Assembly (NCBI RefSeq): GCF_029633915.1
Contig: NZ_CP091092.1
Span: forward strand, 186,001-250,000
DNA length: 64,000 nt
From: Methanomicrobium antiquum
GTDB taxonomy: Archaea > Halobacteriota > Methanomicrobia > Methanomicrobiales > Methanomicrobiaceae
Direction of reading: 5' to 3'
The notes under the pieces were generated by a model. It was given only the letters and a program-made list of their open reading frames with translations, did no database searches and was not told the DNA's origin. A program made the position numbers and the translations under genes. Positions 1 through 64,000 of the stretch are shown here, in pieces. The first letter of the stretch is position 1, and the number at the start of each line of letters is the position of its first letter.

Positions 1-1404
1 ACATTTTTCAACAGGTTGCAGTTCACTATATAGTTCTGGGTAATTTGTCTCAACTAAAGAAAATAAAGTTTGGACTTTATCTTTTTCCAAGTATAGGTAG
101 ATATTTCTAATTAAATCAGTTATTAGTTTTATTATGTAATCTCTTCCGAGGATAGGATACATTGTGGAAACAAAATGAGTAATTCTTGCTTTACTGTTTC
201 CTGGAGGTGGAAGTAGTGTTTCTAAGGCAGTCCACAAACTTATTAATTGATTCTCTGGCGTTTCTGAAGAAATGGCACAAGAATGGAGATTTAATGAATT
301 ATATAAACGATATATTGAGGTACTATCCAAATGTACAAACAAACGGATACTTTTCATTAGGGCTTCATTAGTATCTTTATCATCTTTTATTTTTAACATC
401 GGAGAAATTGAAGGCCTTGCGACAAAAAAGTCTTTATTTTCTTCATCATTAATTTCATGAAAAATACATAGTCCATAGTTATCCCAAGAACATTTAGAGT
501 CATGAATAAAATATCTGATAAAATCAAAAAGTTGATCAAGATATTTTTCTCCATCTGTACGAGCAGAATATGGATCTTTAGCTATAATTTCTTTGATTGT
601 CAGAAAATGAGAATATCCCTCATTCAATCTCGTAAATTCATTATAATGCCATGTAGGAGTATTTACTTTAGGGCATTCTTTAGATATATATATTTTAAAT
701 CCTTCAAGCAACTTATCTGTAAAGTTACAAAAGTCAGAGTTTACTTTGAAAGAGACTTCGTAATATTTATCCTGATTTTCAAAAAATTTTATAAAATCTT
801 TAATCTGTGAAATATTATTTATTGAGTTTTGGCCAAAGAAAAAATCCTTATTTTTTGAATAAATATATTCTTTTGAAAAACCTGCGAAAATTAGTTCCGG
901 AATTAAATATTGCGATAATTGAATAATTTTATCTTTTTCCTTAGGGTTTTGCATTATATTCACGATTTGACTTTTAAGTTCAGCAAAATATCGATAATCT
1001 AAAAATGAGCAGAAACTCTCCAACTCCACAACATATTTTTCAAATTTGTAGTAATCCTGACGGTTTGATTCAGATGCCAGATTTTTAATTGTCTCTAATA
1101 ATTTTGAAAGGACATTACTTTTATTATTAAGAATTGCTCTGATTACAAAATCATTTTTTGTTGAATTATTAATTTCTTCTATTATTGGAATGAGGGCTTT
1201 TGCATCGATAAATCCATTTATTACTTCTTTTAGGACATCATTTAATTCATTAATTAGTGTATGTGAATTGAATGTGTATGCTCTGTATGAATCAATAGTG
1301 TAGTGAAATAACATTTCATTTTGGATCTCTGCGAAAAATTTCATTCCTTCTAAATTTTCGTCAATAGACCAGTTTGAATAATTTAAACCTTTTTTGTTAC
1401 CCAT
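1..1404 (-). CDS. Uncharacterised protein, possible Apea-like HEPN domain (partial, runs off left edge)
   Basis: The minus strand is open for 468 codons from an ATG at 1404 to the first base of the window, so the C-terminus is missing. The start lies three bases after the hsdR stop codon, so the two are almost certainly co-transcribed. The protein is rich in Asn, Lys, Phe and Ile and shows no signal peptide or membrane segment. Around residues 383-410 there is a stretch reading LWTALETLLPPPG followed by SKARITHF, which resembles the conserved core of Apea-like HEPN domains found in defence-associated proteins. That family call is by eye only and could be wrong; the RNase motif expected further on would lie outside the window. 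Its AT-richness is higher than that of the neighbouring hsdR gene, consistent with acquired defence DNA. Confidence 0.75.
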   Translation of the reverse strand, partial: MGNKKGLNYSNWSIDENLEGMKFFAEIQNEMLFHYTIDSYRAYTFNSHTLINELNDVLKEVINGFIDAKALIPIIEEINNSTKNDFVIRAILNNKSNVLSKLLETIKNLASESNRQDYYKFEKYVVELESFCSFLDYRYFAELKSQIVNIMQNPKEKDKIIQLSQYLIPELIFAGFSKEYIYSKNKDFFFGQNSINNISQIKDFIKFFENQDKYYEVSFKVNSDFCNFTDKLLEGFKIYISKECPKVNTPTWHYNEFTRLNEGYSHFLTIKEIIAKDPYSARTDGEKYLDQLFDFIRYFIHDSKCSWDNYGLCIFHEINDEENKDFFVARPSISPMLKIKDDKDTNEALMKSIRLFVHLDSTSIYRLYNSLNLHSCAISSETPENQLISLWTALETLLPPPGNSKARITHFVSTMYPILGRDYIIKLITDLIRNIYLYLEKDKVQTLFSLVETNYPELYSELQPVEKC

Positions 1405-1407
1405 AAT

Positions 1408-4161
1408 CTATACCCCCAAAACCTCATTCATCTCGCTCATAATACTGTTTAATTCGTCCCCGAATGCCCGGTATGCAGAGACAAGACCGCCCTTCTGCAT
1501 AAGCCTCTGGTTGTATTCAAAGTCGTCCGGGCCGATTTCAACGCTTGTACTTATGTGGTCCTTAATTATATTGAGCCACTCAATCTGTTCGTCTGAGAAT
1601 TTCTGGCCGTCCTCTTCTCTTTCTCTCAGCCATCTCTCATAGCGGTGTTCAACCGTCTCAGAAAACGGCTCTAAGTATTTGTCGCATCCGAGGGTGAATC
1701 TTACAAGCGATATTATGTCTGTCAACATCCTCTGGGGAGTTGCTCCCCTGACGCGGTTTTTCTCAACCTGCTCATACGCCTTCCAGACGGAGTCCGGCGT
1801 AAACCCGTACGGAGGTCTTGAAAGAATATCGGAAAGCTCTCTTATCTGTGCGTAGGTTAAGTGCCTCTCGGATTTCGGACGGCTGTATATAATCTGAAGT
1901 GCTGTAATCGTATCTTTGTTATCCTCAATAAACTGCTTGAAGTTTGCAACCGTTATAACTGCTCTTTCCTTCGCATCCGTTGAGAAGTCCGCCTCAATCA
2001 CACGGTCTTCTGATACCTTATCTAAAATCTGCTCGGATTTTGTCTTCAGATCGATAAGAAGTGTCCGAAGCTTCGGGTTGTCAAACGGCTCGCAGGCCGC
2101 CGATACAAGAGATTCTTTTGCACCCGCAATCTCGGATTCTGTCGGATTTTCTGTCGCAGACATCTCCATTGCATGGCCTGTGACCTCATCCGGATCAACC
2201 GATGCGTAAAGTGAGTTTATAATGGACTTCACCGGCAGATTTGCAGTCTCAAAAATCTCCTCACGTTCACGGTCGGAAATCCGGCGGTCAAGCCTTGCAA
2301 GCCTTGTCGCAAGCGTTGTTATCAAATCGTCTTCATGGTTTCCGACCGCAACCGCCTCAAGGAGTTTCTTAAACGAAATTCCCGGCTTCTTGTCAATTAC
2401 AACCGCCGGATTCTTCGACGACTCGCAGACGCCGACCGCATCCACAACAATAAATCTGTCCTTAGGCGGTGCATCGGTTGTCACCTGATGGAGATCGGTT
2501 AAGTCAACCGTTCTTGTGCCCCGGCCAAGCATCTGCTCAAAGTAGACCTGAGATTTCACATCCCGCATGAAAATCAGGCACTCAAGCGGTTTTATGTCAA
2601 TCCCTGTTGACACCATGTCAACCGTAACCGCAATTCTGGGATTATAAGAGGTTCGAAACTCACGAATCATATCCTCAGGCTTTCTGCCGGTTTTGTATGT
2701 AATCTTCTTGCAGAACTCGTTTCCGCGTCCGAACTCCTCTCTGACAATCTCAACGATATCCTCGGCGTGCGAATCGCTCTTGGCAAAGATAAGCGTCTTT
2801 GGAATCTCACTCCTTCCCACAAAAAGTTTTGTAAACAGATTCTCCTTAAAAGTTCTGATTACAGTTCTTATCTGATCATAAGAAACAACATCGCGGTCAA
2901 GCTGCTTTTCGGTGTATGAAAAGTCCTCATCCAAAAGCTCCCATTTCTTATCCCTCGAAAGCTTCTCCCTCTTCTCAACCCAGAGGTCGGCATCAACCGA
3001 GCTTCCGCCCTTTGTAATCTCGGTAACAATTCTGAATACGTCAAACCCGACATTGACACCGTCTGCAACCGCTCTCTCTGATCCGTACTCCATCACCAGA
3101 TTTTTGTTGAAAAACCCGAGCGTCTGCTTTGAGGGAGTTGCAGTAAGTCCGATTAGGTGTGCATCGAAATATTCCAGAACCTGACTCCACAGGTTGTAAA
3201 TCGAGCGGTGGCACTCATCAGTCACAATAAAATCAAAGGTCTCAATCGGAATTTCAGAATTATAACCGACATCCTTAGGTTTTCCGTTTGAAAAGCCCTG
3301 CTCAAACGATGAAAATTCATCCGACTCCGGATCGTAACCCTCATCGCCCCTTAAAAGTGAATAAAGCCTCTGGATTGTGCAGATGCAGACCTTTGAAACA
3401 TCATCAATATTCTTCCCCGAAAGAGGCTGAACATTGTAAAGCTCGGTGAATTTCCGCCCGTCATCAGGTGTCACATACTTCTGAAACTCTTTATGTGTCT
3501 GGGTGCCGAGACTTGTTCTGTCAACGAGAAACAGAATACGCTTTGCGTTGCAGTGCTTAATCAGCCGGTATGCAAACGAGACAGCGGTAAAGGTCTTTCC
3601 CGAACCTGTCGCCATCTGAATAAGTGAACGGGGATGATCCTCTGCAAAAGAGTGTTCAAGGTTTGTAATTGCCTCAATCTGGCATTCGCGAAGACCTGTT
3701 TTCACAAGAGGCGGATACTCCCTCATCCTTGCACGAAGGGTCTTCTCCTGTTTCATCCATTCCAGAAGTGTCTCGGGCTTATGAAACCAAAATACCCTTC
3801 TTGAACGCGGCTCGGGATCTCTGAGGTCACGAAAGTAAGTCTCCTTTCCGGTGCTTTCATAGCCGAAAGGTAAAAATCCGAGTTCATTCGGGATATTGTC
3901 AAGTCTGCCTGTAAGATACTTCTGTGACTGATCAGAAACCCCGCTTAAAGTTGTTCCCTCTTTTTTTGCCTCAATAACACCGACCGCCTTTTTGCCGGCA
4001 AAAAGCAGATAGTCCGCAAACCCCTCTTTTAGGGGAAACTCTCTTACTGCAACACCTGTACCTGCACTAAGATTTAACTCATCCCTGTCCTGAATAACCC
4101 ATCCGGCGGCATTCAGCATTTCATCAATATTTTCCCTTGCTTTTGCCTCCGGTGTTATCAT
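1408..4161 (-). CDS. hsdR: Type I restriction enzyme, R (HsdR) subunit
   Basis: About 917 residues, the motor and nuclease subunit of a type I restriction-modification enzyme, which translocates DNA and cuts unmodified DNA. An N-terminal PD-(D/E)xK-like nuclease region is visible (GFADYLLF then VGVIEAKKEG), followed by helicase motifs: Walker A MATGSGKT, Walker B DECH, SAT-like LTATPS and motif VI QMLGRGTR. The C-terminal third fits an EcoEI-type R domain. An ATG at 4182 is possible, but the ATG at 4161 is preceded by a GAGGGGAG ribosome binding site at 7-base spacing and gives the family-like start MITPEAKAREN. The usual partners hsdM and hsdS are not in the window; the next gene downstream is a HEPN-like protein instead, so M and S either lie further left or are absent. 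Confidence 0.9.
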   Translation of the reverse strand: MITPEAKARENIDEMLNAAGWVIQDRDELNLSAGTGVAVREFPLKEGFADYLLFAGKKAVGVIEAKKEGTTLSGVSDQSQKYLTGRLDNIPNELGFLPFGYESTGKETYFRDLRDPEPRSRRVFWFHKPETLLEWMKQEKTLRARMREYPPLVKTGLRECQIEAITNLEHSFAEDHPRSLIQMATGSGKTFTAVSFAYRLIKHCNAKRILFLVDRTSLGTQTHKEFQKYVTPDDGRKFTELYNVQPLSGKNIDDVSKVCICTIQRLYSLLRGDEGYDPESDEFSSFEQGFSNGKPKDVGYNSEIPIETFDFIVTDECHRSIYNLWSQVLEYFDAHLIGLTATPSKQTLGFFNKNLVMEYGSERAVADGVNVGFDVFRIVTEITKGGSSVDADLWVEKREKLSRDKKWELLDEDFSYTEKQLDRDVVSYDQIRTVIRTFKENLFTKLFVGRSEIPKTLIFAKSDSHAEDIVEIVREEFGRGNEFCKKITYKTGRKPEDMIREFRTSYNPRIAVTVDMVSTGIDIKPLECLIFMRDVKSQVYFEQMLGRGTRTVDLTDLHQVTTDAPPKDRFIVVDAVGVCESSKNPAVVIDKKPGISFKKLLEAVAVGNHEDDLITTLATRLARLDRRISDREREEIFETANLPVKSIINSLYASVDPDEVTGHAMEMSATENPTESEIAGAKESLVSAACEPFDNPKLRTLLIDLKTKSEQILDKVSEDRVIEADFSTDAKERAVITVANFKQFIEDNKDTITALQIIYSRPKSERHLTYAQIRELSDILSRPPYGFTPDSVWKAYEQVEKNRVRGATPQRMLTDIISLVRFTLGCDKYLEPFSETVEHRYERWLREREEDGQKFSDEQIEWLNIIKDHISTSVEIGPDDFEYNQRLMQKGGLVSAYRAFGDELNSIMSEMNEVLGV

Positions 4162-4205
4162 AGCCTTACTCCCCTCTGTCATTCTTCATTTTAATTTTTA
4201 AAGGT

Positions 4206-4216
4206 TTAATATATTT
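4206..4216 (-). promoter_or_regulatory. Putative TATA box of hsdR
   Basis: On the minus strand the sequence reads AAATATATTAA, preceded by a CGAAA that could serve as a BRE. A start site about 25 bases downstream (near 4187) would leave a short leader carrying the GAGGGGAG site used by the ATG at 4161. Confidence 0.45.
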
Positions 4217-4260
4217 CGAAAAAAATATGGTAATCAGGGGAGATTCAGAAAAAAATAATC

Positions 4261-5952
4261 CTAAAAAACAACAATCCTCCCGTCAGTCACAGGGGTAATT
4301 GGTGAATTTGTCCCAATCTCATCTGCGAGAAGGTTAATTAAGTTAATCTCCGTATTGTATTTTCTGTCATCGGCAATTTCTGCAAGATTTGAGTAACCGT
4401 CACCGCCGCCGGCCAGATAATTGTTTACTGAAACAGTATATGTCTTTTTTAAGTCAATTGGAATTATGCCCTCATCAGTAACAACAGATAAGTTTTCAAT
4501 CCTGTTTCCATATGATAACACACTGCCGTTAACCGGGTCTGACCTGAAAGGCTCAGAATTTGTATTTATTAAAAAATGCACACCCGAAACCTGTAAAAAA
4601 CCCCCTTTGGGTGTCCTCTCATCGCTTTCAAACTCATCATTCTGACCTTTTAGTGCTGATGCAGACCTCTCAAGAGTATCTTTTATATCACTGCCTGACA
4701 TTTCAAGATTTACAATCATGTTTTCAAACGGAAGCAGGGTTGTTAAGGTAAGGTATGATATTTCACCTGCCGGAATGGTGTAGTCTCCACGTATTGAGCC
4801 TGAATTAATAAGTGCAATCTCTGAACCGTAGATGTTTTTTGTAATAGTATCGGTAATGAAATCACCTGCATTTGACTCTCCGTTTCTTAAAGTCTCATAT
4901 GTTGCATCAAGTGGAACTGTTGTTATACCGACCGGCTCTGAGAGGCTTTCTGTGTATTCGTAATAATATGGCATGACATAAGATGTTACAGAAGAATCGT
5001 CCGGCAAATCCTCTGTAATCTCATATCTTTCAATATTGGTATTCGTCTGAGTGCCGTTTTCAAACGAAATCGAAATCCTGGATATTTCCTCGCCGTATTT
5101 TCCTGAATGAACAATAAGAGTCTGATTTCCGTCTCTTGATTCAACAGTTTTATTCCATGACAAATGATCGTGGCCGCCGACAATCAGGCTGATTCCTGAA
5201 ACACTTTTTGCCAGTTCTTCATCTTCATCGCCGTACTGGTGGCTTAGGGCAATTATTACATCACAGCCTTCGTGTTGAAGCTTTTTTACAACCGATTCTG
5301 ATAAATCCTTTGTATCTTTGTACAGAAAAATTCCGTCCGTGTCTGTCACATATTTTTCAAGCTGTGGTGTAATTATTCCAAAAATTCCTACTTTTGCAGA
5401 TCCTGCATTTACTATTGTGTAATCCTTTACTGTTTCATTTAAAGCTGTATCTGAAAAATCAATATTTGCGCAGATTAAAGGATATGAGGAGTTCAAAGCC
5501 CAGAATTTAAAAAAATCCGCTGAATAGTCAAAGGCATGGTTGCCGGGGACAGCCGCATCAACGCCGGCCATAGTATAGGCAGTAATCTCCGGAATTCCAT
5601 TATATTTGTTGTAGAAATTCCCTTCTCCCAAATCGCCCGCGAAGAGGTAGAGCGTATCAGGATTATCTTCGCCGAGTTTGTCTGCAAGAGCACTTATCCG
5701 GCCAATTCTTGAACCTGTGTCATTTTCACTCATTGAGAATAAATGACTGTGGATGTCAGGCGTTGCCAGAATATTTATTTTTCCACAAAAACCGGAGTTT
5801 TCTGAAATATCTGTGAGATTTTTTTCAGGTGATTTGTCAGTTTTCTCCTGATAGATGCTGGTGGCTGGAATTAAAACCGCAACCACTAATAAGGCTAAAA
5901 AGATTAAAGCTAACGCCAAAGCGATGTATTTTAAGTATTTCTTATCTCTCAT
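4261..5952 (-). CDS. Membrane-anchored 5'-nucleotidase / UDP-sugar hydrolase family metallophosphatase
   Basis: 563 residues. A strongly hydrophobic segment at about residues 9-30 is an uncleaved anchor or signal peptide, placing the enzyme outside the cell. The calcineurin-like metallophosphatase domain shows the metal-binding blocks in order: DIHSH (66-70), FAGDLG (about 105), PGNHAFD (136-142), ALSHQ and GGHDH. The rest matches the 5'-nucleotidase C-terminal substrate domain (GDFITDTI, NSGSIRGDY, NYLAGGGDGYS). The family hydrolyses extracellular nucleotides or nucleotide sugars to release phosphate and nucleoside; the exact substrate cannot be read from the sequence. It stands alone between hsdR and the PKD protein with its own upstream region. 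Confidence 0.85.
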   Translation of the reverse strand: MRDKKYLKYIALALALIFLALLVVAVLIPATSIYQEKTDKSPEKNLTDISENSGFCGKINILATPDIHSHLFSMSENDTGSRIGRISALADKLGEDNPDTLYLFAGDLGEGNFYNKYNGIPEITAYTMAGVDAAVPGNHAFDYSADFFKFWALNSSYPLICANIDFSDTALNETVKDYTIVNAGSAKVGIFGIITPQLEKYVTDTDGIFLYKDTKDLSESVVKKLQHEGCDVIIALSHQYGDEDEELAKSVSGISLIVGGHDHLSWNKTVESRDGNQTLIVHSGKYGEEISRISISFENGTQTNTNIERYEITEDLPDDSSVTSYVMPYYYEYTESLSEPVGITTVPLDATYETLRNGESNAGDFITDTITKNIYGSEIALINSGSIRGDYTIPAGEISYLTLTTLLPFENMIVNLEMSGSDIKDTLERSASALKGQNDEFESDERTPKGGFLQVSGVHFLINTNSEPFRSDPVNGSVLSYGNRIENLSVVTDEGIIPIDLKKTYTVSVNNYLAGGGDGYSNLAEIADDRKYNTEINLINLLADEIGTNSPITPVTDGRIVVF

Positions 5953-6230
5953 TTTGAATATCCTGTAATTTAATGGTCATTGTCTTTAGACACTCTGTTA
6001 TCTGGCTGGGGTTTAAAGGTACCTTTTAATCAGATTGCCGCTTTTAAAAAAACTCTATTTGATTTCATTATTCTGGTATAATTTATTATTATATTATCTG
6101 TTCATTAATTTAATTGCGGGTTAAATCTCAAATTAAATCGGGAAATAATATTTATATGAAGAATATTTATATGAAAAACAGTTAGTGACTATAAAAAAAA
6201 GTTTGGATTAAAATTTGTTTAATAAGTGCT

Positions 6231-7862
6231 TTATTTCATACCAAAAATGCCTGCAAAAAGGCTTAGGTATTCTTCATAAAAGCTATAAAATCTCTCCATT
6301 TCATCCCTGAAATATTCTGTTCCTGGAAGTCCGAATATTTTTTCACCGTTTGAATTATCAGTTAGTTCCGTCAGACTCTCTGTTGGTGCAGCTGTTGCCT
6401 GTGTGGTTGCCGCAGTAATCTGTGATATGTCTTTTACCGTGATGTAATTATCCTTTTTGTATGTATATGTATAGCCTTTGGTATCTGTTACTGTCAGCTT
6501 TGGAGTATATGTTCCTGCAATTGTATATGTATGCGATGCAGTCTTCGATGTTGTTGAATCGGTATATCCGTCTCCAAATTCCCAGTAATATTTTGATATT
6601 GCATAATCATTGTCGCTTCCTGGAGATGCAGTAAAGGCGACAGTAAGGGGCTTGTATCCGGAAGTTGTTATTGCTGAAAATGTTGCTGAAAGACCAAGTG
6701 TTACTTCAATAAAGTCTTCTTTTATCTCGGTGTCTGAAGCTCCGTCTTTATCTGTAACTGTAAGTTTTATTGTGTATTTTCCGGGCTGATTAAAAGTATA
6801 GCTAGGAGGATTTTGTGAATATGAATCGTAAACGGTTTTTCCGTCTTCATTGATGAATTCCCAGTCCCACTCATCAATAGTACTGTTTGTCTTTTTTGAG
6901 GGTTTTGATATATCTTTGAATTTGACTATATGGGGTGCTTTTCCCTCATCATCATAATCATCGCTGTATAATTCAAAATCGGCTGTCGGTGCAGAGTCAT
7001 CATCGACTTTGATTAGAACATAGTATGAATCTGTATCTTCTCCGTCATCGACTGTAAGTTTAACTTCATATTCCTCTTCTTTAGTAAATGTATGCTCTAC
7101 ATCAGGGTCTGATCCCTTTTTTATTATAACATCTGAACTTCCGTCATCAAAGTCCCATACCCATTCTAAGATATCATCCTTTGTTTTTGGATTTCTTGTA
7201 GAGTCATCCTCGAATTTAACAGTTAATGGCGAACTGCCGCTTGTCTTATCCGGCTCAAAATAAGCCATTACTTTTCTTAAGTCAATTGTCTCTGTGCATG
7301 AACTTGTTTTTCCCGCAGGGCTTTTTGCAGTCAGTGTTATTACGTATTCATCCGGCTGGGTATAGGTGTGTATTCCGTTTTCTGTTGTTGAATCAGTACT
7401 GCTATCGTCAAAATCCCATGACCATGATGTTGCACCGGTTGTTGTACTGTTATATGTGAGTTTGTTGGTTTTTCCATCCCATTTGTATTCCATTGAGGCG
7501 ACAAGCTCAGGCTCTGTAATCGTTATTGTTTCTGTATCTGTGGCAGAGCTGTTGCTTTGTGCTGAAAGAGTGATTGTGTATGTGCCTGCTATTGAATATG
7601 TATGTGAACCGGACGTACCTGAGGCAGAGGTACTGTCGCCAAAATCCCACTCAAGTGTATCTGAAGCGCCTGTAATAGACCCATTATAGGAGAGTATATT
7701 ATAATCATTCCATGAAGTTCCATTACTTAAAGTGTCAATTGATACTTTTGCCGCCTGGTTCACACCCTGTTCCGCAATGTCGGTTGCTATTACAGGGCAG
7801 GTAAAAAGAGCTGAAATTACACCTATAAATAAAAATACAAAATAAATCCCCGAATATTTCAT
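6231..7862 (-). CDS. Secreted PKD-repeat surface protein
   Basis: 543 residues. An N-terminal signal peptide (residues about 4-26, hydrophobic and ending in Ala-Thr-Asp) is followed by five PKD-type immunoglobulin-like repeats recognisable by WDFGDST, WDFDDSST, WDFDDGSSD, WEFINEDG and WEFGDGYTD, each followed by a HTYT/YTF...YTIKLTV strand. PKD repeats are common in methanogen cell-surface proteins and act as spacers or adhesion modules. A short Thr/Ala-rich linker precedes a C-terminal tail with aromatic residues (YFRDEMERFYSFYEEYLSLF). I do not see a PGF-CTERM sorting tail, so the way it is held at the surface is unclear. No enzymatic domain is visible. Confidence 0.85.
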   Translation of the reverse strand: MKYSGIYFVFLFIGVISALFTCPVIATDIAEQGVNQAAKVSIDTLSNGTSWNDYNILSYNGSITGASDTLEWDFGDSTSASGTSGSHTYSIAGTYTITLSAQSNSSATDTETITITEPELVASMEYKWDGKTNKLTYNSTTTGATSWSWDFDDSSTDSTTENGIHTYTQPDEYVITLTAKSPAGKTSSCTETIDLRKVMAYFEPDKTSGSSPLTVKFEDDSTRNPKTKDDILEWVWDFDDGSSDVIIKKGSDPDVEHTFTKEEEYEVKLTVDDGEDTDSYYVLIKVDDDSAPTADFELYSDDYDDEGKAPHIVKFKDISKPSKKTNSTIDEWDWEFINEDGKTVYDSYSQNPPSYTFNQPGKYTIKLTVTDKDGASDTEIKEDFIEVTLGLSATFSAITTSGYKPLTVAFTASPGSDNDYAISKYYWEFGDGYTDSTTSKTASHTYTIAGTYTPKLTVTDTKGYTYTYKKDNYITVKDISQITAATTQATAAPTESLTELTDNSNGEKIFGLPGTEYFRDEMERFYSFYEEYLSLFAGIFGMK

Positions 7863-8244
7863 TATGTTTACCTTCTTTATTGAATATTTATTGAATCCAG
7901 TTTTACTTTTGTTAAACTATTAAATGTGTAAAACCTAAAAGCACATAAATCTGATGATAAAAATCCGACATGGATCTGACTTTCATACAATGGTTGTTAC
8001 GAAAACCATGCGGTTTTTGTATGGTAAACAGATGGGGCTCAAAAGAGAGGGTTCATAATTTGTTCGTTTTATCTGAAAAGAAAATTAAAATTTAGAAAAA
8101 CCGGCACGCCATCAGTCTTTCAGACTGAAGAGAATAAACAGTAGTCGAAATAATACTAATTTCATATAAAAATAGCATATATAAAATAAGATAAAAACCA
8201 GAGTTACTGATTAGGTTGAAAAAGGGGATATAGGGAGTATTTTA
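7863..8244. other. Divergent intergenic region with a nested palindrome
   Basis: 382 bases without a gene, between the divergent PKD protein and the lipoprotein cassette. It holds a nested inverted repeat: CATACAA (7984-7990) pairs with TTGTATG (8017-8023) and ATGGTT pairs with AACCAT inside it. It also holds the putative promoter of the rightward genes near 8180. Confidence 0.5.
8178..8187 (+). promoter_or_regulatory. Putative TATA box for the lipoprotein/membrane cassette
   Basis: The sequence CATATATAAA fits an archaeal TATA box. A transcript starting near 8208 would include the GGGAG ribosome binding site just before the TTG start at 8245. Confidence 0.45.
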
Positions 8245-9024
8245 TTGAATAATTCAGGTATTTATTTAATTATTGGAGTGTTTTTCATTATATCAGGAGT
8301 TATAACCTCCGGATGTATCGGCAATTCAGAAATAAAAAACGGCGATACTCAGGTAACACAGGATGAAGCACTTGTAATTGCTCTTAATGACCCGCTTCTT
8401 CTTGAAGAGTCAGAAGATGAAGAGTTAATGGCTCCCGAAATTGAAATAGTAACGAGGGAGGACAAAACCAGACTCTACAAATTTGTATTTATGCTCGAAG
8501 ACCCGCCCGGGCGGGCAGGAAAGACAGTTACAGTCGTTGTCGCTGAAAACGGATCTTTATATTATCACAGAATGTTTGGTGGTGCAATGGTAACGCCGGT
8601 TTTTCCTGAAATGTTAAATGACACCCGCCCTGATGATGTGAAAGAAATAGGGGCGCTTGTGAAAAACTTTTATCCGTCTGTTTCTGTAAGAGACGGTGAT
8701 TTGAATGTTAAACTGGAATCAGTTGAATTCAACAGCAAATATTCGCTTTATTATTTTGTTGTCCATGCAATGTTCATAAAAGATGCGGCAACGCCCGAAG
8801 CAGTAAAAAACATACCTCCTGACCCTCTGGCAATAGGGGAAGTTTATGCCTGCGGAAGAAACCCGGAGAATTTCACATCTGAATTTTGTGGCCGGAGATG
8901 GGACGGGGATGCGGTTGGATTCAGTCTTAAAACAGATCCACTGCCGGCAGACTGCAGCGGTTGTACAATAAAAATCGACTCCCTTTTTGAAAGGGAAGGC
9001 AACTGGAGTTTTAAGGTTTTTTAA
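8245..9024 (+). CDS. Uncharacterised lipoprotein
   Basis: 259 residues starting at TTG, chosen because GGGAG lies 7-8 bases upstream and the next in-frame ATG would remove the signal peptide. The N-terminus is a hydrophobic signal (residues about 6-22) ending in a lipobox-like ITSGC, so the mature protein is probably a lipid-anchored extracytoplasmic protein. The mature part has a PepSY-like feel (ALVIALNDPLL near the start, then short beta segments), which I cannot confirm. Four further cysteines lie in the C-terminal part (two CG-type pairs, ACG...FCG and DCSGC). It is the first gene of a three-gene cassette with two other unknown membrane proteins. Function unknown. Confidence 0.7.
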   Translation: MNNSGIYLIIGVFFIISGVITSGCIGNSEIKNGDTQVTQDEALVIALNDPLLLEESEDEELMAPEIEIVTREDKTRLYKFVFMLEDPPGRAGKTVTVVVAENGSLYYHRMFGGAMVTPVFPEMLNDTRPDDVKEIGALVKNFYPSVSVRDGDLNVKLESVEFNSKYSLYYFVVHAMFIKDAATPEAVKNIPPDPLAIGEVYACGRNPENFTSEFCGRRWDGDAVGFSLKTDPLPADCSGCTIKIDSLFEREGNWSFKVF

Positions 9025-9041
9025 TGATTTGAGGAATTCTA

Positions 9042-10766
9042 ATGGAAAATGAAAATTTAAATAACACTCTCCCAATATCCGGAGTCATCAAAACAACGTT
9101 TAAATGGGGTTTTTACGGATTTTTATCTCTTGTATTGTTTTATATATTGGCAATGGCGTTTTGGAATTCTCCAACCCTTTATCATTTATACGGCATTTTT
9201 TATATCCAGACATGGGTTTTGGTAATATTCTTCCACTTTTCCGCAGGATATTTCGGGCAGACTGCTGTTTACAAAAAATATTCCGGACAAAAATCTGAAA
9301 ATCCGGATAATATTGATTCAGAATGGGATTTAATAAGCAGTTCTGAAAAAATAAGTTATTATGGAGCATTAAGCGGAATTTTTACAGCCGGACTTATAAT
9401 ATTCCTTCCTGTTTTTATTATCACACTAACGGCTTTTGGTTCTTTTGGATATTTCCGTACCCTTTCGATTGCACTTGGAAGTTTTGTTCCTTTTGCAATA
9501 ATCGGAGTTATATGCGGATTTATTGGTTCTTATACTGCCCTGTTGGAAATTAAAAAAATCAGACTGAATACTGATGAATCAGAATCCAAAATTCAAAAGG
9601 ATTTACTGGCTTTTGGACTTTTAGCACTTTTAATTTTATTTGTTCCACTTTTTTTCAGCTTTTCAGCAGTTCATCTCATTGAGCCTGAGGTGATAACATA
9701 CGGCGAGTTTGATGAGAATAAAGCGTCCTTTATAAAAACCGACAGTCTTGGAAATATCGAATGGGAAACAGAGCCTCTTTTAACAACGGCTGATAAGGCG
9801 TTTTATGTTCATGAGATGGAAAACAAAAGTTTTGCAGTAATAAGTTTTGAGCCCTCAAGACACGGAAGCAATCTGAAATTAGCATATCTTGGTAAAAAGG
9901 GTCATCTTCAAACAGCTGCTCCATTTTTAAGAAACGATGCATACATTGCTCATTCAGCAGAAATACCCGGATATGGATTTTTTCTCTCTGATGAATTGAA
10001 CAATATCTTTAAAGTTGATTATTCAGGAAACGTATCAGGACACTATAAAATTCCAAAAGAATATCAGCGTTATTCAGGCCCAATTGAGATGATATACTCA
10101 GGCGGAGATTTTGTATTCCTGCGTTTTGGAAAATATTTTTGCATGATGACTCAAAATGGCAGTTTCTCTGAAATTCACTCTTATGGAGATTCCGGTTATA
10201 CATACAGTCCGTACAGGGTTTTTGTATCCGGAATTTTAAGCCTTTCAGATGAGTCCGGAGGAGGTTATCTTATCTGTGTTAAAAACAGCTCATCCAGAGA
10301 ATTAATGGCCGTAACTCTTGATGAAAATCTGGAAATTATCAGTGAAAAGATAATCGGAAGCACTCATGGCACATTTGTCTCCTTATCAGAATTTGACAAA
10401 AATCCGGTGATAATCACCGACGATGTTTTAAGATTCGAAGACCGCCCTTATGATTATGAACAGTATTACAGAATATATCGTAAAAACGGTGAATACTGTG
10501 ATATATCTGGCGGAGATGACCACATAAAGCAGGTGGTTTTTGACGATTCAGGAAGAGGATACACTTTATTCTCTATCTCTGACTGCTTCTTATCAGATGA
10601 CAGGGAAGTTTTGATGAAAAGATGCGGATATGATAGTTGCGAATCCAATATGGGCTCTGGATGCTCAGATTCGGTAAGAATTTTAAAGGGCAGATTAAAG
10701 GATGTAAAAATTCTTCAGACCTCTGACGGGGGCTATCTTTTTACATACATAACGGGAGAGGACTGA
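9042..10766 (+). CDS. Uncharacterised membrane protein with extracytoplasmic beta-rich domain
   Basis: 574 residues, preceded by GAGG. Residues about 20-220 contain five hydrophobic segments; residues from about 225 to the end form a soluble domain of repeated beta segments (each near 40-50 residues, with SGGDFVFLRF, SDESGGGYLICV and TSDGGYLFTY-like motifs) that suggests a beta-propeller. The sequence begins its soluble part just after the last membrane helix with an aspartate/asparagine-rich turn. It follows the lipoprotein by 17 bases and precedes the next gene by 3 bases, so the three are co-translated. I do not recognise the family and give no function. Confidence 0.65.
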   Translation: MENENLNNTLPISGVIKTTFKWGFYGFLSLVLFYILAMAFWNSPTLYHLYGIFYIQTWVLVIFFHFSAGYFGQTAVYKKYSGQKSENPDNIDSEWDLISSSEKISYYGALSGIFTAGLIIFLPVFIITLTAFGSFGYFRTLSIALGSFVPFAIIGVICGFIGSYTALLEIKKIRLNTDESESKIQKDLLAFGLLALLILFVPLFFSFSAVHLIEPEVITYGEFDENKASFIKTDSLGNIEWETEPLLTTADKAFYVHEMENKSFAVISFEPSRHGSNLKLAYLGKKGHLQTAAPFLRNDAYIAHSAEIPGYGFFLSDELNNIFKVDYSGNVSGHYKIPKEYQRYSGPIEMIYSGGDFVFLRFGKYFCMMTQNGSFSEIHSYGDSGYTYSPYRVFVSGILSLSDESGGGYLICVKNSSSRELMAVTLDENLEIISEKIIGSTHGTFVSLSEFDKNPVIITDDVLRFEDRPYDYEQYYRIYRKNGEYCDISGGDDHIKQVVFDDSGRGYTLFSISDCFLSDDREVLMKRCGYDSCESNMGSGCSDSVRILKGRLKDVKILQTSDGGYLFTYITGED

Positions 10767-10769
10767 TTC

Positions 10770-11555
10770 ATGAAAAAAATCACTGATAAGGTATCATTAA
10801 TTCAGATTCTGTTTGTTCTTGTCCTGTTTTTTGTTGCCGGAAGTATAATTCTTCAGGCAACACTTCCTGACAACTACTGCAGGGCCTGCGGACCGCTCAT
10901 CAGGGCTCATCCTATGGATACAATTTATGCTTATTCCCCGGGGGTTATCTCTGGTCATGAGTATTACGGGCCTGAAGTGAAATATTCAGAAGAAGACAGA
11001 GAATGGATAATACCAAATGACTATCTCTCTGATTTAAATTCAGGCTACAAACTCACAGATAAAGATACAATTCTCAGTCTGGAGAAATATGAATCGTATT
11101 ACACTCCTGATTTAAAAATAGAAGGTGACAGGTTTTATTTTGATCTTTTACTGCTAAACAACGCCGGACACTCCTTAAAAAATGTTAAATTTGATGTTTT
11201 GGCAGATGTTACAATTAAGAAAAATATTGACGGAGCTTATGGGGAATACAGCAGATTTGATTCTGATTCATGGAAAGAAACAATAAATGTTGGAAATATT
11301 TATGAGAACTCTTCTCAGGAAATAAGGGTTTTCGGGCCGCTTTTACCTGTTGAGCCTCCCAATTCGCTTTACGTTGAATTATATCTGGTTTATCCAAAAG
11401 AAGTGTGGACAAATAAAGGGGAGCTTGTTTTGTATGACAATAATGAATATGTACTGGAAGATGAGATTCCTGATGTTTATGACAGTTCCGGCTCTTTTAT
11501 GGGACAAACTGATTCCGGTCACAAGCAAAGAATTTACGGATATTATATTGAGTAA
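10770..11555 (+). CDS. Uncharacterised single-span membrane protein
   Basis: 261 residues. One hydrophobic segment at about residues 9-28 anchors the protein, and the remainder is predicted to be outside the cell. A CRACGP motif follows the anchor. The central part (NNAGHSLKNVKFDVLADV, then NSSQEIRVFGPLLPVEPPNSLYVELYL) looks like an Ig-like beta sandwich. The GGGAGAGG at the 3' end of the preceding gene serves as its ribosome binding site. Third gene of the cassette starting at 8245; function unknown. Confidence 0.65.
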   Translation: MKKITDKVSLIQILFVLVLFFVAGSIILQATLPDNYCRACGPLIRAHPMDTIYAYSPGVISGHEYYGPEVKYSEEDREWIIPNDYLSDLNSGYKLTDKDTILSLEKYESYYTPDLKIEGDRFYFDLLLLNNAGHSLKNVKFDVLADVTIKKNIDGAYGEYSRFDSDSWKETINVGNIYENSSQEIRVFGPLLPVEPPNSLYVELYLVYPKEVWTNKGELVLYDNNEYVLEDEIPDVYDSSGSFMGQTDSGHKQRIYGYYIE

Positions 11556-11593
11556 ATTTCTTTTGAAGAATTCAATCCGGTAATAATGAATGA

Positions 11594-11619
11594 TCTGGGT
11601 GTCAAATAATTTCGGGATA
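11594..11619. mobile_element. Fragment matching the terminus of the IS481-like element
   Basis: These 26 bases match the right terminus of the insertion sequence at 59959-59983 with one substitution and one inserted base. No other part of the transposase is present nearby, so this looks like a solitary IS end or a scar left by deletion. Confidence 0.5.
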
Positions 11620-11821
11620 TTGCAACTTTTAAAAATATCCTCAAAACTGTTTTGTTCGCAGTTTCATAAGACTTTTATGCGCCAAAGTCAGTTAAGCAGG
11701 CTTTTCATGAATCTTTTTTAAAACAGGCTGATTTTTGAGAGTTTATGTACGAAAGTCTTTTTATGATGATGATTAATAATCATGATTATCCGGAATAATA
11801 CCGGATTTGGAGGTAAAAAAT

Positions 11822-12409
11822 ATGAGTGAGGAAATTGTTGAGGGTTCATTTTTAGGATGTGCCACAAATTTCACACCTCAATGGTGGACTTTCGTCCTGT
11901 TGGGGCTTTTGGCAATAGTTCTGGGTTTTGTTGCATTTGCCTGGACGCCGTTTTTTGTCCTGTTTGTAGGTGAATTCATCGGAATTATGGTCATAATATA
12001 CAGTATTATAACAATAATTCAGGGCATAAAAAGCAGGGAAGGTGCAGGTGCATCTGCGGCGCTTATTATTCTTGGAATACTTGGAGTAATAATTGGCTTT
12101 TTTGTAATCTCAAGTCTTCTTTCCGCATGGTTTTTGGTTACATATTTAATAGCCATATGGGCATTTATTACGGGATTTTCAAACATATTCATGGCATTTT
12201 CAGGAAATGCAGGAACGGGTTACAAGATTCTTCTTCTTATTGCAGGTATTATTGCAGTAATTTTGGGATTTTACGTCCTTGTATATCCGCTGATGGCAAC
12301 CGAAGTTGTAATCCAGGTATTTGCACTTTTTAACATGGCATGGGGTATTGTTCTGATAATATCCGGTCTTACAGTAAAAGGAATGCTGGGTGGCGAAAAG
12401 GCAGAATAA
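11822..12409 (+). CDS. DUF308 / HdeD-like membrane protein
   Basis: 195 residues from the ATG at 11822, which has a GGAGGT site 6 bases upstream; an upstream in-frame TTG at 11807 overlaps that site and is unlikely. Six hydrophobic segments arranged as three helical pairs with the recurrent pattern LLAIVLGFVAF, ILGILGVIIGFFVI and IIAVILGFYVLVYP are typical of the DUF308/HdeD family of small membrane proteins. In enterobacteria HdeD is linked to acid stress; the archaeal members have no established role. It has its own upstream region and appears to be monocistronic. Confidence 0.8.
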   Translation: MSEEIVEGSFLGCATNFTPQWWTFVLLGLLAIVLGFVAFAWTPFFVLFVGEFIGIMVIIYSIITIIQGIKSREGAGASAALIILGILGVIIGFFVISSLLSAWFLVTYLIAIWAFITGFSNIFMAFSGNAGTGYKILLLIAGIIAVILGFYVLVYPLMATEVVIQVFALFNMAWGIVLIISGLTVKGMLGGEKAE

Positions 12410-12657
12410 TAGGCAGAATAATAAATCTGCATAAATCTTTTTATTTCTTTTTTATCCCAACAAAAACAGAATCACAAACAAAATCATTTCTCTTCTTTGT
12501 CTTTGGAAAATCCATATTGTTCTATCTTTAATTAAATCAGACTAAATTGATAAGATCTGATATAATTAGACATAATTTAATCGGTCAGGTAATCTGTTTT
12601 TAACAGTTAAAAGCGGCAAACTTATCAGAGCAAAAATCACTAATAAAAAAGGCAGAG

Positions 12658-13965
12658 ATGGATTTTATATATGGGCCTGAAGAGGTGCCGCCAAAAAATT
12701 ATATGGTATCATCCGGAATTCAGTGGGCAGCTGTACTTCTTTCATATGTTGTAATAATAGGAACGGTCGTTGCCGGGCTTCAGTTTACAGACTTTTCAGA
12801 ACAGGTTTACTATGTCCAGAAACTTCTTTTATTAACTGCATTTGCAGTTTTCATCCAGGTAATTGCCGGACATCGCCTTCCTGCGGTATTCGGGCCGGCA
12901 ACAGTTCTTTTGATTGGAATTATATCCTCGCAGTCATTTTCCACAGACTCAGTTTATACTTCAATTGCAATCGGAGGTATCATAGGTATAATTCTTGGAA
13001 CAACAGGTCTTTTGTCTCATGTTGTGCGCCTGTTTACAAAGCGTGTTGTCGCGGTTGTTTTAATGCTCATCGTCTTTACAATGATTCCGACACTAACAGG
13101 TCTTTTAACCGCCGCCGGTCAGGGAACAACTCCGCTTGAATCTGTTCTTTTTGCAATTGCCCTGGTATTTATTATTTTTACGGCAAATCACTTTCTGAAG
13201 GGATTTTTCAGGACCACTCTTTTATTATGGGTTATAATTTTAGGGACAGGTCTTCATTTTCTCTTGTTTCCGCATGAATTCTCAATTATCTCATCTTTAC
13301 CTGAGACCGGAGTATTTACAGGTTTTATCGGGTCATTTGAAATAGAGCCAGGAGTTTTGCTCTCTTTTATTGTATGCTATTTTGCACTGTTGATAAACGA
13401 TATTGGCTCGATTCAGGGAGTGTCTGAGGTTTTAGGCTCTGATTCCTTAAAGAATGGCAGAACAGGGATTGGTAGCAGGATAAAAAGAGGTGTTTTGGCA
13501 ACCGGAATTGTAAATGCACTCTCCGGATTATCAGGAGTTATTGGCGGAGTGAACTATTCAACAAGTGCGGGAATTATTCTTGACAATCGGTCAGCATCGC
13601 GGTGGACGCTGATTCCGGCGGCTATAATTCTGATTATTCTTGGGATAATTCCTCAGGCCGCATCAGTAATCTGCGCAATTCCTCTGGTTGTCATCGGATG
13701 CCTCTTAATATATGTTCTGACAGCCCAGTTTTCCGCTTCAGTTCATGTATTTTTTAAAAGTCAGAAGGCAGGTTTATTTGATTTTGATTCCGGAATAATT
13801 GTAGGCCTTCCGGTAATTATAGGTGCTATCGCATCAGCTTTACCACGTTATATAGCAGATGAATTTCCATTATTTTTGCAGCCTGTTTTAGCAAACGGAT
13901 TTGTGATGGGTGTAATTACTGTTCTTATAATGGAGCATGTAATCTACAGGAAAAGAGGAGAATAA
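12658..13965 (+). CDS. NCS2-family (xanthine/uracil-type) permease
   Basis: 435 residues with about 12-14 hydrophobic segments spread along the whole length. Motifs typical of the nucleobase-cation symporter 2 family are visible: GHRLPAVFGPATVLL in the region of the third helix, NDIGSIQGVSEVLG in the middle (substrate-binding segment), and GVIGGVNYSTSAGIILDNRSASR resembling the second-half signature. The family imports nucleobases or related compounds; the substrate cannot be assigned. No purine or pyrimidine gene adjoins it. It is convergent with aroC, with a palindromic repeat element between them. Confidence 0.8.
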   Translation: MDFIYGPEEVPPKNYMVSSGIQWAAVLLSYVVIIGTVVAGLQFTDFSEQVYYVQKLLLLTAFAVFIQVIAGHRLPAVFGPATVLLIGIISSQSFSTDSVYTSIAIGGIIGIILGTTGLLSHVVRLFTKRVVAVVLMLIVFTMIPTLTGLLTAAGQGTTPLESVLFAIALVFIIFTANHFLKGFFRTTLLLWVIILGTGLHFLLFPHEFSIISSLPETGVFTGFIGSFEIEPGVLLSFIVCYFALLINDIGSIQGVSEVLGSDSLKNGRTGIGSRIKRGVLATGIVNALSGLSGVIGGVNYSTSAGIILDNRSASRWTLIPAAIILIILGIIPQAASVICAIPLVVIGCLLIYVLTAQFSASVHVFFKSQKAGLFDFDSGIIVGLPVIIGAIASALPRYIADEFPLFLQPVLANGFVMGVITVLIMEHVIYRKRGE

Positions 13966-14007
13966 ACAATTTTTTGCGGGGCAGAATAAAATTTTGTTTA
14001 AAATATC

Positions 14008-14072
14008 ACATGAAAGTTACTTCGTAACTTACATGAAAAGTTGCATGAAATATGATTTCATGAACGTTTTTT
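14008..14072. repeat. Palindromic intergenic element, copy A
   Basis: Two consecutive hairpins followed by ACGTTTTTT. The first is GTTAC-TTC-GTAAC flanked by CATGAAA on both sides; the second is CATGAAAT-ATG-ATTTCATG. The first 31 bases are identical to copy B at 27261. It sits between the convergent NCS2 permease and aroC genes. Confidence 0.7.
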
Positions 14073-14090
14073 GGTAAATCCCGGTTGAAT

Positions 14091-15083
14091 TTACTGCATT
14101 TTTATAGCATTTTGTGCAAGTAAAGCATCTGCAATTGAAATTGCGGCCATGCACTCTGCAACAACAACAATTCTTGGAACAATGCACGGGTCATGCCTTC
14201 CATGTGTTGAAATTAAAGTCTCTTCTCCTGTGAGTGAGACTGTTTTTTGCTCTTTTTTAATTGAAGGTGTTGGTTTTACTGCAAATCGTATAATTATCTC
14301 TTCGCCGTTTGTGATTCCGCCTAAAATTCCCCCTGCGTGATTTGATAAAAATCCGTCTTTTCCCATGCAGTCGTTATTTTCACTTCCATATTTTTTTGCA
14401 GACAAAAATCCGTCTCCAATCTCAACGCCTTTTACAGCACCTATTGACATAATTGCTGATGCAAGGACAGCATCCATTTTTTCAAAGACAGGACTTCCAA
14501 GTCCGGGAGGGCATCCTGAAATTGTAATCTCTACAATTCCACCGACAGAATTGTCGTTGTTTTTTGCAGACAAAATCTCTTCTTCGAACTGTTCAGGATT
14601 GTTGTTTCCATGTATTTCCAGAATCTTTCCTTTAAATGAAATTCCAGAACCTGAAAGATACTTCATTGCAAGCCCGCCGGCAAGCACCCTTGAAACAGTC
14701 TCTCTTCCCGAACTCCTGCCTCCGCCACGACTGTCACGAATGCCGTATTTAGCCTGGAAGGTATAATCAGCGTGGCCTGGTCGGAAGAGATTTTTTATTG
14801 AATCATAATCCCCGCTCTTTTGATTGGTATTAAAAACCGCCATTGCAACCGGCATTCCGGTAGTTTTACCCTCAAAAATTCCGGAAAGGATAACCGGTTT
14901 GTCTGGTTCATTTCTTGGTGATGAAAGAGGGCTTAAACCCGGCCTTCGTCTTTCAAGAAGGGGCAGGAGGTCTTCTTCTGAAAAGAAAACACCAGGGGGG
15001 CATCCGTCAACTATAACTCCAAGTGCGCATCCGTGGCTCTCTCCAAATGAAGTGCATCTGAAGTACCTGCCAAAAGTGTTCAT
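14091..15083 (-). CDS. aroC: Chorismate synthase
   Basis: 330 residues. Converts 5-enolpyruvylshikimate 3-phosphate to chorismate with reduced FMN, the last common step of aromatic synthesis. The N-terminus carries the family signature [18 protein letters not shown] at about residues 14-31, followed by ERRRPG and RPGHADYT; the Arg/Ser-rich block [17 protein letters not shown] and the C-terminal [11 protein letters not shown] signature are intact. It overlaps the preceding fused aroKE gene by 4 bases and is the last gene of the aromatic operon. Length is slightly short of the bacterial norm of about 350-360 but all signatures are present. Confidence 0.96.
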
Positions 15084-16486
15084 TTCAAAATCTCCCGAAT
15101 TTCTGATGAAGAAATCCTTATTCCAAACATTCTGAAAAATTGCTCTGCGGCCTGGTGAATAAACATTTCATCTCCATAAATAACACGGCATCCTGCCTCT
15201 TTGGCATCTTTTAAAAGCTGTGTCTCAAGCGGTGTGTAGATAAGATCAAAGACTGTCATCTCCGGTTTTAAAACTGATTTGTCAGCAACCGGACTGTCAG
15301 TTCCGTTCATTCCAACAGAGGTTGCGTTTATAATAAGATCAGGGTTTACTGATGAAATTTTATCAGGTGTATTATATCTGCATCCTGTCTCCTCTGCAAG
15401 GATTTTTGCCCGCTCTTTTGTCCTGTTAAGAATATAAATCTCAGCATCTGTTCGTTTAAGAGCATAAACAGCGCTTCTTGCCGCACCTCCTGCACCGAGA
15501 ATAACCGCCCGTTTTGGATTTATGCCGGCCTCCTGCAAAGGCCTTAAAACACCAACCCAGTCGGTATTGCATCCAAGCAGGTATCCACAGCAGTTTGCAA
15601 CCGTATTTACAGCACCAAGCGCCTTTGCATGTTTTCCGCGTCTGTCAAGATATGGAATAATCTCTTCTTTGTAGGGAATTGTAACACTCAATCCCCGAAG
15701 GTTTATTTTTCTATAGGCATCGGCTGTTTCTTTTGCAGAATTTTTCCCAAGAAATGTATAGTGTGCACATATTCCGTATTTTTTGAAAAGTGCATTATAA
15801 ATAATCGGGCTTTTACTGTGATTGCAAGGATTTCCGGCAATTGCACAGATATGCCCTGCCGGGTTTTGCTCAACAAAAGAAAAAAGCTCTTCTTTTTTCC
15901 TGTCTGGCATTGAAACATCAAAAAAAACTTCTTTGATTGTTTTTAAATGGAGATTATCATCATTTGTTTCGCAATCTGCTATTCCCTTTTTCAGACAAAG
16001 TCTGCTTATTATCTCAGTGCAGATCTCATCAGGTTTTTTTGCGGCATCAACGCAGATATCAGAAGTTCTGGCATATTGTGGAAATCTCTCCCTAATCAGA
16101 ATCTTTACTTCATCGTGGGGATCATAGCCTGTAAGCGAAGGTCGTGTGCTTCCTGAAATTCTCTCAAAAGATGTTTTTGTATCAACATCAAGGAAGATTA
16201 CATAGGAGTCTTTCCTTAGATTTTTTGCGTTTTCATCATCAAGAACAGCCCCTCCGCCGGTTGATACAACGCAGTCTGAAATGGGAAGCTCTTTTATGAC
16301 ACATCTTTCAAGCTCTCTAAAATGAGACTCTCCATATTTGGAGAAAATATCAGGAATGTCCATTCCGGCGGACTTTTCAATCATAAGATCGGTTTCAAAA
16401 AATTCTGTACCTAGCCTGTCAGAAAGTATTTTTCCAACCGTTGTTTTACCTGAGCCACGAAATCCTGTAAGAACTAATCTTCTAAT
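15080..16486 (-). CDS. aroKE: Fused shikimate kinase - shikimate dehydrogenase
   Basis: About 468 residues in two domains. The first roughly 170 residues are a bacterial-type P-loop shikimate kinase (GFRGSGKTTVGK Walker A, D-x-M-IE, DIFSKYGESHFRELE, STGGGAV). The remainder is shikimate dehydrogenase: NHSKSPIIYN for shikimate binding, LSVTIPYKE with the catalytic Lys, NTDWVG and the NADP-binding GAGGAARSAV. Most archaea use an unrelated GHMP-type shikimate kinase, so this fusion suggests transfer from bacteria. The longest frame starts with ATG at 16540, but that lies deep inside aroA without a ribosome binding site. A strong AAGGAGG (16495-16501) sits 8 bases before an in-frame ATT at 16486, directly before the conserved RRLVLTGFRG, so I take ATT as the start. 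Confidence 0.9.
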   Translation of the reverse strand: MRRLVLTGFRGSGKTTVGKILSDRLGTEFFETDLMIEKSAGMDIPDIFSKYGESHFRELERCVIKELPISDCVVSTGGGAVLDDENAKNLRKDSYVIFLDVDTKTSFERISGSTRPSLTGYDPHDEVKILIRERFPQYARTSDICVDAAKKPDEICTEIISRLCLKKGIADCETNDDNLHLKTIKEVFFDVSMPDRKKEELFSFVEQNPAGHICAIAGNPCNHSKSPIIYNALFKKYGICAHYTFLGKNSAKETADAYRKINLRGLSVTIPYKEEIIPYLDRRGKHAKALGAVNTVANCCGYLLGCNTDWVGVLRPLQEAGINPKRAVILGAGGAARSAVYALKRTDAEIYILNRTKERAKILAEETGCRYNTPDKISSVNPDLIINATSVGMNGTDSPVADKSVLKPEMTVFDLIYTPLETQLLKDAKEAGCRVIYGDEMFIHQAAEQFFRMFGIRISSSEIREILK

Positions 16487-17745
16487 AACCCAGCCCTCCT
16501 TAACTCCTCCCAAAATTCCGGGAAAGATTTTGAGACGCATTCTGAGTTTTTAATTGTCACATCCCCCGTTCCAAGACCAATAATTGCGGCAGACATAGCT
16601 GTTCTGTGATCATCGTGAGGTTCTAAAACAAATCCGCGAAGATCTTTTGGTGTAATTGAAAGAGAATTCTCTCCGTTGTCAAAAATACATCCGGAAGATG
16701 TAATCACATTTTCAATTGCCTTAATTCTGTCGCTTTCTTTATATTTCAGGTGTGAAATTCCTCTGATTATAGTTTTTGTTTTGGCAAATGCTGAAACGGA
16801 ACAAAGAGTCTGTACTATGTCCGGACAAGATGACATATCAATTTCAACTCCGTTTATATCTCTTGTGCATTCAACCGTGACTGAATTATCATCCTTTACA
16901 ATACTGCATCCCATATCTCCCAATGCAATTAAAAATGCCCTGTCCCCCTGAACAGAGTTAGGATTTAGGTTGTTTACTTTGATTTTACCTCCGCATATGG
17001 GCGCTATTGCAAAAAAATAAGAGGCAGATGAATAGTCACCTTCAACTGTATAATCTATTGCATCATAAACAGACTGGGAAACATGCCACGTCTTGTCAGG
17101 AGTAAGATATACATCCCCGCCGAACTTTCTCATAACATCAGTTGTAATATCCACATAAGAGCGTGATGCAACACTTCCCTTTGGTAAAATATCAACAGGT
17201 GCGTTGGCATACGGAGCACAGATCATGATTGATGATATGAACTGACTGCTTTTTGAGGCGTCAACGGCAATTCTTCCGCCTTCAAATTCACCGGATATTC
17301 TGAAGGGAGGAAAACCTTCATTTCCAATAAATTCAATCTCTGCACCTGCCTGCTTTAGAGCATCACAGAGACCGTCAATTGGTCTCTCCATCATCCTTTT
17401 TGAGCCTGTAAGTGTAATCTTTCCAGGAGATAGCAGAGAAAAGGTTGTCATATGGCGAAGTGATGTTCCTGAATTTCTGCAGTCTATTGTGACATTTCCA
17501 ACATCGGGCAAAACACCTGCCGTTCCTTTAACTGTAATTATATTGTTTTCTTTTTGTATCTCAACACCCAGCTTTGTCAGAGCCTCAATAGTGACCAGAA
17601 TGTCATCTGATATCAGAGGCTCTCTTATAACAGAAATCCCGGTTGCGAGTGCGGCGGCAATCAAAGCTCTGTGTGTGTAGCTTTTGGAAGGAGGTGCTGT
17701 AAACTCTGCTGAAATGTTGCCTGTTTTTTTGATATTAATATCCAT
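16474..17745 (-). CDS. aroA: 3-phosphoshikimate 1-carboxyvinyltransferase (EPSP synthase)
   Basis: 423 residues. Transfers enolpyruvyl from PEP to shikimate 3-phosphate. Typical EPSP synthase motifs run through the protein: PPSKSYTHRALIAAALA near residue 18, DCRNSGTSLRHMT near residue 90, SSQFISSIM, GDYSSASYF, KESDRIKAI and the C-terminal DDHRTAMSAAIIGLG. It overlaps pheA by a single base at its start and its 3' end overlaps the start region of aroKE, indicating translational coupling. Confidence 0.96.
   Translation of the reverse strand: MDINIKKTGNISAEFTAPPSKSYTHRALIAAALATGISVIREPLISDDILVTIEALTKLGVEIQKENNIITVKGTAGVLPDVGNVTIDCRNSGTSLRHMTTFSLLSPGKITLTGSKRMMERPIDGLCDALKQAGAEIEFIGNEGFPPFRISGEFEGGRIAVDASKSSQFISSIMICAPYANAPVDILPKGSVASRSYVDITTDVMRKFGGDVYLTPDKTWHVSQSVYDAIDYTVEGDYSSASYFFAIAPICGGKIKVNNLNPNSVQGDRAFLIALGDMGCSIVKDDNSVTVECTRDINGVEIDMSSCPDIVQTLCSVSAFAKTKTIIRGISHLKYKESDRIKAIENVITSSGCIFDNGENSLSITPKDLRGFVLEPHDDHRTAMSAAIIGLGTGDVTIKNSECVSKSFPEFWEELRRAGLLED
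16495..16501 (-). promoter_or_regulatory. Ribosome binding site deciding the aroKE start
   Basis: AAGGAGG on the minus strand, inside the last codons of aroA. The codon at the usual 8-base distance in the aroKE frame is ATT (16486-16484), not ATG, GTG or TTG. Confidence 0.55.
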
Positions 17746-18545
17746 TATTCTGTTAAACTCCTGTTTTTATAGCATCCAAGCTCTTTTATGCCGGTAATCT
17801 TTTTCAGATTTTTCACCATGTCCTGCCATCCTCTGTCTGTTTCAAAGTCAATGAAAAAGACATATCTTCCGATACCCTCTTTTGAAGGTCTGGATTCAAT
17901 TCTTGTAAGATTTATCCCGTTTTTTGCAAAAATCTCCAGAATTCCATATAATAGGCCGGGACGATTTTCTTTTGGAATGATGACAATACTGCATTTATCT
18001 GGCTTGTCCGGTAAAATAATGCCGGATGAAATTTCAAGAAATCTTGTTATATTGTTTTGAGAATTCTGTATATCTTTTTTTAGAAGAGGCAGGTTATATA
18101 ACTTCGCCGCACTCTCGGTGGTAACTGCCGCAGAATTTAAAGCTTTTTTTGCCTCTTTTGCACTCTGTGAATTACTGCTTGTGTGAATTATGCTGATATC
18201 TCTAAGACTTCGAAGAAATTCACATGCCTGTTCATGCGACTGTGGATGAGTGTATACAACCTCTATCTCATCAAAGCCATATTCGGATGCAAAAAAATGC
18301 CTGATTGGCATGTAATACTCTGCTGTAATCTTACAGTCAGTCTGCATAAGGCCGTCAAGTGTCTCGCCAACTCCTCCTGCTTCACTGTTTTCAACCGGAA
18401 CAATCCCTCTTATTTGATTTTCTGTTACTGAAACAAAGACATCATGGATAGTAGAGCAGAGTAAAATCTCTTCATCAGCCTCTTTTATTTTTTCTGCAAG
18501 CTCACATGAGAATGTGCCTCTTGGTCCAAGCACTGCAAGAGTCAT
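17745..18545 (-). CDS. pheA: Prephenate dehydratase with ACT domain
   Basis: 266 residues. Converts prephenate to phenylpyruvate for phenylalanine. The catalytic PDT domain starts with LGPRGTFSCELA and includes PVENSEAGGVGETLDGL and the characteristic TRFLEI block near residue 190. A C-terminal ACT domain (CSIVIIPKENRPGLLYGILEIFAKNGINLTRIESRP is the region, about residues 200-240) provides phenylalanine feedback control in this family. There is no fused chorismate mutase, in contrast to enteric PheA, and no separate chorismate mutase is seen in the operon. It overlaps tyrA by 4 bases. Confidence 0.95.
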   Translation of the reverse strand: MTLAVLGPRGTFSCELAEKIKEADEEILLCSTIHDVFVSVTENQIRGIVPVENSEAGGVGETLDGLMQTDCKITAEYYMPIRHFFASEYGFDEIEVVYTHPQSHEQACEFLRSLRDISIIHTSSNSQSAKEAKKALNSAAVTTESAAKLYNLPLLKKDIQNSQNNITRFLEISSGIILPDKPDKCSIVIIPKENRPGLLYGILEIFAKNGINLTRIESRPSKEGIGRYVFFIDFETDRGWQDMVKNLKKITGIKELGCYKNRSLTE

Positions 18546-19381
18546 TTTCTCTTCACCATAGCTTCTATCAAAAGGTCTGTATCTTCTGTTGCTCTTGGGA
18601 TGTAGGATTCAAAGGCTTTGGTATTTTTGCTGAAAAATTCACCAAATTTCTCTTTGTCTTTAGACATTACAATCTCTCTTAATTTTTCAACAGATTCTGA
18701 GAATGAACAAATTATCTTTTCATTCTCAGGATTCATCTGAAGAATGTCTGCATATAAAGATGCGTCCTGCCCAAGTATTCTCCCGATTAATCCCATCTCC
18801 ATTCTGTATACCGGACTCATAACCGGGATGAGTGTTTCAAGTGGAATTTGTGTGTTTCTTATCGTCTCTGCAATTGAAAGGGTTGTGAAATGAACAAGCC
18901 CCTGGACAACAGACATTACTTTGTCATGCTCTTCAGGATCCATTTCACATATCGCCGCACCTTCACCTCTGAAAATTGAAAAGAGCATCTCTTTTGTCTT
19001 TTCATCACAGCGTTTTGGCGATGCAATAATTGTCTGGCCTTTTATTCCTGAAACAGAAGGGCCAAACATCGGGTGAAGACCGATTACTTTTGCAGATGAT
19101 TTAAGCATTGCATCAACAGGAGCTTTTTTGACTGATGTAAAATCGCAGAGAAGTTGTTCATTTGTCATAATCGGTGCAATCTCTTCTATTACTCTGACAG
19201 TATCGTGGATTGGAACAGAAACAATGACGATATCACACATTGCCGCAATATCCTCGTTTTTTATAGGAGTGTTTCTGCCCGAACATATGACCTCAAAGCC
19301 AGCTCTTTCAAAAACCCCTGAGAAGAGTCGGCCCATTCCGCCAAAACCGCCGATTATTCCTGCAACAATTCCGCTGTTCAT
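18542..19381 (-). CDS. tyrA: Prephenate dehydrogenase
   Basis: 279 residues. NAD(P)-dependent oxidative decarboxylation of prephenate to 4-hydroxyphenylpyruvate for tyrosine. The N-terminus has a Rossmann dinucleotide loop IIGGFGGMGRLF; the substrate region shows the conserved GLHPMFGPSV. The C-terminal helical domain is shortened relative to bacterial enzymes, as usual for archaeal members. Some archaeal TyrA proteins are fused to chorismate mutase or ACT domains; no such extension is present here. It starts 6 bases after the end of aroB' and overlaps pheA by 4 bases. Confidence 0.92.
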   Translation of the reverse strand: MNSGIVAGIIGGFGGMGRLFSGVFERAGFEVICSGRNTPIKNEDIAAMCDIVIVSVPIHDTVRVIEEIAPIMTNEQLLCDFTSVKKAPVDAMLKSSAKVIGLHPMFGPSVSGIKGQTIIASPKRCDEKTKEMLFSIFRGEGAAICEMDPEEHDKVMSVVQGLVHFTTLSIAETIRNTQIPLETLIPVMSPVYRMEMGLIGRILGQDASLYADILQMNPENEKIICSFSESVEKLREIVMSKDKEKFGEFFSKNTKAFESYIPRATEDTDLLIEAMVKRK

Positions 19382-19387
19382 AAAAAA

Positions 19388-20377
19388 TCATTTCTCAAGT
19401 ATGGTCTCTTTTATCGCATGGCCGAAGTGGCGTCCGCCGGATTCAATCCGTCCAAGCACCTTATCACCTGGTTTTAAGTCAACAACTGAAACTGCCTTTT
19501 TGTCTTCTTTAACAAGCCTTATTGTCTCAGCGTTTTGAAGAACAAGTGACAATGTATTTCCATTGGATTCTGCTTCAATTAAAAGAAGCGGCCTTCTTTC
19601 AATCTTGACTCTTCCAACCGTAGCTTCGGTTGTTTTTCCATCTGCATCTGCAATTAATACACGGTCGCCTGATTTTATCTCTGAGAGATATGAGGTTTTT
19701 CTGTCAGCCATCATGGCGTATGCATGGACTGCGCCGGCGTTTACCCGAAACGGCCTTGGAGCAACATATGGGTTTTCTAGAGTTTCTGCATGCACTAATA
19801 GGAATGATGAGGATGTATTGCCAATAACCATGCCTTCACCGTCATGCATCAGAGAGCATGTATCAACACACACCCTGTCACCCATGCCTGCCGGCGACAC
19901 AGACTTTATGGTAAATACTGAAAGCTCCATCTCCCCTGATGTTTCTTTCACAAGCTTTGATACTGCCTTAATCTCTTTTGGATCTTTGCTTTTCAGAACA
20001 ATTCCAAAAACACCCTTTTCTAAGACTCCAAGTGCCATTGCCGCCTCTTTTTCATTTTCCACACCGGCAATTATTCTGTCTGACTGAGCAACTAAGTTTT
20101 CTAAGGGAATTACTGTCCAGTCAGTGGTTGTTACTATGACGTATCCTTTTTTTGAGAGGCTTACAGCAGAATCCTCGGATTTTTTGTCTTTTATTTCAAT
20201 CTCAAATACGTCCTTTCCAATGATGAGGTCGCCGTTTTTTCCAATTGTTTTTATACGCCCAAGTTTTCTGATTTTTTCACCGTCATCAGTTATTATTGCA
20301 TCAGCGCCGCTTTCTATAGCAGTTGTTGCGGCATCCTTATCGTAGTCACGAAGATCTACCCAGAATTCTTTCTTCAT
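19388..20377 (-). CDS. aroB': 3-dehydroquinate synthase II (archaeal AroB')
   Basis: 329 residues. Archaeal enzyme that deaminates and cyclises 2-amino-3,7-dideoxy-D-threo-hept-6-ulosonate to 3-dehydroquinate with NAD, replacing DAHP-based AroB. The N-terminus KKEFWVDLRDYDK and the conserved blocks VCVDTCSLMHDGEGMVIGN, FRVNAGAVHAYAMM, YLSEIKSGDRVLIAD and GRHFGHA mark the family. It lies between the two ADH-synthase paralogues and tyrA, with 159 bases of AT-rich DNA upstream. Confidence 0.95.
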   Translation of the reverse strand: MKKEFWVDLRDYDKDAATTAIESGADAIITDDGEKIRKLGRIKTIGKNGDLIIGKDVFEIEIKDKKSEDSAVSLSKKGYVIVTTTDWTVIPLENLVAQSDRIIAGVENEKEAAMALGVLEKGVFGIVLKSKDPKEIKAVSKLVKETSGEMELSVFTIKSVSPAGMGDRVCVDTCSLMHDGEGMVIGNTSSSFLLVHAETLENPYVAPRPFRVNAGAVHAYAMMADRKTSYLSEIKSGDRVLIADADGKTTEATVGRVKIERRPLLLIEAESNGNTLSLVLQNAETIRLVKEDKKAVSVVDLKPGDKVLGRIESGGRHFGHAIKETILEK

Positions 20378-20536
20378 ATTTTTTCCATTTTCATCTTAAA
20401 TCTTAAATCACAAATCAAATACCTGAATTCTCAGATCAATACTCATAGATCCAGAATTAAAAAGTCAGATCTGCACAATCCTGATTTGAAATTCAGATTT
20501 TTTTAAAATCTCAACTTCAAACATGACCTTTTCTTT

Positions 20537-21316
20537 CTATTTTCTGAGTGCGTCTTTTGGACTTTTATCTTCGTGGACGACACTGCATAATGCTCTTATG
20601 AATTCCTTTGGATTTTCTCTTTGAAATGAATTTCTTCCAAGAGCAACGCCTGCACATCCCGCTTTAACTGCATCACGGACACTTTTTAATGTCTCTATGT
20701 CATCTCCTTTCTCTCCGCCTGCGACAATTACAGGAACTGAGCATGCTGAAGTGATTTTTTTGAATGTTTCAGGGTCTCCGGTGTAAGATGTCTTTATTAT
20801 ATCTGCTCCAATTTCCTCTGCAACTCTTACACAGTGGCCTATTGCAACAGGAGACCGCGGGTCGATTCCTTCTCCTCTCGGGTAAATCATGATAAGAAGA
20901 GGCATTCCCCATTTAGTGCATTCCTTTGATATTCTCCCTGCCTCTTCAATCATCTTTGACTCCTGCGGTGCACCTAAATTAATGTGAATTGAGACTGCAT
21001 CGGCGCCAAGCGCAATTGCCTCTTCAACCGAACATACAATCACCTTGTCGTTTGGGTCGGGATTTAAGGCGGTGCTTGCAGACAGATGCACAATAAGCCC
21101 GATATCGCGGCCGTGCTTTCTGTGGCCTGCCTTTACCATTCCTTTATGAAGAACAATCGCATTTGCACCTCCGTCTGAGATTTCGCCGATAATTTTTGGC
21201 ATATCTCCAAGCCCTTCAATCTGTCCAAGAGTAAATCCGTGATCCATCGGAATAATTACCGTTCTTCCGGTGTTTCTGTTCATTATACGCTCAAGTCTTA
21301 TTGCTTTTCCAATCAT
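20537..21316 (-). CDS. aroA': 2-amino-3,7-dideoxy-D-threo-hept-6-ulosonate (ADH) synthase
   Basis: 259 residues, class I aldolase fold. Condenses L-aspartate semialdehyde with 6-deoxy-5-ketofructose 1-phosphate in the archaeal route to 3-dehydroquinate. The catalytic residues known for the family are in place: Asp in IPMDHG (about residue 25), Tyr in MIYPRGEG and the Schiff-base Lys in DIIKTSYTGD. The segment VLHKGMVKAGHRKHGRDIGLI matches canonical ADH synthases better than the paralogue just upstream does. It follows that paralogue by 29 bases. Confidence 0.9.
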   Translation of the reverse strand: MIGKAIRLERIMNRNTGRTVIIPMDHGFTLGQIEGLGDMPKIIGEISDGGANAIVLHKGMVKAGHRKHGRDIGLIVHLSASTALNPDPNDKVIVCSVEEAIALGADAVSIHINLGAPQESKMIEEAGRISKECTKWGMPLLIMIYPRGEGIDPRSPVAIGHCVRVAEEIGADIIKTSYTGDPETFKKITSACSVPVIVAGGEKGDDIETLKSVRDAVKAGCAGVALGRNSFQRENPKEFIRALCSVVHEDKSPKDALRK

Positions 21317-21345
21317 TTCGAAAACCTGTCCTCAAATTTATTTTT

Positions 21346-22143
21346 TTAATCTCCGTTTTTTAAAATTTCAATTGCCTCTTGTGCCGTTCTTCTTTCATGA
21401 ACTATCATGCAAGCCGCTCTAACGAATTTATCGGGGTATTTGTGCTGGAATGCATTTCTTCCAATTGAAACACCGGCGGCGCCGCCCTGCATTGCACCTT
21501 CAATTAACTCCATTGTTGAAAGGATGTCTGTTTTAGAGCCTCCGGCGATTACAACCGGCACATGGCATCCTTGTGTTACTTCCTTAAATGAATCAGGGTC
21601 TCCTGTGTAAATCGTTTTTATGATATCTGCTCCAAGCTCTGATCCCACACGTGCGGCAAGTTTTACTGATTCTGTTAAGTTATCACCGTTTATCTTTTTG
21701 CCTCTCGGATACATCATCGCAAGAAGAGGCATACCCCATTCAATGCATTCTATTGCGACGTTTCCTAGGTCGGATAACATATTGGCCTCGTTTTCCGCCC
21801 CTATGTTGACGTGGATAGATACACCGTCAGCACCCATTTTAAGTGCGTTTTGGACTGTGTTTATCATGACTTTGTTGTTTGGATCAGGCCCTAAGTCAGT
21901 GCTTGCTGAAAGATGCAGGATAAGTCCGATATCCGGCCCTCCCTTTCTGTGTCCGTGCATTGCAAGTCCCATATGACCGATTACTGCATTTGCACCGCCC
22001 TTTGCCACAAGGTCAACACTTCTTTCAAGGTCGATTAATCCTGGAATCGGCCCGCTCGATACTCCGTGATCCATTGGGACGATTACTGTCGTTGATGTAT
22101 CACGCTTCATTATACGTTCAAGTCTTATCTCTTTTCCTCGCAT
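21346..22143 (-). CDS. ADH synthase / class I aldolase paralogue
   Basis: 265 residues, clearly homologous over its whole length to the following gene. It retains PMDHG, MMYPRGKK and DIIKTIYTGD, so aldolase chemistry is expected, but the HKG block is replaced by GHMGLAMHGHRKGGPD. It could be a second ADH synthase, or the 6-deoxy-5-ketofructose 1-phosphate synthase that makes the other substrate, which is a homologous aldolase in methanogens. It is the promoter-proximal gene of the aromatic operon. Confidence 0.85.
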   Translation of the reverse strand: MRGKEIRLERIMKRDTSTTVIVPMDHGVSSGPIPGLIDLERSVDLVAKGGANAVIGHMGLAMHGHRKGGPDIGLILHLSASTDLGPDPNNKVMINTVQNALKMGADGVSIHVNIGAENEANMLSDLGNVAIECIEWGMPLLAMMYPRGKKINGDNLTESVKLAARVGSELGADIIKTIYTGDPDSFKEVTQGCHVPVVIAGGSKTDILSTMELIEGAMQGGAAGVSIGRNAFQHKYPDKFVRAACMIVHERRTAQEAIEILKNGD

Positions 22144-22714
22144 TTTAACTCTCTTTATTTTCTTTTTTTATGATTTTTTCATCCGGTTTGGATGCTGATT
22201 AATTTGGATGCTAATTTTGGGTTTGTTTTTTTTGTTTCTTTTTCGGATGCTATTTTAGAATTTTAAAAATTTTAACTGAGATTTAAGTAAAATTACAGAG
22301 TTTTCACTGCACCAAAAAGCTTCCCTCTAAAAAGTCAGGCAATTTATAGAAAAATCAATCTGGTGCAGAAAAACTACTGTCTAAACCAGAACTGATAGCT
22401 AAAGTAATAGCTAAAGTTAAAGAAAAAGTCAAAGCAGTGATAAACAAAAGACTCTGATGCCGTTTTGCATGATAGTTCTTTTTGATTCGTGCTTTTATGA
22501 CTGCATGGTACATGGCAAAGGCTAAGAGGGCATTTCTGCATCATATGCCTGCTTTCACCACACATAATTATTTAAATGTGTGTTATTGGTAATAAAGCTA
22601 TACACATGCGTGTACACATACATGGTGAGCAAAGGAATTTGTGGAAAAGAAATTTATTAAAATGTGGATAAAAAACGGAGAAATCTTTTATCTGCAATTT
22701 ATTCTTATTAAGTC
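22144..22714. other. Intergenic region upstream of the aromatic operon
   Basis: 571 AT-rich bases. Apart from the inverted repeat and TATA-like box at 22307-22368 I see no gene: a 63-codon frame inside it has no ribosome binding site and an unnatural composition. Confidence 0.5.
22307..22368 (-). promoter_or_regulatory. Inverted repeat flanking a TATA-like box upstream of the aromatic operon
   Basis: CTGCACCA (22307-22314) and TGGTGCAG (22361-22368) form a perfect 8-bp inverted repeat, extended by GTTTT/AAAAC on the outside. Between the arms the minus strand reads CTATAAATT (22349-22341), a good TATA box for the operon that starts at 22143. A dimeric regulator could bind across the promoter. 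No other gene-like signal is seen in 22144-22714. Confidence 0.4.
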
Positions 22715-24007
22715 TTAAAAAGCACCTGATTTTTGAATTTTATCTATTTTCAAAACCAGAGATGCCAGTGCAAAGATTAAAATTCCGTTAATTATGAGTA
22801 TTGCGGCGATTACTTCACCGGGCACGATTCCGGGCATAAACATTGAAGCACCAAATCCGATGGATACAAAATTCAGGACTGTCTGAATAATAACCAGATT
22901 TTTGAGAACAGGTGGAAGAGGTTCTGATATCACCTTTGAACGCCTCCCCTTAATTCCGGCTGATATGGCAGGGCCAAACCGCTTTAGAAGAAGTATAACA
23001 CCACCCGCGATATTTAATACACCTATTAATTCCTGAAGTATTCCTGTAAGAATCCCCGGTACCAGGCATGAGAAAATTCCTATTGTGGCAAATACTACTC
23101 CGATTATCATTAAAAGCCAGGAACGCTGAAATTGCCCTGCAGGAGTTTCGCCAAGGGCAAGCATCTGAATTGCCATTACAACCATCAAAAGACCGAGTTG
23201 TCCGTCAGGGGAGAATGGAATTAATCCTGTACTAACCGGAAATAATAAAAATCCAAGAAGTAAAAGCAAAAATCCAACCGGAATTATAACTGCAACCGAA
23301 AGCGGGATTTCAGCCTCGGAAAAAACACCGCTTTTTCTCTTAAATTCACTGTTTTCATCAGATATTTTTATTTCCTGAATCTCTTTTTTGTATTTTATGT
23401 TCGTTTTGTGTATGCAGACTGCAAGGTAAAAATATGATAGTCCGTATATCAGGAGCATAACAGCAGTAAGTGTGTCTGTTGTAAATAATGGAAAAAGTGT
23501 TATAAATCCAAGCACGGCTGATAAGAAATATACAAGGGCTGATGAAAGAGTCAGATGCCTAAGCACTCCTGAAACATTAATCCAGATTTTTGCTTTTTCT
23601 TTTGATATGAAAAGCTGAAGAAGAAGTGCAATTCCGCCTGTAAAAAGTAATAATCCTGCAAGAATCCTTACCATATTCGAGAGGTATCCGGGGATGAAGC
23701 ACGCTGTCATCCCTATGGCGGCTGTGAAAATTCCGAGGATTATTAAAATCCATGAGCGCTTAAAATCACCAAAAGGTGTTCTTCCAAGCGCAATTATCTG
23801 AAGGGATACAATTACAAGAAACAGACCGTAAGTGCTGTCAGGAGTATATGGTAGTTCGCCTGTATGAATTTTAAAAAGAAGTGCTCCGAAAAGAAGCATC
23901 ATTATACCAAAGACAAAAAGAACAATCACCTCAAATGAGATTTCAGGCGATGTTATGTGGTTTCCATTTTCTTTTTCAGCCTCTGCCGAACTAATTTTTT
24001 TTCCCAA
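22715..24007 (-). CDS. Multi-span membrane protein with internal duplication
   Basis: About 430 residues with roughly twelve hydrophobic segments. The start is taken at TTG 24007, which has GGAGG seven bases upstream; an ATG at 24034 has no such site. The protein is built of two homologous halves: PYTPDSTYGLFLVIVSLQ with ALGRTPFGDFKRSWILIILG in the first is repeated as PFSPDGQLGLLMVVMAIQ with ALGETPAGQFQRSWLLMIIG in the second, separated by a cytoplasmic KEIQEIK-type loop. Each half ends in a C-[FL]-[IV]-PG motif. The helix pairs are reminiscent of DUF308-like proteins but the RSW motif is not something I can place. Function unknown. Confidence 0.7.
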   Translation of the reverse strand: MGKKISSAEAEKENGNHITSPEISFEVIVLFVFGIMMLLFGALLFKIHTGELPYTPDSTYGLFLVIVSLQIIALGRTPFGDFKRSWILIILGIFTAAIGMTACFIPGYLSNMVRILAGLLLFTGGIALLLQLFISKEKAKIWINVSGVLRHLTLSSALVYFLSAVLGFITLFPLFTTDTLTAVMLLIYGLSYFYLAVCIHKTNIKYKKEIQEIKISDENSEFKRKSGVFSEAEIPLSVAVIIPVGFLLLLLGFLLFPVSTGLIPFSPDGQLGLLMVVMAIQMLALGETPAGQFQRSWLLMIIGVVFATIGIFSCLVPGILTGILQELIGVLNIAGGVILLLKRFGPAISAGIKGRRSKVISEPLPPVLKNLVIIQTVLNFVSIGFGASMFMPGIVPGEVIAAILIINGILIFALASLVLKIDKIQKSGAF

Positions 24008-24275
24008 TCCGATTCCTCCGTGTGTATAGTGCATATATACTACAGAAAAAGTAATTTTTCTTTTCCTTTTTTTCAGTATTTATCTCTGAATTTAATTATG
24101 ATTTATATGTTGTTGTTTATAATGTGCAAATTATGTAGATATATTTTTAAAGTCTGTTTGTTGCTTTTAAAGACAGAATTGGTAAATAAAGAAGATAATA
24201 TAGTAAATTAAAGAAATTAAAGAAAATAAAAAAAAGAAAATAAAGAAAAGTAAGAAAAAAAAGGTTCTTCGTCAG

Positions 24276-24321
24276 ATCGTGTGGGTAGTTATTACAACTT
24301 CTACTGAATCACACGATTTTT
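24276..24321 (+). other. Hairpin followed by a T run
   Basis: ATCGTGTG (24276-24283) pairs with CACACGAT (24310-24317) across a 26-base loop and is followed by TTTTT. It could end a small transcript or be part of one. Confidence 0.35.
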
Positions 24322-24601
24322 CAGCAGGATTATAACGCATTCCTTAATCTAACTGATCAATTTCCTGGGATTTCTGGCTGAATTGCTGATCCAACTTATT
24401 AAATATCACTCATTCAAAACAGCGAAGAGCCAAAAAAAATTTGAGAATAAAAAATATGATAAAACACAGGACAGTACAAATATGATAAAAGAAAGAAAAA
24501 ATGAAAGTTTTGTGGTTATAGGTTTGGTTATCAGGGAGATATTTTCCAAATAGTCTCCCTGTTTAGGATTGGATGTTGGTTTTTCAGGTTTTTTTAGGGT
24601 T

Positions 24602-24662
24602 GGTTTTAATTTTTTGGTTTTAATTTTTGGTTTTAATTTTTGGTTTTAATTTTTGGTTTTAA
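24602..24662 (+). repeat. 13-bp tandem repeat (GGTTTTAATTTTT)
   Basis: Four complete and one partial copy of GGTTTTAATTTTT, the first with one extra T. Simple minisatellite in the gene-free region. Confidence 0.8.
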
Positions 24663-24779
24663 CCTTTTTTTGGTGTTTGATTTTTTTATTCTTTTTTATT
24701 CTTTTTGTGTCTGGTTAGGAGTATACTTTGGTCTTTATTCTGGTCATCTATTTTTTATGAAAGATTTATTCAACCTGCA

Positions 24780-24862
24780 TTTAATATGAAAACGTTCCTG
24801 AAATTATATTTCATACAAGTTTTCTTACAAAGTTACAAAGTTAAAAAGTAACTTTTATGCAG
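24780..24862. repeat. Degenerate palindromic intergenic element, copy F
   Basis: Contains GAAATTATATTTCAT as in copy E at 48366 and a broken AGTTAC/GTAACTTT arm pair, preceded by GAAAACGTTC. Several positions are mutated relative to the clear copies. Confidence 0.4.
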
Positions 24863-25058
24863 ATATAATTCCGGTTTTGTGGTAGTATCCGGGTTTTTCA
24901 GGAGTTCTTCTGGAGATTTCCAATGATTTTAAACTGGCAATTCTGACAGAAAATGTATATTCTGCCTGAATATCTTCGAGATGCTAAAGAAAACCTCAAA
25001 TTCCCCGATAATTTTATCTGGCTTAATTATCTGAAATTAGCGAATGGTTTCACCTTTA

Positions 25059-25098
25059 ACACTCTGAATAATAATTTCTCCGGTGCATATATAAATGA
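25059..25098 (+). repeat. 40-bp direct repeat, first copy
   Basis: Identical over 40 bases to 25634-25673. It contains a CATATATAAA TATA-like box near its 3' end. Weaker similarity continues on both sides (AGCGAAT upstream, ATATAAC and ACCGG downstream), so the duplicated unit is about 100 bp. Confidence 0.85.
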
Positions 25099-25251
25099 GT
25101 AAAATGTTTCGCATACATGAATATAACCGGATGGTTAAACCGGACAAGAAAATGAAAAGAGGATAAAATGGAATTAAATAAATAGATATGGGAAAAAAAA
25201 TTAAAAAAATTGTAAAATTCAGATTTTATAACTGATATTTATCATAAAAAA

Positions 25252-25290
25252 AACGTTGATGAAAGATATTTTCATTAACGTTTTTTCGGA
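25252..25290. repeat. Hairpin element with A/T-run flanks
   Basis: AAAAAACGTT-ATGAAA pairs with TTTCAT-AACGTTTTTT around a short loop. It has the same ATGAAA/TTTCAT and ACGTTTTTT parts as the palindromic element family but lacks the GTTAC hairpin. Confidence 0.6.
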
Positions 25291-25633
25291 ATGTTTTCTC
25301 TAAAATGTTTTTTTTGATTTTTTGGATTTTTTTGGATATTCTCTCAATTAAATTTTCAACTGGCTTAATCAAACCTGACTTTCACATGGATATTTTGAAT
25401 TTTGTCTGATTCTGGGCTTGTCGTGTTAACCAGAATTTTTTGGAGTTCTTCGTCTGCACTGTATGATGAAGGATGCTATCTGAAATTGTCGTTTCGGCCA
25501 GGGGTTAATTTTATTTAGGAGGTTTTTGGAATGCTTTTTTATATGAAACAATTGTTTCATGTCTTTTTGAAATGCCATGAAAAAACCCGCTTAACTTTTT
25601 GGTTTTATCAGAATAAGCGAATTGTTTTTTCTG

Positions 25634-25673
25634 ACACTCTGAATAATAATTTCTCCGGTGCATATATAAATGA
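25634..25673 (+). repeat. 40-bp direct repeat, second copy
   Basis: Exact copy of 25059-25098 at 575 bases distance, again with the TATA-like box. The DNA after it differs from that after the first copy except for short ATATAAC and AACCGG blocks. Confidence 0.85.
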
Positions 25674-25786
25674 ATTAAATGCTTAGGATACGAGGATATA
25701 ACAAACCGGTTATATGGATGAAGTAAACAGATGCACTTTTAGTTTTTTTTATTTTCGTCAGATCTGTAATTCCATCATTTTTGTTC

Positions 25787-26407
25787 TCAATAGAATCCTG
25801 TTACAGAAACTATGTAGTAAATCCCGAATATTACCAAAAATACACCACATCCTGATATAATTTTTCTGTAAATTCTCTCCGGCATTATTGTCCTTCCCTT
25901 TGAAATACCTAAAGAGACAAAAGAAAACCATAAAAAATCTGCAAGCCAGTGTCCTGCCAAAAATGCTCCGGCCATTAAAATACCTCCTTTTATTCCGTCA
26001 AGCAAAAATCCGCTTCCAATTGTAAGCCACCATAGCCAGAAATAGGGATTTGCCGCAGAAGTGATTATCCCTGCGGCGATGGGGCTTTTTGAAACCCTTC
26101 CACCTGAAACATTAAATGGAGCGTTAAATCCCTCTTTTATATTTAATATTCCAAAAAAAAGAAGTGCAGTTCCCCCTGTTAGTGCAATTATTTTTGTGTA
26201 TGAAGAAAATAGTCCCGAAAGTCCGAATATGATTACAATAGCAAAAAAAGCTTCTATTGCCATATGCCCCAGTGTGATTTCAGGCCCTGCTGTCCACCCT
26301 TTTTCAATCGATGATCTGATTGTGGCTATAAGTGTAGGTCCGGGGGCAAGAGCGCCTGTAAGTCCGATTAGAAATGAAAAAACAAAAAATTCCGAGATGG
26401 TAAACAT
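25787..26407 (-). CDS. LysE-family amino-acid exporter
   Basis: About 206 residues with six hydrophobic segments. The N-terminus FLIGLTGALAPGPTLIATIRSSIEKGW carries the APGP signature of the LysE/RhtB translocator superfamily, and LGHMAIEAFF and SAANPYFWLWW (the ANPK/Y-type motif) follow. The family exports amino acids or related metabolites. The longest frame begins with TTG at 26452, but its first 15 codons are polar and overlap a TATA-like GATATATAC; the ATG at 26407 directly before the first helix is preferred. Substrate unknown. Confidence 0.8.
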   Translation of the reverse strand: MFTISEFFVFSFLIGLTGALAPGPTLIATIRSSIEKGWTAGPEITLGHMAIEAFFAIVIIFGLSGLFSSYTKIIALTGGTALLFFGILNIKEGFNAPFNVSGGRVSKSPIAAGIITSAANPYFWLWWLTIGSGFLLDGIKGGILMAGAFLAGHWLADFLWFSFVSLGISKGRTIMPERIYRKIISGCGVFLVIFGIYYIVSVTGFY

Positions 26408-26480
26408 TTGTTGTATTGATGTATATATCTTATATTGCTTAATCTCCTGCAAAAGATAAAATTACCGAAAATTTAAGAAT

Positions 26481-26675
26481 TTAATTTTCATATGTGAAAA
26501 TATCCTCAATCATGACTCCGAATCGCCTTGAAATTTTAAATGCAAGTTCAAGTGAAGGATCATATTTCCCTTTTTCAATTGCAAGGATAGTCTGCCTTGT
26601 AACACCTACTTCGGACGCAAGCGCTTCCTGTGTAAGATCGTGCATTGCACGAAAAACTTTAATCCGATTCTTCAT
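26481..26675 (-). CDS. Small XRE-family HTH regulator
   Basis: 64 residues from the ATG at 26675, one helix-turn-helix domain: MHDLTQEALASEVGVTRQTI then EKGKYDPSLELAFKISRRF. This is the compact XRE/YozG type, usually a repressor acting on its own operon. It overlaps the upstream DUF2178 membrane gene by 17 bases; a GGAGGA within that gene's last codons serves as ribosome binding site. The pairing of such a regulator with a DUF2178 membrane protein is common in archaea and Firmicutes. Confidence 0.85.
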   Translation of the reverse strand: MKNRIKVFRAMHDLTQEALASEVGVTRQTILAIEKGKYDPSLELAFKISRRFGVMIEDIFTYEN

Positions 26676-27096
26676 CTGCTTCATATCCTCCGTATTTATC
26701 AGAATAGTATATCCGGAATATCGCATAAATCAGAAGAATAGATGCCAGAAATATCAATTGTGAAACAGAGCCTTTAATCATCATATCTCTCATATGAGGG
26801 TTGTCAACACCCATAGCCATCGAAAGTCCGGAGATTGTGAAGGCAAAAAAGCCTACCCAGAAGATTTGAAGAGATCTAAGAGCAGATTTTTCATTGATTT
26901 TAGAGATCATCTCATCGGATATAACAGCATCATCTATTTTCTGTCTGAGAAGATATATTGCAAAAGCCGCGATGATAATTGAACCTGTAACTACCTCCAT
27001 TCCGGGCGGCCTGTTATAATTTACACCCCACCAGAATATGAGTGCTACAGCAATGGCAATCAAAGATACAATTGCATAAAAAGTATTTCTTTTCAT
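26659..27096 (-). CDS. DUF2178-type four-helix membrane protein
   Basis: 145 residues with four hydrophobic segments arranged as two hairpins (about residues 7-25, 34-50, 75-95 and 108-128) and a central DDAVISDEMISKINEKSA loop. The D-E-x-x-x-K-I-x-E-K-S/A loop between the helix pairs is characteristic of DUF2178. Function unknown; likely works with or is controlled by the HTH protein that overlaps its 3' end. Confidence 0.75.
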   Translation of the reverse strand: MKRNTFYAIVSLIAIAVALIFWWGVNYNRPPGMEVVTGSIIIAAFAIYLLRQKIDDAVISDEMISKINEKSALRSLQIFWVGFFAFTISGLSMAMGVDNPHMRDMMIKGSVSQLIFLASILLIYAIFRIYYSDKYGGYEADEESD

Positions 27097-27229
27097 TCTG
27101 ATACCTGTATGTCTAATTTGTTGACCGGTACAGACAAAATATTATCCATTGATGAACAGTTATAAAGACAAGATAACCTGAATTGTTATGAAATCTAAAA
27201 TCCCTGATAGACTTATCATCACTTTTTTG

Positions 27230-27325
27230 TGTGATGAAAAAAGCTCATCATGTGCGTTTTACATGAAAGTTACTTCGTAACTTACATGAAACCAGTGCAT
27301 GAAAAAAATTATCATGGACGTTTTT
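27230..27325. repeat. Palindromic intergenic element, copy B
   Basis: Starts with a GTGTGATGAAAAA...CATCAT stretch also found in copy D, continues with the GTTAC-TTC-GTAAC hairpin (31 bases identical to copy A) and ends with CATGGACGTTTTT. It lies between the DUF2178 gene and the 3' end of trmO. Confidence 0.7.
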
Positions 27326-27356
27326 AAGAAAATGTTTTTCTTAATTTTGGTTTTAT

Positions 27357-27809
27357 TTAATTTTTCAAATCTGCCTTTTTTGATCTGTCCCTTAAATCAG
27401 TTGCATCAGGTACGCAGTCAATTGACGGAACATATGGTTTTATGTCAACAACCGGTGTGTTGTCAAGTGCGTCAAGTCCGCTTACAATTATTTTATTACC
27501 TTCAACCGACTTTATTTTTCCAATGTCAAACCCGATTGGGTTTGGTCTGTTAGGGCTTCTTATTGTAAAAATACCCCGTTTTTTATTAGTTCCGGGGGGT
27601 GTGTCAAACAGCCTTTTTCTGTCAGCCCTGTCAAACCATAAAAGAATAATTATGTGGCTGATTCCTGAAAAATCTCCAATTCCTGCTGAATATTCTTCAT
27701 AAATTTCTATTTCCATCTCATTATCTTCGTTTTCGCGGCCCTGCCTTGGTGCATCTCCATGTTTTTTGTAAGGCGAACGAACAATTCCTATCGGTGTAAT
27801 CTCAGTCAT
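27357..27809 (-). CDS. trmO: TrmO-family tRNA methyltransferase (TsaA-like)
   Basis: 150 residues. Uses S-adenosylmethionine to N6-methylate threonylcarbamoyladenosine at position 37 of certain tRNAs in characterised members. The N-terminus PIGIVRSPYKKHGDAPRQG and the block RSPNRPNPIGFDIGKI near residue 90, followed by GLDALDNTPVVDIKPYVP, are the family signature. The short version without the C-terminal RNA-binding extension is usual in archaea. It has its own upstream region next to a 13-bp tandem repeat. Confidence 0.88.
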   Translation of the reverse strand: MTEITPIGIVRSPYKKHGDAPRQGRENEDNEMEIEIYEEYSAGIGDFSGISHIIILLWFDRADRKRLFDTPPGTNKKRGIFTIRSPNRPNPIGFDIGKIKSVEGNKIIVSGLDALDNTPVVDIKPYVPSIDCVPDATDLRDRSKKADLKN

Positions 27810-27892
27810 ATTTTTTCTTTCCGCATATTATAATAAGAGATTTATTGCCTTTAATAATACCTGTTTACAAAAAGGTAACACCAAAAAAATCC

Positions 27893-27942
27893 GGAAAACA
27901 ACCTTGGAAAACAACCTTGGAAAACAACCTTGGAAAACAACA
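27893..27942 (+). repeat. 13-bp tandem repeat (GGAAAACAACCTT)
   Basis: Three full copies and one partial copy of GGAAAACAACCTT, located upstream of trmO and downstream of pheT. A further GGAAAA follows at 27955. Confidence 0.85.
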
Positions 27943-28045
27943 TAAAAAAAAATTGGAAAAACGGGGAAATCAAAAAAAAGTGTCACAAGAAATTAAAAAA
28001 AACTCAAAAAAACCTTTTTAAAAAGATATTATAAAAATTAAAATA

Positions 28046-29671
28046 TTATTGGTTATCCTTTAGAAGAACTCTTAAATCAAGCTCAAAGCCTGATACCGGA
28101 AGATCCATCTCAAAGTTTAAAATCACCTGTGGGTGAATCTCTCCAAAAACACCAGCATAGATATCATTTACATATATATCAGCACGCCGTCCTTCAATAA
28201 AGGCCCTGTCATCGGATTCCCTTACAGTATAGTTTAATCCAAGTTCATGCATAAATGCGTCAAAGACAGCATAAATCTCAGAGAAGTCGGCATCTGTATG
28301 CATACATACCCCGGCAACTTTCTGGAATGTTTCTATATTGTGTGCAACATCACCTGCTGCAAAAAGCCTCTGGGGGCATTCCCTGTGCTGATTGATCTTT
28401 AGGGTTTCCATCATAAGAGGCAGAATATCTGTTCTGACAACAGTTTGTTCTTCAGATATCGGATGCATTACAGGAAGAACATAGTCCGGCACTTCCCTTT
28501 GCATGAATTTGTACATTACTCTTTCATTCGAAAGTGTGAATGGCATCATCTCAAGAAAACCAAGTCCTGAAAGAATTATCCTTACAGCACTCATATTTTT
28601 CTGAAGCGGGTGTGCTTTTCCGATTGTGAATGTATCGGGAAGCTCTGCATCAAGATTGTCAAATCCGTATGCAATAGCTACATCCTCAAATACATCCCAG
28701 TCATGCATAATATCCGCACGGTAACAGGGTATTTGGACTTTAAGTTTGTCTTCTAAAAGAGGCTCGGCGCCAAAACGCATCTTTTCAAGCATCCCTGCCA
28801 TCTCCTCTGCAGTTAAGCAAAATCCTAACAGGCGGTTGCACTCAGAAACACTTACTGTCCGCTCTGACGGTGTAAGTGAAGGCATGTCCTGTCCGTTCAC
28901 ACAAACGCTCTCAACCTTTCCTCCTGCTTCTGAAAGTGCCGTTGTGATAATGTTTACAGCCACCATTACAGCCTTTTCATCTGTTCCTGTGCAGTCAAGG
29001 AGGATATTTTTGGTATCGGTTGTTACTTTTGTAAGTTCTCCGTTTATGATGGGCGGAAATGAAAGTACATTGTCATCAGCGTCAATAATAAGCGGGAATC
29101 TCTCAAATTCCTCTACAAGATGAGCATAATCGCGGCCTTTCGGATGTTCGGTTAGAATTTCATCCATTGTCATTTCATAGTCGAAATCAAGTGGCACAAA
29201 TTTTCTGCTTCTCTCTGATGCAATATATGAGAATGGAGCTTTTACAGTGTCAAGGTCATGAACACCTATTGCAACCTTTCCTCTGCCGCGTCCGACTGCC
29301 CAGTGAAGAGCCTCCTGAAGGCCCATCAGACTCTGTATCGACTCTTCTGTGAAATTAATCCCTCTGATAACAGCAGATCCTAAAATCGGGCGGATATCCT
29401 TTAAATTATCATCAATGGAAAACTCAATTCCGGATGGAGACACTTCATATCTGCAAAGACCGGTTTCAATTCCAAGAAAACCTCTCATTGCACGTGAAAC
29501 GCCTTCTGTTGAGAACATATCCGGCCTGTCAGGGAAAAACTCCACATCAAAACTTTCTTCCTCATATCTTTCGATATCAGCCGCTATCATCGGAAGTCTT
29601 TCTATAAGAGTTTCCTTTGAAACTCCGGTCAGATCTTCAAGATATTTATAGGGGAGTGTAATAATTGCCAT
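28046..29671 (-). CDS. pheT: Phenylalanyl-tRNA synthetase beta subunit
   Basis: About 541 residues of the archaeal-type beta subunit, which pairs with PheS to charge tRNA-Phe. The start is the ATG at 29671, which is preceded by GGAGG and begins [16 protein letters not shown]; upstream codons of the open frame lie inside pheS. B3/B4-like editing and B5 domains are indicated by [30 protein letters not shown] and [24 protein letters not shown] (tRNA-binding B5). The C-terminal catalytic-like domain has [16 protein letters not shown] and [15 protein letters not shown]. It follows pheS by 4 bases. Confidence 0.95.
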
Positions 29672-29675
29672 TTTT

Positions 29676-31328
29676 TTAATCCTCCCTCCTGTAAACCGGG
29701 TAATTTCTGACCCAGTCAACATCGCTCTTGTAAAGCTGTCTTAAGTCCTTTAAGCCCATCTTAAGCATTGCAACACGTGATACGCCAAGACCCCATGCAA
29801 GGACCGGGTATTTCACACCCCACGGCGCTGTAACCTCTTCGCGGAATATTCCCGCACCTCCAAGTTCAACCCATCCAAGGCCGTCGACATAGACCTCAGG
29901 TTCAACTGACGGTTCGGTGTAAGGGAAGTATGCAGGGCGGAATCTTACGTTTTCGAATCCCATTCTGTGATAAAATTCCTTTAAAAATCCCATCAGGTGT
30001 CTGAATGATACATCTGTGTCCATTACTATTCCTTCAAGCTGTTCAAATTCAGGAGTGTGTGTAGGATCGATTGCCTCACGGCGATATACACGCCCTATGC
30101 AGAACACCTTTAAAGCTTCATCCGGGTGGTCTTTTAGATACTGAATTGAAAGACTAGTTGTGTGTGTTCTTAAAACACACTGCTCAGCTTTTTCTTTTTT
30201 CCATTCCCCTCCCCATCCGGTGGAGGATGTATCTCCGCCGAACTCATGTATATCTCTTATTGCCTCATAGTTATCAGGGAGCTCTTCTGTTTTATCCAAA
30301 AAGAAGGTATCCTGCATCTCACGTGCAGGGTGATCCTGGGGCTGGAAGAGTGCATCGAAATTCCAAAATGAACTCTGGACAATTCCGCCGTACATCTCAG
30401 TAAATCCCATGCTTATCAGAATCTCTCTCATCTCATCAATGAGACTTTGATATGGGTGTTTTTTTCCTGCGAAAATACGCTTTGGAGGAGTGTTTACATT
30501 GTATTTTCTAAGTTTCAGGGAAGTCCATTCGCTTGTTCTTATCTGCTCGGATGTAAGTGTGCCGGCCTCTATTCTGAGATCAAGTCCGGTTGATACAAGC
30601 ATCTCACCTTCTGTTGTTATTGCGATACGAAACTCTGTATCTTCTCTTTCTTCAATGAGTTTTCTCTTTAGAAGCTCGTCAATTCCGGGACTGCCTGCAG
30701 AAGGTTTTTTAAGTGCTATTTCATCCTCACCTAAAGGTGCGTCTGAGATTTTCTCAACGATTCCGTCTTTTATTGTAATCCAGCCTTTTTTCCTGAGCCA
30801 TCCTATTCCAAGCTTTGCCTGCGGGTGTGCCTGAAGCTCTTTTATTGGGATATTCTTTTCAAAAGATTCAAAAAGTATTCTTTCAGGAAGGCCTTCTTTT
30901 GCACATTTTTTACCTTCTTCTGTTAATATGTAATGCTTTGTGGTCTTTTTTATGAGGTCTGCAAGACCTCTTGTCTGAAGAAGTCCTGCATATTGAACGA
31001 CTGCCTCTTCTGTTGTGTCCATTATCTTTGCGAGATATTTGACATCGGGCCTGTCCAGATCAAACAAAGGCTCAATTGCATCGCCGGTGGCCTCTTCTAA
31101 GAGTGCAAGTGCTTTTTTAACCGGAGTTATGGCGATGTTTTTTGTCTCCTCAAGCATGCTTAGTATGTCACGGAGGGGATTTATTCCCAGACTGTCATTT
31201 TCCCTAATGACAGCTACAGTCTCGCTTATTGGCTCAAGCGCTTTTTTTCTGGCATTCTCTGCATCTTTCAGCGGTTTTAAAACCGCAAGCAGTCTTTTTT
31301 CGTTATATGTAAGCTCCAATTTTATCAC
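29676..31328 (-). CDS. pheS: Phenylalanyl-tRNA synthetase alpha subunit
   Basis: 550 residues; class II catalytic subunit of PheRS. An N-terminal extension with winged-helix-like DNA/RNA-binding segments ([31 protein letters not shown]) is typical of archaeal and eukaryotic alpha subunits. The catalytic core has motif 1 ([20 protein letters not shown]), motif 2 ([20 protein letters not shown]) and motif 3 ([15 protein letters not shown]... [10 protein letters not shown]). It overlaps trpS by 4 bases and precedes pheT. Confidence 0.96.
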
Positions 31329-32578
31329 TCCTCCACTTTATGTGATACCTCATCCATCTTTTCATTGAAGTCCTTTAAGAATTCTTTGACCCTTTCAAGA
31401 GTCTCTTTTTTGCAGGTTCCACACATTAATTCTCCTGCTTTACAGGCACGGCACATTTCCTTTAACTCATCATCGTCCTCTGTCATGTGAAAGAGGTTGA
31501 GAAGATAAATTGAGCATTTTTCAGGTTCTCCCCCAAGTTTTTTCTGCTCTTCAAGTGTTGTACGTCCACCGGTCAGGGAGTTCATGATCTTCTTTTTTAA
31601 ATCCTTTTCCGATTCGTCAAACGAAAATAGGCTTTCAGGAATAGATGATGACATTTTTCCGCCCTGAAGCCCCTGGAGAAATGTATGATATGTTGCACCC
31701 GGAAGGAAAAAGCCGTATCCGCCGCATTCAGTCTCTATTTTTCTGACAGTCTCCTCTGCCTCTGTGACACTTATTCCTTCGACATCTATGTGCCCTTCAT
31801 ATCTTTTGCAGTTTTTAAATGCAGAGCATATTTTATCCATTGCCTTTTCAGGTGCATTTTTGGAGCGGATGCTAACGCCCTTCGGAGTTTTAAGGACGGT
31901 GAACATCCTCATTTTGTTTGCGACATCGCGTGTGAGCCTGATATGCGGGTCCTGGTCAATTCCGACAGGAACTATTGTTGGTGCAGGGCCGTACTGTGTC
32001 TGCGGATATAATATGTCTGCGACCTGAGTTGCAACACTCATTGCATGTGCAAGTGCAGTCTCCTGGGAAAATCCATATATTGCGAATAATTCAGAGAAAT
32101 TAATCTTTATTGCACTTTCAAATGCAAGGTCTTTTAGTGCGTTGTTTTCGCTTTGGTAGTAGTATTTACCGTCATATCCAAGTGCAAAAAGACATTTTAA
32201 GTATTCTTTTCCAAACTCTTTGCACTTATCCCATGAGATGCCGCGTACTGCATGAGCCTCTCTGTCAGCAATAGAAATTGAGCCTGTTGCTCCCATCTGA
32301 GTGTGCCAGGCAACCTCTTTCATGACCATCAGGTGACCAAGGTGAGGGTGTCCTGAGGGCATAAAGCCGGTCATCACATAAAATTTCTCTTTTTTTTCAA
32401 TTGCATCTGCGATAGCCGCATAATCTCTCTGGCCGGAGACAATGCCTCTTCTGAAAAATGCAGGTTTATCTTTTATTTTTTCTGTTACCGGTGTTGCAGG
32501 TTCTATGCCAAATTCTTTATATAATTTTTCTGCATCAATATTTCGGCCTGCGGACCATGGATTAATCTCTGACTGCAT
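31325..32578 (-). CDS. trpS: Tryptophanyl-tRNA synthetase
   Basis: 417 residues, class I synthetase of the archaeal/eukaryotic type. The HIGH-equivalent is PSGHPHLGH (about residues 73-81) and the KMSKS-equivalent is GGKMSSS (about residue 309). N-terminal INPWSAGRNIDAEKLYKEFGIEP and the DPHIRLTRDVA block are typical of archaeal TrpRS. A Cys-rich C-terminal stretch (CRACKAGELMCGTCKKE) may bind a metal. It lies 20 bases after endA and overlaps pheS by 4 bases. Confidence 0.95.
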   Translation of the reverse strand: MQSEINPWSAGRNIDAEKLYKEFGIEPATPVTEKIKDKPAFFRRGIVSGQRDYAAIADAIEKKEKFYVMTGFMPSGHPHLGHLMVMKEVAWHTQMGATGSISIADREAHAVRGISWDKCKEFGKEYLKCLFALGYDGKYYYQSENNALKDLAFESAIKINFSELFAIYGFSQETALAHAMSVATQVADILYPQTQYGPAPTIVPVGIDQDPHIRLTRDVANKMRMFTVLKTPKGVSIRSKNAPEKAMDKICSAFKNCKRYEGHIDVEGISVTEAEETVRKIETECGGYGFFLPGATYHTFLQGLQGGKMSSSIPESLFSFDESEKDLKKKIMNSLTGGRTTLEEQKKLGGEPEKCSIYLLNLFHMTEDDDELKEMCRACKAGELMCGTCKKETLERVKEFLKDFNEKMDEVSHKVEE

Positions 32579-32598
32579 GTTTTTCCCAAACGTATATT

Positions 32599-33597
32599 TT
32601 ATAATTTCATTCTTGCAAATTCGATGTACTGTATAGAGTCTTTATTTACACAGGCAAAAAGCATCTTCTTGCGAACGCTGTGTGCAAGCCTGACTGAGCG
32701 TGATATGACACTCATCGGCATTGTTTCACCTTCTCTTAATGCATGTACCAAAACCTCTGAATGCATTTTTCCGCCTGAATAAACCCTGAAATGATGCCCG
32801 AATTTGTAGCCTGTCTTTGGAATGTTATGAAGGTTTCGAAGGTCTGTATATACGGCAAGTTTTTCTTTAAGTTCGTGATCTGAGTCTAAGGCGCATCTGT
32901 AAAATTCTTCACATGCGTTTTTGCTTTCAAGTTCAATTATGCCTCTTTTTATGAGGTAGAGTGATTCAACCGAAGATAATGCACGATGTTCTTTATCAAA
33001 TCTCTTGCCGTAGAGTGATGATTCAAATACTGAGTCAGGCTCAGCTTTTATTAAAACGGTGTTTGCATAGACTGTGCCTTTTATTTTCTCGTTTATTTCA
33101 GGTTTTCCGCCGTCAGGAGGAGTGTTTATTTTTATTTCGTAGTAGGTAATTTCTTCTTCGTCATCGGCGACTGCGAGCAAAAAAATCTTTCTCATGTTGT
33201 GTGCACTTTTAGCTTCCTGAATAATTCGTTCGAAGTTGACGATGTCACGCTCGGATAAAACCCGTATTAAGTAGTAGGATGTTCCTTTTCCCGGTTTTTG
33301 ACCGCGTTTAAAAACCCTGAAATCATGCGGCCCTGCCTGTATGACAAATCCTCTTTCGCGGATGTCACGGTAGACGAGAAACTTTCGCAGAAATGCGGAA
33401 TTTTTACAGAATAATGATAAAAGACTTGTAAATGTATAATTTTCAACTTTTATTTTGTTTCTTCCTATTAGATACAGTGCCTCTTCGGGTGCAAGTTTTA
33501 AGGTTTCGCCTTCAGGCCTTCCGTATCCTCCATGTTCATACAGGGAAATTTCATCATCTTTTAAGATTATCCATTCACCTTCTAATTTACCAATCAC
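32599..33597 (-). CDS. endA: tRNA-splicing endonuclease, two-repeat type
   Basis: 332 residues, twice the size of the homotetrameric subunit, as in archaeal enzymes that work as homodimers of fused repeats. Each half has an N-terminal EALYLIGRNKIKV / ESLYLIKRGIIELE element and a C-terminal nuclease-like domain (KFLVYRDIRERGFVI / KLAVYTDLRNLHNIP). Only the second half keeps a likely catalytic set: Tyr in TGYKFGHHFRVY, His in GGKMHSEVLVHAL and Lys in SVRKKMLFA. The first half reads FRVFKRG and KSAHNMRKIFLL, fitting a structural role. Start codon is GTG. First gene of an operon with trpS, pheS and pheT. Confidence 0.92.
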   Translation of the reverse strand: MIGKLEGEWIILKDDEISLYEHGGYGRPEGETLKLAPEEALYLIGRNKIKVENYTFTSLLSLFCKNSAFLRKFLVYRDIRERGFVIQAGPHDFRVFKRGQKPGKGTSYYLIRVLSERDIVNFERIIQEAKSAHNMRKIFLLAVADDEEEITYYEIKINTPPDGGKPEINEKIKGTVYANTVLIKAEPDSVFESSLYGKRFDKEHRALSSVESLYLIKRGIIELESKNACEEFYRCALDSDHELKEKLAVYTDLRNLHNIPKTGYKFGHHFRVYSGGKMHSEVLVHALREGETMPMSVISRSVRLAHSVRKKMLFACVNKDSIQYIEFARMKL

Positions 33598-33950
33598 AGT
33601 ATTGCTCTTTTTATCTGATTTTTTTATCTTTTATATTCCGAGATTTACATAACCCGTGGATTAAATATGTAACTGCAGTCTTTGGCTTTCAAAGAAAAGT
33701 CAAAATTTTTTGCAGAATATAATCCGGCATATTTTTGGATGTTTACTATTATATTAGGCTTTATTGCTTTATGCTTATTTTGGATCTTTTAAAAAAGGAC
33801 AGTTTTGAAATTTAAAATTGTGATTAGGATTGCTTGTATGTGGCAGGAATGCTTTTAGGGAATGATAGTTATGAATTTCAATTCTGTTTTTGTTCTCTAA
33901 GCTTAAAAAGCCGGAATGGATGAGTGAGTGGGTGATATTATATTTCAGGA
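33598..33950. other. Intergenic region between endA and the HepT gene
   Basis: 353 AT-rich bases containing the likely endA promoter (ATAAAAGATAAA on the minus strand near 33625). I see no gene or repeat in the rest. Confidence 0.5.
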
Positions 33951-34289
33951 TTATTTCCTGAGAGTTTCAATTTTTTCTTTTAAATCAGGGAGATCAGATG
34001 TGACTGTCATCCAGACTACTGATACATCCACTCCAAAATATGCATGAATAAGTTTGTCTCTCATTCCGGCAATTTCGCTCCATGGAATACATTGATTGTT
34101 TTTTCTGAAATTTTCAGGAATATTTTTTACAGCCTCTCCTATTACCTCAAGGCCTCTGACAACAGCGAAAATTGTTTTATCGTCATTAGAAAAAGAATCA
34201 AAATCCATATCTCTGATGAAAAGTTCTATCTTGTCAATAGTCTGGAGAATGTCATCTAAATAATCCTGATGATTTCTCTCTTTTCTCAA
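33951..34289 (-). CDS. hepT: HepT-like HEPN toxin (DUF86)
   Basis: 112 residues. HEPN RNase of the HepT/MntA toxin-antitoxin type. The protein is all helical, with the conserved FAVVRGLEVIGEAVKNIP block and the catalytic R-x4-H motif in MRDKLIHAYF, followed by W in VSVVWMTV. In characterised systems the MntA partner inactivates HepT by adding AMP to a Tyr near the R-x4-H motif; a Tyr (HAYF) is present here. The start overlaps the end of the mntA-like gene by 4 bases. Confidence 0.9.
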   Translation of the reverse strand: MRKERNHQDYLDDILQTIDKIELFIRDMDFDSFSNDDKTIFAVVRGLEVIGEAVKNIPENFRKNNQCIPWSEIAGMRDKLIHAYFGVDVSVVWMTVTSDLPDLKEKIETLRK

Positions 34290-34606
34290 GCGTACATCGC
34301 CTCATTTAAAACAGATTTTCCAATATTTGGGCGGAGTGCATTTTTTAGGACGAGATCGACTTTGACACCGAAAAGATCTGTTAAGTAATTTTCAAGTTTC
34401 ATAAAGGATATCATTCCCGGTGTTTTGGAGTATGTAACCAGAATGTCGATGTCACTTTTAATGTCTGCTTCATCTCTTGCATATGATCCAAAAAGAGCAA
34501 TTTCAGAGACGTTAAAGTGCTCTTTTAAGTAAGGCATCTCTTTTTTCAGAATTGATATTACCTCCTCTTTTGTGAGAATTGCTTTTGTTGGGTCAACCTG
34601 TTTCAT
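34286..34606 (-). CDS. mntA: MntA-like nucleotidyltransferase antitoxin
   Basis: 106 residues. Minimal nucleotidyltransferase with the signature FGSYARDEADIKSDIDILV (GS-x10-DxD) and a third acidic residue in KVDLVL. In HEPN-MNT systems it is the antitoxin that AMPylates the HEPN toxin. It is translated first, with a TGA/ATG-type overlap to hepT, which is the normal antitoxin-toxin order for this family. Confidence 0.9.
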   Translation of the reverse strand: MKQVDPTKAILTKEEVISILKKEMPYLKEHFNVSEIALFGSYARDEADIKSDIDILVTYSKTPGMISFMKLENYLTDLFGVKVDLVLKNALRPNIGKSVLNEAMYA

Positions 34607-34920
34607 GTCCGCACCTTTTGATTAATATATCTTATAGTCTGAAGAGAATTTTAATTTATAGTCTGAATAAGGGTGTGAACTTTTCAACTTTTATAATTTT
34701 GTTCCGTCTTAAATCAGCTTTTTTGCATGTTAAATCATCCACATGTTTCATTTTTGAAGTTTTATAGGGGTTATCAGATCTAATGAGAATACCTTTAATT
34801 TTTTTTAATAATTATCAAAATTTTATTTATCTTCATTAGTGATTTATTAAAAAAACTAGATGCTAGGGTTGTATTTTTTCAATTAAATCTGATAAAAACG
34901 TTAAAAATTATCAATATTTA
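34607..34920. other. Intergenic region between nfo and mntA
   Basis: 314 bases, very AT-rich; promoter-like TATCTTATAG on the minus side near 34630. No gene, repeat or RNA structure recognised. Confidence 0.45.
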
Positions 34921-35787
34921 TCAATAAATATCACCCACAAGCTCCCTTGCGTGAGCGACATTTTCCCTATCCCCACGCCGATCGTCAACCGGAGTTTCAA
35001 GAATAAAAGGTAGTTTTGAGAGTTTCGGATGGTTTACAACCCTTGATAAGCCCTCATCTCCTATTTTTCCAAGGCCGATGTGTTCGTGCCTGTCAAGCCT
35101 TCCTCCGCACTCACTTTTGGTGTCATTTAAGTGAATGACTTTCAGAGTTTTAAGGCCGATTAAGCTCTCATAATCATCAATCATCTCATAAAAAGTCTCT
35201 TCTGATGCAAGGTTGTATCCGGCGGCAAAGGCATGGCATGTGTCAAAGCATGTCCCGATTCTATCACTATTGAAACCGAATTTACTGCATTTATCAAGAA
35301 TTTCTCCTATGTCTTCAAAAGTTCCGCCTACTGAATTTTTGGTTCCTGATGTGTTTTCAAGGAGAAGTAAAACGTCTTTATCTTCTGATTCAAGCGCCGA
35401 TACTAAAGCATCAACAGTTCTTTTTATCCCGTCTTCTCTTCCCTCTCCAAGATGGCTTCCAAGATGTGTAACAAGATACGGGATTTCAAGCAGACCACAG
35501 CGTCTTATTTCCCGTTTTAAGACATCTTCGGATTTTTTGTAGAGATCAGGCTTTGGTGTTGCCAGGTTTGGAAGATATGGCATATGTGCTACAACAGGCT
35601 TTATTTTTGAGACTTTTACAGCCGAAATGAATTTTTCAGCTGAATCTGAATCTATTTCTTTTGCACTCCAGCCGCGTGGGTTTCCTGTAAAAATCTGAAA
35701 TGTACTGCATCCGATTTCTTCTGCCCTTAAAACCGCTTTTTCATGTGAGCCTGCGATTGAAACATGGCATCCTGCATTTAAACTCAT
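34921..35787 (-). CDS. nfo: Endonuclease IV (AP endonuclease)
   Basis: 288 residues. Cuts the phosphodiester 5' to abasic sites in base excision repair. The TIM-barrel metal ligands of endonuclease IV are visible in order: GCHVSIAGSH, VAHMPYLPN, THLGSHLG, LLENTSGTKNSVG, TCFDTCHAFAAGYN, VIHLNDTKSECGGRLDRHEHIGLGKIG and FILETPVD. The start is taken at the ATG at 35787 because GAGGAG lies just before it; an ATG four codons upstream overlaps that site. Monocistronic. Confidence 0.95.
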   Translation of the reverse strand: MSLNAGCHVSIAGSHEKAVLRAEEIGCSTFQIFTGNPRGWSAKEIDSDSAEKFISAVKVSKIKPVVAHMPYLPNLATPKPDLYKKSEDVLKREIRRCGLLEIPYLVTHLGSHLGEGREDGIKRTVDALVSALESEDKDVLLLLENTSGTKNSVGGTFEDIGEILDKCSKFGFNSDRIGTCFDTCHAFAAGYNLASEETFYEMIDDYESLIGLKTLKVIHLNDTKSECGGRLDRHEHIGLGKIGDEGLSRVVNHPKLSKLPFILETPVDDRRGDRENVAHARELVGDIY

Positions 35788-35824
35788 TAAACTCCTCAAA
35801 TTCTGAAAATGCTTTTTTTAAATT

Positions 35825-35884
35825 AAAGTCAGTTCGTAACTGACATGAAACTGCTGTATGAAATATAGTTTCATGGACGTTTTT
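35825..35884. repeat. Palindromic intergenic element, copy C
   Basis: GTCAGTTC-GTAACTGAC forms the first hairpin, with CATGAAA following, then TATGAAAT-ATAG-TTTCATG and GACGTTTTT. Same organisation as copies A and B, with compensating changes in the first stem. It ends three bases before the stop codon of the QueG-like gene. Confidence 0.7.
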
Positions 35885-35886
35885 AA

Positions 35887-36603
35887 TTAAAGAAGACCTT
35901 CTCTTTTAAGATATTTGTTTGTCCACCGGCATGAAGCAACACAGATTCCGCAGATTCCGTGATTAAAGCCTGCACTTTCTCCTCTTGTTCTGCTGTATTC
36001 AAAACATCTGTGGCTGTCTAAGAATTCATCCCTGAAAATCTCCGGTGACCATTCTTTTCCTGAAACAGCACCTGCCGGACAGGCTAATTTGCACTCTTCA
36101 CAATCCCCACAATATGATTTTGTAACCGGAATGCCGCAGGATAAAGGGGCATTGGTAAAAACTGTAATCAGCCTTAATGCCGGTCCGTACTCTTTTGTAA
36201 TCAGAAGGGCACATTTTCCTATCCATCCAAGGCCGGCATTGGTTGCCGCTGTTTTATGGGGAAATTCGGCAAAAAGATTGTCCGGGTCATTAATCGTTTT
36301 TGAAGCCGGTATAAAATCTGCATTATAGCCCTCCTCTCTTAAAAATTGGCAGATACTTTCGGAAAGATAGTGAAGTCTTTTGTTGACCGATTCCCACTCG
36401 GAAACATAACTCTTATCCGGTCCGTTTTTCAAGGACAGAACAATTTTTGGATTTAAACTGATTCCAAGAGATATTCCTGTTGTTAATTTAGGAAAAGGAA
36501 GATTGTTGATCTTCCCAAGATCGCAGAATCCGAAGACTGAAGCCTCTGAGTCTTCAATGAAGGTTTTGACCTTTTCTGTAACTTTATCATATATCTCTGT
36601 CAT
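35887..36603 (-). CDS. QueG-like 4Fe-4S double-cluster protein
   Basis: 238 residues. The C-terminal part has two cysteine clusters: YCGDCEECKLACPAGAV (ferredoxin-like CxxCxxCxxxCP) and CFEYSRTRGESAGFNHGICGICVASC, an arrangement found in epoxyqueuosine reductase (QueG) and in a group of short corrinoid-reductase-like proteins. The N-terminal part (KVTEKVKTFIEDSEASVFGFCDL, then GISLGISLNPKIVLSLKNGPDKSYVSEWE) corresponds to the QueG-type DUF1730 region but is short. Archaea generally make archaeosine rather than queuosine, so a function in queuosine is doubtful; an electron-transfer or cofactor-reactivating role is possible. Confidence 0.75.
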   Translation of the reverse strand: MTEIYDKVTEKVKTFIEDSEASVFGFCDLGKINNLPFPKLTTGISLGISLNPKIVLSLKNGPDKSYVSEWESVNKRLHYLSESICQFLREEGYNADFIPASKTINDPDNLFAEFPHKTAATNAGLGWIGKCALLITKEYGPALRLITVFTNAPLSCGIPVTKSYCGDCEECKLACPAGAVSGKEWSPEIFRDEFLDSHRCFEYSRTRGESAGFNHGICGICVASCRWTNKYLKREGLL

Positions 36604-36736
36604 TGTAACCCTGTTCTTACAATCCGGTAATAATAATCAGATACTCATAATCCTGTCTAAACAATTCACTAATAACATTTCTGTCATTGTAATGAGGTCA
36701 TCATAATCCAGAATTCATAGCAATGAGGTCATTTTT

Positions 36737-38146
36737 CTAAGGCGAAATGATAACTGTTTTTTCACGCATATAATGTTCAAGTGCAGAGATTCCGTTCTCC
36801 CTTCCAGTGCCGCTTGACTTTTCACCGCCGAAAGGAACCTCCGGAGGAATTTTCAAGTGCTTATTTACCCAGACAATTCCTGCATCAACGCCTTCTGAAA
36901 AGGCATATGCATCTTTAAGATTCTTTGTCCAGACTGACGCACCAAGACCAAACTCCGTGTTGTTAGAATATTCAATTGCAGTATCAAGAGAGTTTACCGG
37001 CACAACAGGAAGGATGGGTCCGAAGACTTCTTCTCTTAATAGGCGGCTTTGAAAGTCCGGATTTGCGATTATTGTAGGCTCAAAGAAATTTCCTTTATCA
37101 AAATCCCCGCCAGAAATAATTTTTCCGCCTGATATAATATCTGCACCTTTTCCAACCTCTTCATCTGCAAGTTTTTCAATCGATAAAAGGCCTTCCCTGC
37201 TGTTCAACGGCCCCATCATAACTCCCTTTAAAAGTCCGTTTCCAACTGAAATTTTTTCTGTTCTTTCTTTTAGCTTTGAGAGGAATGAGTCATAAATATC
37301 CTCAAAGACAAAGAGTCTTTTTACCGCCGTGCATGTCTGCCCGCAGTTGTAAAAGCGTCCTGAAACAGCGCCTGATACGGCAAGGTCAATATCGGCATCA
37401 CTGCAGACAACCATTGGGTCACTTCCTCCAAGCTCAAGTGTTAGCCTTTTTCTCGTCCCGCAGGAGAGCCTTTCCACCTCAGCGCCGGTTGATGCAGAGC
37501 CTGTAAAGGAGAGTGCTGAAATTTCCCTGCTCTTTGCAATCGCACCTCCGACAATATCCCCCCTTCCGGTGACAATCTCCAAAACGCCGTCTGGAAGTCC
37601 TGCCCTTTTCATAATGCCGGCAATCTCAATCGTTGTAAGAGGAGTTTTCTGTGAGGGCTTTAAGACAATTGAGCATCCCGATGCTATTGCAGGACCGATT
37701 TTCCATGCCATGATTAGAACAGGCATGTTCCACGGAATTATTGCTCCGCAGACTCCAATAGGCTCTTTTTTTGTAAAGGAATATCCGTAGTCTGACTTTG
37801 GAAGGGCTGTACCAAAAACGGCACCTGCTATTGAAGCATAAAACTCAAGAACGTTTGCAAAACCCTGAATCTCGTTTTTTGCCTCCGGCAGAATTTTGCC
37901 CTGCTCTGATGTCAGAAGTTTTGAAAGTCTGTCCTGTTCTTCCCTTACCAAAGATGCGGCTTTAAACAGCACAATACTTCTTTCCCGGGCGCTTTTCTCT
38001 GACCATTTTGAAAATGCATATTTTGCAGATTCAACAGAGGCATTCACATCATCAGGTGAAAATAAAGGAATGCTTCCCAAAACTTCTCCTGTTGCAGGAT
38101 TTATAACATCTGTTCTTTTTATTTCGTCTTTTATTGTTTCCGGCGT
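36737..38146 (-). CDS. NAD(P)-dependent aldehyde dehydrogenase
   Basis: About 469 residues. All ALDH signatures are present: IPWNMPVLIMAWKIGPAIASG, FTGSASTGAEV, the catalytic Glu in LELGGSDP, the catalytic Cys in NCGQTCTAVKR and EVFGPILPV near the C-terminus. The frame upstream of the first standard start (TTG 38080) continues with DVINPATGEVLGSIP, which is the normal N-terminus of this family, yet holds no ATG, GTG or TTG. An AGGGAGGG (38153-38160) lies six bases before an in-frame ACG at 38146, so ACG is the best start candidate. Succinate-semialdehyde or lactaldehyde dehydrogenase (the latter used in coenzyme F420 synthesis) are the closest types; the substrate cannot be fixed. Confidence 0.85.
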   Translation of the reverse strand, partial: TPETIKDEIKRTDVINPATGEVLGSIPLFSPDDVNASVESAKYAFSKWSEKSARERSIVLFKAASLVREEQDRLSKLLTSEQGKILPEAKNEIQGFANVLEFYASIAGAVFGTALPKSDYGYSFTKKEPIGVCGAIIPWNMPVLIMAWKIGPAIASGCSIVLKPSQKTPLTTIEIAGIMKRAGLPDGVLEIVTGRGDIVGGAIAKSREISALSFTGSASTGAEVERLSCGTRKRLTLELGGSDPMVVCSDADIDLAVSGAVSGRFYNCGQTCTAVKRLFVFEDIYDSFLSKLKERTEKISVGNGLLKGVMMGPLNSREGLLSIEKLADEEVGKGADIISGGKIISGGDFDKGNFFEPTIIANPDFQSRLLREEVFGPILPVVPVNSLDTAIEYSNNTEFGLGASVWTKNLKDAYAFSEGVDAGIVWVNKHLKIPPEVPFGGEKSSGTGRENGISALEHYMREKTVIISP

Positions 38147-38199
38147 ATTTTTCCCTCCCTGATTTTGCTGTGAAAGTTAAGATTTAGGATAAACTTTCA

Positions 38200-38273
38200 T
38201 TGTTTTTGTGTGATGAAAAACGCATTCATCATGCAACAGTTTCAGTTAAGCTACGAAGTAACTTTCATGTAGA
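38200..38273. repeat. Palindromic intergenic element, copy D
   Basis: In reverse orientation relative to A-C: it reads GTTACTTCGTAGCTTAACTG on the minus strand with CATGAAA in front, then TTGCATGATGAATGCGTTTTTCATCACAC-like sequence shared in part with copy B. Its end overlaps the last codons and the TGA stop of the leuB/aksF gene. Confidence 0.6.
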
Positions 38274-39254
38274 ATCAATCTTTTTTATATATTCTAATAT
38301 CTTTTCCCCTGCCTCTTTTGTAGAGTTTTTACCACCAAGATCAGGGGTTTTGACGCCCGATGAAATGACTTTTATTACAGCATCCTCTACAATTCCTGCC
38401 TCTTTTTTCATTCCAAAATAGTCAAGCATCATTGCGGCTGAACGGATTGCGGCTGAAGGGTTTGCAATTCCCTGTCCTGCAATATCAGGAGCACTTCCGT
38501 GAACCGGCTCAAAAAATGCGTTTTTTTCACCAATATTTGCGCTTGGAAGCATCCCAAGGCCGCCTGTTAAATAACCGCAGGCATCACTCAGAATATCTCC
38601 GAAGAGGTTTGTTGTAACAATGACATCATAAGAGAGCGGATGCATCAGGACATCAAAAGTAAGAGCGTCAATAAACATCGGTTTTGTCTTTACTCCCATC
38701 AGACCTGCGGTTTTAATGCAGGAGTCCCTGAATAAAACATCGGATTTTAAAACGTTTGCCTTGTTTCCTATTACAAGCGGCATTTTATGCCCCCTTTCTA
38801 TTGAAAGAGTGCATGCCATCTTTGCAATTCTCTCTGAGCCGTGCTTTGTAATCACGCGAAGTGTTGTTGACCTTTCTTCTCCAATCTCCTCAATTCCCGA
38901 GTAGAGGCCTTCTGTGTTTTCACGGACAATCATTATATCAAAATCCTGCCCAAATATGCTTCCCTTAACCGGACGCAGATTTGCGTAAAGATCAAGTTCC
39001 TGTCTGATTCTTAGAATTACACTTTTATATTCGGGAACAGGCGGGGTTGTAATTGCGCCGAACAAAATAGCATCAGAACTCTTAAACAGTGCTATATCTG
39101 AATCTGATGACGACTCCCCGGTCTCTTTCCACTTGTCATATCCGACAAATACATCAAAATAATCTGCATCCGGCAGAAAGTGCTTCAAAACTTCCTTTGC
39201 AGGGGGAATTACCTCATGGCCTATTCCGTCTCCCTCACATACTGCGATTTTCAT
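38265..39254 (-). CDS. Isopropylmalate / isohomocitrate dehydrogenase family (LeuB/AksF)
   Basis: 329 residues. NAD-dependent beta-decarboxylating dehydrogenase. Visible signatures: CEGDGIGHEVIPPAKEVL at the N-terminus, ILRIRQELDLYANLRPVK, IVRENTEGLYSGIEE, the NTNLFGDILSDACGYLTGGLGMLPSANIG signature (starting TTNLFGD) and EPVHGSAPDIAGQGIANP. In leucine synthesis it acts on 3-isopropylmalate; in coenzyme B synthesis AksF acts on isohomocitrate and its homologues. The neighbouring leuC, leuD and aksA-like genes fit either route. The stop codon lies inside a palindromic repeat element. Confidence 0.88.
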   Translation of the reverse strand: MKIAVCEGDGIGHEVIPPAKEVLKHFLPDADYFDVFVGYDKWKETGESSSDSDIALFKSSDAILFGAITTPPVPEYKSVILRIRQELDLYANLRPVKGSIFGQDFDIMIVRENTEGLYSGIEEIGEERSTTLRVITKHGSERIAKMACTLSIERGHKMPLVIGNKANVLKSDVLFRDSCIKTAGLMGVKTKPMFIDALTFDVLMHPLSYDVIVTTNLFGDILSDACGYLTGGLGMLPSANIGEKNAFFEPVHGSAPDIAGQGIANPSAAIRSAAMMLDYFGMKKEAGIVEDAVIKVISSGVKTPDLGGKNSTKEAGEKILEYIKKIDST

Positions 39255-39328
39255 ATTTACCTCTAAATCTGTATTTTATCAAAATTTCCTAATTAATTGC
39301 GTTTATTAAAATTCAACAAGAAATATAT

Positions 39329-40156
39329 TTATTTCCACTGCTTTTCCCTGTAAATCCGGCAGAGCGAATATACAGCATCGGATATTATTTTAGGAGATGC
39401 CCCCCAGTGAACAATAAATCCTGTCTGGTTTTTTTCTGTCACCGGCCCGCACCTTTCCGCCCGGCAGCATCTTGCAATATACGGGCTTTTATTTTCAAGT
39501 GCCGCCCTGTCAGCCGGACATATGTTTTCAATCTCAAAATCGCCCTGATAACATTCAGCTAAAAACTGCCTCGCAGTTAGGCATCCGGCGACTTTTTCAC
39601 CGCCGTTGAGTCTGTCCTCGTCAAGAGTAATATCAAATCCTCCTGCCCTGCACGGGTAAACCGATGCTTCAGAATCGCGGATGTCTCTTACGATATGTTC
39701 GAATTCAACCTCAAGTTCACCAAAAATGCCGGTCTTTTCAAGATTTTTTATAATCTCTGAAAGATTTGGCCACGGGGGCATTGCGTCATACACATAAATC
39801 TTCAGAAGCAAAGACAAGTCAGCATCGATTACAAATGTCATATGCTCGTCAAACCCCCGAAATATTGTGCATCGTCTGCCAGTTTTATCAAAAGACTCCT
39901 TTGCAAGCTTAATCAGGTTTGTGCGGTCAAAAAGAAGGACAGGGTTTGGGTACAGGTATGTTTCTTCCTCTTTTGCAAGCTTTTTTGTTGATTCAATCTC
40001 CCTAAGAAGGCCTTTACCCTCTTTTGTTTCTATTTCAAGCACTTCAAAACCGGAGTCTGTTTTTTTGATTAAATAGCGGCTTAAAAAATAAACAAGGTCG
40101 CCAAAAGGTTTTTTGTCTGCAAATCCTACTTCCTTGCACTGCCGCGGAAAAATCAT
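39329..40156 (-). CDS. Uncharacterised Cys-rich protein in the leu/aks cluster
   Basis: 275 residues of a family I recognise only as conserved in methanogens. No membrane segments. The N-terminal half is mixed alpha/beta (FADKKPFGDLVYFLSRYLIKK, then PNPVLLFDRTNLIKLAKESF). The C-terminal half is rich in Cys: YPCRAGGFDITLD, AGCLTARQFLAECY, ENICPADRA and ARCCRAERCGPV, which could bind a metal or Fe-S cluster. A central FEHIVRDIRDSEASVYPC segment seems well structured. It overlaps leuD by 4 bases and lies between leuD and leuB, so it is probably translated with them and may act in the same pathway. Confidence 0.7.
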   Translation of the reverse strand: MIFPRQCKEVGFADKKPFGDLVYFLSRYLIKKTDSGFEVLEIETKEGKGLLREIESTKKLAKEEETYLYPNPVLLFDRTNLIKLAKESFDKTGRRCTIFRGFDEHMTFVIDADLSLLLKIYVYDAMPPWPNLSEIIKNLEKTGIFGELEVEFEHIVRDIRDSEASVYPCRAGGFDITLDEDRLNGGEKVAGCLTARQFLAECYQGDFEIENICPADRAALENKSPYIARCCRAERCGPVTEKNQTGFIVHWGASPKIISDAVYSLCRIYREKQWK

Positions 40157-40626
40157 TTTTTCTCACCAAGGTAACCTGCAAGACCACCTGCTGATAAGAT
40201 TTTCTTCATCTTATCAGAAAGAGGCCTGGCCTCAAATCTTTCATCTCCTGCCTCGACATATGATAATTCGGGATCAAATGAGATGATATCACCGTCTTTG
40301 CAGTTTTGGATTTCGCACTCAAACACGTAAAGACCCAAATTAACGCAGTTTCTAAAGAATATTCTTGCAAATGATGGTGCGACAACAGCCAAAACACCCG
40401 CTTCCTTAAGTGCTGTTGCCGCCTGTTCGCGTGATGAGCCGCATCCAATGTTGTTTCCGGCAATGATAACCGAGCCTTTGAGCCTGTTTGCGATTGTTTT
40501 GTCATAGTCTTCAAACGCATGCTCAACCCAGACCGACTTGTCTGTTGTCCTGAGATAGCGCCCGGCAATTATCATATCAGTATCAACATCACTGCCTATT
40601 ACTACGGCATGGCCTGACTGTTTCAT
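40153..40626 (-). CDS. leuD: 3-isopropylmalate / homoaconitate hydratase small subunit
   Basis: 157 residues, the swivel subunit that completes the active site of the large subunit. Family signatures are GSDVDTDMIIAGRYLRTTD at the N-terminus (the loop that determines substrate length in the archaeal enzymes), NNIGCGSSREQAATAL with the active-site Ser-Arg, and APSFARIFFRNCVNLGL. In methanogens one paralogue (HacB/AksE) handles homologues of homoaconitate through a YLRT loop; the YLRTTD loop here is the form described for homoaconitase, whereas leucine-only enzymes differ. That suggests a role in coenzyme B synthesis. It overlaps leuC by 4 bases and the next gene by 4. Confidence 0.9.
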   Translation of the reverse strand: MKQSGHAVVIGSDVDTDMIIAGRYLRTTDKSVWVEHAFEDYDKTIANRLKGSVIIAGNNIGCGSSREQAATALKEAGVLAVVAPSFARIFFRNCVNLGLYVFECEIQNCKDGDIISFDPELSYVEAGDERFEARPLSDKMKKILSAGGLAGYLGEKK

Positions 40627-41861
40627 AAAATCTCCTCCGGCGATGTAATCTCTCCCTTAATTGCGCTTGCGGCGGCGGTTGCAGGAGAGCAGAGGTAGTA
40701 TTCTGCCCCAACGCCCATTCTGTTCTTGAAATTTCTGTTTGCAGTCGAAATACCAACCTCACCTTCGCCAAGGACACCCATATGTGCGCCAAGGCACGGC
40801 CCGCATCCGGGCGGGCAGACTGTGCATCCTGCTTCAATTAGATCTGATATAATTCCGGTTGAAACAGCCTTTTTTAAAACATCTTTTGATGCCGGAACTA
40901 CAATTGTTCTGACTTGTACCTTGTTTTTCGAAACAATCTTAGCAAAACTTAAAAGATCCTCATATCTTCCGTTTGTGCATGTTCCAAGAAACACCTGGTC
41001 CAGTTTTGTTCCTGAATAATCTGTAACAGGCACTGCATTGTCAACGCGGTGTGGAACAGCGAGCATTGGAACAATGTCTGATAAGTCAATATCAACTGAC
41101 TTTTCATATGAACAGTCACACGGAGTCTGAATTTCAGCCACCTTTCCAAAGCTTTTTAAGTATTCTCTTGTTTTTTCATCTGAGTAAAAAAGCCCTGTCT
41201 TTGCACCTGTCTCTACTGCCATGTTTGACATTGTAAGACGACCGTAAACAGGAATATTGCCTGCTCCTTCGCCTGTGAATTCAAGTGCCTTGTATGTTGC
41301 ACCGTCCATTCCAAGCTTTCTTATATACATAAGAGCGGCATCCTTTGGACTGGCAAAGCCGCAAAGCTCTCCTGAAAGAGATATTTCAATCGTCTCAGGA
41401 ACACGAAACCATGTTTCACCTGTCGCCCAGATGCCTGCCATGTCTGTTGCGCCGACACCTGTTGCAAAAGCGCCAAGTGCACCCATTGTGCATGAATGAG
41501 AGTCTGCACCGACAACGATTTCGCCCGGCATACATATTCCCTCACTCATTATCTGGTGGCAGATGCCTTCTCCGATATCAAAAAATGTGAATCCTTCACG
41601 AAGTGAAAAGTCACGAAGTGAATGCTGGAGGTTTGCGGTTGTTGTGTTGTTTGCAGGCGCAATGTGATCATATATGATTGAAACTTTTTCAGGGTCTGCA
41701 ATTTTCTGACTCTTAAAGCCTTTTAATGCAACAAGTGCCTGAATGCCTGTACCGTCATGTGCAAAAGCCCTGTCAACTGTCCTGTCAACATATGATCCTG
41801 GCGTATCTCCAAGTATTCTTTCAGAAAGCGTCTGGTCTTCTTTTTTAACTGTCCGGTTCAT
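40623..41861 (-). CDS. leuC: 3-isopropylmalate / homoaconitate hydratase large subunit
   Basis: 412 residues. Aconitase-family 4Fe-4S dehydratase. The three cluster cysteines are in GTCTNGRYEDL and GCTVCPPGCGPCLGAHMG, and VGADSHSCTMGALGAFATGVGATDMA is the second signature. The short form of about 410-420 residues is typical of archaeal LeuC/HacA enzymes. It starts immediately after the aksA-like gene and overlaps leuD by 4 bases. Together with leuD it isomerises either 2-isopropylmalate or homocitrate-type substrates. Confidence 0.93.
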   Translation of the reverse strand: MNRTVKKEDQTLSERILGDTPGSYVDRTVDRAFAHDGTGIQALVALKGFKSQKIADPEKVSIIYDHIAPANNTTTANLQHSLRDFSLREGFTFFDIGEGICHQIMSEGICMPGEIVVGADSHSCTMGALGAFATGVGATDMAGIWATGETWFRVPETIEISLSGELCGFASPKDAALMYIRKLGMDGATYKALEFTGEGAGNIPVYGRLTMSNMAVETGAKTGLFYSDEKTREYLKSFGKVAEIQTPCDCSYEKSVDIDLSDIVPMLAVPHRVDNAVPVTDYSGTKLDQVFLGTCTNGRYEDLLSFAKIVSKNKVQVRTIVVPASKDVLKKAVSTGIISDLIEAGCTVCPPGCGPCLGAHMGVLGEGEVGISTANRNFKNRMGVGAEYYLCSPATAAASAIKGEITSPEEIL

Positions 41862-42992
41862 TTATTTCTCCTGCTTTGCGGATTTTATAACAGACATCAG
41901 AACATCCTGTGTTATACTGCATTTTCCCTCGCTGATTGTCTTTATTCTCTCAAGAGTCCATGTTACCTGATCAGATGTTAATTCACAACCAATACTCTTT
42001 AGAATATGCTCAAGCCCTTTTCTTCCGGTATGTTTTCCCAAAAGAAACTTCTGCTCTCCTCCGACCATCTCCGGCGGGAAAAATTCGTAAGTGTTTCTGT
42101 CTTTTAAAATAGCGGCGATGTGGATTCCGCTCTCGTGTGAAAAAGCATGCTCGCCGACAACAGCCTTTGTTCTTGAAACACAGATTCCTGATGTTTTTTC
42201 AACCAGCTTTGAAATCTCCTTAAGGCCTGTAAGGTCATAGCGGTCAACGCCTCCTTTCATCCGGAGGGCTACAAGGACTTCTTCCAGGCTTGCATTTCCT
42301 GCACGCTCTCCGATTCCGTTTACAGTTGTATGGAGCTGAAATGCGCCTGCCTGTGCGGCTGTAAAGGTGTTTGCGGATGCAAATCCCATATCATTGTGGC
42401 AGTGCACACAGAGGGGATTTTTTAAATCTTTTTTCAGTTCAAGAACAGTTTCATACATCTCAACCGGAGTCATGCATCCGACAGTGTCTGCAAAACTGCT
42501 GTAGGATGCGCCTCTTTCAGCCCCCTTCTTAAACATCTCCTTTAAAAACGAGATTTCTGTCCTTGACGCATCTTCGGCTGAGAAGCGAACTGCAATTCCG
42601 TGATCTTTTGCATAATCAACCATTTCAAGTGCAAGAGAAAGCATCTCATCCCTTGTCTTTTTGTACTTAATTCTGATGTGAAGGGGTGATGTTGCAAAAA
42701 AGATGCTTACAAGGTCAACTCCGCAGTCGATTGCAGAATCAAGGTCTGATTTGACACAGCGTGAAAGACAGCATGTCTTTGCACTAAGCCCAAGTTCTGA
42801 AATTGTCCTTACACTTCTTCTCTCGTTTTCAGAAACGCTTGGAAAACCAGCCTCTATTACTTCAACACCAATTCCGTCTAACTTTTCTGCAATCGCACAT
42901 TTCTCATCGCATGTGAATGTAACTCCGGGTGTCTGTTCGCCGTCACGAAGTGTCACATCGCAGATTTCAACATTTAATTTTTTCATGCTCAC
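41862..42992 (-). CDS. aksA: Homocitrate / 2-isopropylmalate synthase family (AksA-like)
   Basis: 376 residues. DRE-TIM metallolyase that condenses acetyl-CoA with a 2-oxo acid. Signatures: DVTLRDGEQTPGV at residue about 12, FPSVSENE, FSAEDASRTE, CHNDMGFASANT and HTTVNGIGERAGNASLEEV. The C-terminal LeuA regulatory domain is absent and the length is that of AksA/homocitrate synthases, which make the C7-C9 2-oxo acids leading to coenzyme B. The adjacent homoaconitase-like genes favour this over leucine synthesis, but the substrate is an inference. It overlaps the 3' end of the IorA-like gene by 26 bases. Confidence 0.82.
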   Translation of the reverse strand: MSMKKLNVEICDVTLRDGEQTPGVTFTCDEKCAIAEKLDGIGVEVIEAGFPSVSENERRSVRTISELGLSAKTCCLSRCVKSDLDSAIDCGVDLVSIFFATSPLHIRIKYKKTRDEMLSLALEMVDYAKDHGIAVRFSAEDASRTEISFLKEMFKKGAERGASYSSFADTVGCMTPVEMYETVLELKKDLKNPLCVHCHNDMGFASANTFTAAQAGAFQLHTTVNGIGERAGNASLEEVLVALRMKGGVDRYDLTGLKEISKLVEKTSGICVSRTKAVVGEHAFSHESGIHIAAILKDRNTYEFFPPEMVGGEQKFLLGKHTGRKGLEHILKSIGCELTSDQVTWTLERIKTISEGKCSITQDVLMSVIKSAKQEK

Positions 42993-44205
42993 AACCTTTT
43001 GGGCAGATGCCGTTTACAACAATAATTTTAAAACAGTCTTTCTTCTCTTCAATTGCACAACTGACAATATTTTTTAATGCAGGGTCATTTGCGTCTGTTA
43101 CTAAAGGACAAAATGGTTTTAGCCATCTTGTGATGTCAGGAATGCTCTGTCCGCCGGTCATTGCCATTTTTTTGTTATTGATGACAATGCAGAGAAGTGA
43201 AATTTCTTTATCATAAATATCAAATAATGCGTTGATTGCCGAATGCAAAACTGCGTAATCTCCTATAAGTGCAATCTTTGTGCTCTTTGCCGCAACAGCA
43301 GGAGATGATCCAAGTCCGTAGTTTGCAAGTCCAAATCCGTATGGCGGATTTTTTGCCAGAAGTGAACATCCTGTATCAATAACTGCCATTTCACCTGAAT
43401 CTGTTATGATTTCAAAAAGAGTTTTAAAGGGGCATTCTTTGCAAAGTGTCCGGGAAAACTTACGTTTTTCGCAGGTCTCAGGGTCTTTTGTTATCTTTGG
43501 CGGGCAGGCAGTCTGATGTTCGCTTAAAAAATCCCTTCCTGAATAATCCTGCTCTGTTGTTTTGCAGGGTGAGTTTAATTTTACTAAATCTTTGCAGGGC
43601 GGCCAGATAAACGGCGGTTTTGACCATTCATACATCTCATTTGTCAGATTATCAGCGTATTCACACCGCCCTTTCATGGTAAGATTTGGAGGTGTGAGGT
43701 TTCCAATTCCATTTTTTCTAAAAGGAAAATGTTCATCTTCGATGCAGGCTTCAAGAATTTTTGATGCAACATGAATTATGCAGACTCTTGAAAACCGCTC
43801 TGATGCCTGCATTGCAGATTCAACTGCTGATGATAAGTTTGATTCATCCGGCTCAATCAGTGGGGACTCGGATATTTCAGCAAAATATCTTGAATCCTGT
43901 CTGTTTTGTGATGCAACAACTTCTGTGTCATCTCCGGCAATTATCACTACACCTCCCAAAAGACCCTGGGTTGTTGCATTTACAAGCGGGTCGCATAGTG
44001 CGTTCATGCCTGCGTTTTTAACGATTACAACAGATCTAAGCCCTGAGAGTGAATCTCCAAGAGCATATTCAAGAGCTGTTTTTTCATTCACTGTGTATTC
44101 CGCACGTGAATATCTGCATAATTCTGTTACAGGGTATCCGGGAACTCCATAGCATGTATCAGAGCCTTTTATTACCGCTTCTGCAAGAATCATCTCACCT
44201 TTCAT
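42967..44205 (-). CDS. IorA-like TPP-dependent protein, short form
   Basis: 412 residues resembling the alpha subunit of indolepyruvate:ferredoxin oxidoreductase. The N-terminal half has the pyrimidine-binding domain features GVPGYPVTELC, an early Glu in VNEKTALEYALG, and KNAGMNALCDPLVN, with GGVVIIAGDD. The C-terminal half has the TPP-binding block GLGSSPAVAA, GDYAVLHSAINALFDI (in place of the classical GDG) and the closing VINNKKMAMTGGQ. Compared with IorA (about 600 residues) it lacks the C-terminal ferredoxin domain, and its middle is shortened and rich in Cys and Pro. It lies between a radical SAM gene (1-base gap) and the aksA-like gene (overlap). No beta subunit adjoins it. A role with long 2-oxo acids, for example 2-oxosuberate in coenzyme B synthesis, is a hypothesis. 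Confidence 0.8.
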   Translation of the reverse strand: MKGEMILAEAVIKGSDTCYGVPGYPVTELCRYSRAEYTVNEKTALEYALGDSLSGLRSVVIVKNAGMNALCDPLVNATTQGLLGGVVIIAGDDTEVVASQNRQDSRYFAEISESPLIEPDESNLSSAVESAMQASERFSRVCIIHVASKILEACIEDEHFPFRKNGIGNLTPPNLTMKGRCEYADNLTNEMYEWSKPPFIWPPCKDLVKLNSPCKTTEQDYSGRDFLSEHQTACPPKITKDPETCEKRKFSRTLCKECPFKTLFEIITDSGEMAVIDTGCSLLAKNPPYGFGLANYGLGSSPAVAAKSTKIALIGDYAVLHSAINALFDIYDKEISLLCIVINNKKMAMTGGQSIPDITRWLKPFCPLVTDANDPALKNIVSCAIEEKKDCFKIIVVNGICPKGCEHEKIKC

Positions 44206-45222
44206 CTACAAATCCCTCCCCGGCACAAGATCGCATCCTGTGCATCTGGTGCACATTGTAAGCGCTTTTGTAGTGTCAAGGCCGGCTTTTATGAGTTCTT
44301 CCTTTAAAAAAGCTGAGATTTTTAAAATTCTCTCTGCTGATGGTCTTTTATAGTCTGCAAGCTCTCCTGATGGTGTAAGGGGTCTTATTACCGGAATCAC
44401 TCCCATTTCGCAAAGCATTCTGATGCAGGATTCCATTTCATTGTCGGTCTCACCAAGGCCCAGGATTACGTTTGAAAAAACCCGGTTTTTTCCAAAGATT
44501 AAAACAGAGTCAGAGAGTGCCTTTATAAGATCAGTTCTGTCAGGGCTGTTTTTCCCTTTTGAAGGCCTGCAAATCTCCTCAAAAAGTTCATCAGTTGCCG
44601 TTTCAAGATTGAATTTTACCTCACATACACCAAGGTCAAAAAGTTTTTTTGGAGTTTTTATTGAAGGATATATTGAAACGCCGATTGGAAGATTAAATGA
44701 AGAAAGCTTTTTTACAACCTCCAGTACCCTTTCCTCATCTTCTTTTACACTTCCAATAACCCCGCTTGTTACAGATATACACTCAACTGAGTCTTTTACC
44801 GGCTCTATGAGCCTGTAAACCTCTTCAGGACTTTTAATGTGTTTTTCCTGATTGGGAACATTGCAGAATCTGCACCTGAAAATACAGCCTTCACTGACTG
44901 TAATATATGCCTGCTTTGGACAGTGCAGACCCTCCTCTTCGATTTTGCCCTGCACAACAAAATCCTCAAAAATAAGTTCTGCTTTAAATCCGCCTGCCGG
45001 ATTCTTTCCAAAAACGTGTATCTCAACAGGGCTTTCATCACTTTCATCACTTTCATCAGAAACCAAAAGCCTGATTCTTGTTCTGCCATCTGAGAAGAAG
45101 ACTGATTTGGATTTTCCAGCCCCCGGCCCTGCATGCGACTCCCTGCCAAAGTCAGTAATCTCTCCGGTAAGCCTCGCCGTTCCGGCTTCAAGAAGCTTTG
45201 GTTTTAGGAGTGCAAGACTCAT
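44206..45222 (-). CDS. Radical SAM protein of unknown function
   Basis: 338 residues. The radical SAM cluster motif is CIFRCRFC (C113, C117, C120), with downstream SVTSGVIGS and the barrel strands KFNLETATDELFEEI and NVILGLGETDNEME typical of the BioB/lipoyl-synthase side of the superfamily. A C-terminal CTRCTGCD motif could ligate an auxiliary cluster. An Asp/Ser repeat, SDESDESDES, near residue 56 is encoded by a 9-bp tandem repeat. It overlaps the DDTD protein gene by 4 bases and abuts the IorA-like gene, so it may act in the same pathway or on methanogenesis proteins. No specific family match can be given. Confidence 0.8.
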   Translation of the reverse strand: MSLALLKPKLLEAGTARLTGEITDFGRESHAGPGAGKSKSVFFSDGRTRIRLLVSDESDESDESPVEIHVFGKNPAGGFKAELIFEDFVVQGKIEEEGLHCPKQAYITVSEGCIFRCRFCNVPNQEKHIKSPEEVYRLIEPVKDSVECISVTSGVIGSVKEDEERVLEVVKKLSSFNLPIGVSIYPSIKTPKKLFDLGVCEVKFNLETATDELFEEICRPSKGKNSPDRTDLIKALSDSVLIFGKNRVFSNVILGLGETDNEMESCIRMLCEMGVIPVIRPLTPSGELADYKRPSAERILKISAFLKEELIKAGLDTTKALTMCTRCTGCDLVPGRDL

Positions 45223-46163
45223 ATTAATAGGGCCTCTTCGTAATTTGTGTAATAGGAAATTGCAGCCGCCGCTCCGATTATTCCGCGGCCTTCAATTCTA
45301 ATCTCCAAGAATTCTCTTATCTTTTCAAAATCCTGAAGTGTCACTTCGCCTTTTTTTACTGCTTTTCCGTAATTTAAAAGAGGCGATGTGTCAAATCCGA
45401 TGTAGGCGCAAAGGCCTGTCTTTTCAGAGAGTGTGTATTTTGAGACATATGCTTCAAATCTGTCAATAAGACTTTTTGGATCAGCGGATGCGAACTCGCA
45501 TGCTATTGCAACGCAGTTTTTTGTCCTGTATGGAACCGGAAAAAGCTGTGTTATTGTATGCGACAGATATCTTGATTTTTTATCTTCAACAGCTTTTGAT
45601 ATGTTATGTGCAAGAGTCCATGTTGCACCTTCTTCAGGAGTATCGGTGTCATCAAGGCCGATTACAACTCTCTTCATCCGGGGAAGCCATATTGTTGAGC
45701 CTGCAACTTTTCCACCACCGCAGGGATCACTTTTGTGCCTTAGGACACCTCCTGCAGATGATCTGCAGATGCTTGCACCGACACCGCCGCCTCCCATTCC
45801 AATATATGTGACAGAGATTTCATCATCTTCTACAGAAACACTGCTAATTCCGGCAGGAAAATATGAACCCTGAAGGTCAAGTACTGCTTTTCCTGTTTTA
45901 CACATGAACCTCTGTGTATTTCCAATGAATTTTGACGATTTCACAAGAGGGCTTTTTGTATAGTGTTTGTTTGTCCACATTGCACCTCCAATACAGTCAA
46001 ATCTCTCAATAATTTCAGCAAAAGCCCCGTCTTCTGATGCAATTCCGATAATTTCAGGATATGTGACTGTGTAGGGGTTTTTAAGATATATTTCTCCATT
46101 GCCGCCTTTTTTCCCTGCTTCTCCGGAATCAATTTTTCTGTCCGGGTTTTTAATTGAAGACAT
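45219..46163 (-). CDS. Methanogenesis marker protein 11-like DDTD protein
   Basis: 314 residues. It begins with an acidic/Lys-rich tail (about 20 residues) and continues with PEIIGIASEDG, FDCIGGAMWTNKHYTKSPLV, GGGGVGASICRSSAGGV and VVIGLDDTDTPEEGATWTLAHNI. The latter DDTD motif and the surrounding pattern are those I associate with methanogenesis marker protein 11, found only in methanogens and without a proven reaction. It is paralogous to the next gene upstream; the two are 36 bases apart. The 3' end overlaps the radical SAM gene. Confidence 0.78.
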   Translation of the reverse strand: MSSIKNPDRKIDSGEAGKKGGNGEIYLKNPYTVTYPEIIGIASEDGAFAEIIERFDCIGGAMWTNKHYTKSPLVKSSKFIGNTQRFMCKTGKAVLDLQGSYFPAGISSVSVEDDEISVTYIGMGGGGVGASICRSSAGGVLRHKSDPCGGGKVAGSTIWLPRMKRVVIGLDDTDTPEEGATWTLAHNISKAVEDKKSRYLSHTITQLFPVPYRTKNCVAIACEFASADPKSLIDRFEAYVSKYTLSEKTGLCAYIGFDTSPLLNYGKAVKKGEVTLQDFEKIREFLEIRIEGRGIIGAAAAISYYTNYEEALLI

Positions 46164-46198
46164 GATTTTCTTCTTCTCTTTTTTTTCTTTTTTATCAG

Positions 46199-47152
46199 TC
46201 AGAGATGTTCGCCAAAAAGCCCTGCGGCCTCAATACCTCTGTTTGCCCAGAGAACTGCTCCGAGTGCACCTATTCTGCCCTTACTTTTTGCAGAGTCGAT
46301 GTACTCTATGCCAAGTCTTTCGGCTTCTTTTTCGCACTCTTCTCTTGTCAGAATTTCAGTTTTTATTTTTTCAAGGAAGGGTGACTCAGGAAGGGAAAGT
46401 CCTCTTATAACCGCAATTCCGGTGTCTTTGCTTACAGCATTTTCTTCTATGAAGTCTCTGACAAATATTAAAAGTTCGTCAACCCTGTCCGGTCTTACTG
46501 CAAAGTTAAGGGCTGATCCCACGCAGTTTGTTGTTTTGTTCGGAACTTTCGGGTTTAGCTGAATAAGACGCATGTTTAGGTATTCAACACCTTCAATTTT
46601 GCAGGCCTCTGCACATTTGGAGGCTAAAACCCAGGTTGCACCGGATTCTTTTGTATCGGTGTCATCAATTCCTATTGAAATTTTGACATATTTTGGGCTT
46701 GTAATTTTTGTCCGGCATGTTCTTGCCCCTCCTGCTTTTAAGTCCTCTTCTGTTGGATAAACTGTTTTTAAAACTCCCGGTGCCTGAGGGAGGCAGACTG
46801 CAATACCTACACCCGCACCGGCAATTCCTGCCCATCCGGTTGTTACAAAATCACCTTCGACTTCGACACTTTCAAGCGCCTGTCCGCCGATATGTTCTCC
46901 TGCCGCACCAAAATTTATCGGATAGGTTCCAAGTTTTGCTGAAATTGTCATCGAAGCGCCTTCAACAGTGATTGCCTCAACTGCACCTCCTGCACGCCTC
47001 CTGTTCATGACATCCCATTCAATTGCACCTCTGTGACAGCACTGTTCTATTATTTCTGCTTTTTTTGCATCTTCATCTACAATTACGAGGAATTTTTTGC
47101 AAAACATCTGTCCATAGCGTTCTTTGACTTCAGAGGGTGTTAGTGTAATCAT
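46199..47152 (-). CDS. Second DDTD-motif protein, paralogue of the marker-11-like protein
   Basis: 317 residues from the ATG at 47152, preferred over the longest frame (47332) because GGTGA lies before it and because the extra N-terminus is not homologous to the neighbour. It has the same layout as the marker-11-like protein: VIVDEDAKKAEIIEQCCHRGAIEWD, then GIAGAGVGIAVCLPQAPGVL and ISIGIDDTDTKESGATWVLASKC, VPNKTTNCVGSALNFAV. It could be the marker-11 protein itself with the other as its duplicate; I cannot tell by eye. Function unknown. A hairpin-forming CCGAAA...TTTCGG repeat lies in its leader (47163-47188). Confidence 0.75.
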   Translation of the reverse strand: MITLTPSEVKERYGQMFCKKFLVIVDEDAKKAEIIEQCCHRGAIEWDVMNRRRAGGAVEAITVEGASMTISAKLGTYPINFGAAGEHIGGQALESVEVEGDFVTTGWAGIAGAGVGIAVCLPQAPGVLKTVYPTEEDLKAGGARTCRTKITSPKYVKISIGIDDTDTKESGATWVLASKCAEACKIEGVEYLNMRLIQLNPKVPNKTTNCVGSALNFAVRPDRVDELLIFVRDFIEENAVSKDTGIAVIRGLSLPESPFLEKIKTEILTREECEKEAERLGIEYIDSAKSKGRIGALGAVLWANRGIEAAGLFGEHL

Positions 47153-47364
47153 TACTTTGTCACCGAAAATTTCGTTGACAGAAATTTCGGCGGCATGATA
47201 TTTAATCTGTTTGATTGAGTGTAAATTATGCCTGACAGAGATGTCATGAAATATGGATTGAAACTGCATAAATAGTCCAAAACGAATGAATAAACAACTA
47301 TATGCAGAGTTAAAAAATACTAAACAACCCAATAAAAATTGATTTTTGATTTTTGATTTTTCAG

Positions 47365-48249
47365 TTACTGAAGAATCTCATGAAGGTGGAACTTGAACGG
47401 GCCTAAGTTTCCGCCGAAGTTTCCTGCTGAAATCAGTTTGATGCCCGGTATCATTGATGCCGCCATAATACCTGCTCTTGTGGCCTCACTTATTGACTCT
47501 TCATCGACACCATCAATAACGATTTCGTAAACTGCTTTTACGCCTTCAGGAACTTTTGTGTCTGCTACCTTGTCACGTATTGTCGGGCAGTACTTCTCGT
47601 TTGTTGTCGCAACCATGAATTTGTACTTGTTAGAGCCTACTTTTGAGCCTGATGCAACAACAGGGAATGAGCACATACATCCCGGAACTCCGGAGATTGC
47701 ATCTACTGCTGCGTCTGCCGCCATAAGCGCTGCGGGCTGGTTTTCACCCATTATAAAGAAGTTTCCGCCTGCAACACCCTTTACGATGCCGAAACTCTCT
47801 TCACCGATATATTCGCCGTTCATGATGGGGATTGCCCAGCACTTGCGCCCGCCGACTTCCTTTTGGTATTCATATCCGTCACCGAAGAAGTGAAGCTTTA
47901 CATCAATTCTCTCTTCTGCGTCAGGCATACCGTCAAAGACTGCTGTTGTTGGCTGTGTTAAAACGCACTCCGCAAGGCGCTCTACGACCTGCTCTTTTAA
48001 CTTCTTCTTTCCGCCTGCAAAGAATAATACTGCAACTCCCGGCCTTCCGTCAGGTGTCTCCTCTGCTGAGAGAAACATTTCAATTCCTGCCTCACAGGGA
48101 CAGCCGATTGCTGATGTTGCAAATCCGGTGGCCTCTGTTGCGGCCTGAAATGCCCATTTTTCGTTGATTGCGGTAATAATTACTCTGCATGCCCAGTTTG
48201 GAAATGCTTCTGCATATTCGTTTTCAATTGTAACTCCGTTTAATTCCAT
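47365..48249 (-). CDS. ftr: Formylmethanofuran:tetrahydromethanopterin formyltransferase
   Basis: 294 residues, the length of characterised Ftr enzymes. Transfers the formyl group from formylmethanofuran to tetrahydromethanopterin, the second step of CO2 reduction, in the cytoplasm. The whole chain is recognisable: N-terminal IENEYAEAFPNWACRVIIT, the GCPCEAGIE block, FGDGYEYQKEVGGRKCWAIPIMNGEY in the middle, and C-terminal IKLISAGNFGGNLGPFKFHL. GAGGT precedes the ATG. It is divergent from the hdr-fwd operon, with about 1 kb between them. Confidence 0.96.
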   Translation of the reverse strand: MELNGVTIENEYAEAFPNWACRVIITAINEKWAFQAATEATGFATSAIGCPCEAGIEMFLSAEETPDGRPGVAVLFFAGGKKKLKEQVVERLAECVLTQPTTAVFDGMPDAEERIDVKLHFFGDGYEYQKEVGGRKCWAIPIMNGEYIGEESFGIVKGVAGGNFFIMGENQPAALMAADAAVDAISGVPGCMCSFPVVASGSKVGSNKYKFMVATTNEKYCPTIRDKVADTKVPEGVKAVYEIVIDGVDEESISEATRAGIMAASMIPGIKLISAGNFGGNLGPFKFHLHEILQ

Positions 48250-48332
48250 AGATATAACCTCAAATGTGGCTGAAAAAATCTCTGAAAACCAGAATGACTA
48301 TTCAGCCGTTTACCACAAAAATCAAATCTGAT

Positions 48333-48444
48333 TTTCATGACAGTTGTTGCATGAAAAAGTCCATGAAATTATATTTCATGCACCGGATTCATGTAAGTTA
48401 CGAAGTAACTTTCATGTAAAATTAATTTCAGCAACGTTTTTTCA
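48333..48444. repeat. Palindromic intergenic element, copy E
   Basis: Inverted relative to copies A-C. Its minus strand contains the same CATGAAAGTTACTTCGTAAC core (30 bases shared with A and B), the ATGAAAT-ATA-ATTTCATG hairpin and a further CATGAAAA palindrome. It lies downstream of the putative ftr TATA box, so it would be in the ftr leader. Confidence 0.7.
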
Positions 48445-48480
48445 AACATTTCACGCCCCCGTTTCAGGCGGCATCAAAGT

Positions 48481-48489
48481 TTTATAACA
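48481..48489 (-). promoter_or_regulatory. Putative ftr TATA box
   Basis: The minus strand reads TGTTATAAAAC in this place, preceded by GAAATATGAC. A start near 48460 gives a leader of roughly 210 bases that includes element E. Confidence 0.35.
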
Positions 48490-48685
48490 GTCATATTTCA
48501 CTCTTGTAAGGTAAAATATTATTTCTTTTTTTCCGGAGAATCTGAGGATCTACAGATCTCTCTTTTTTTAATTTATTTCTGATAATTCCTGCAAAGAAAG
48601 GTTAAAAAATACAGATATTGGATAACTCCTGTCTGATAAAACTGGCAGGCATTAAATTTAGGTATATGCAGGCTCATGCAAACAT

Positions 48686-48849
48686 AGTATATTGATGCAT
48701 TATAGTGTACTGATGCATTGCATTTGTGTTATGATACATTTGTGATATGTTGCAATCGGGATATATTGTATTTGTGATATATTCCATGTGTAATTTATTA
48801 TATTTTTAATATGCCGTATTTGTAATATATTGTATCTGTAACATTGAAG
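48686..48849. repeat. Degenerate tandem array: two 18-bp and eight 16-bp units
   Basis: From 48722 to 48849 the sequence divides without gaps into eight 16-bp units (starting at 48722, 48738, 48754, 48770, 48786, 48802, 48818 and 48834) with a consensus near ATTTGTGATATATTGT. Just before it are two 18-bp units at 48686 and 48704 sharing TGATGCATT. The period is 1.5 helical turns and there are no spacers. Confidence 0.75.
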
Positions 48850-49231
48850 AAATGAAGTTAATACTACAAAGACAAGGACCCAAAAAATTCAAAGAATGGT
48901 TTTTTATGTTAATTTAATATGTTTTGTCAATTATTTTTCTCTTTGTGCGTATGTTAGCTAATGTCGGTTCATTGCATAATCTGCCTTTTTTTTTTCTAAA
49001 AAAAGTTAATGCTTGGATTTTAATAATTAAAAATTGTTTAAAGCCGTTTGACTCTATTATATGGCTTTCTATTTGATTTTTTGAACGCATCATAAAATCA
49101 AAGGCATATTAATTTGTTTTGATTAACCTATGTGCAGAGTTAATCAGAGATATTTGAAAATATTAAATTTTATTGGATATTTTCTTGCATAACTTCAGAA
49201 CATTTATCTATTTTTTTTTCCCAACTCTTAC

Positions 49232-49250
49232 TGATCGATTAATGATCGAT
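49232..49250. promoter_or_regulatory. Double TGATCGAT motif before the hdr-fwd operon
   Basis: TGATCGAT occurs at 49232 and 49243, one helical turn apart, and each copy has a self-complementary ATCGAT. It lies 21-39 bases before the first start codon. Possible operator. Confidence 0.4.
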
Positions 49251-49270
49251 ATAGCGGTGCGTGAAAAAAA

Positions 49271-49540
49271 ATGGCATTTGCAGTTCATGTAAATATGGAA
49301 CGTTGTACTGGGTGCAACAACTGTGTGGTCGCATGTCCTGTCAATGCACTTGAGCTTTACACTGTAGATCCTGTCACAACAGACAAGATTTACAAAGTTG
49401 TTAATGGAAAAGCTCTTGTGCTTGACGTTGACCACCACTTGTGTGCCGGATGCGGAGTCTGCATCGAGGCATGCCCGTATGGCGTAATTAGACTTGAGGG
49501 GCGCTGGAAAGACATGATTCAGGTTCCAGGAACGGTATAA
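49271..49540 (+). CDS. Two-cluster ferredoxin (FwdG-like)
   Basis: 89 residues with two 4Fe-4S motifs: CTGCNNCVVACPVN starting at C12 and CAGCGVCIEACPYG near residue 60. In formylmethanofuran dehydrogenase complexes, FwdG-type ferredoxins pass low-potential electrons to the FwdB active-site subunit. A middle segment (VDPVTTDKIYKVVNGKALVLDVDHHL) separates the clusters more than in ordinary 8Fe ferredoxins, as in FwdG. First gene of the operon; the polyferredoxin gene follows after 22 bases. Confidence 0.9.
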   Translation: MAFAVHVNMERCTGCNNCVVACPVNALELYTVDPVTTDKIYKVVNGKALVLDVDHHLCAGCGVCIEACPYGVIRLEGRWKDMIQVPGTV

Positions 49541-49562
49541 TTCTAGAGGAGTGTTATAGTAA

Positions 49563-50729
49563 ATGAATACGCTTTTTCCAAAATACTCCCGAAGGCAGGA
49601 AGGCAACATTATAACAATGGAGCAGAAGCTCTTAAAACAGGTAAACAACCTTATTCTTGACAATGACAAGTGTACAGGCTGTGGTATCTGTTACGATTCC
49701 TGTCCTGAAGAGGCAATAAGTATTGGCCCTGTTGGTGCAGTCCGCAGAGGTTCTATTGAGTATGGTCAGTCAATATCAGTTGACGAGAAACAGTGTTCAT
49801 ATTGTGGCGTATGTGTCATAATGTGTCCATTTGGTGCACTTGATCTTAAAATTGATGGCGAGTCCAGATTACCAATCGCTGAGAATGAAGGTTTCCCTGT
49901 ATATGATAAAGTAGCCGAAATTAACGGAGAAAAATGTGTACAGTGTACTACCTGTGAAGACGTATGTCCACGTGATGCAATTATCCGTGATGTACCTGTA
50001 TTTGAAGGAAAAGATAAATCTGGCCTTAAAAAGGCACAGGCTCTTGCAGTCAACAACGAATTCAAATACAACGAAGATAAATGCACCTATTGTGGCCTTT
50101 GTGGTGAAATTTGTGCCGCAATAGATGTTGTCAGAAAGCCATTTTCAGCTGAAAGCGGCGTTCTTGACGGAGAAGTCAAATGGAATAAGGATCTTTGTGA
50201 CGGATGTCTGCTGTGTGTTGAGATTTGTCCTTCAGAGGCAATTGAGGTCCAGCGTGGCGAAGTTGCAAAGAAGCTTGGCAACAAAGGCAGTGTATCTATT
50301 GACAATGGTCCCTGCTGTACATGCCGTTGGTGTGCAGTTAACTGTCCAACAGAAGCAATTACAGTTGAAAAGATTTTTGAAGGAGATATTGAATTCCACG
50401 CAGAGAAATGTCCTGGAGGATGTTCTACCTGTATGGATATTTGCCCTGCAAATGCTATCTATATGCCTTCACCAAAGTCCCCTGGAGATATGCATGGAGA
50501 AATTGAGGCAAATATTGCTGTCAATAAGGATTTCTGCATACTCTGTGGAGTATGTGTTAATGCATGCCCTGGTGAGGATATAATTGTCATGAAGAGAACC
50601 GGCATTAAAGTAAAAGGCAAAGAGACTGACCTGTTCCTTAGGATTAAAGAGAAATTGCTTACAGAAAGGACTTCAAAAGTCAAAGAATCTGTAGAAACAG
50701 GCGAAGTTGAGCTTAAAAAGACGGTGTGA
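49563..50729 (+). CDS. fwdF: Polyferredoxin with eight 4Fe-4S motifs (FwdF-like)
   Basis: 388 residues. Eight cysteine motifs can be counted: CTGCGICYDSCP, CSYCGVCVIMCP, CVQCTTCEDVCP, CTYCGLCGEIC, CDGCLLCVEICP, CCTCRWCAVNCP, CPGGCSTCMDICP and CILCGVCVNACP. The fourth lacks the usual Pro and the seventh is spaced CxxxC. This is the composition of FwdF, which wires electrons between Hdr and Fwd in the hexameric or dodecameric complexes described for methanogens. The ATG at 49563 follows GAGGAG with a long gap; an internal ATG at 49617 is a possible alternative. The operon context supports a role as the electron wire between the two enzymes. Confidence 0.92.
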   Translation: MNTLFPKYSRRQEGNIITMEQKLLKQVNNLILDNDKCTGCGICYDSCPEEAISIGPVGAVRRGSIEYGQSISVDEKQCSYCGVCVIMCPFGALDLKIDGESRLPIAENEGFPVYDKVAEINGEKCVQCTTCEDVCPRDAIIRDVPVFEGKDKSGLKKAQALAVNNEFKYNEDKCTYCGLCGEICAAIDVVRKPFSAESGVLDGEVKWNKDLCDGCLLCVEICPSEAIEVQRGEVAKKLGNKGSVSIDNGPCCTCRWCAVNCPTEAITVEKIFEGDIEFHAEKCPGGCSTCMDICPANAIYMPSPKSPGDMHGEIEANIAVNKDFCILCGVCVNACPGEDIIVMKRTGIKVKGKETDLFLRIKEKLLTERTSKVKESVETGEVELKKTV

Positions 50730-50734
50730 TTTAA

Positions 50735-51313
50735 ATGGCAGTAGAGAAAAATTATGGAAATCCTGAACTTGAAAATAAGCTTAAGGACAGGTATTATTAC
50801 ACATCTGACTCCAGCAAGGACTTCAGTGCTGAAGTGAAGAAAATAAGCGGTACAATTTCACATATGTGTTACCAGTGCGGTACATGTACAGGCTCATGCC
50901 CGTCAGCACCAAGAAGCTCATACCGTATTCGTGTATTTATGAGAAGAGCAGTCTTAGGCCTTGAGGAAGAGGCATTAACAGATCCTGATCTCTGGCTCTG
51001 TACAACATGCTACTCCTGCACAGACCGCTGTCCGCGTGACATTGCACCAACCGATGTCATAATGGCAATGAGGAATCTTGCATTCAAGAGAGACATTGTT
51101 CCAAGAAACTTCCTCCAGACTGTCCAGCTTATTTATAAGACCGGACATGGAGTTCCAAACAACGATGTCAACCGTGCTGCACGTGAAAAACTTGGACTTC
51201 CAAGAAATCCACCGACAACAGATTCATATCCGGAATATCTTGACGGAATCAGGAAGATTATGGATCATTATAAGTTAAAAGAGAACGCTGACCGCATTCT
51301 TTCGGAGGAGTGA
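50735..51313 (+). CDS. hdrC: Heterodisulfide reductase subunit C
   Basis: 192 residues. Small Fe-S subunit linking HdrA to HdrB. The two 4Fe-4S motifs are CYQCGTCTGSCP (C45, C48, C51, C55) and CTTCYSCTDRCP (C89, C92, C95, C99). The rest is helical with the GHGVPNNDVNRAAREKLGLP region typical of archaeal HdrC. It begins 5 bases after the polyferredoxin gene and is followed by hdrB after 8 bases; GGAG precedes hdrB. Confidence 0.95.
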   Translation: MAVEKNYGNPELENKLKDRYYYTSDSSKDFSAEVKKISGTISHMCYQCGTCTGSCPSAPRSSYRIRVFMRRAVLGLEEEALTDPDLWLCTTCYSCTDRCPRDIAPTDVIMAMRNLAFKRDIVPRNFLQTVQLIYKTGHGVPNNDVNRAAREKLGLPRNPPTTDSYPEYLDGIRKIMDHYKLKENADRILSEE

Positions 51314-51321
51314 GTATATAA

Positions 51322-52227
51322 ATGGCTAAAAAATTTGAACACTCATATGCATTCTTCCTTGGCTGCATTGCTCCAAACCGCTATCCCGGCTGTGAGGCTT
51401 CAGCAATCAGGACAAGTGAAAAAGTAGGAATTGAGCTTCTTCCTTTGAAAGGAGCGAGCTGTTGTCCTGCCCCTGGTGCGTTTGGCTCTATTGACCTTAA
51501 TGTATGGTATGCAATGGCGGCAAGAAACCTCTGTCTGGCAGAGGAGATGAATAAAGATATTGCACTCATCTGCAACGGCTGCTACAAATCAATCTGGGAA
51601 GTAAACCACAAATTAAAGCACAACGATGAACTTCGTGACGGTGTAAATGAGGTCCTCTCAGAAATTGATATGGAATTTAAAGGTTCAGTCGATGTCTGGC
51701 ATCTTGCTGAACTATATTATGACGAAAAGATCTGTGGTGTTAAAAAACTTGCAGACAGCGTCATAAGACCTCTTACCGGAACAAAGGTTGCAGTCCACTA
51801 TGGATGCCACTTAATGAAGCCCGGAAAGGAGCGTCATTTTGGAGACACCGAAAATCCAATGTGGATGGAAGAGCTTGTAGGAGCACTTGGTGCAGAGCCT
51901 GTCCAGTACAGAAACAAGATGCAGTGCTGTGGTGCCGGCGGCGGTGTCAGAGGATATGATATTTTACACTCCCTTGACATCACAAACGAGAAGATGATCA
52001 ATCTTCGTGAAGCAGGCGCAGATGCATTAACAGAAGTCTGTCCGTTCTGTCAGCTTCAGTTTGACCGCGGTCAGATTGAGATCCAGCAGAACTTCGGACA
52101 AGTCTACAATCTGCCTGTTCTTCACTTCAATGAGCTCTTAGGTCTTGCACAGGGCATGACTCCTCAGGAACTCGCACTTGATCTTCATGCAATTGACTGC
52201 AAACCGTTTTTGGAGAAGATAATATAA
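51322..52227 (+). CDS. hdrB: Heterodisulfide reductase subunit B
   Basis: 301 residues. Catalytic subunit that reduces CoM-S-S-CoB at two noncubane 4Fe-4S clusters held by two CCG domains. The N-terminal domain has FFLGCIAPNRYPGCE, GASCCPAPGAFGS and LICNGCYKSI; the C-terminal domain has VHYGCHLMKPG, KMQCCGAGGGVRG and EVCPFCQLQFDRGQ. All cysteines needed for both clusters are in place. Directly followed by hdrA after 13 bases with AAGGAGG. Confidence 0.95.
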   Translation: MAKKFEHSYAFFLGCIAPNRYPGCEASAIRTSEKVGIELLPLKGASCCPAPGAFGSIDLNVWYAMAARNLCLAEEMNKDIALICNGCYKSIWEVNHKLKHNDELRDGVNEVLSEIDMEFKGSVDVWHLAELYYDEKICGVKKLADSVIRPLTGTKVAVHYGCHLMKPGKERHFGDTENPMWMEELVGALGAEPVQYRNKMQCCGAGGGVRGYDILHSLDITNEKMINLREAGADALTEVCPFCQLQFDRGQIEIQQNFGQVYNLPVLHFNELLGLAQGMTPQELALDLHAIDCKPFLEKII

Positions 52228-52240
52228 GGAGGACTAATAT

Positions 52241-54268
52241 ATGGCAGAAAATCAGAAACCAAGAATTGGTGTATTCCTTTGCCACTGCGGTACAAACATC
52301 GCAGGTTCGTTATCAATAGATGATGTAATGGAATACGCAAAAAGCCTCCCTGATGTTGTAGTTGCTGACCAGTACCAGTATATGTGTTCAACACCTGGTC
52401 AGAACAAAATCATCGATGCAATCAAAGAGCATGACTTAAACGGAATTGTTGTAGCCGCATGTTCCCCTCGTTTGCACGAACCTACATTCAGAACTGCAAC
52501 AGCTGAAGGTGGTCTTAACAAATTCCGCTTTGAGATGGCAAACATCCGTGATCAGAACTCATGGGTTCACATGCATGACTGGGAAGGTTCAACAGAAAAG
52601 GCTAAAGATCAGGTCAGAATTGCAGTTGCAAAAGCAAGACTCTTAGAAGACCTTCAGCCAAAAAGTGTGCCTGTCGAGCACGCGGCATTGGTTGTCGGTG
52701 CAGGTGTCGGCGGTATGCAGGCGGCGCTTGACCTTGCAAACGCAGGAATCAAGACATATCTTGTAGAAAAAGATCCGACAATCGGTGGAAGAATGTCACA
52801 GCTTGACAAGACTTTCCCGACACTTGACTGTTCACAGTGTATCTTAACACCAAAGATGGTGGATGCAGGACGTCACCCAAACATCATCTTAAAGACCTAC
52901 ACAGAAGTTGAAAATGTAGAAGGATACATTGGAAACTTTGAGATAACCCTCCGTAAAAAAGCACGTGGTACATACGACGGTGCTGAGATGAAGGCGGCCG
53001 GAATCGAAGGTTCCGGATGTAACGGCTGTGGTGACTGTGCAGAGGTATGCCCTGTAATCAAGCCAAATCCCTTCGAGATGGGAATGGCGCCAAGAAAGGC
53101 AATTTACATATACCACCCGCAGGTTATGCCGCTTCAGTACACAATTGACTTTGAATCGTGTGTAAAATGTGGTCTTTGTAAAGAGATCTGTGGTCCGGAG
53201 AAGAATGCAATCAATCTGGATATGGCAGATGAACTTGAAAAAGTAAAGGTAGGATGTGTCATTCTTGCAACAGGATATGATTTGATTCCAATCGAAGACA
53301 AGACTGAATGGGGTTACAAGAGATACGAAAACGTAATCACCGGTCTTGAATTTGAGCGTTTAATCTGTGCATCTGGGCCGACAGGCGGACACTTAATACG
53401 CCCGTCTGACGGAGTCACACCGATGAAAGTCGGATTTGTACTTTGTGCAGGTTCAAGAGACAACACCGGCGGAGTTGCAAAACCATACTGTTCCAGATTC
53501 TGTTGCATGTATTCACTAAAGCATGCTCACCAGGTAATGGAGAAGATTCCGGGATGTCAGCCATACATCTTCTATATGGATATCAGATCCTTTGGAAAGA
53601 TGTACGAAGAGTTCTACTATCGTATCCAGAATGAGGGATGTAAATTCATCCGCGGACGTGTTTCATCTATCAGAGAAGATCCTGTCACAAAGAATGTATC
53701 TGTGTTGACAGAAGACACATTACTTGGAAGGCCGGTCACAGTAGAATGTGATATGGTAGTCCTTGCGGCAGCAATTCAGCCAAAGCCTGATGCAGAGCGT
53801 ATTCGCCAGATGTTTGGTATTTCAAAGTCCCAGGACGGATGGTACCTTGAGGCACACCCGAAATTAAACCCTTGCGGTACAACAACAGCAGGTATTTTCC
53901 TTGCAGGTGTATGCCAGGGACCAAAGGATATCCCTGACACAGTAGCACAGGCAGAAGGAGCGGCATCTGCGGCAAGCATTCCTATTCACCAGGGTGAAGT
54001 TCAGCTTGAGCCTTACTTTGCACAGTGTGTAGAGGAGCTTTGTGCAGGATGTGGAATGTGTGTTCCACAATGTCCATACAGTGCCCTATCATTAATTGAA
54101 AAAGACGGAAGACAGGTTATGACAGTAACCGAAGCAAAATGCAAAGGATGCGGTACATGCGGAGGATTCTGCCCAGGTGGAGCAATTCGTATGCAGCACT
54201 TCACAAGTCCCCAGATTGTTGCACAGATTGATGCATTTTTACTTGGCGGACGCGGAGGTGAACAGTAA
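52241..54268 (+). CDS. hdrA: Heterodisulfide reductase subunit A
   Basis: 675 residues. Flavin-bifurcating subunit that splits electrons between ferredoxin and HdrB. The N-terminal Fe-S part has FLCHCGTNIAG and YMCSTPGQNKI; the FAD domain has VVGAGVGGMQAALDLANAGI and GGRMSQLDKTFPTLDCSQCIL; an inserted ferredoxin domain shows CNGCGDCAEVCP and CVKCGLCKEICG; the C-terminal ferredoxin domain shows CAGCGMCVPQCP and CKGCGTCGGFCP. A YCSRFCCMYSLKHA motif with Cys is intact, where some methanococci encode selenocysteine. It is separated from mvhD by less than a codon (the stop and start overlap). Confidence 0.96.
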   Translation: MAENQKPRIGVFLCHCGTNIAGSLSIDDVMEYAKSLPDVVVADQYQYMCSTPGQNKIIDAIKEHDLNGIVVAACSPRLHEPTFRTATAEGGLNKFRFEMANIRDQNSWVHMHDWEGSTEKAKDQVRIAVAKARLLEDLQPKSVPVEHAALVVGAGVGGMQAALDLANAGIKTYLVEKDPTIGGRMSQLDKTFPTLDCSQCILTPKMVDAGRHPNIILKTYTEVENVEGYIGNFEITLRKKARGTYDGAEMKAAGIEGSGCNGCGDCAEVCPVIKPNPFEMGMAPRKAIYIYHPQVMPLQYTIDFESCVKCGLCKEICGPEKNAINLDMADELEKVKVGCVILATGYDLIPIEDKTEWGYKRYENVITGLEFERLICASGPTGGHLIRPSDGVTPMKVGFVLCAGSRDNTGGVAKPYCSRFCCMYSLKHAHQVMEKIPGCQPYIFYMDIRSFGKMYEEFYYRIQNEGCKFIRGRVSSIREDPVTKNVSVLTEDTLLGRPVTVECDMVVLAAAIQPKPDAERIRQMFGISKSQDGWYLEAHPKLNPCGTTTAGIFLAGVCQGPKDIPDTVAQAEGAASAASIPIHQGEVQLEPYFAQCVEELCAGCGMCVPQCPYSALSLIEKDGRQVMTVTEAKCKGCGTCGGFCPGGAIRMQHFTSPQIVAQIDAFLLGGRGGEQ

Positions 54269-54693
54269 TGGCAGAAGGAGATTGGAGACCTAAGATTATT
54301 GCAATTATATGTAACTGGTGTTCATACGCCGGTGCAGATCTTGCAGGTGGAGCACGTATCCAGTACCCGCCGGATATCCGTGCAATACGTGTAATGTGTA
54401 CCGGACGTGTAGATCCCCTTTTCATCATGAAAGCATTTCAGGATGGAGCAGACGGAGTCTTAGTATCCGGATGCCACTTCGGTGACTGCCATTACCTTGA
54501 AGGAAATTACAAATGCGCAAAACGCATGTTCCTTGTCAAAAATGTTCTCAAAAATATCGGTATTGACGATAAGAGACTTAGAATGACATTCGTTTCAGCA
54601 TCAGAAGGTGCAAAATGGGGTCATGTTATGGAAGATGTCGTAAAGACTGTAAATGAACTGGGTCCAAGCCCGCTGACCGAGAGAAAGGACTAA
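54268..54693 (+). CDS. mvhD: MvhD/FrhD-type 2Fe-2S electron-transfer subunit
   Basis: 141 residues. Passes electrons from a hydrogenase or formate dehydrogenase to HdrA. The five conserved Cys (C15, C18, C44, C69, C74) in CNWCSYAGAD, MCTGRVDP and VSGCHFGDCHYLEGN make up the 2Fe-2S site region of the family. The stop of hdrA and this start share one base. No hydrogenase (mvhAG) or formate dehydrogenase (fdhAB) genes are found in the window, so the electron donor is encoded elsewhere. Confidence 0.95.
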   Translation: MAEGDWRPKIIAIICNWCSYAGADLAGGARIQYPPDIRAIRVMCTGRVDPLFIMKAFQDGADGVLVSGCHFGDCHYLEGNYKCAKRMFLVKNVLKNIGIDDKRLRMTFVSASEGAKWGHVMEDVVKTVNELGPSPLTERKD

Positions 54694-54719
54694 TCTCAAT
54701 AATTTTTTAGGTGATAATT

Positions 54720-55118
54720 GTGGCAGAAAAAATTGAATTAAACCTTATATCGGGCAGGACTATTCAGCAGGGAGTATCTATGGAGGCAGGCAAGGAAAAG
54801 CCGGCCTACCGTGATGCCTGTGGTATTATTGAGCTAAACGCTGCTGATATCAAAAAACTTGGCATATGGCAGGGATCAAATGTCCGTGTTACAAGTCTGT
54901 ATGGTACAGTTGTAGTAAAGGCAATTGAAGGATTACAGAAGGTTGACGAAGGTATGGGCTGGATCCCTATGGGCCCGTGGGCCAACCGTGTAATCAACCC
55001 AAATACCTACTCAACAGGCATGCCGACATTCAAAGGTGTGATGGTCAGTGTCACACCTGAACCAAGTGGAAAGGTACTCAGTTCACTGGAAGTAATTGAG
55101 GAAGGGCTTGCTCTATAA
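54720..55118 (+). CDS. fwdD: Formylmethanofuran dehydrogenase subunit D
   Basis: 132 residues from GTG at 54720, chosen because AGGTGAT lies just upstream and an earlier GTG at 54711 falls inside it. The molybdopterin-dinucleotide binding domain of the DMSO-reductase family is recognisable: NAADIKKLGIWQGSNVRVTS, YGTVVVKAIE and MGPWANRVINPNTYSTGMPTFKGV. It covers the pterin of the FwdB active site. It is followed by fwdB after 12 bases. Confidence 0.93.
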   Translation: MAEKIELNLISGRTIQQGVSMEAGKEKPAYRDACGIIELNAADIKKLGIWQGSNVRVTSLYGTVVVKAIEGLQKVDEGMGWIPMGPWANRVINPNTYSTGMPTFKGVMVSVTPEPSGKVLSSLEVIEEGLAL

Positions 55119-55130
55119 GGTGATGTAAAT

Positions 55131-56444
55131 ATGTCAAAAATAATAACCGATGTGGTATGTCCGTTTTGCGGCACGCTTTGTGATGATCTTGAAGTCACTG
55201 TATCAGATGACGGCAAGAAACTTATTGACGTAAGCAATGCGTGTGCAATCGGTGCCATGAAATTCCTCCATTCCCAGGCAGAAGATCGTTTGACAAAGCC
55301 GCGTATGAGAAATGAGGATGGTTCATGGAGGGACGTATCCTATGAAGAGGCCGCTGATTTTACAGCAAATATGCTTGCAAACTCAAAAAAGCCTCTTATG
55401 TACGGGTGGAGTTCAACAAACTGTGAAGCCCAGAGTGTTGGTTCAACAATTGGAGAACTTATTGGCGCACAGATGGACAACACTGCGACAGTATGTCACG
55501 GTACAACTTTAATTGCTGTACAGGATGTCGGTGTACCAAGCTGTACTTTAGGTGAGGTAAAAAACCGTGCTGATATGATTATCTACTGGGGAGGAAACCC
55601 TGCGCATGCACATCCAAGACACATGAGCAGATATTCAATGTATCCGCGTGGTTTTTTCACAGCAAAAGGACACAGAGGAAGAACCCTTGTTGTAGTTGAT
55701 CCAAGAGACACAGACTCTGCAAGTCTTGCAGATATCCATCTTAAAGTTGAGCAGGGAAGAGATTACGAACTTTTAAGTGCACTTCGTGTTGCCTTCCGCG
55801 GCGAGGTTTTACCAGACTTTGTTGCAGGAATACCCAAAGAGAAGATCTACGAAGTTGCAGAAAAGATGAAGGTCGCAAGATTTGGTGTAATTTTCTTTGG
55901 AATGGGTGTAACACAGACTCTCTCAAAGAATCATAACATTGATATTGCAATTCAGGTAACACGTGACCTTAATGAATACACAAAGTTCTGCATTATGCCA
56001 ATGCGTGGCCATTACAATGTTACCGGCTCCGGAGAGGTATGGGGATGGCAGTTCGGGTTCCCTTTCTGTGTAGATCTTTCAAGAGGTTTTGCACGTTATA
56101 ATCCGGGTGAGTCTTCTTCCAATGACCTGCTGGTTAGAGGAGAGCTTGACTCAGCATTCATTATTGGAAGTGATCCTGGTGCACACTTCCCGTTCGGATC
56201 TGTAAAGAAGATGAACGAGATTCCATGTGTCTGTGTTGATCCGCATATTACCCCGACAACAGTTGTTGCAGATCTTCACGTTCCTGTAGCTTTTGTCGGC
56301 GTTGAGGTAGGCGGCTGTGCATATAGAATGGACAGTGTTCCTATTGAGACAAAGAAAGTGGTTGACGCTCCTGAAGGAATGATTACAGATGAGGAGTTTT
56401 TGAAAATGGTTCTTGAACGCCTTCAGAAGATCAAGGGAGTGTGA
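55131..56444 (+). CDS. fwdB: Formylmethanofuran dehydrogenase subunit B
   Basis: 437 residues. Active-site subunit that binds tungsten- or molybdopterin and reduces CO2 to formate. The 4Fe-4S motif is CPFCGTLCDD plus NACAIG (C10, C13, C17, C38), and the metal-ligand Cys is C122 in TVCHGTT, a position that is selenocysteine in some methanogens. WGGNPAHAHPRHMSRY and MGRGHYNVTG-like MRGHYNVTGSGEVWGW follow as pterin contacts. Whether it uses W or Mo cannot be told from the sequence. Its last codon overlaps the leader of fwdA. Confidence 0.95.
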   Translation: MSKIITDVVCPFCGTLCDDLEVTVSDDGKKLIDVSNACAIGAMKFLHSQAEDRLTKPRMRNEDGSWRDVSYEEAADFTANMLANSKKPLMYGWSSTNCEAQSVGSTIGELIGAQMDNTATVCHGTTLIAVQDVGVPSCTLGEVKNRADMIIYWGGNPAHAHPRHMSRYSMYPRGFFTAKGHRGRTLVVVDPRDTDSASLADIHLKVEQGRDYELLSALRVAFRGEVLPDFVAGIPKEKIYEVAEKMKVARFGVIFFGMGVTQTLSKNHNIDIAIQVTRDLNEYTKFCIMPMRGHYNVTGSGEVWGWQFGFPFCVDLSRGFARYNPGESSSNDLLVRGELDSAFIIGSDPGAHFPFGSVKKMNEIPCVCVDPHITPTTVVADLHVPVAFVGVEVGGCAYRMDSVPIETKKVVDAPEGMITDEEFLKMVLERLQKIKGV

Positions 56445-56449
56445 TATCC

Positions 56450-58162
56450 ATGGCTGATTATATTATTAAAAACGGATTTGTTGTTGACCCGTCACTTGGT
56501 GTCAACTGTGAAAAGATGGATGTTGCCGTAAAGAACGGTAAGATTGTAGATGCTTCTGAAGTAAAAAGCCCCAAGACAATTGATGCCTCCGGCATGGTTG
56601 TAATGGCAGGCGCAGTTGATGTTCACTCCCATTCAGCAGGTCCTAAGGTTAATGTTGGAAGAAATTTCCGTCCGGAAGACAAACTCAATTATTACACTGC
56701 AAAGAAAGGCGTAAAACGTATGGAGTCTGGTTTTTCCGTACCGACTACTTTTTCGTCCGGCTACACATTTGCAAAGATGGGTTACGGCTTTGCAATGGAA
56801 GCAGCAATGCCTCCTCTTTATGCAAGACATGTTCATGAGGAGATAAGAGACACACCAATTATTGATGAGGGTGCTCTTCCTGTTCTTGGAAACAACTGGT
56901 TTGTAATGGAGTATCTCAAGAATCACGAAATTGAGAACACTGCAAGTTATATTGCATGGCTCCTTCGTGTGACAAAAGGATATGGTATAAAGTGCGTCAA
57001 CCCTGGCGGAACTGAAGCATGGGGATGGGGTATGAACTGTATCACACCTAATGATCCTGTTCCATACTTTGATGTAACTCCTAAAGAGATCATAAGAGGC
57101 TTAATTGAGGCAAATGAGTATCTCAGACTTCCGCATTCAATGCACCTTCATTCAAATTCACTGGGTGAGCCTGGAAATTACCAGATCACAATTGAATCAT
57201 TGAAGTGTGCTGAGGGAATTAAAGCAGATAATGACTTTGGCCGTGATCAGGTTCTGCACCATACACACCTGCAGTTCCATTCATACGGTGGCGAATCATA
57301 TGCATCAAAGTCTTTTGAGTCAAAATCAAAAGAAGTAATGGACTACGTCAACACAACAGATAATCTGACATTTGATATGGGTCAGGTCACACTTGATGAG
57401 ACCACAACAATGACTGCTGATGGTCCATTTGAGTATCATCTTTCACATATGAACAACCTGAAATGGGCAAACAAGGATGTTGAGCTGGAAACAGCCGCTG
57501 GTATTGTTCCGTTCATTTACAACCCAAACTCATTTATTGGTGTTGCGCAGTGGGCAATAGGTCTTGAACTTGCATTATATTGTAAGGACATGACAAAGTG
57601 TTATGTTACAACAGATGCACCAAATGCAGGTCCTATTCAGCGCTATCCGCGTGTAATTAAATGGCTTATGAGCTCTAAAGCACGTGAACAGATCCTGGAT
57701 GACTGCAAATACGGGGACTCAGTACGCTCACAGTGTTACATTGGTGAAATTGATCGTGAACTTTCACTTTATGAGATTGCACTGATGACACGTGTAGGAG
57801 CTTCAAAATGTCTTGGTCTTTCCAGCATGTTTGGTTCACTCAAACCTGGTATGGAAGGAGACGTGTCTGTTTATGCGTACAACCCTGAAACTGATGACGA
57901 CCCTGAAAAGATCGAGCAGGCATTTGGCAATGCAAGATACTTCATAAAGAGAGGAGAGCTCATCATCAACGAAGGAGAGATAATCAGCAATGGTAACAAG
58001 CGCACATTCTGGGTCAACCCGGGAATGGAGCTTACATCTCAGGTTGAGCGTGATGTAACAGAGCGCTTTAAGAAGTACTACACTGTTACACAGAACAACT
58101 ACGAGGTAAAAGAGCATCATTATATGCCAAACCCGTATGAGATTGAGGTAAAAGCTGTATAA
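56450..58162 (+). CDS. fwdA: Formylmethanofuran dehydrogenase subunit A
   Basis: 570 residues from ATG at 56450 (three earlier codons from GTG 56441 overlap fwdB). Amidohydrolase-type subunit that condenses formate with methanofuran. The zinc ligands H59 and H61 are in DVHSHS, the Lys expected to be carboxylated is in GIKCVNPGG, further ligands in LPHSMHLHSN and LHHTHLQFHSYGG, and the catalytic Asp in TTDAPNAGP. The rest aligns with the second fwdA at 60882 throughout. Followed by fwdC after 17 bases with TGGAGGT. Confidence 0.95.
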   Translation: MADYIIKNGFVVDPSLGVNCEKMDVAVKNGKIVDASEVKSPKTIDASGMVVMAGAVDVHSHSAGPKVNVGRNFRPEDKLNYYTAKKGVKRMESGFSVPTTFSSGYTFAKMGYGFAMEAAMPPLYARHVHEEIRDTPIIDEGALPVLGNNWFVMEYLKNHEIENTASYIAWLLRVTKGYGIKCVNPGGTEAWGWGMNCITPNDPVPYFDVTPKEIIRGLIEANEYLRLPHSMHLHSNSLGEPGNYQITIESLKCAEGIKADNDFGRDQVLHHTHLQFHSYGGESYASKSFESKSKEVMDYVNTTDNLTFDMGQVTLDETTTMTADGPFEYHLSHMNNLKWANKDVELETAAGIVPFIYNPNSFIGVAQWAIGLELALYCKDMTKCYVTTDAPNAGPIQRYPRVIKWLMSSKAREQILDDCKYGDSVRSQCYIGEIDRELSLYEIALMTRVGASKCLGLSSMFGSLKPGMEGDVSVYAYNPETDDDPEKIEQAFGNARYFIKRGELIINEGEIISNGNKRTFWVNPGMELTSQVERDVTERFKKYYTVTQNNYEVKEHHYMPNPYEIEVKAV

Positions 58163-58179
58163 TTTTGGAGGTTAAATAA

Positions 58180-58980
58180 ATGAACAAAGTAGAATTAACC
58201 ATTAAAAAGCAGCCGGAACTTTATCTTGAAGCAGACAATATCACCCCTGATGTATTTGCAGGAAAATCAGCCGATGACATAATGGCGCTCAATGTTTATG
58301 AGGGAAATGCAATTCATAAACTTGGAGATTTCTTCACAGTTGCAGGATCAGCCGGAGAGACAGCTGCAGATACTAAGATTATTGTTAAAGGCAATCTTGA
58401 ACGCGTAAAATGGATTGGCACAAAGATGACAGCCGGAGAGGTTGTTGTCGAAAGCAACATGGATATGTATGCAGGTGCTTTCATGGCAGGCGGAAAAATT
58501 CTCGTTAAAGGAAATGCGGGTCATTTCACCGGACTTGGTATGACCGGAGGAGAACTTCATGTTACAGGCAATGCAGGCAACTATCTTGGTGCAGCATACC
58601 GTGGTGACTGGCGTGGAATGCAAGGCGGCATTCTTCGTGTAGACGGCGATGCAGGTTCAGACGTTGGAACATTCATGCGTGGCGGTGAAATTATCATCGG
58701 CGGAAACACAGATGTCCATGTAGGAACTCACCAGGAAGGCGGAAAGATTGTTGTTAAAGGCAATCTGAAGAGCAAAGTCGGCGGACAGATGGTGAAGGGA
58801 GAAATAATTGTATTTGGAACCATTGATGTCATGATGCCCGGATTTGTGCACCGCGATAATGTCGATCTGGAAGTAGATGGCACCAAGGCTACCTTTAAGC
58901 GCTTTGAGGGTGATCTCGGCGAGAGACATCCAAAATCAAAAGGACAGGTAGTTTACGGTCAGTTATACATAAAACAATAA
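58180..58980 (+). CDS. fwdC: Formylmethanofuran dehydrogenase subunit C
   Basis: 266 residues. Right-handed beta-helix of repeating GG-x-I/V-x-V-x-G-x-A/T turns (for example GGKILVKGNAGHFTG, GGELHVTGNAGNYLG, GGEIIIGGNTDVHVG, GGKIVVKGNLKSKVG), the glutamate-synthase alpha C-terminal fold, which supports the complex and the FwdA-FwdB tunnel. It ends the plus-strand operon; beyond it is the left end of an insertion sequence 31 bases on. Confidence 0.94.
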   Translation: MNKVELTIKKQPELYLEADNITPDVFAGKSADDIMALNVYEGNAIHKLGDFFTVAGSAGETAADTKIIVKGNLERVKWIGTKMTAGEVVVESNMDMYAGAFMAGGKILVKGNAGHFTGLGMTGGELHVTGNAGNYLGAAYRGDWRGMQGGILRVDGDAGSDVGTFMRGGEIIIGGNTDVHVGTHQEGGKIVVKGNLKSKVGGQMVKGEIIVFGTIDVMMPGFVHRDNVDLEVDGTKATFKRFEGDLGERHPKSKGQVVYGQLYIKQ

Positions 58981-59011
58981 ATCTTTTTTTTTGATGTTTT
59001 TTATCTTTGTA

Positions 59012-59984
59012 GTATCCCGAATTCATTTTACATATATTAACCTTACGCATACATCCACCTCTGTGCATAGTTCATAATTCTTTCAGGAGGAAGTCTGTAG
59101 AAGAAGACGTTTGCAGGCTGATCATAATCCAGACTGCTATGAGGCTTTAATTCATTATGCCAACTAACTACAGCATCTATAGAGCCAAATTTTTCAACTC
59201 TTCCTTCAACTTCACCAAAGAATCTCTCTCTCTTTCCATTTGTCTGAGAATGATGAACTATGGCTCTAATCTGTTTAATGCCGTGAAATTCAAGGAATTT
59301 CTTAAAATTATGATCTGCTGTTTCAGAATTTCTTGCAGAGACAAACTGTGTTCCATTATCTGTTAAAATTTCTCTTGGAATTCCATATTGCTCAAATCCT
59401 GTTTCAAGAACTTTGATGGCATTCATTGTTGTTGGCCTGTCAAATACTCCATAACAGGTGACCAGACGGGAAGAATCATCAATAAATGCAACTAACCAGT
59501 AATCATTATTATTCAATTTAACCAGTTTCCAGTCACCCTGCCATAGAGACATTGAATGTTCTCTCTCATATCTAACCCATTTTCTCTGACGACGTTTTTT
59601 CATACAAATCTCAACCCTTCCATGATTCAGGAGAACTCTATAGATTGTGTTATGGGGAATATGGATTTTAGTCTCCTTTTCAATCTTGTTCTCTAAATGA
59701 CAGGGACCAACAGAATATTTGTCATGATATGAAAGAATGAGATTTTCAATCTCATAGGGAATTTCTCCTGGTTTTCTTCCAGGAGTTTTTGGATATGGAT
59801 ATTGTCCTGTTTTCTCGTAAGAGCTGATAATTTGATAAATTCTTTGTCTGGTTACGCTATGATATTCTGCAAGTTCCCTGACAGGTTTCCCTTTTTTCCA
59901 TTGACGAATGATCCCACGTATATCTCGTTCGGATAATTTGCCCACATCAATATATAAATCTGGTGTCAAATTATTTCGGGATAC
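59012..59984 (-). mobile_element. IS481-like insertion sequence
   Basis: About 973 bp with imperfect inverted repeats of 21 bp matching at 18 positions (59012-59032 and 59964-59984), each beginning GTATCCCGAA. One transposase gene lies on the minus strand. I see no clear target-site duplication. The element sits between the ends of two convergent fwd operons. Confidence 0.7.
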
Positions 59985-59987
59985 CAT
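59043..59987 (-). CDS. IS481-family DDE transposase
   Basis: 314 residues in the longest frame; the first few codons overlap the terminal repeat, so the true start may be the TTG at 59969 or the GTG at 59945. The N-terminal helix-turn-helix (VRELAEYHSVTRQRIYQIISSY) is followed by a linker with RQRKWVRYEREHSM and the rve integrase core with D in LVAFIDDSSRL, D in LTDNGTQF and E in HSQTNGKRERFFGEVEG. The reading frame is intact, so the element may be active. Confidence 0.9.
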   Translation of the reverse strand: MVSRNNLTPDLYIDVGKLSERDIRGIIRQWKKGKPVRELAEYHSVTRQRIYQIISSYEKTGQYPYPKTPGRKPGEIPYEIENLILSYHDKYSVGPCHLENKIEKETKIHIPHNTIYRVLLNHGRVEICMKKRRQRKWVRYEREHSMSLWQGDWKLVKLNNNDYWLVAFIDDSSRLVTCYGVFDRPTTMNAIKVLETGFEQYGIPREILTDNGTQFVSARNSETADHNFKKFLEFHGIKQIRAIVHHSQTNGKRERFFGEVEGRVEKFGSIDAVVSWHNELKPHSSLDYDQPANVFFYRLPPERIMNYAQRWMYA

Positions 59988-60099
59988 ACTGACGTAACTA
60001 ATGCAAAAACTTTTTTGATAATGATATTTTAAGAAATCAGAATGTGAGTATGGTAAATACTGGGTGAAGTATCAACTGGAAAAAAAGAATATTTAGGTA

Positions 60100-60885
60100 T
60101 TATTTAGTTTTTCGGTCCTGTTTTGCAACAAATATTTTGCCTTTATGGCTTCTGTTTGCATAATCTCCTTCGTAGACTATGAACTCTTTTTTGAAATCAG
60201 GGTTAAATACAGATTCTGTCTTTTTAAAAGTCGGAAGAATATCTTTTGCCTCTCCTAAAATATAGCATGTTCCTCCTCTCATGTTTGCACAGGGTGTATC
60301 GGTATTGCCATATATGGTTAATCCTCCTTTTAGCATTTCGGCACCTGGCATACTGCCTGCACTGCCTTTACAGATAATTTCTCCTCCTGCCATGAACTCT
60401 CCTATGAAATCACCTGCATTACCTTCAACTGTAATTTTTCCCCCAAGAATACCTGTTTTTTCTCCTCTGTATCCTGAGCCGCAATAATGGCCGGTATTTC
60501 TCCTGCATATAATCTCACCGCCTTTCATCTCACGGCCAAGCCATGAATCGGAATTCCCGCTGATTTCAATAACACCGCCGCTCATGAAATTTCCGCAGTG
60601 CATTCCGATATTTCCGTTGACAGTAATTTTTCCATCCTTCATGTATTCGCCGACACGCTTCACAAAAAAACAGTTACCATTAATTTCAATTTCAACATCT
60701 TTTTCAGAATCTGCTTTACCTGATGTTTTAACTTCAAAAATTTCCGAAATATTCTTTTCCCTGTTTCCACCCCATATCTTTATCTCCTCTGCTTCTTTTT
60801 CAAGAAAGGTGACAGGTGTTATGGCTTCAGCTTCAACCGGAATAAATGGATTTTTTCTGGGTTTAAGAGTCAGCTCAATTTTCAT
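60100..60885 (-). CDS. fwdC: Formylmethanofuran dehydrogenase subunit C, second copy
   Basis: 261 residues of the same beta-helix family as 58180-58980, with repeats such as DGKITVNGNIGMHCG, GGVIEISGNSDSWLG, GGEIICRRNTGHYCG and GGKITVEGNAGDFIG. The two FwdC proteins are clearly paralogous but far from identical. It overlaps the preceding fwdA by 4 bases and is the last gene of the minus-strand operon. The C-terminal end (HKGKIFVAKQDRKTK) is basic and differs from the first copy. Confidence 0.9.
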   Translation of the reverse strand: MKIELTLKPRKNPFIPVEAEAITPVTFLEKEAEEIKIWGGNREKNISEIFEVKTSGKADSEKDVEIEINGNCFFVKRVGEYMKDGKITVNGNIGMHCGNFMSGGVIEISGNSDSWLGREMKGGEIICRRNTGHYCGSGYRGEKTGILGGKITVEGNAGDFIGEFMAGGEIICKGSAGSMPGAEMLKGGLTIYGNTDTPCANMRGGTCYILGEAKDILPTFKKTESVFNPDFKKEFIVYEGDYANRSHKGKIFVAKQDRKTK

Positions 60886-62585
60886 AATTTCGTCTCCGTT
60901 TCAATGCAGATATTACGCTGATTCAAGTATGCCTCTTCAACAGGGTAATTTTCCATTGAGACAGAATAATAGCGCTCGAATTTCTTTATGAATTCAGGGT
61001 CTTTTGACATGTCATATTCATCAGGAATTTTTGGTTTCACCCAGATTGTCCTGTTGTTTCCGTTTAAGAGGCAATTCCCATCTCTTGAAATTACTCTTCC
61101 GCTTTTTATTGTATAGTCTGTTGAGGAAAATCCTTTGATAATTTTTTCATATTCTGCTGCCGGGTCAATATCATCAGTTTTTATCGGATATATTGCAATA
61201 TCGCCGTATGCACCTTCGCCAAGATGTCCCTTTCCAATTCCTGTTATTCCAAGAGCTTTTGCCTGTGCGGCTCTGGTCATCACAGCAATTTCATAAAAGT
61301 CCATTTCTCTGTCAAGTGACGGGAGGTGAACTCTGTTTTCTGTATTCGGATGAACCTTTGAAAATTCTTCATTTCTGTATCTGCTACTCATCAAAAGTGC
61401 AATAATTTCAGGATATTTGACAAATGGCGCACCGTTTGGATTGTCTGTTGCAAGCATACATTGCCAGGGGTTTTTAGCCATAAGAGCTAGTTCAAGCCCG
61501 ATAGACCACATGATGGAATTTACAAGATTTTTCCTTGAATAAAGTACAGGAATAATACCTGAGCCTGTTTCAAGCTCAACGTCATGATTACTCCATTTAT
61601 TGTTGTATAACCTGAACAGGTTAAATTCCATTGGACCATCAGCAGTCATTGTTGTTGTCTTTCCAAACATGACCTGACCCATATCAATTGCAATCTGTGG
61701 TTTTCTGTTCAGCATCCAAGCAACATCGTCTGATTTTGAGCAGAAATCGCTCCATTTTGTTCCACCGTATGAGTGAAACTGTACATGCGTCATGTAAAGC
61801 GTCTGGCGCTTGTCATTTAAATCAGGAGTTCTCTGCATTGTCTCAAGAGTGCATTTGTAGTTGCCGGGTTTTCCAAGATTGTTACAGTGAAGATGAACAG
61901 AATGTGGAAGATTTAAAAGTTCGTTTGCCTGTATCAGATAATCGATTATTTCAGCAGGTGTGATTCCGAAGTGGTCAATTTTCTGATGGATGCACCCGAC
62001 ATCCTTTCCCCAGCCCCACATCTCTGTCCCGCCGGGATTTGTAACTTTAACACCAAATCCTTTTACGGCCGCAAGTGTCCAGCCGACAACTGCCGCAACA
62101 CGTTTTAGGTCTTTATCAGCAACAGCCTCCATTACTGACCAGTTTCCGTCAAAGAGGGTGTTTGCCATTGTGTCCTGAAGAGATGTAAAGAAAAATTCTT
62201 CATGAGTGTGCCTTGCTTCAAGTGGTGCCATTGCACCTTCAAGTACTGTTGTATAACCAAGAGCACTGTATCTGTATGTATTTGCATAAACAGTCGGGAC
62301 ACTGTATCCAGAAACGGGATACATATAAGGCTGTGCCCGGCCGCGTCCTGCCCGCATATCTTCAGGACTCATATATCTGCCGAAATTCACTTTTGTACCG
62401 CAGATATGTGTGTGGGAATCTACCCCCCCCGGAAGTGTAAGACAGCCTTTTGCATCAACGACCTCAGCTGAACTTCCGACAGATTCGACAATCATTTTGT
62501 CTCTGATTGCGATATCCATGATCTCGCCTTTTATGTCATTAATCGGGTCGATGACATAGGCATTTTTTACAAGCAGTTCAGACAC
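60882..62585 (-). CDS. fwdA: Formylmethanofuran dehydrogenase subunit A, second copy
   Basis: 567 residues, homologous over its full length to 56450-58162. Zinc ligands H58 and H60 in DSHTHI, Lys in FGVKVTNPGG, LPHSVHLHCN, MTHVQFHSYGG and Asp in ATDNPNGAP are conserved, so it should be active. It overlaps fwdB by 8 bases at its start and fwdC by 4 at its end, tighter than the spacing in the plus-strand operon. Confidence 0.94.
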   Translation of the reverse strand: MSELLVKNAYVIDPINDIKGEIMDIAIRDKMIVESVGSSAEVVDAKGCLTLPGGVDSHTHICGTKVNFGRYMSPEDMRAGRGRAQPYMYPVSGYSVPTVYANTYRYSALGYTTVLEGAMAPLEARHTHEEFFFTSLQDTMANTLFDGNWSVMEAVADKDLKRVAAVVGWTLAAVKGFGVKVTNPGGTEMWGWGKDVGCIHQKIDHFGITPAEIIDYLIQANELLNLPHSVHLHCNNLGKPGNYKCTLETMQRTPDLNDKRQTLYMTHVQFHSYGGTKWSDFCSKSDDVAWMLNRKPQIAIDMGQVMFGKTTTMTADGPMEFNLFRLYNNKWSNHDVELETGSGIIPVLYSRKNLVNSIMWSIGLELALMAKNPWQCMLATDNPNGAPFVKYPEIIALLMSSRYRNEEFSKVHPNTENRVHLPSLDREMDFYEIAVMTRAAQAKALGITGIGKGHLGEGAYGDIAIYPIKTDDIDPAAEYEKIIKGFSSTDYTIKSGRVISRDGNCLLNGNNRTIWVKPKIPDEYDMSKDPEFIKKFERYYSVSMENYPVEEAYLNQRNICIETETKL

Positions 62586-63870
62586 TGTTTCTCATCTCCT
62601 GAATTTTTTCATATATCCTGCTTATTATGTCAGTATCGGTTGGAAAATCAGTCTCAATTATTTTTTTAGTTCTTAATGGAACACCATCCATACGATAGGC
62701 AGTCCCTGACGCTTCTATTCCTGTTATTGCAACAGGAATCTGAATGTCGCTGAAGAATGATGTGCAGTTTTTATGGGGGTCAATATGAATTACAGGAATG
62801 TTTGCCATGTGCTCTACACATTTTTTTGGCATATGTGCCGCCGGATCACTTGATACAATCATTAATGCGTCACATTCTTTTCTAAAAAGGATGTCGGCCG
62901 CTGTTGTCTCTCCGGGGTTATAGAATGGTATTCCTTTTGCAAAATCAACTGCATAGGGATACCCTGTCATCCATGTGAATACTTCGTTTGCCCCGTAAAC
63001 ATTCCAGTGTCCACGCATAGGGCTGATTGTGAATTTTGTGTGCCGTGAAAGCTCTTCTGTTAATTCAACGGCATTTCTGATATTCTTGTATTTGTGTCTG
63101 CTCATTGTAAGGCCAAGACCGAAGAATAAAGCTCCAAACTTTGCCCCTTTACACATTTCAACAATTCTTTTGAGTTGTGATTTGGAGACCCCTGACACCA
63201 TGTCGGGAATGATTTCATCTTCTCCTCTGACCATTGCTCTTAGAGCTGACAAAACTGCATAATCCCCGCCTTGTTCTATTTGAATGAACTCATCGGCGAT
63301 ATCGGATGACATCGTCTTTCTTACATCAACAACTATCAGTTTTCTTTCCCTGAATGCATTTTTTAAAAAGAATCCGTCCGCATATGTGGTGTAACGGCTC
63401 ATATGTCTTGGATGACTTTCAAGAGGGTTGCATCCCCAGTAGATAATAAGATCAGCCCGGTTTTTAACCTGGCCAAGTGTGCATCCCGGATGTCCCACCT
63501 CCTGAATTCCCATAATTGAGGGCCCGTGGCAGAGGGATGATGTATTGTCAATAACACCGCCAAGAAGCATGCAGAGATGAACACCTTTTGCCTGAGCTTC
63601 TCCCTGTGTTCCGCTCCAACCGAAAAAAAGAGGTCTTTGTGCATTATTTAAAATTTCAGCTGCATAAGTAACGGCTTCTTCATATCCTGTCTGTATTGTT
63701 TCATTTCCCCTCCTAATTACCGGACTTTGCAGTCTTTCTTTCCTTAAAAATTTGGCTTTTGCAAGTGAACAGCCATTGTCAACTCCTGTTATTTTTCCAT
63801 CTTCAATTGTAATTCCAAGATCATCACACAGACATCCGCAGAAAGGGCAGATAACATTTTTTTTCATCAT
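62578..63870 (-). CDS. fwdB: Formylmethanofuran dehydrogenase subunit B, second copy
   Basis: 430 residues. The cluster motif is CPFCGCLCDD with DNGCSLAKAK (C8, C11, C15, C34; an extra Cys at 13), and the metal-ligand Cys is C114 in SSLCHGPS. WGCNPLESHPRHMSRY replaces the WGGNPAHAHPRH of the first copy; MRGHWNVYGANEVFTW corresponds to the pterin loop. Differences around the active site may reflect use of the other metal (W versus Mo), but which copy uses which is unknown. The ATG overlaps the fwdD stop (ATGA). Confidence 0.93.
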   Translation of the reverse strand: MMKKNVICPFCGCLCDDLGITIEDGKITGVDNGCSLAKAKFLRKERLQSPVIRRGNETIQTGYEEAVTYAAEILNNAQRPLFFGWSGTQGEAQAKGVHLCMLLGGVIDNTSSLCHGPSIMGIQEVGHPGCTLGQVKNRADLIIYWGCNPLESHPRHMSRYTTYADGFFLKNAFRERKLIVVDVRKTMSSDIADEFIQIEQGGDYAVLSALRAMVRGEDEIIPDMVSGVSKSQLKRIVEMCKGAKFGALFFGLGLTMSRHKYKNIRNAVELTEELSRHTKFTISPMRGHWNVYGANEVFTWMTGYPYAVDFAKGIPFYNPGETTAADILFRKECDALMIVSSDPAAHMPKKCVEHMANIPVIHIDPHKNCTSFFSDIQIPVAITGIEASGTAYRMDGVPLRTKKIIETDFPTDTDIISRIYEKIQEMRNSV

Positions 63871-64000
63871 ATTTCCTGCCCTCCAATTTCCCTGAAGAGA
63901 TCAAAAACCGGTGAAATTTGTTTGTCTGTATGGGTTATCTCGACAACTGATGATTTATAATCAGGCATTCCTGTTCCATGTGTTTCATAAGGAATTATTT
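63867..64000 (-). CDS. fwdD: Formylmethanofuran dehydrogenase subunit D, second copy (partial)
   Basis: The last 43 codons and the TGA stop of a gene that continues beyond the right edge. The visible C-terminus has YETHGTGMPDYKSSVVEI, which matches the TYSTGMPTFKGVMVSV block of the first fwdD, then DLFREIGGQEI. The stop overlaps the fwdB start by 4 bases. Confidence 0.8.
   Translation of the reverse strand, partial: IIPYETHGTGMPDYKSSVVEITHTDKQISPVFDLFREIGGQEI

Follow-up and report, generated by a model that had tools for sequence, protein, structure and literature searches.

Tail-to-tail formylmethanofuran dehydrogenase gene sets in Methanomicrobium antiquum: two old isoenzymes and the probable relocation of an eha-linked cassette

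The genome of Methanomicrobium antiquum (Methanomicrobiaceae) carries two complete fwdD-B-A-C gene sets that lie tail-to-tail around an insertion sequence, raising the question of how such a mirrored pair arose and from where each of its enzymes draws electrons. For hydrogenotrophic methanogens it is a central question which CO2-reducing enzyme couples to electron bifurcation and which to a membrane hydrogenase. The window analysed here, 64,000 nucleotides corresponding to bases 186001-250000 of the complete 2,438,126-base genome, holds one set on the plus strand (54711-58980) and the other on the minus strand, running from fwdC at 60100 to fwdD at 64250. The enzymes themselves are ordinary; the unusual part is the mobility of the cassettes. 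We consider it very probable that the two sets are old isoenzymes with different electron supplies, and that an eha-linked cassette was relocated tail-to-tail to the Hdr-linked set and the pair was then inherited vertically.

Gene content of the convergent pair

All eight fwd genes were recognised by family models (TIGR03129, TIGR03121 and TIGR03122, together with those for FwdD), and the A, B and C subunits of both sets exceed the TIGR cut-offs (Table 1). A genome search returned these two FwdB genes and no others. Every gene lies where the original prediction had drawn its mirrored D-B-A-C sets around an IS, apart from the choice of start for the plus fwdD, which is 54711 (GTG) in the list of open reading frames and had been given as 54720.

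Table 1. Positions of the two fwd sets, the genes upstream of the plus set and the features of the gap, in window coordinates
Feature	Position	Strand	Evidence
Ftr-like gene, beyond outer end of plus operon	47365..48249	-	ORF, neighbour kept in relatives
FwdF-like polyferredoxin, first operon gene, 388 aa	49563..50729	+	NCBIfam FwdF 241 bits (below cut-off 375), multiple 4Fe-4S domains
HdrC	50735..51313	+	TIGR03290 (CoB-CoM heterodisulfide reductase subunit C) 224 bits, above cut-off
HdrB	51322..52227	+	position and order kept in relatives, 71-91% identity
HdrA, 675 aa	52241..54268	+	position and order kept in relatives, 77-94% identity
MvhD/VhuD (FlpD domain)	54268..54693	+	PF02662 175 bits
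FwdD, plus set	54711..55118	+	NF042908 127 bits (below cut-off 175), PF01568
FwdB, plus set	55131..56444	+	TIGR03129 609 bits
FwdA, plus set	56441..58162	+	TIGR03121 744 bits
FwdC, plus set	58180..58980	+	TIGR03122 260 bits
T9 tract, likely terminator	58984..58992	+	3 nt past plus fwdC stop
IS481-type element, 973 bp	59012..59984	-	10-bp perfect inverted ends GTATCCCGAA/TTCGGGATAC
Transposase ORF, apparently intact	59043-59987	-	NF033577 (IS481) 198 bits (below cut-off 224), PF00665 (rve)
T7 tract, likely terminator	60079..60085	-	about 20 nt past minus fwdC stop
FwdC, minus set	60100..60885	-	TIGR03122 245 bits
FwdA, minus set	60882..62585	-	TIGR03121 754 bits
FwdB, minus set	62578..63870	-	TIGR03129 587 bits
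FwdD, minus set	63867..64250, crosses window end at 64000 (L006:1868-2251)	-	NF042908 95 bits (below cut-off 175)

The plus set forms the end of a longer operon, fwdF-hdrCBA-mvhD-fwdDBAC, which begins at 49563 and in which 17 nt separate mvhD from fwdD. HdrA and HdrB were assigned by conserved position and identity, not by a family model. Divergent from this operon lies a gene that we take to encode Ftr (formylmethanofuran:H4MPT formyltransferase). The operon unites fwdF, hdrABC and mvhD with fwdDBAC, which is the gene content of an Hdr-Fwd supercomplex (HdrA and HdrB by position). Because the same operon encodes FwdF, HdrCBA and MvhD, the plus set is most likely part of an electron-bifurcating Hdr-Fwd supercomplex like that of M. 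hungatei, as far as gene content can tell. Clusters of hdr and fwd genes and such complexes are already known (PMC12054007; PMC12350162), and the core subunits of the M. hungatei Fdh-Hdr-Fmd supercomplex (PDB 7BKB/7BKC), i.e., FwdF, HdrCBA, MvhD and FwdDBAC, are all encoded by the plus operon, whose FwdB has its best solved relative there (7bkb_H, 586 bits). The two systems differ in that the window's plus operon has no formate dehydrogenase gene, and in that the M. hungatei FwdB (7BKB) falls in p', a sister paralog of the plus type, outside the plus clade itself.

Two ancient paralogs and the question of metal

Identity between the plus and minus subunits is 46% for B, 40% for A, 35% for C and 32% for D. 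A FwdB tree of 67 sequences, drawn from this genome and related ones and joined by five solved structures, resolves a plus-type and a minus-type clade, both strongly supported, and the B, A, C and D trees each contain one plus/minus split (SH-aLRT 100). Both types are order-wide in Methanomicrobiales. As they form separate order-wide clades that split once, the plus and minus sets are ancient paralogs and, judged by their sequences, two old formylmethanofuran dehydrogenase isoenzymes. Nowhere did both sets fall into a single species-specific clade, the outcome that the original prediction had named as speaking against itself when it proposed phylogeny as a check; its view of diverged sets, two ancient isoenzymes and no recent inverted duplication, is borne out by the trees of all four subunits.

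The original prediction had further read tungsten and molybdenum isoenzymes from a difference in the active-site loop, and this reading was not supported. The metal-ligand Cys motif is NTATVCHGTT in the plus FwdB and NTSSLCHGPS in the minus FwdB, but the two proteins share the Mo/W-ligand Cys and a nearby His, as seen in the CHG and RGH columns of an alignment to 5T5I. Loop sequence differs from clade to clade and even among plus-type members: plus sequences mostly have NTATVCHG followed by T, S or P (CHGT/CHGS/CHGP), minus sequences mostly TSSxCHGPS or TTSxCHGPS, and p' sequences mostly NCASICHG. Two W structures and the Mo structure all read CHGPS. Assignment of the metals by the loop was rejected on account of this variation within clades and of the motif shared between W and Mo structures.

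On other grounds, tungsten and molybdenum enzymes might be maintained as neighbours to let the cell change between them as metal supply varies, a possibility that we regard as rather doubtful. The plus FwdB is closest to 7BKB, a Mo enzyme (PMC11656701), and the minus FwdB to the W structure 8RJA; each of the five convergent loci described below has two moeA genes past its minus set; and genes for TupA-like, WtpA and ModA-like binding proteins follow in the window genome, as do Wtp genes in one relative (G004). However, 7BKB belongs to the sister paralog clade and not to the plus clade, neither the loop nor the metal ligands separate W from Mo enzymes, and such transporter genes were not found near the pair in two further relatives (G006 and G011) within the stretches read. 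A specialist review states that sequence does not reveal which metal is bound (PMC11656701), and 8RJA itself was predicted to hold Mo and turned out to hold W (PMC11493965).

Comparison with characterised enzymes gives both likenesses and differences. The W-dependent Fwd of Ca. Ethanoperedens thermophilum (8RJA) supplies, in 8rja_B, the solved structure most closely related to the minus FwdB and joins the minus clade in the tree, whereas it bears an F420-reducing FwdI subunit (PMC11493965), of which none was seen beside the minus set. Methanothermobacter likewise encodes a pair of isoenzymes within a single genome, Fwd (W) and Fmd (Mo), although its operons fwdHFGDACB and fmdECB share FwdA (PMC3087415), and here both sets are complete D-B-A-C.

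A convergent layout shared by five genomes

The survey of the locus in relatives that the original prediction had proposed recovered the same convergent pair in four further genomes. The five belong to three genera: the window genome (G000), G004 of the same genus, and G006, G011 and G016 of two further genera. G004 is a Methanomicrobiaceae MAG (contig JAFGWE010000034.1) and proved to be the one close locus that a scan of genome contigs gave; the operon of G016 was completed on L052. All five loci have fwdF-hdrCBA-mvhD-fwdDBAC facing fwdDBAC, with Ftr past one end and the two moeA genes past the minus set, and a family-wide search of 25 genomes returned no further convergent pairs. Since four further genomes have the same tail-to-tail pair, the layout is not a matter of chance; the arrangement is real and inherited.

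The IS element is located between the two T-tracts of the gap. IS481 is the best NCBIfam match of its transposase, no target-site duplication is visible at the element, and the genome holds one full copy along with short end remnants at three other places. In G004, G006, G011 and G016 the gap between the sets measures 115-315 bp and is transposase-free. Because the other four convergent loci have no transposase, we regard the IS as a late, incidental insertion into an existing gap; a role for it in organising the layout is not supported. The mirrored gene order with a transposase at its centre could also suggest that a recent local inverted duplication or an IS-driven rearrangement made the layout. 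This origin is next to impossible, as the sets are just 32-46% identical, lie in separate order-wide clades and face each other without a transposase in the other four loci. Local duplication is ruled out by the trees of B, A, C and D.

Signals flanking the sets recur among the five loci. In every one of them a tract of T7-T9 begins 3-4 nt past the stop codon of the plus fwdC, and a minus-strand T-tract follows the minus fwdC stop at 12-24 nt in four and at 87 nt in the fifth. These tracts are likely the terminators of both sets, and with T-tracts after both stop codons the head-on collision of transcripts, put forward earlier as a consequence of the layout, loses its force. Upstream of the minus fwdD, at about 65-97 bp, all five loci carry CAAACCWTTAATT, which occurs nowhere else in the collected loci that were scanned and may be part of a promoter or operator. 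A scan with bacterial promoter and terminator models, whose scope does not extend to archaeal signals, gave nothing above chance.

The mirrored arrangement had also been thought to permit gene conversion or inversion. In the convergent genomes, plus and minus FwdB are 46.4% identical within a genome vs. 45.9% between genomes, and the value is 45.9% in genomes with unlinked sets; A, C and D give a similar picture. Identity within genomes therefore equals that between genomes and that in genomes with unlinked sets, and there is no sign of gene conversion, which we reject because within-genome identity is not elevated. The other half of the suggestion, a locus prone to rearrangement, is weakly favoured by G007 and G013, where a minus D-B pair lies co-directional behind the plus set.

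Departure from the eha operon and cassette traffic

The minus set belongs to the eha-linked Fwd clade in the trees of all four subunits. In Methanomicrobiales this type is usually the last part of the eha operon; in the inspected members of the order outside the window's subclade, it directly follows the eha genes, in the order Eha small subunit, large subunit, ferredoxin and fwdD-B-A-C, usually followed by cofE and a conserved run of genes, or else by that run without cofE. The names Eha and CofE are our assignments, made from a reading of the sequences and from the adjacency of eha and fwd in the literature. This adjacency of eha and formylmethanofuran dehydrogenase genes was reported for three Methanomicrobiales in 2009 (PMC2686161). 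The window's minus set resembles the eha-linked Fwd in being of the same type in four subunits and in keeping the D-B-A-C order, and differs from it in its detachment from eha, its place beside moeA genes and the lack of an upstream eha ferredoxin gene as operon partner.

Five relatives (G001, G004, G006, G007 and G011) have an intact eha operon in which cofE comes after ferredoxin and no fwd genes intervene. In the window genome eha lies at 1.13 Mb and is likewise without fwd, so that the minus set does not stand at its end. These six genomes with a fwd-less eha are monophyletic on six concatenated Eha proteins (100/99). Downstream of eha in the window genome there is another large ORF, which appears transposase-like from a reading of its sequence.

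On the simplest reading, the ancestor of the subclade saw the cassette leave eha once and settle once next to the plus set. In this common ancestor within the Methanomicrobiaceae, the minus cassette would have departed from an eha operon that stayed intact and taken up a tail-to-tail position with the plus set, with a predicted promoter of its own and two moeA genes alongside. From then on the pair would have passed down vertically, with a predicted terminator for each half, and in the window's lineage the gap would later have received the IS481 element. Where it still closes the eha operon, the minus-type enzyme would take low-potential electrons from that membrane hydrogenase via ferredoxin; because this ferredoxin was lost as an operon-mate, the present electron donor of the minus set is a guess.

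The seven relocated minus sequences form their own branch in the FwdB tree, apart from other family members, and could instead have come from another methanogen, the set having been acquired horizontally after loss of the native eha-linked copy and inserted beside the plus set. We consider this unlikely, as the FwdB data do not reject a grouping of the relocated sets with their own family (AU p 0.285), the family's minus sets stay together, though weakly, in the FwdA tree, and all sequences remain within the Methanomicrobiales minus clade. Relocation of the eha-linked cassette within one genome is the reading that we prefer.

Further exchanges are apparent among relatives. Among the 28 Hdr-linked loci that were compared, 22 have the plus type behind Hdr. 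Four genomes of the window's own genus (G001, G002, G003 and G005) have neither the plus nor the minus set; in these, the same Hdr module (HdrA 87-93% identical) is followed by p' (B 56-57%), and next to this module or elsewhere there is a minus-like gene of 573-591 codons, judging by its length a B-D fusion, with FwdA after it. In the FwdA tree the partner of the fused gene clusters with the relocated minus sequences (100/100), and subunits have therefore recombined between sets too. Two genomes of one other genus of the order, G038 and G028, have the plus type and p' after mvhD, respectively. From the different paralogs found behind Hdr in relatives it follows that the cassette was most likely exchanged at least twice. 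We lean towards viewing fwdDBAC behind Hdr as an exchangeable cartridge with its junction at mvhD/fwdD, Hdr itself staying orthologous, and the move of the eha-linked set as part of the same traffic. Movement of the whole block of Hdr plus paralog between genera was dropped, as the Hdr tree shows no significant conflict (AU p 0.11). In the part of the literature that we searched, no description was found of fwdDBAC being swapped or re-homed around constant hdr and eha modules.

The linkage of the plus type to hdr and of the minus type to eha is order-wide and is broken in this subclade, where close relatives combine the same Hdr module with different Fwd paralogs and the Eha-type enzyme is unhooked from Eha. 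These are natural experiments, through which the wiring of the enzymes becomes testable by comparison of species. In Methanoplanus petrolearius (G007), of the same family, two tandem copies of the Hdr module stand beside Ftr. The one adjoining Ftr is without a fwd cassette and the other carries p', while the plus set lies 0.8 Mb away, followed by co-directional minus-type D and B only.

Surroundings of the minus-strand fwd set

The element CAAACCWTTAATT is kept ahead of fwdD of the minus set, formerly linked to eha, in five genomes of three genera, where it possibly serves as an archaeal promoter or metal-responsive operator. Between moeA and this fwdD, the genus-mate (G004) and a member of a further genus (G006) carry an additional gene looking like one for a membrane PH-domain protein, of which a mere remnant of the end seems to be left in the window's genome. 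At the eha site, the position after the ferredoxin gene is occupied by a 547-codon ORF in the window's genome but by cofE in sister genomes; by eye, the sequence of the ORF is that of a putative transposase-like gene.

Coordinates of compared features
Feature	Location	Setting
547-codon ORF	L124:7666-9309	window's genome, directly behind eha ferredoxin gene
CAAACCWTTAATT, conserved	L005:18252-18348; same place in L045, L047, L049, L051	before minus fwdD
Additional gene, ~210 codons	L045:17419-18241 (G004); L047:16102-17042 (G006)	between moeA and minus fwdD
Mo/W island	L006:2756-16574	outside window, beyond its end
Duplicated fwdF-hdrCBA-mvhD	L131:12-7900; L063:6375-19001	Methanoplanus petrolearius, beside Ftr
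Gene group	window 42967-47332, minus strand	downstream of Ftr
Two tandem homologs	window ~45219-47332	within gene group

Mo/W genes and long FwdB genes

Two moeA genes lie in the Mo/W island, one of them with a further domain at its C-terminus, along with genes for TupA-like and WtpA transporters and for a ModA-like protein. Another gene is a possible MOT1-like permease; comparison of this candidate with NCBIfam gave no match. Minus-like FwdB genes of 573-622 codons (L064, L065, L067, L068, L070, L092) are, by their length, probably B-D fusions. FwdA mostly comes after them, without FwdC, and this FwdA clusters with that of the relocated minus set; Mo/W transporter or moeA genes adjoin some of them.

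Gene neighborhoods of Ftr

In Methanoplanus petrolearius the Hdr module is duplicated in tandem; the copy adjoining Ftr lacks a fwd cassette, and the second bears p', the sister paralog of plus-type Fwd. The gene group downstream of Ftr in the window consists of putative methanogenesis marker genes, including one at 44206 (minus strand) that we take to be radical-SAM-like.
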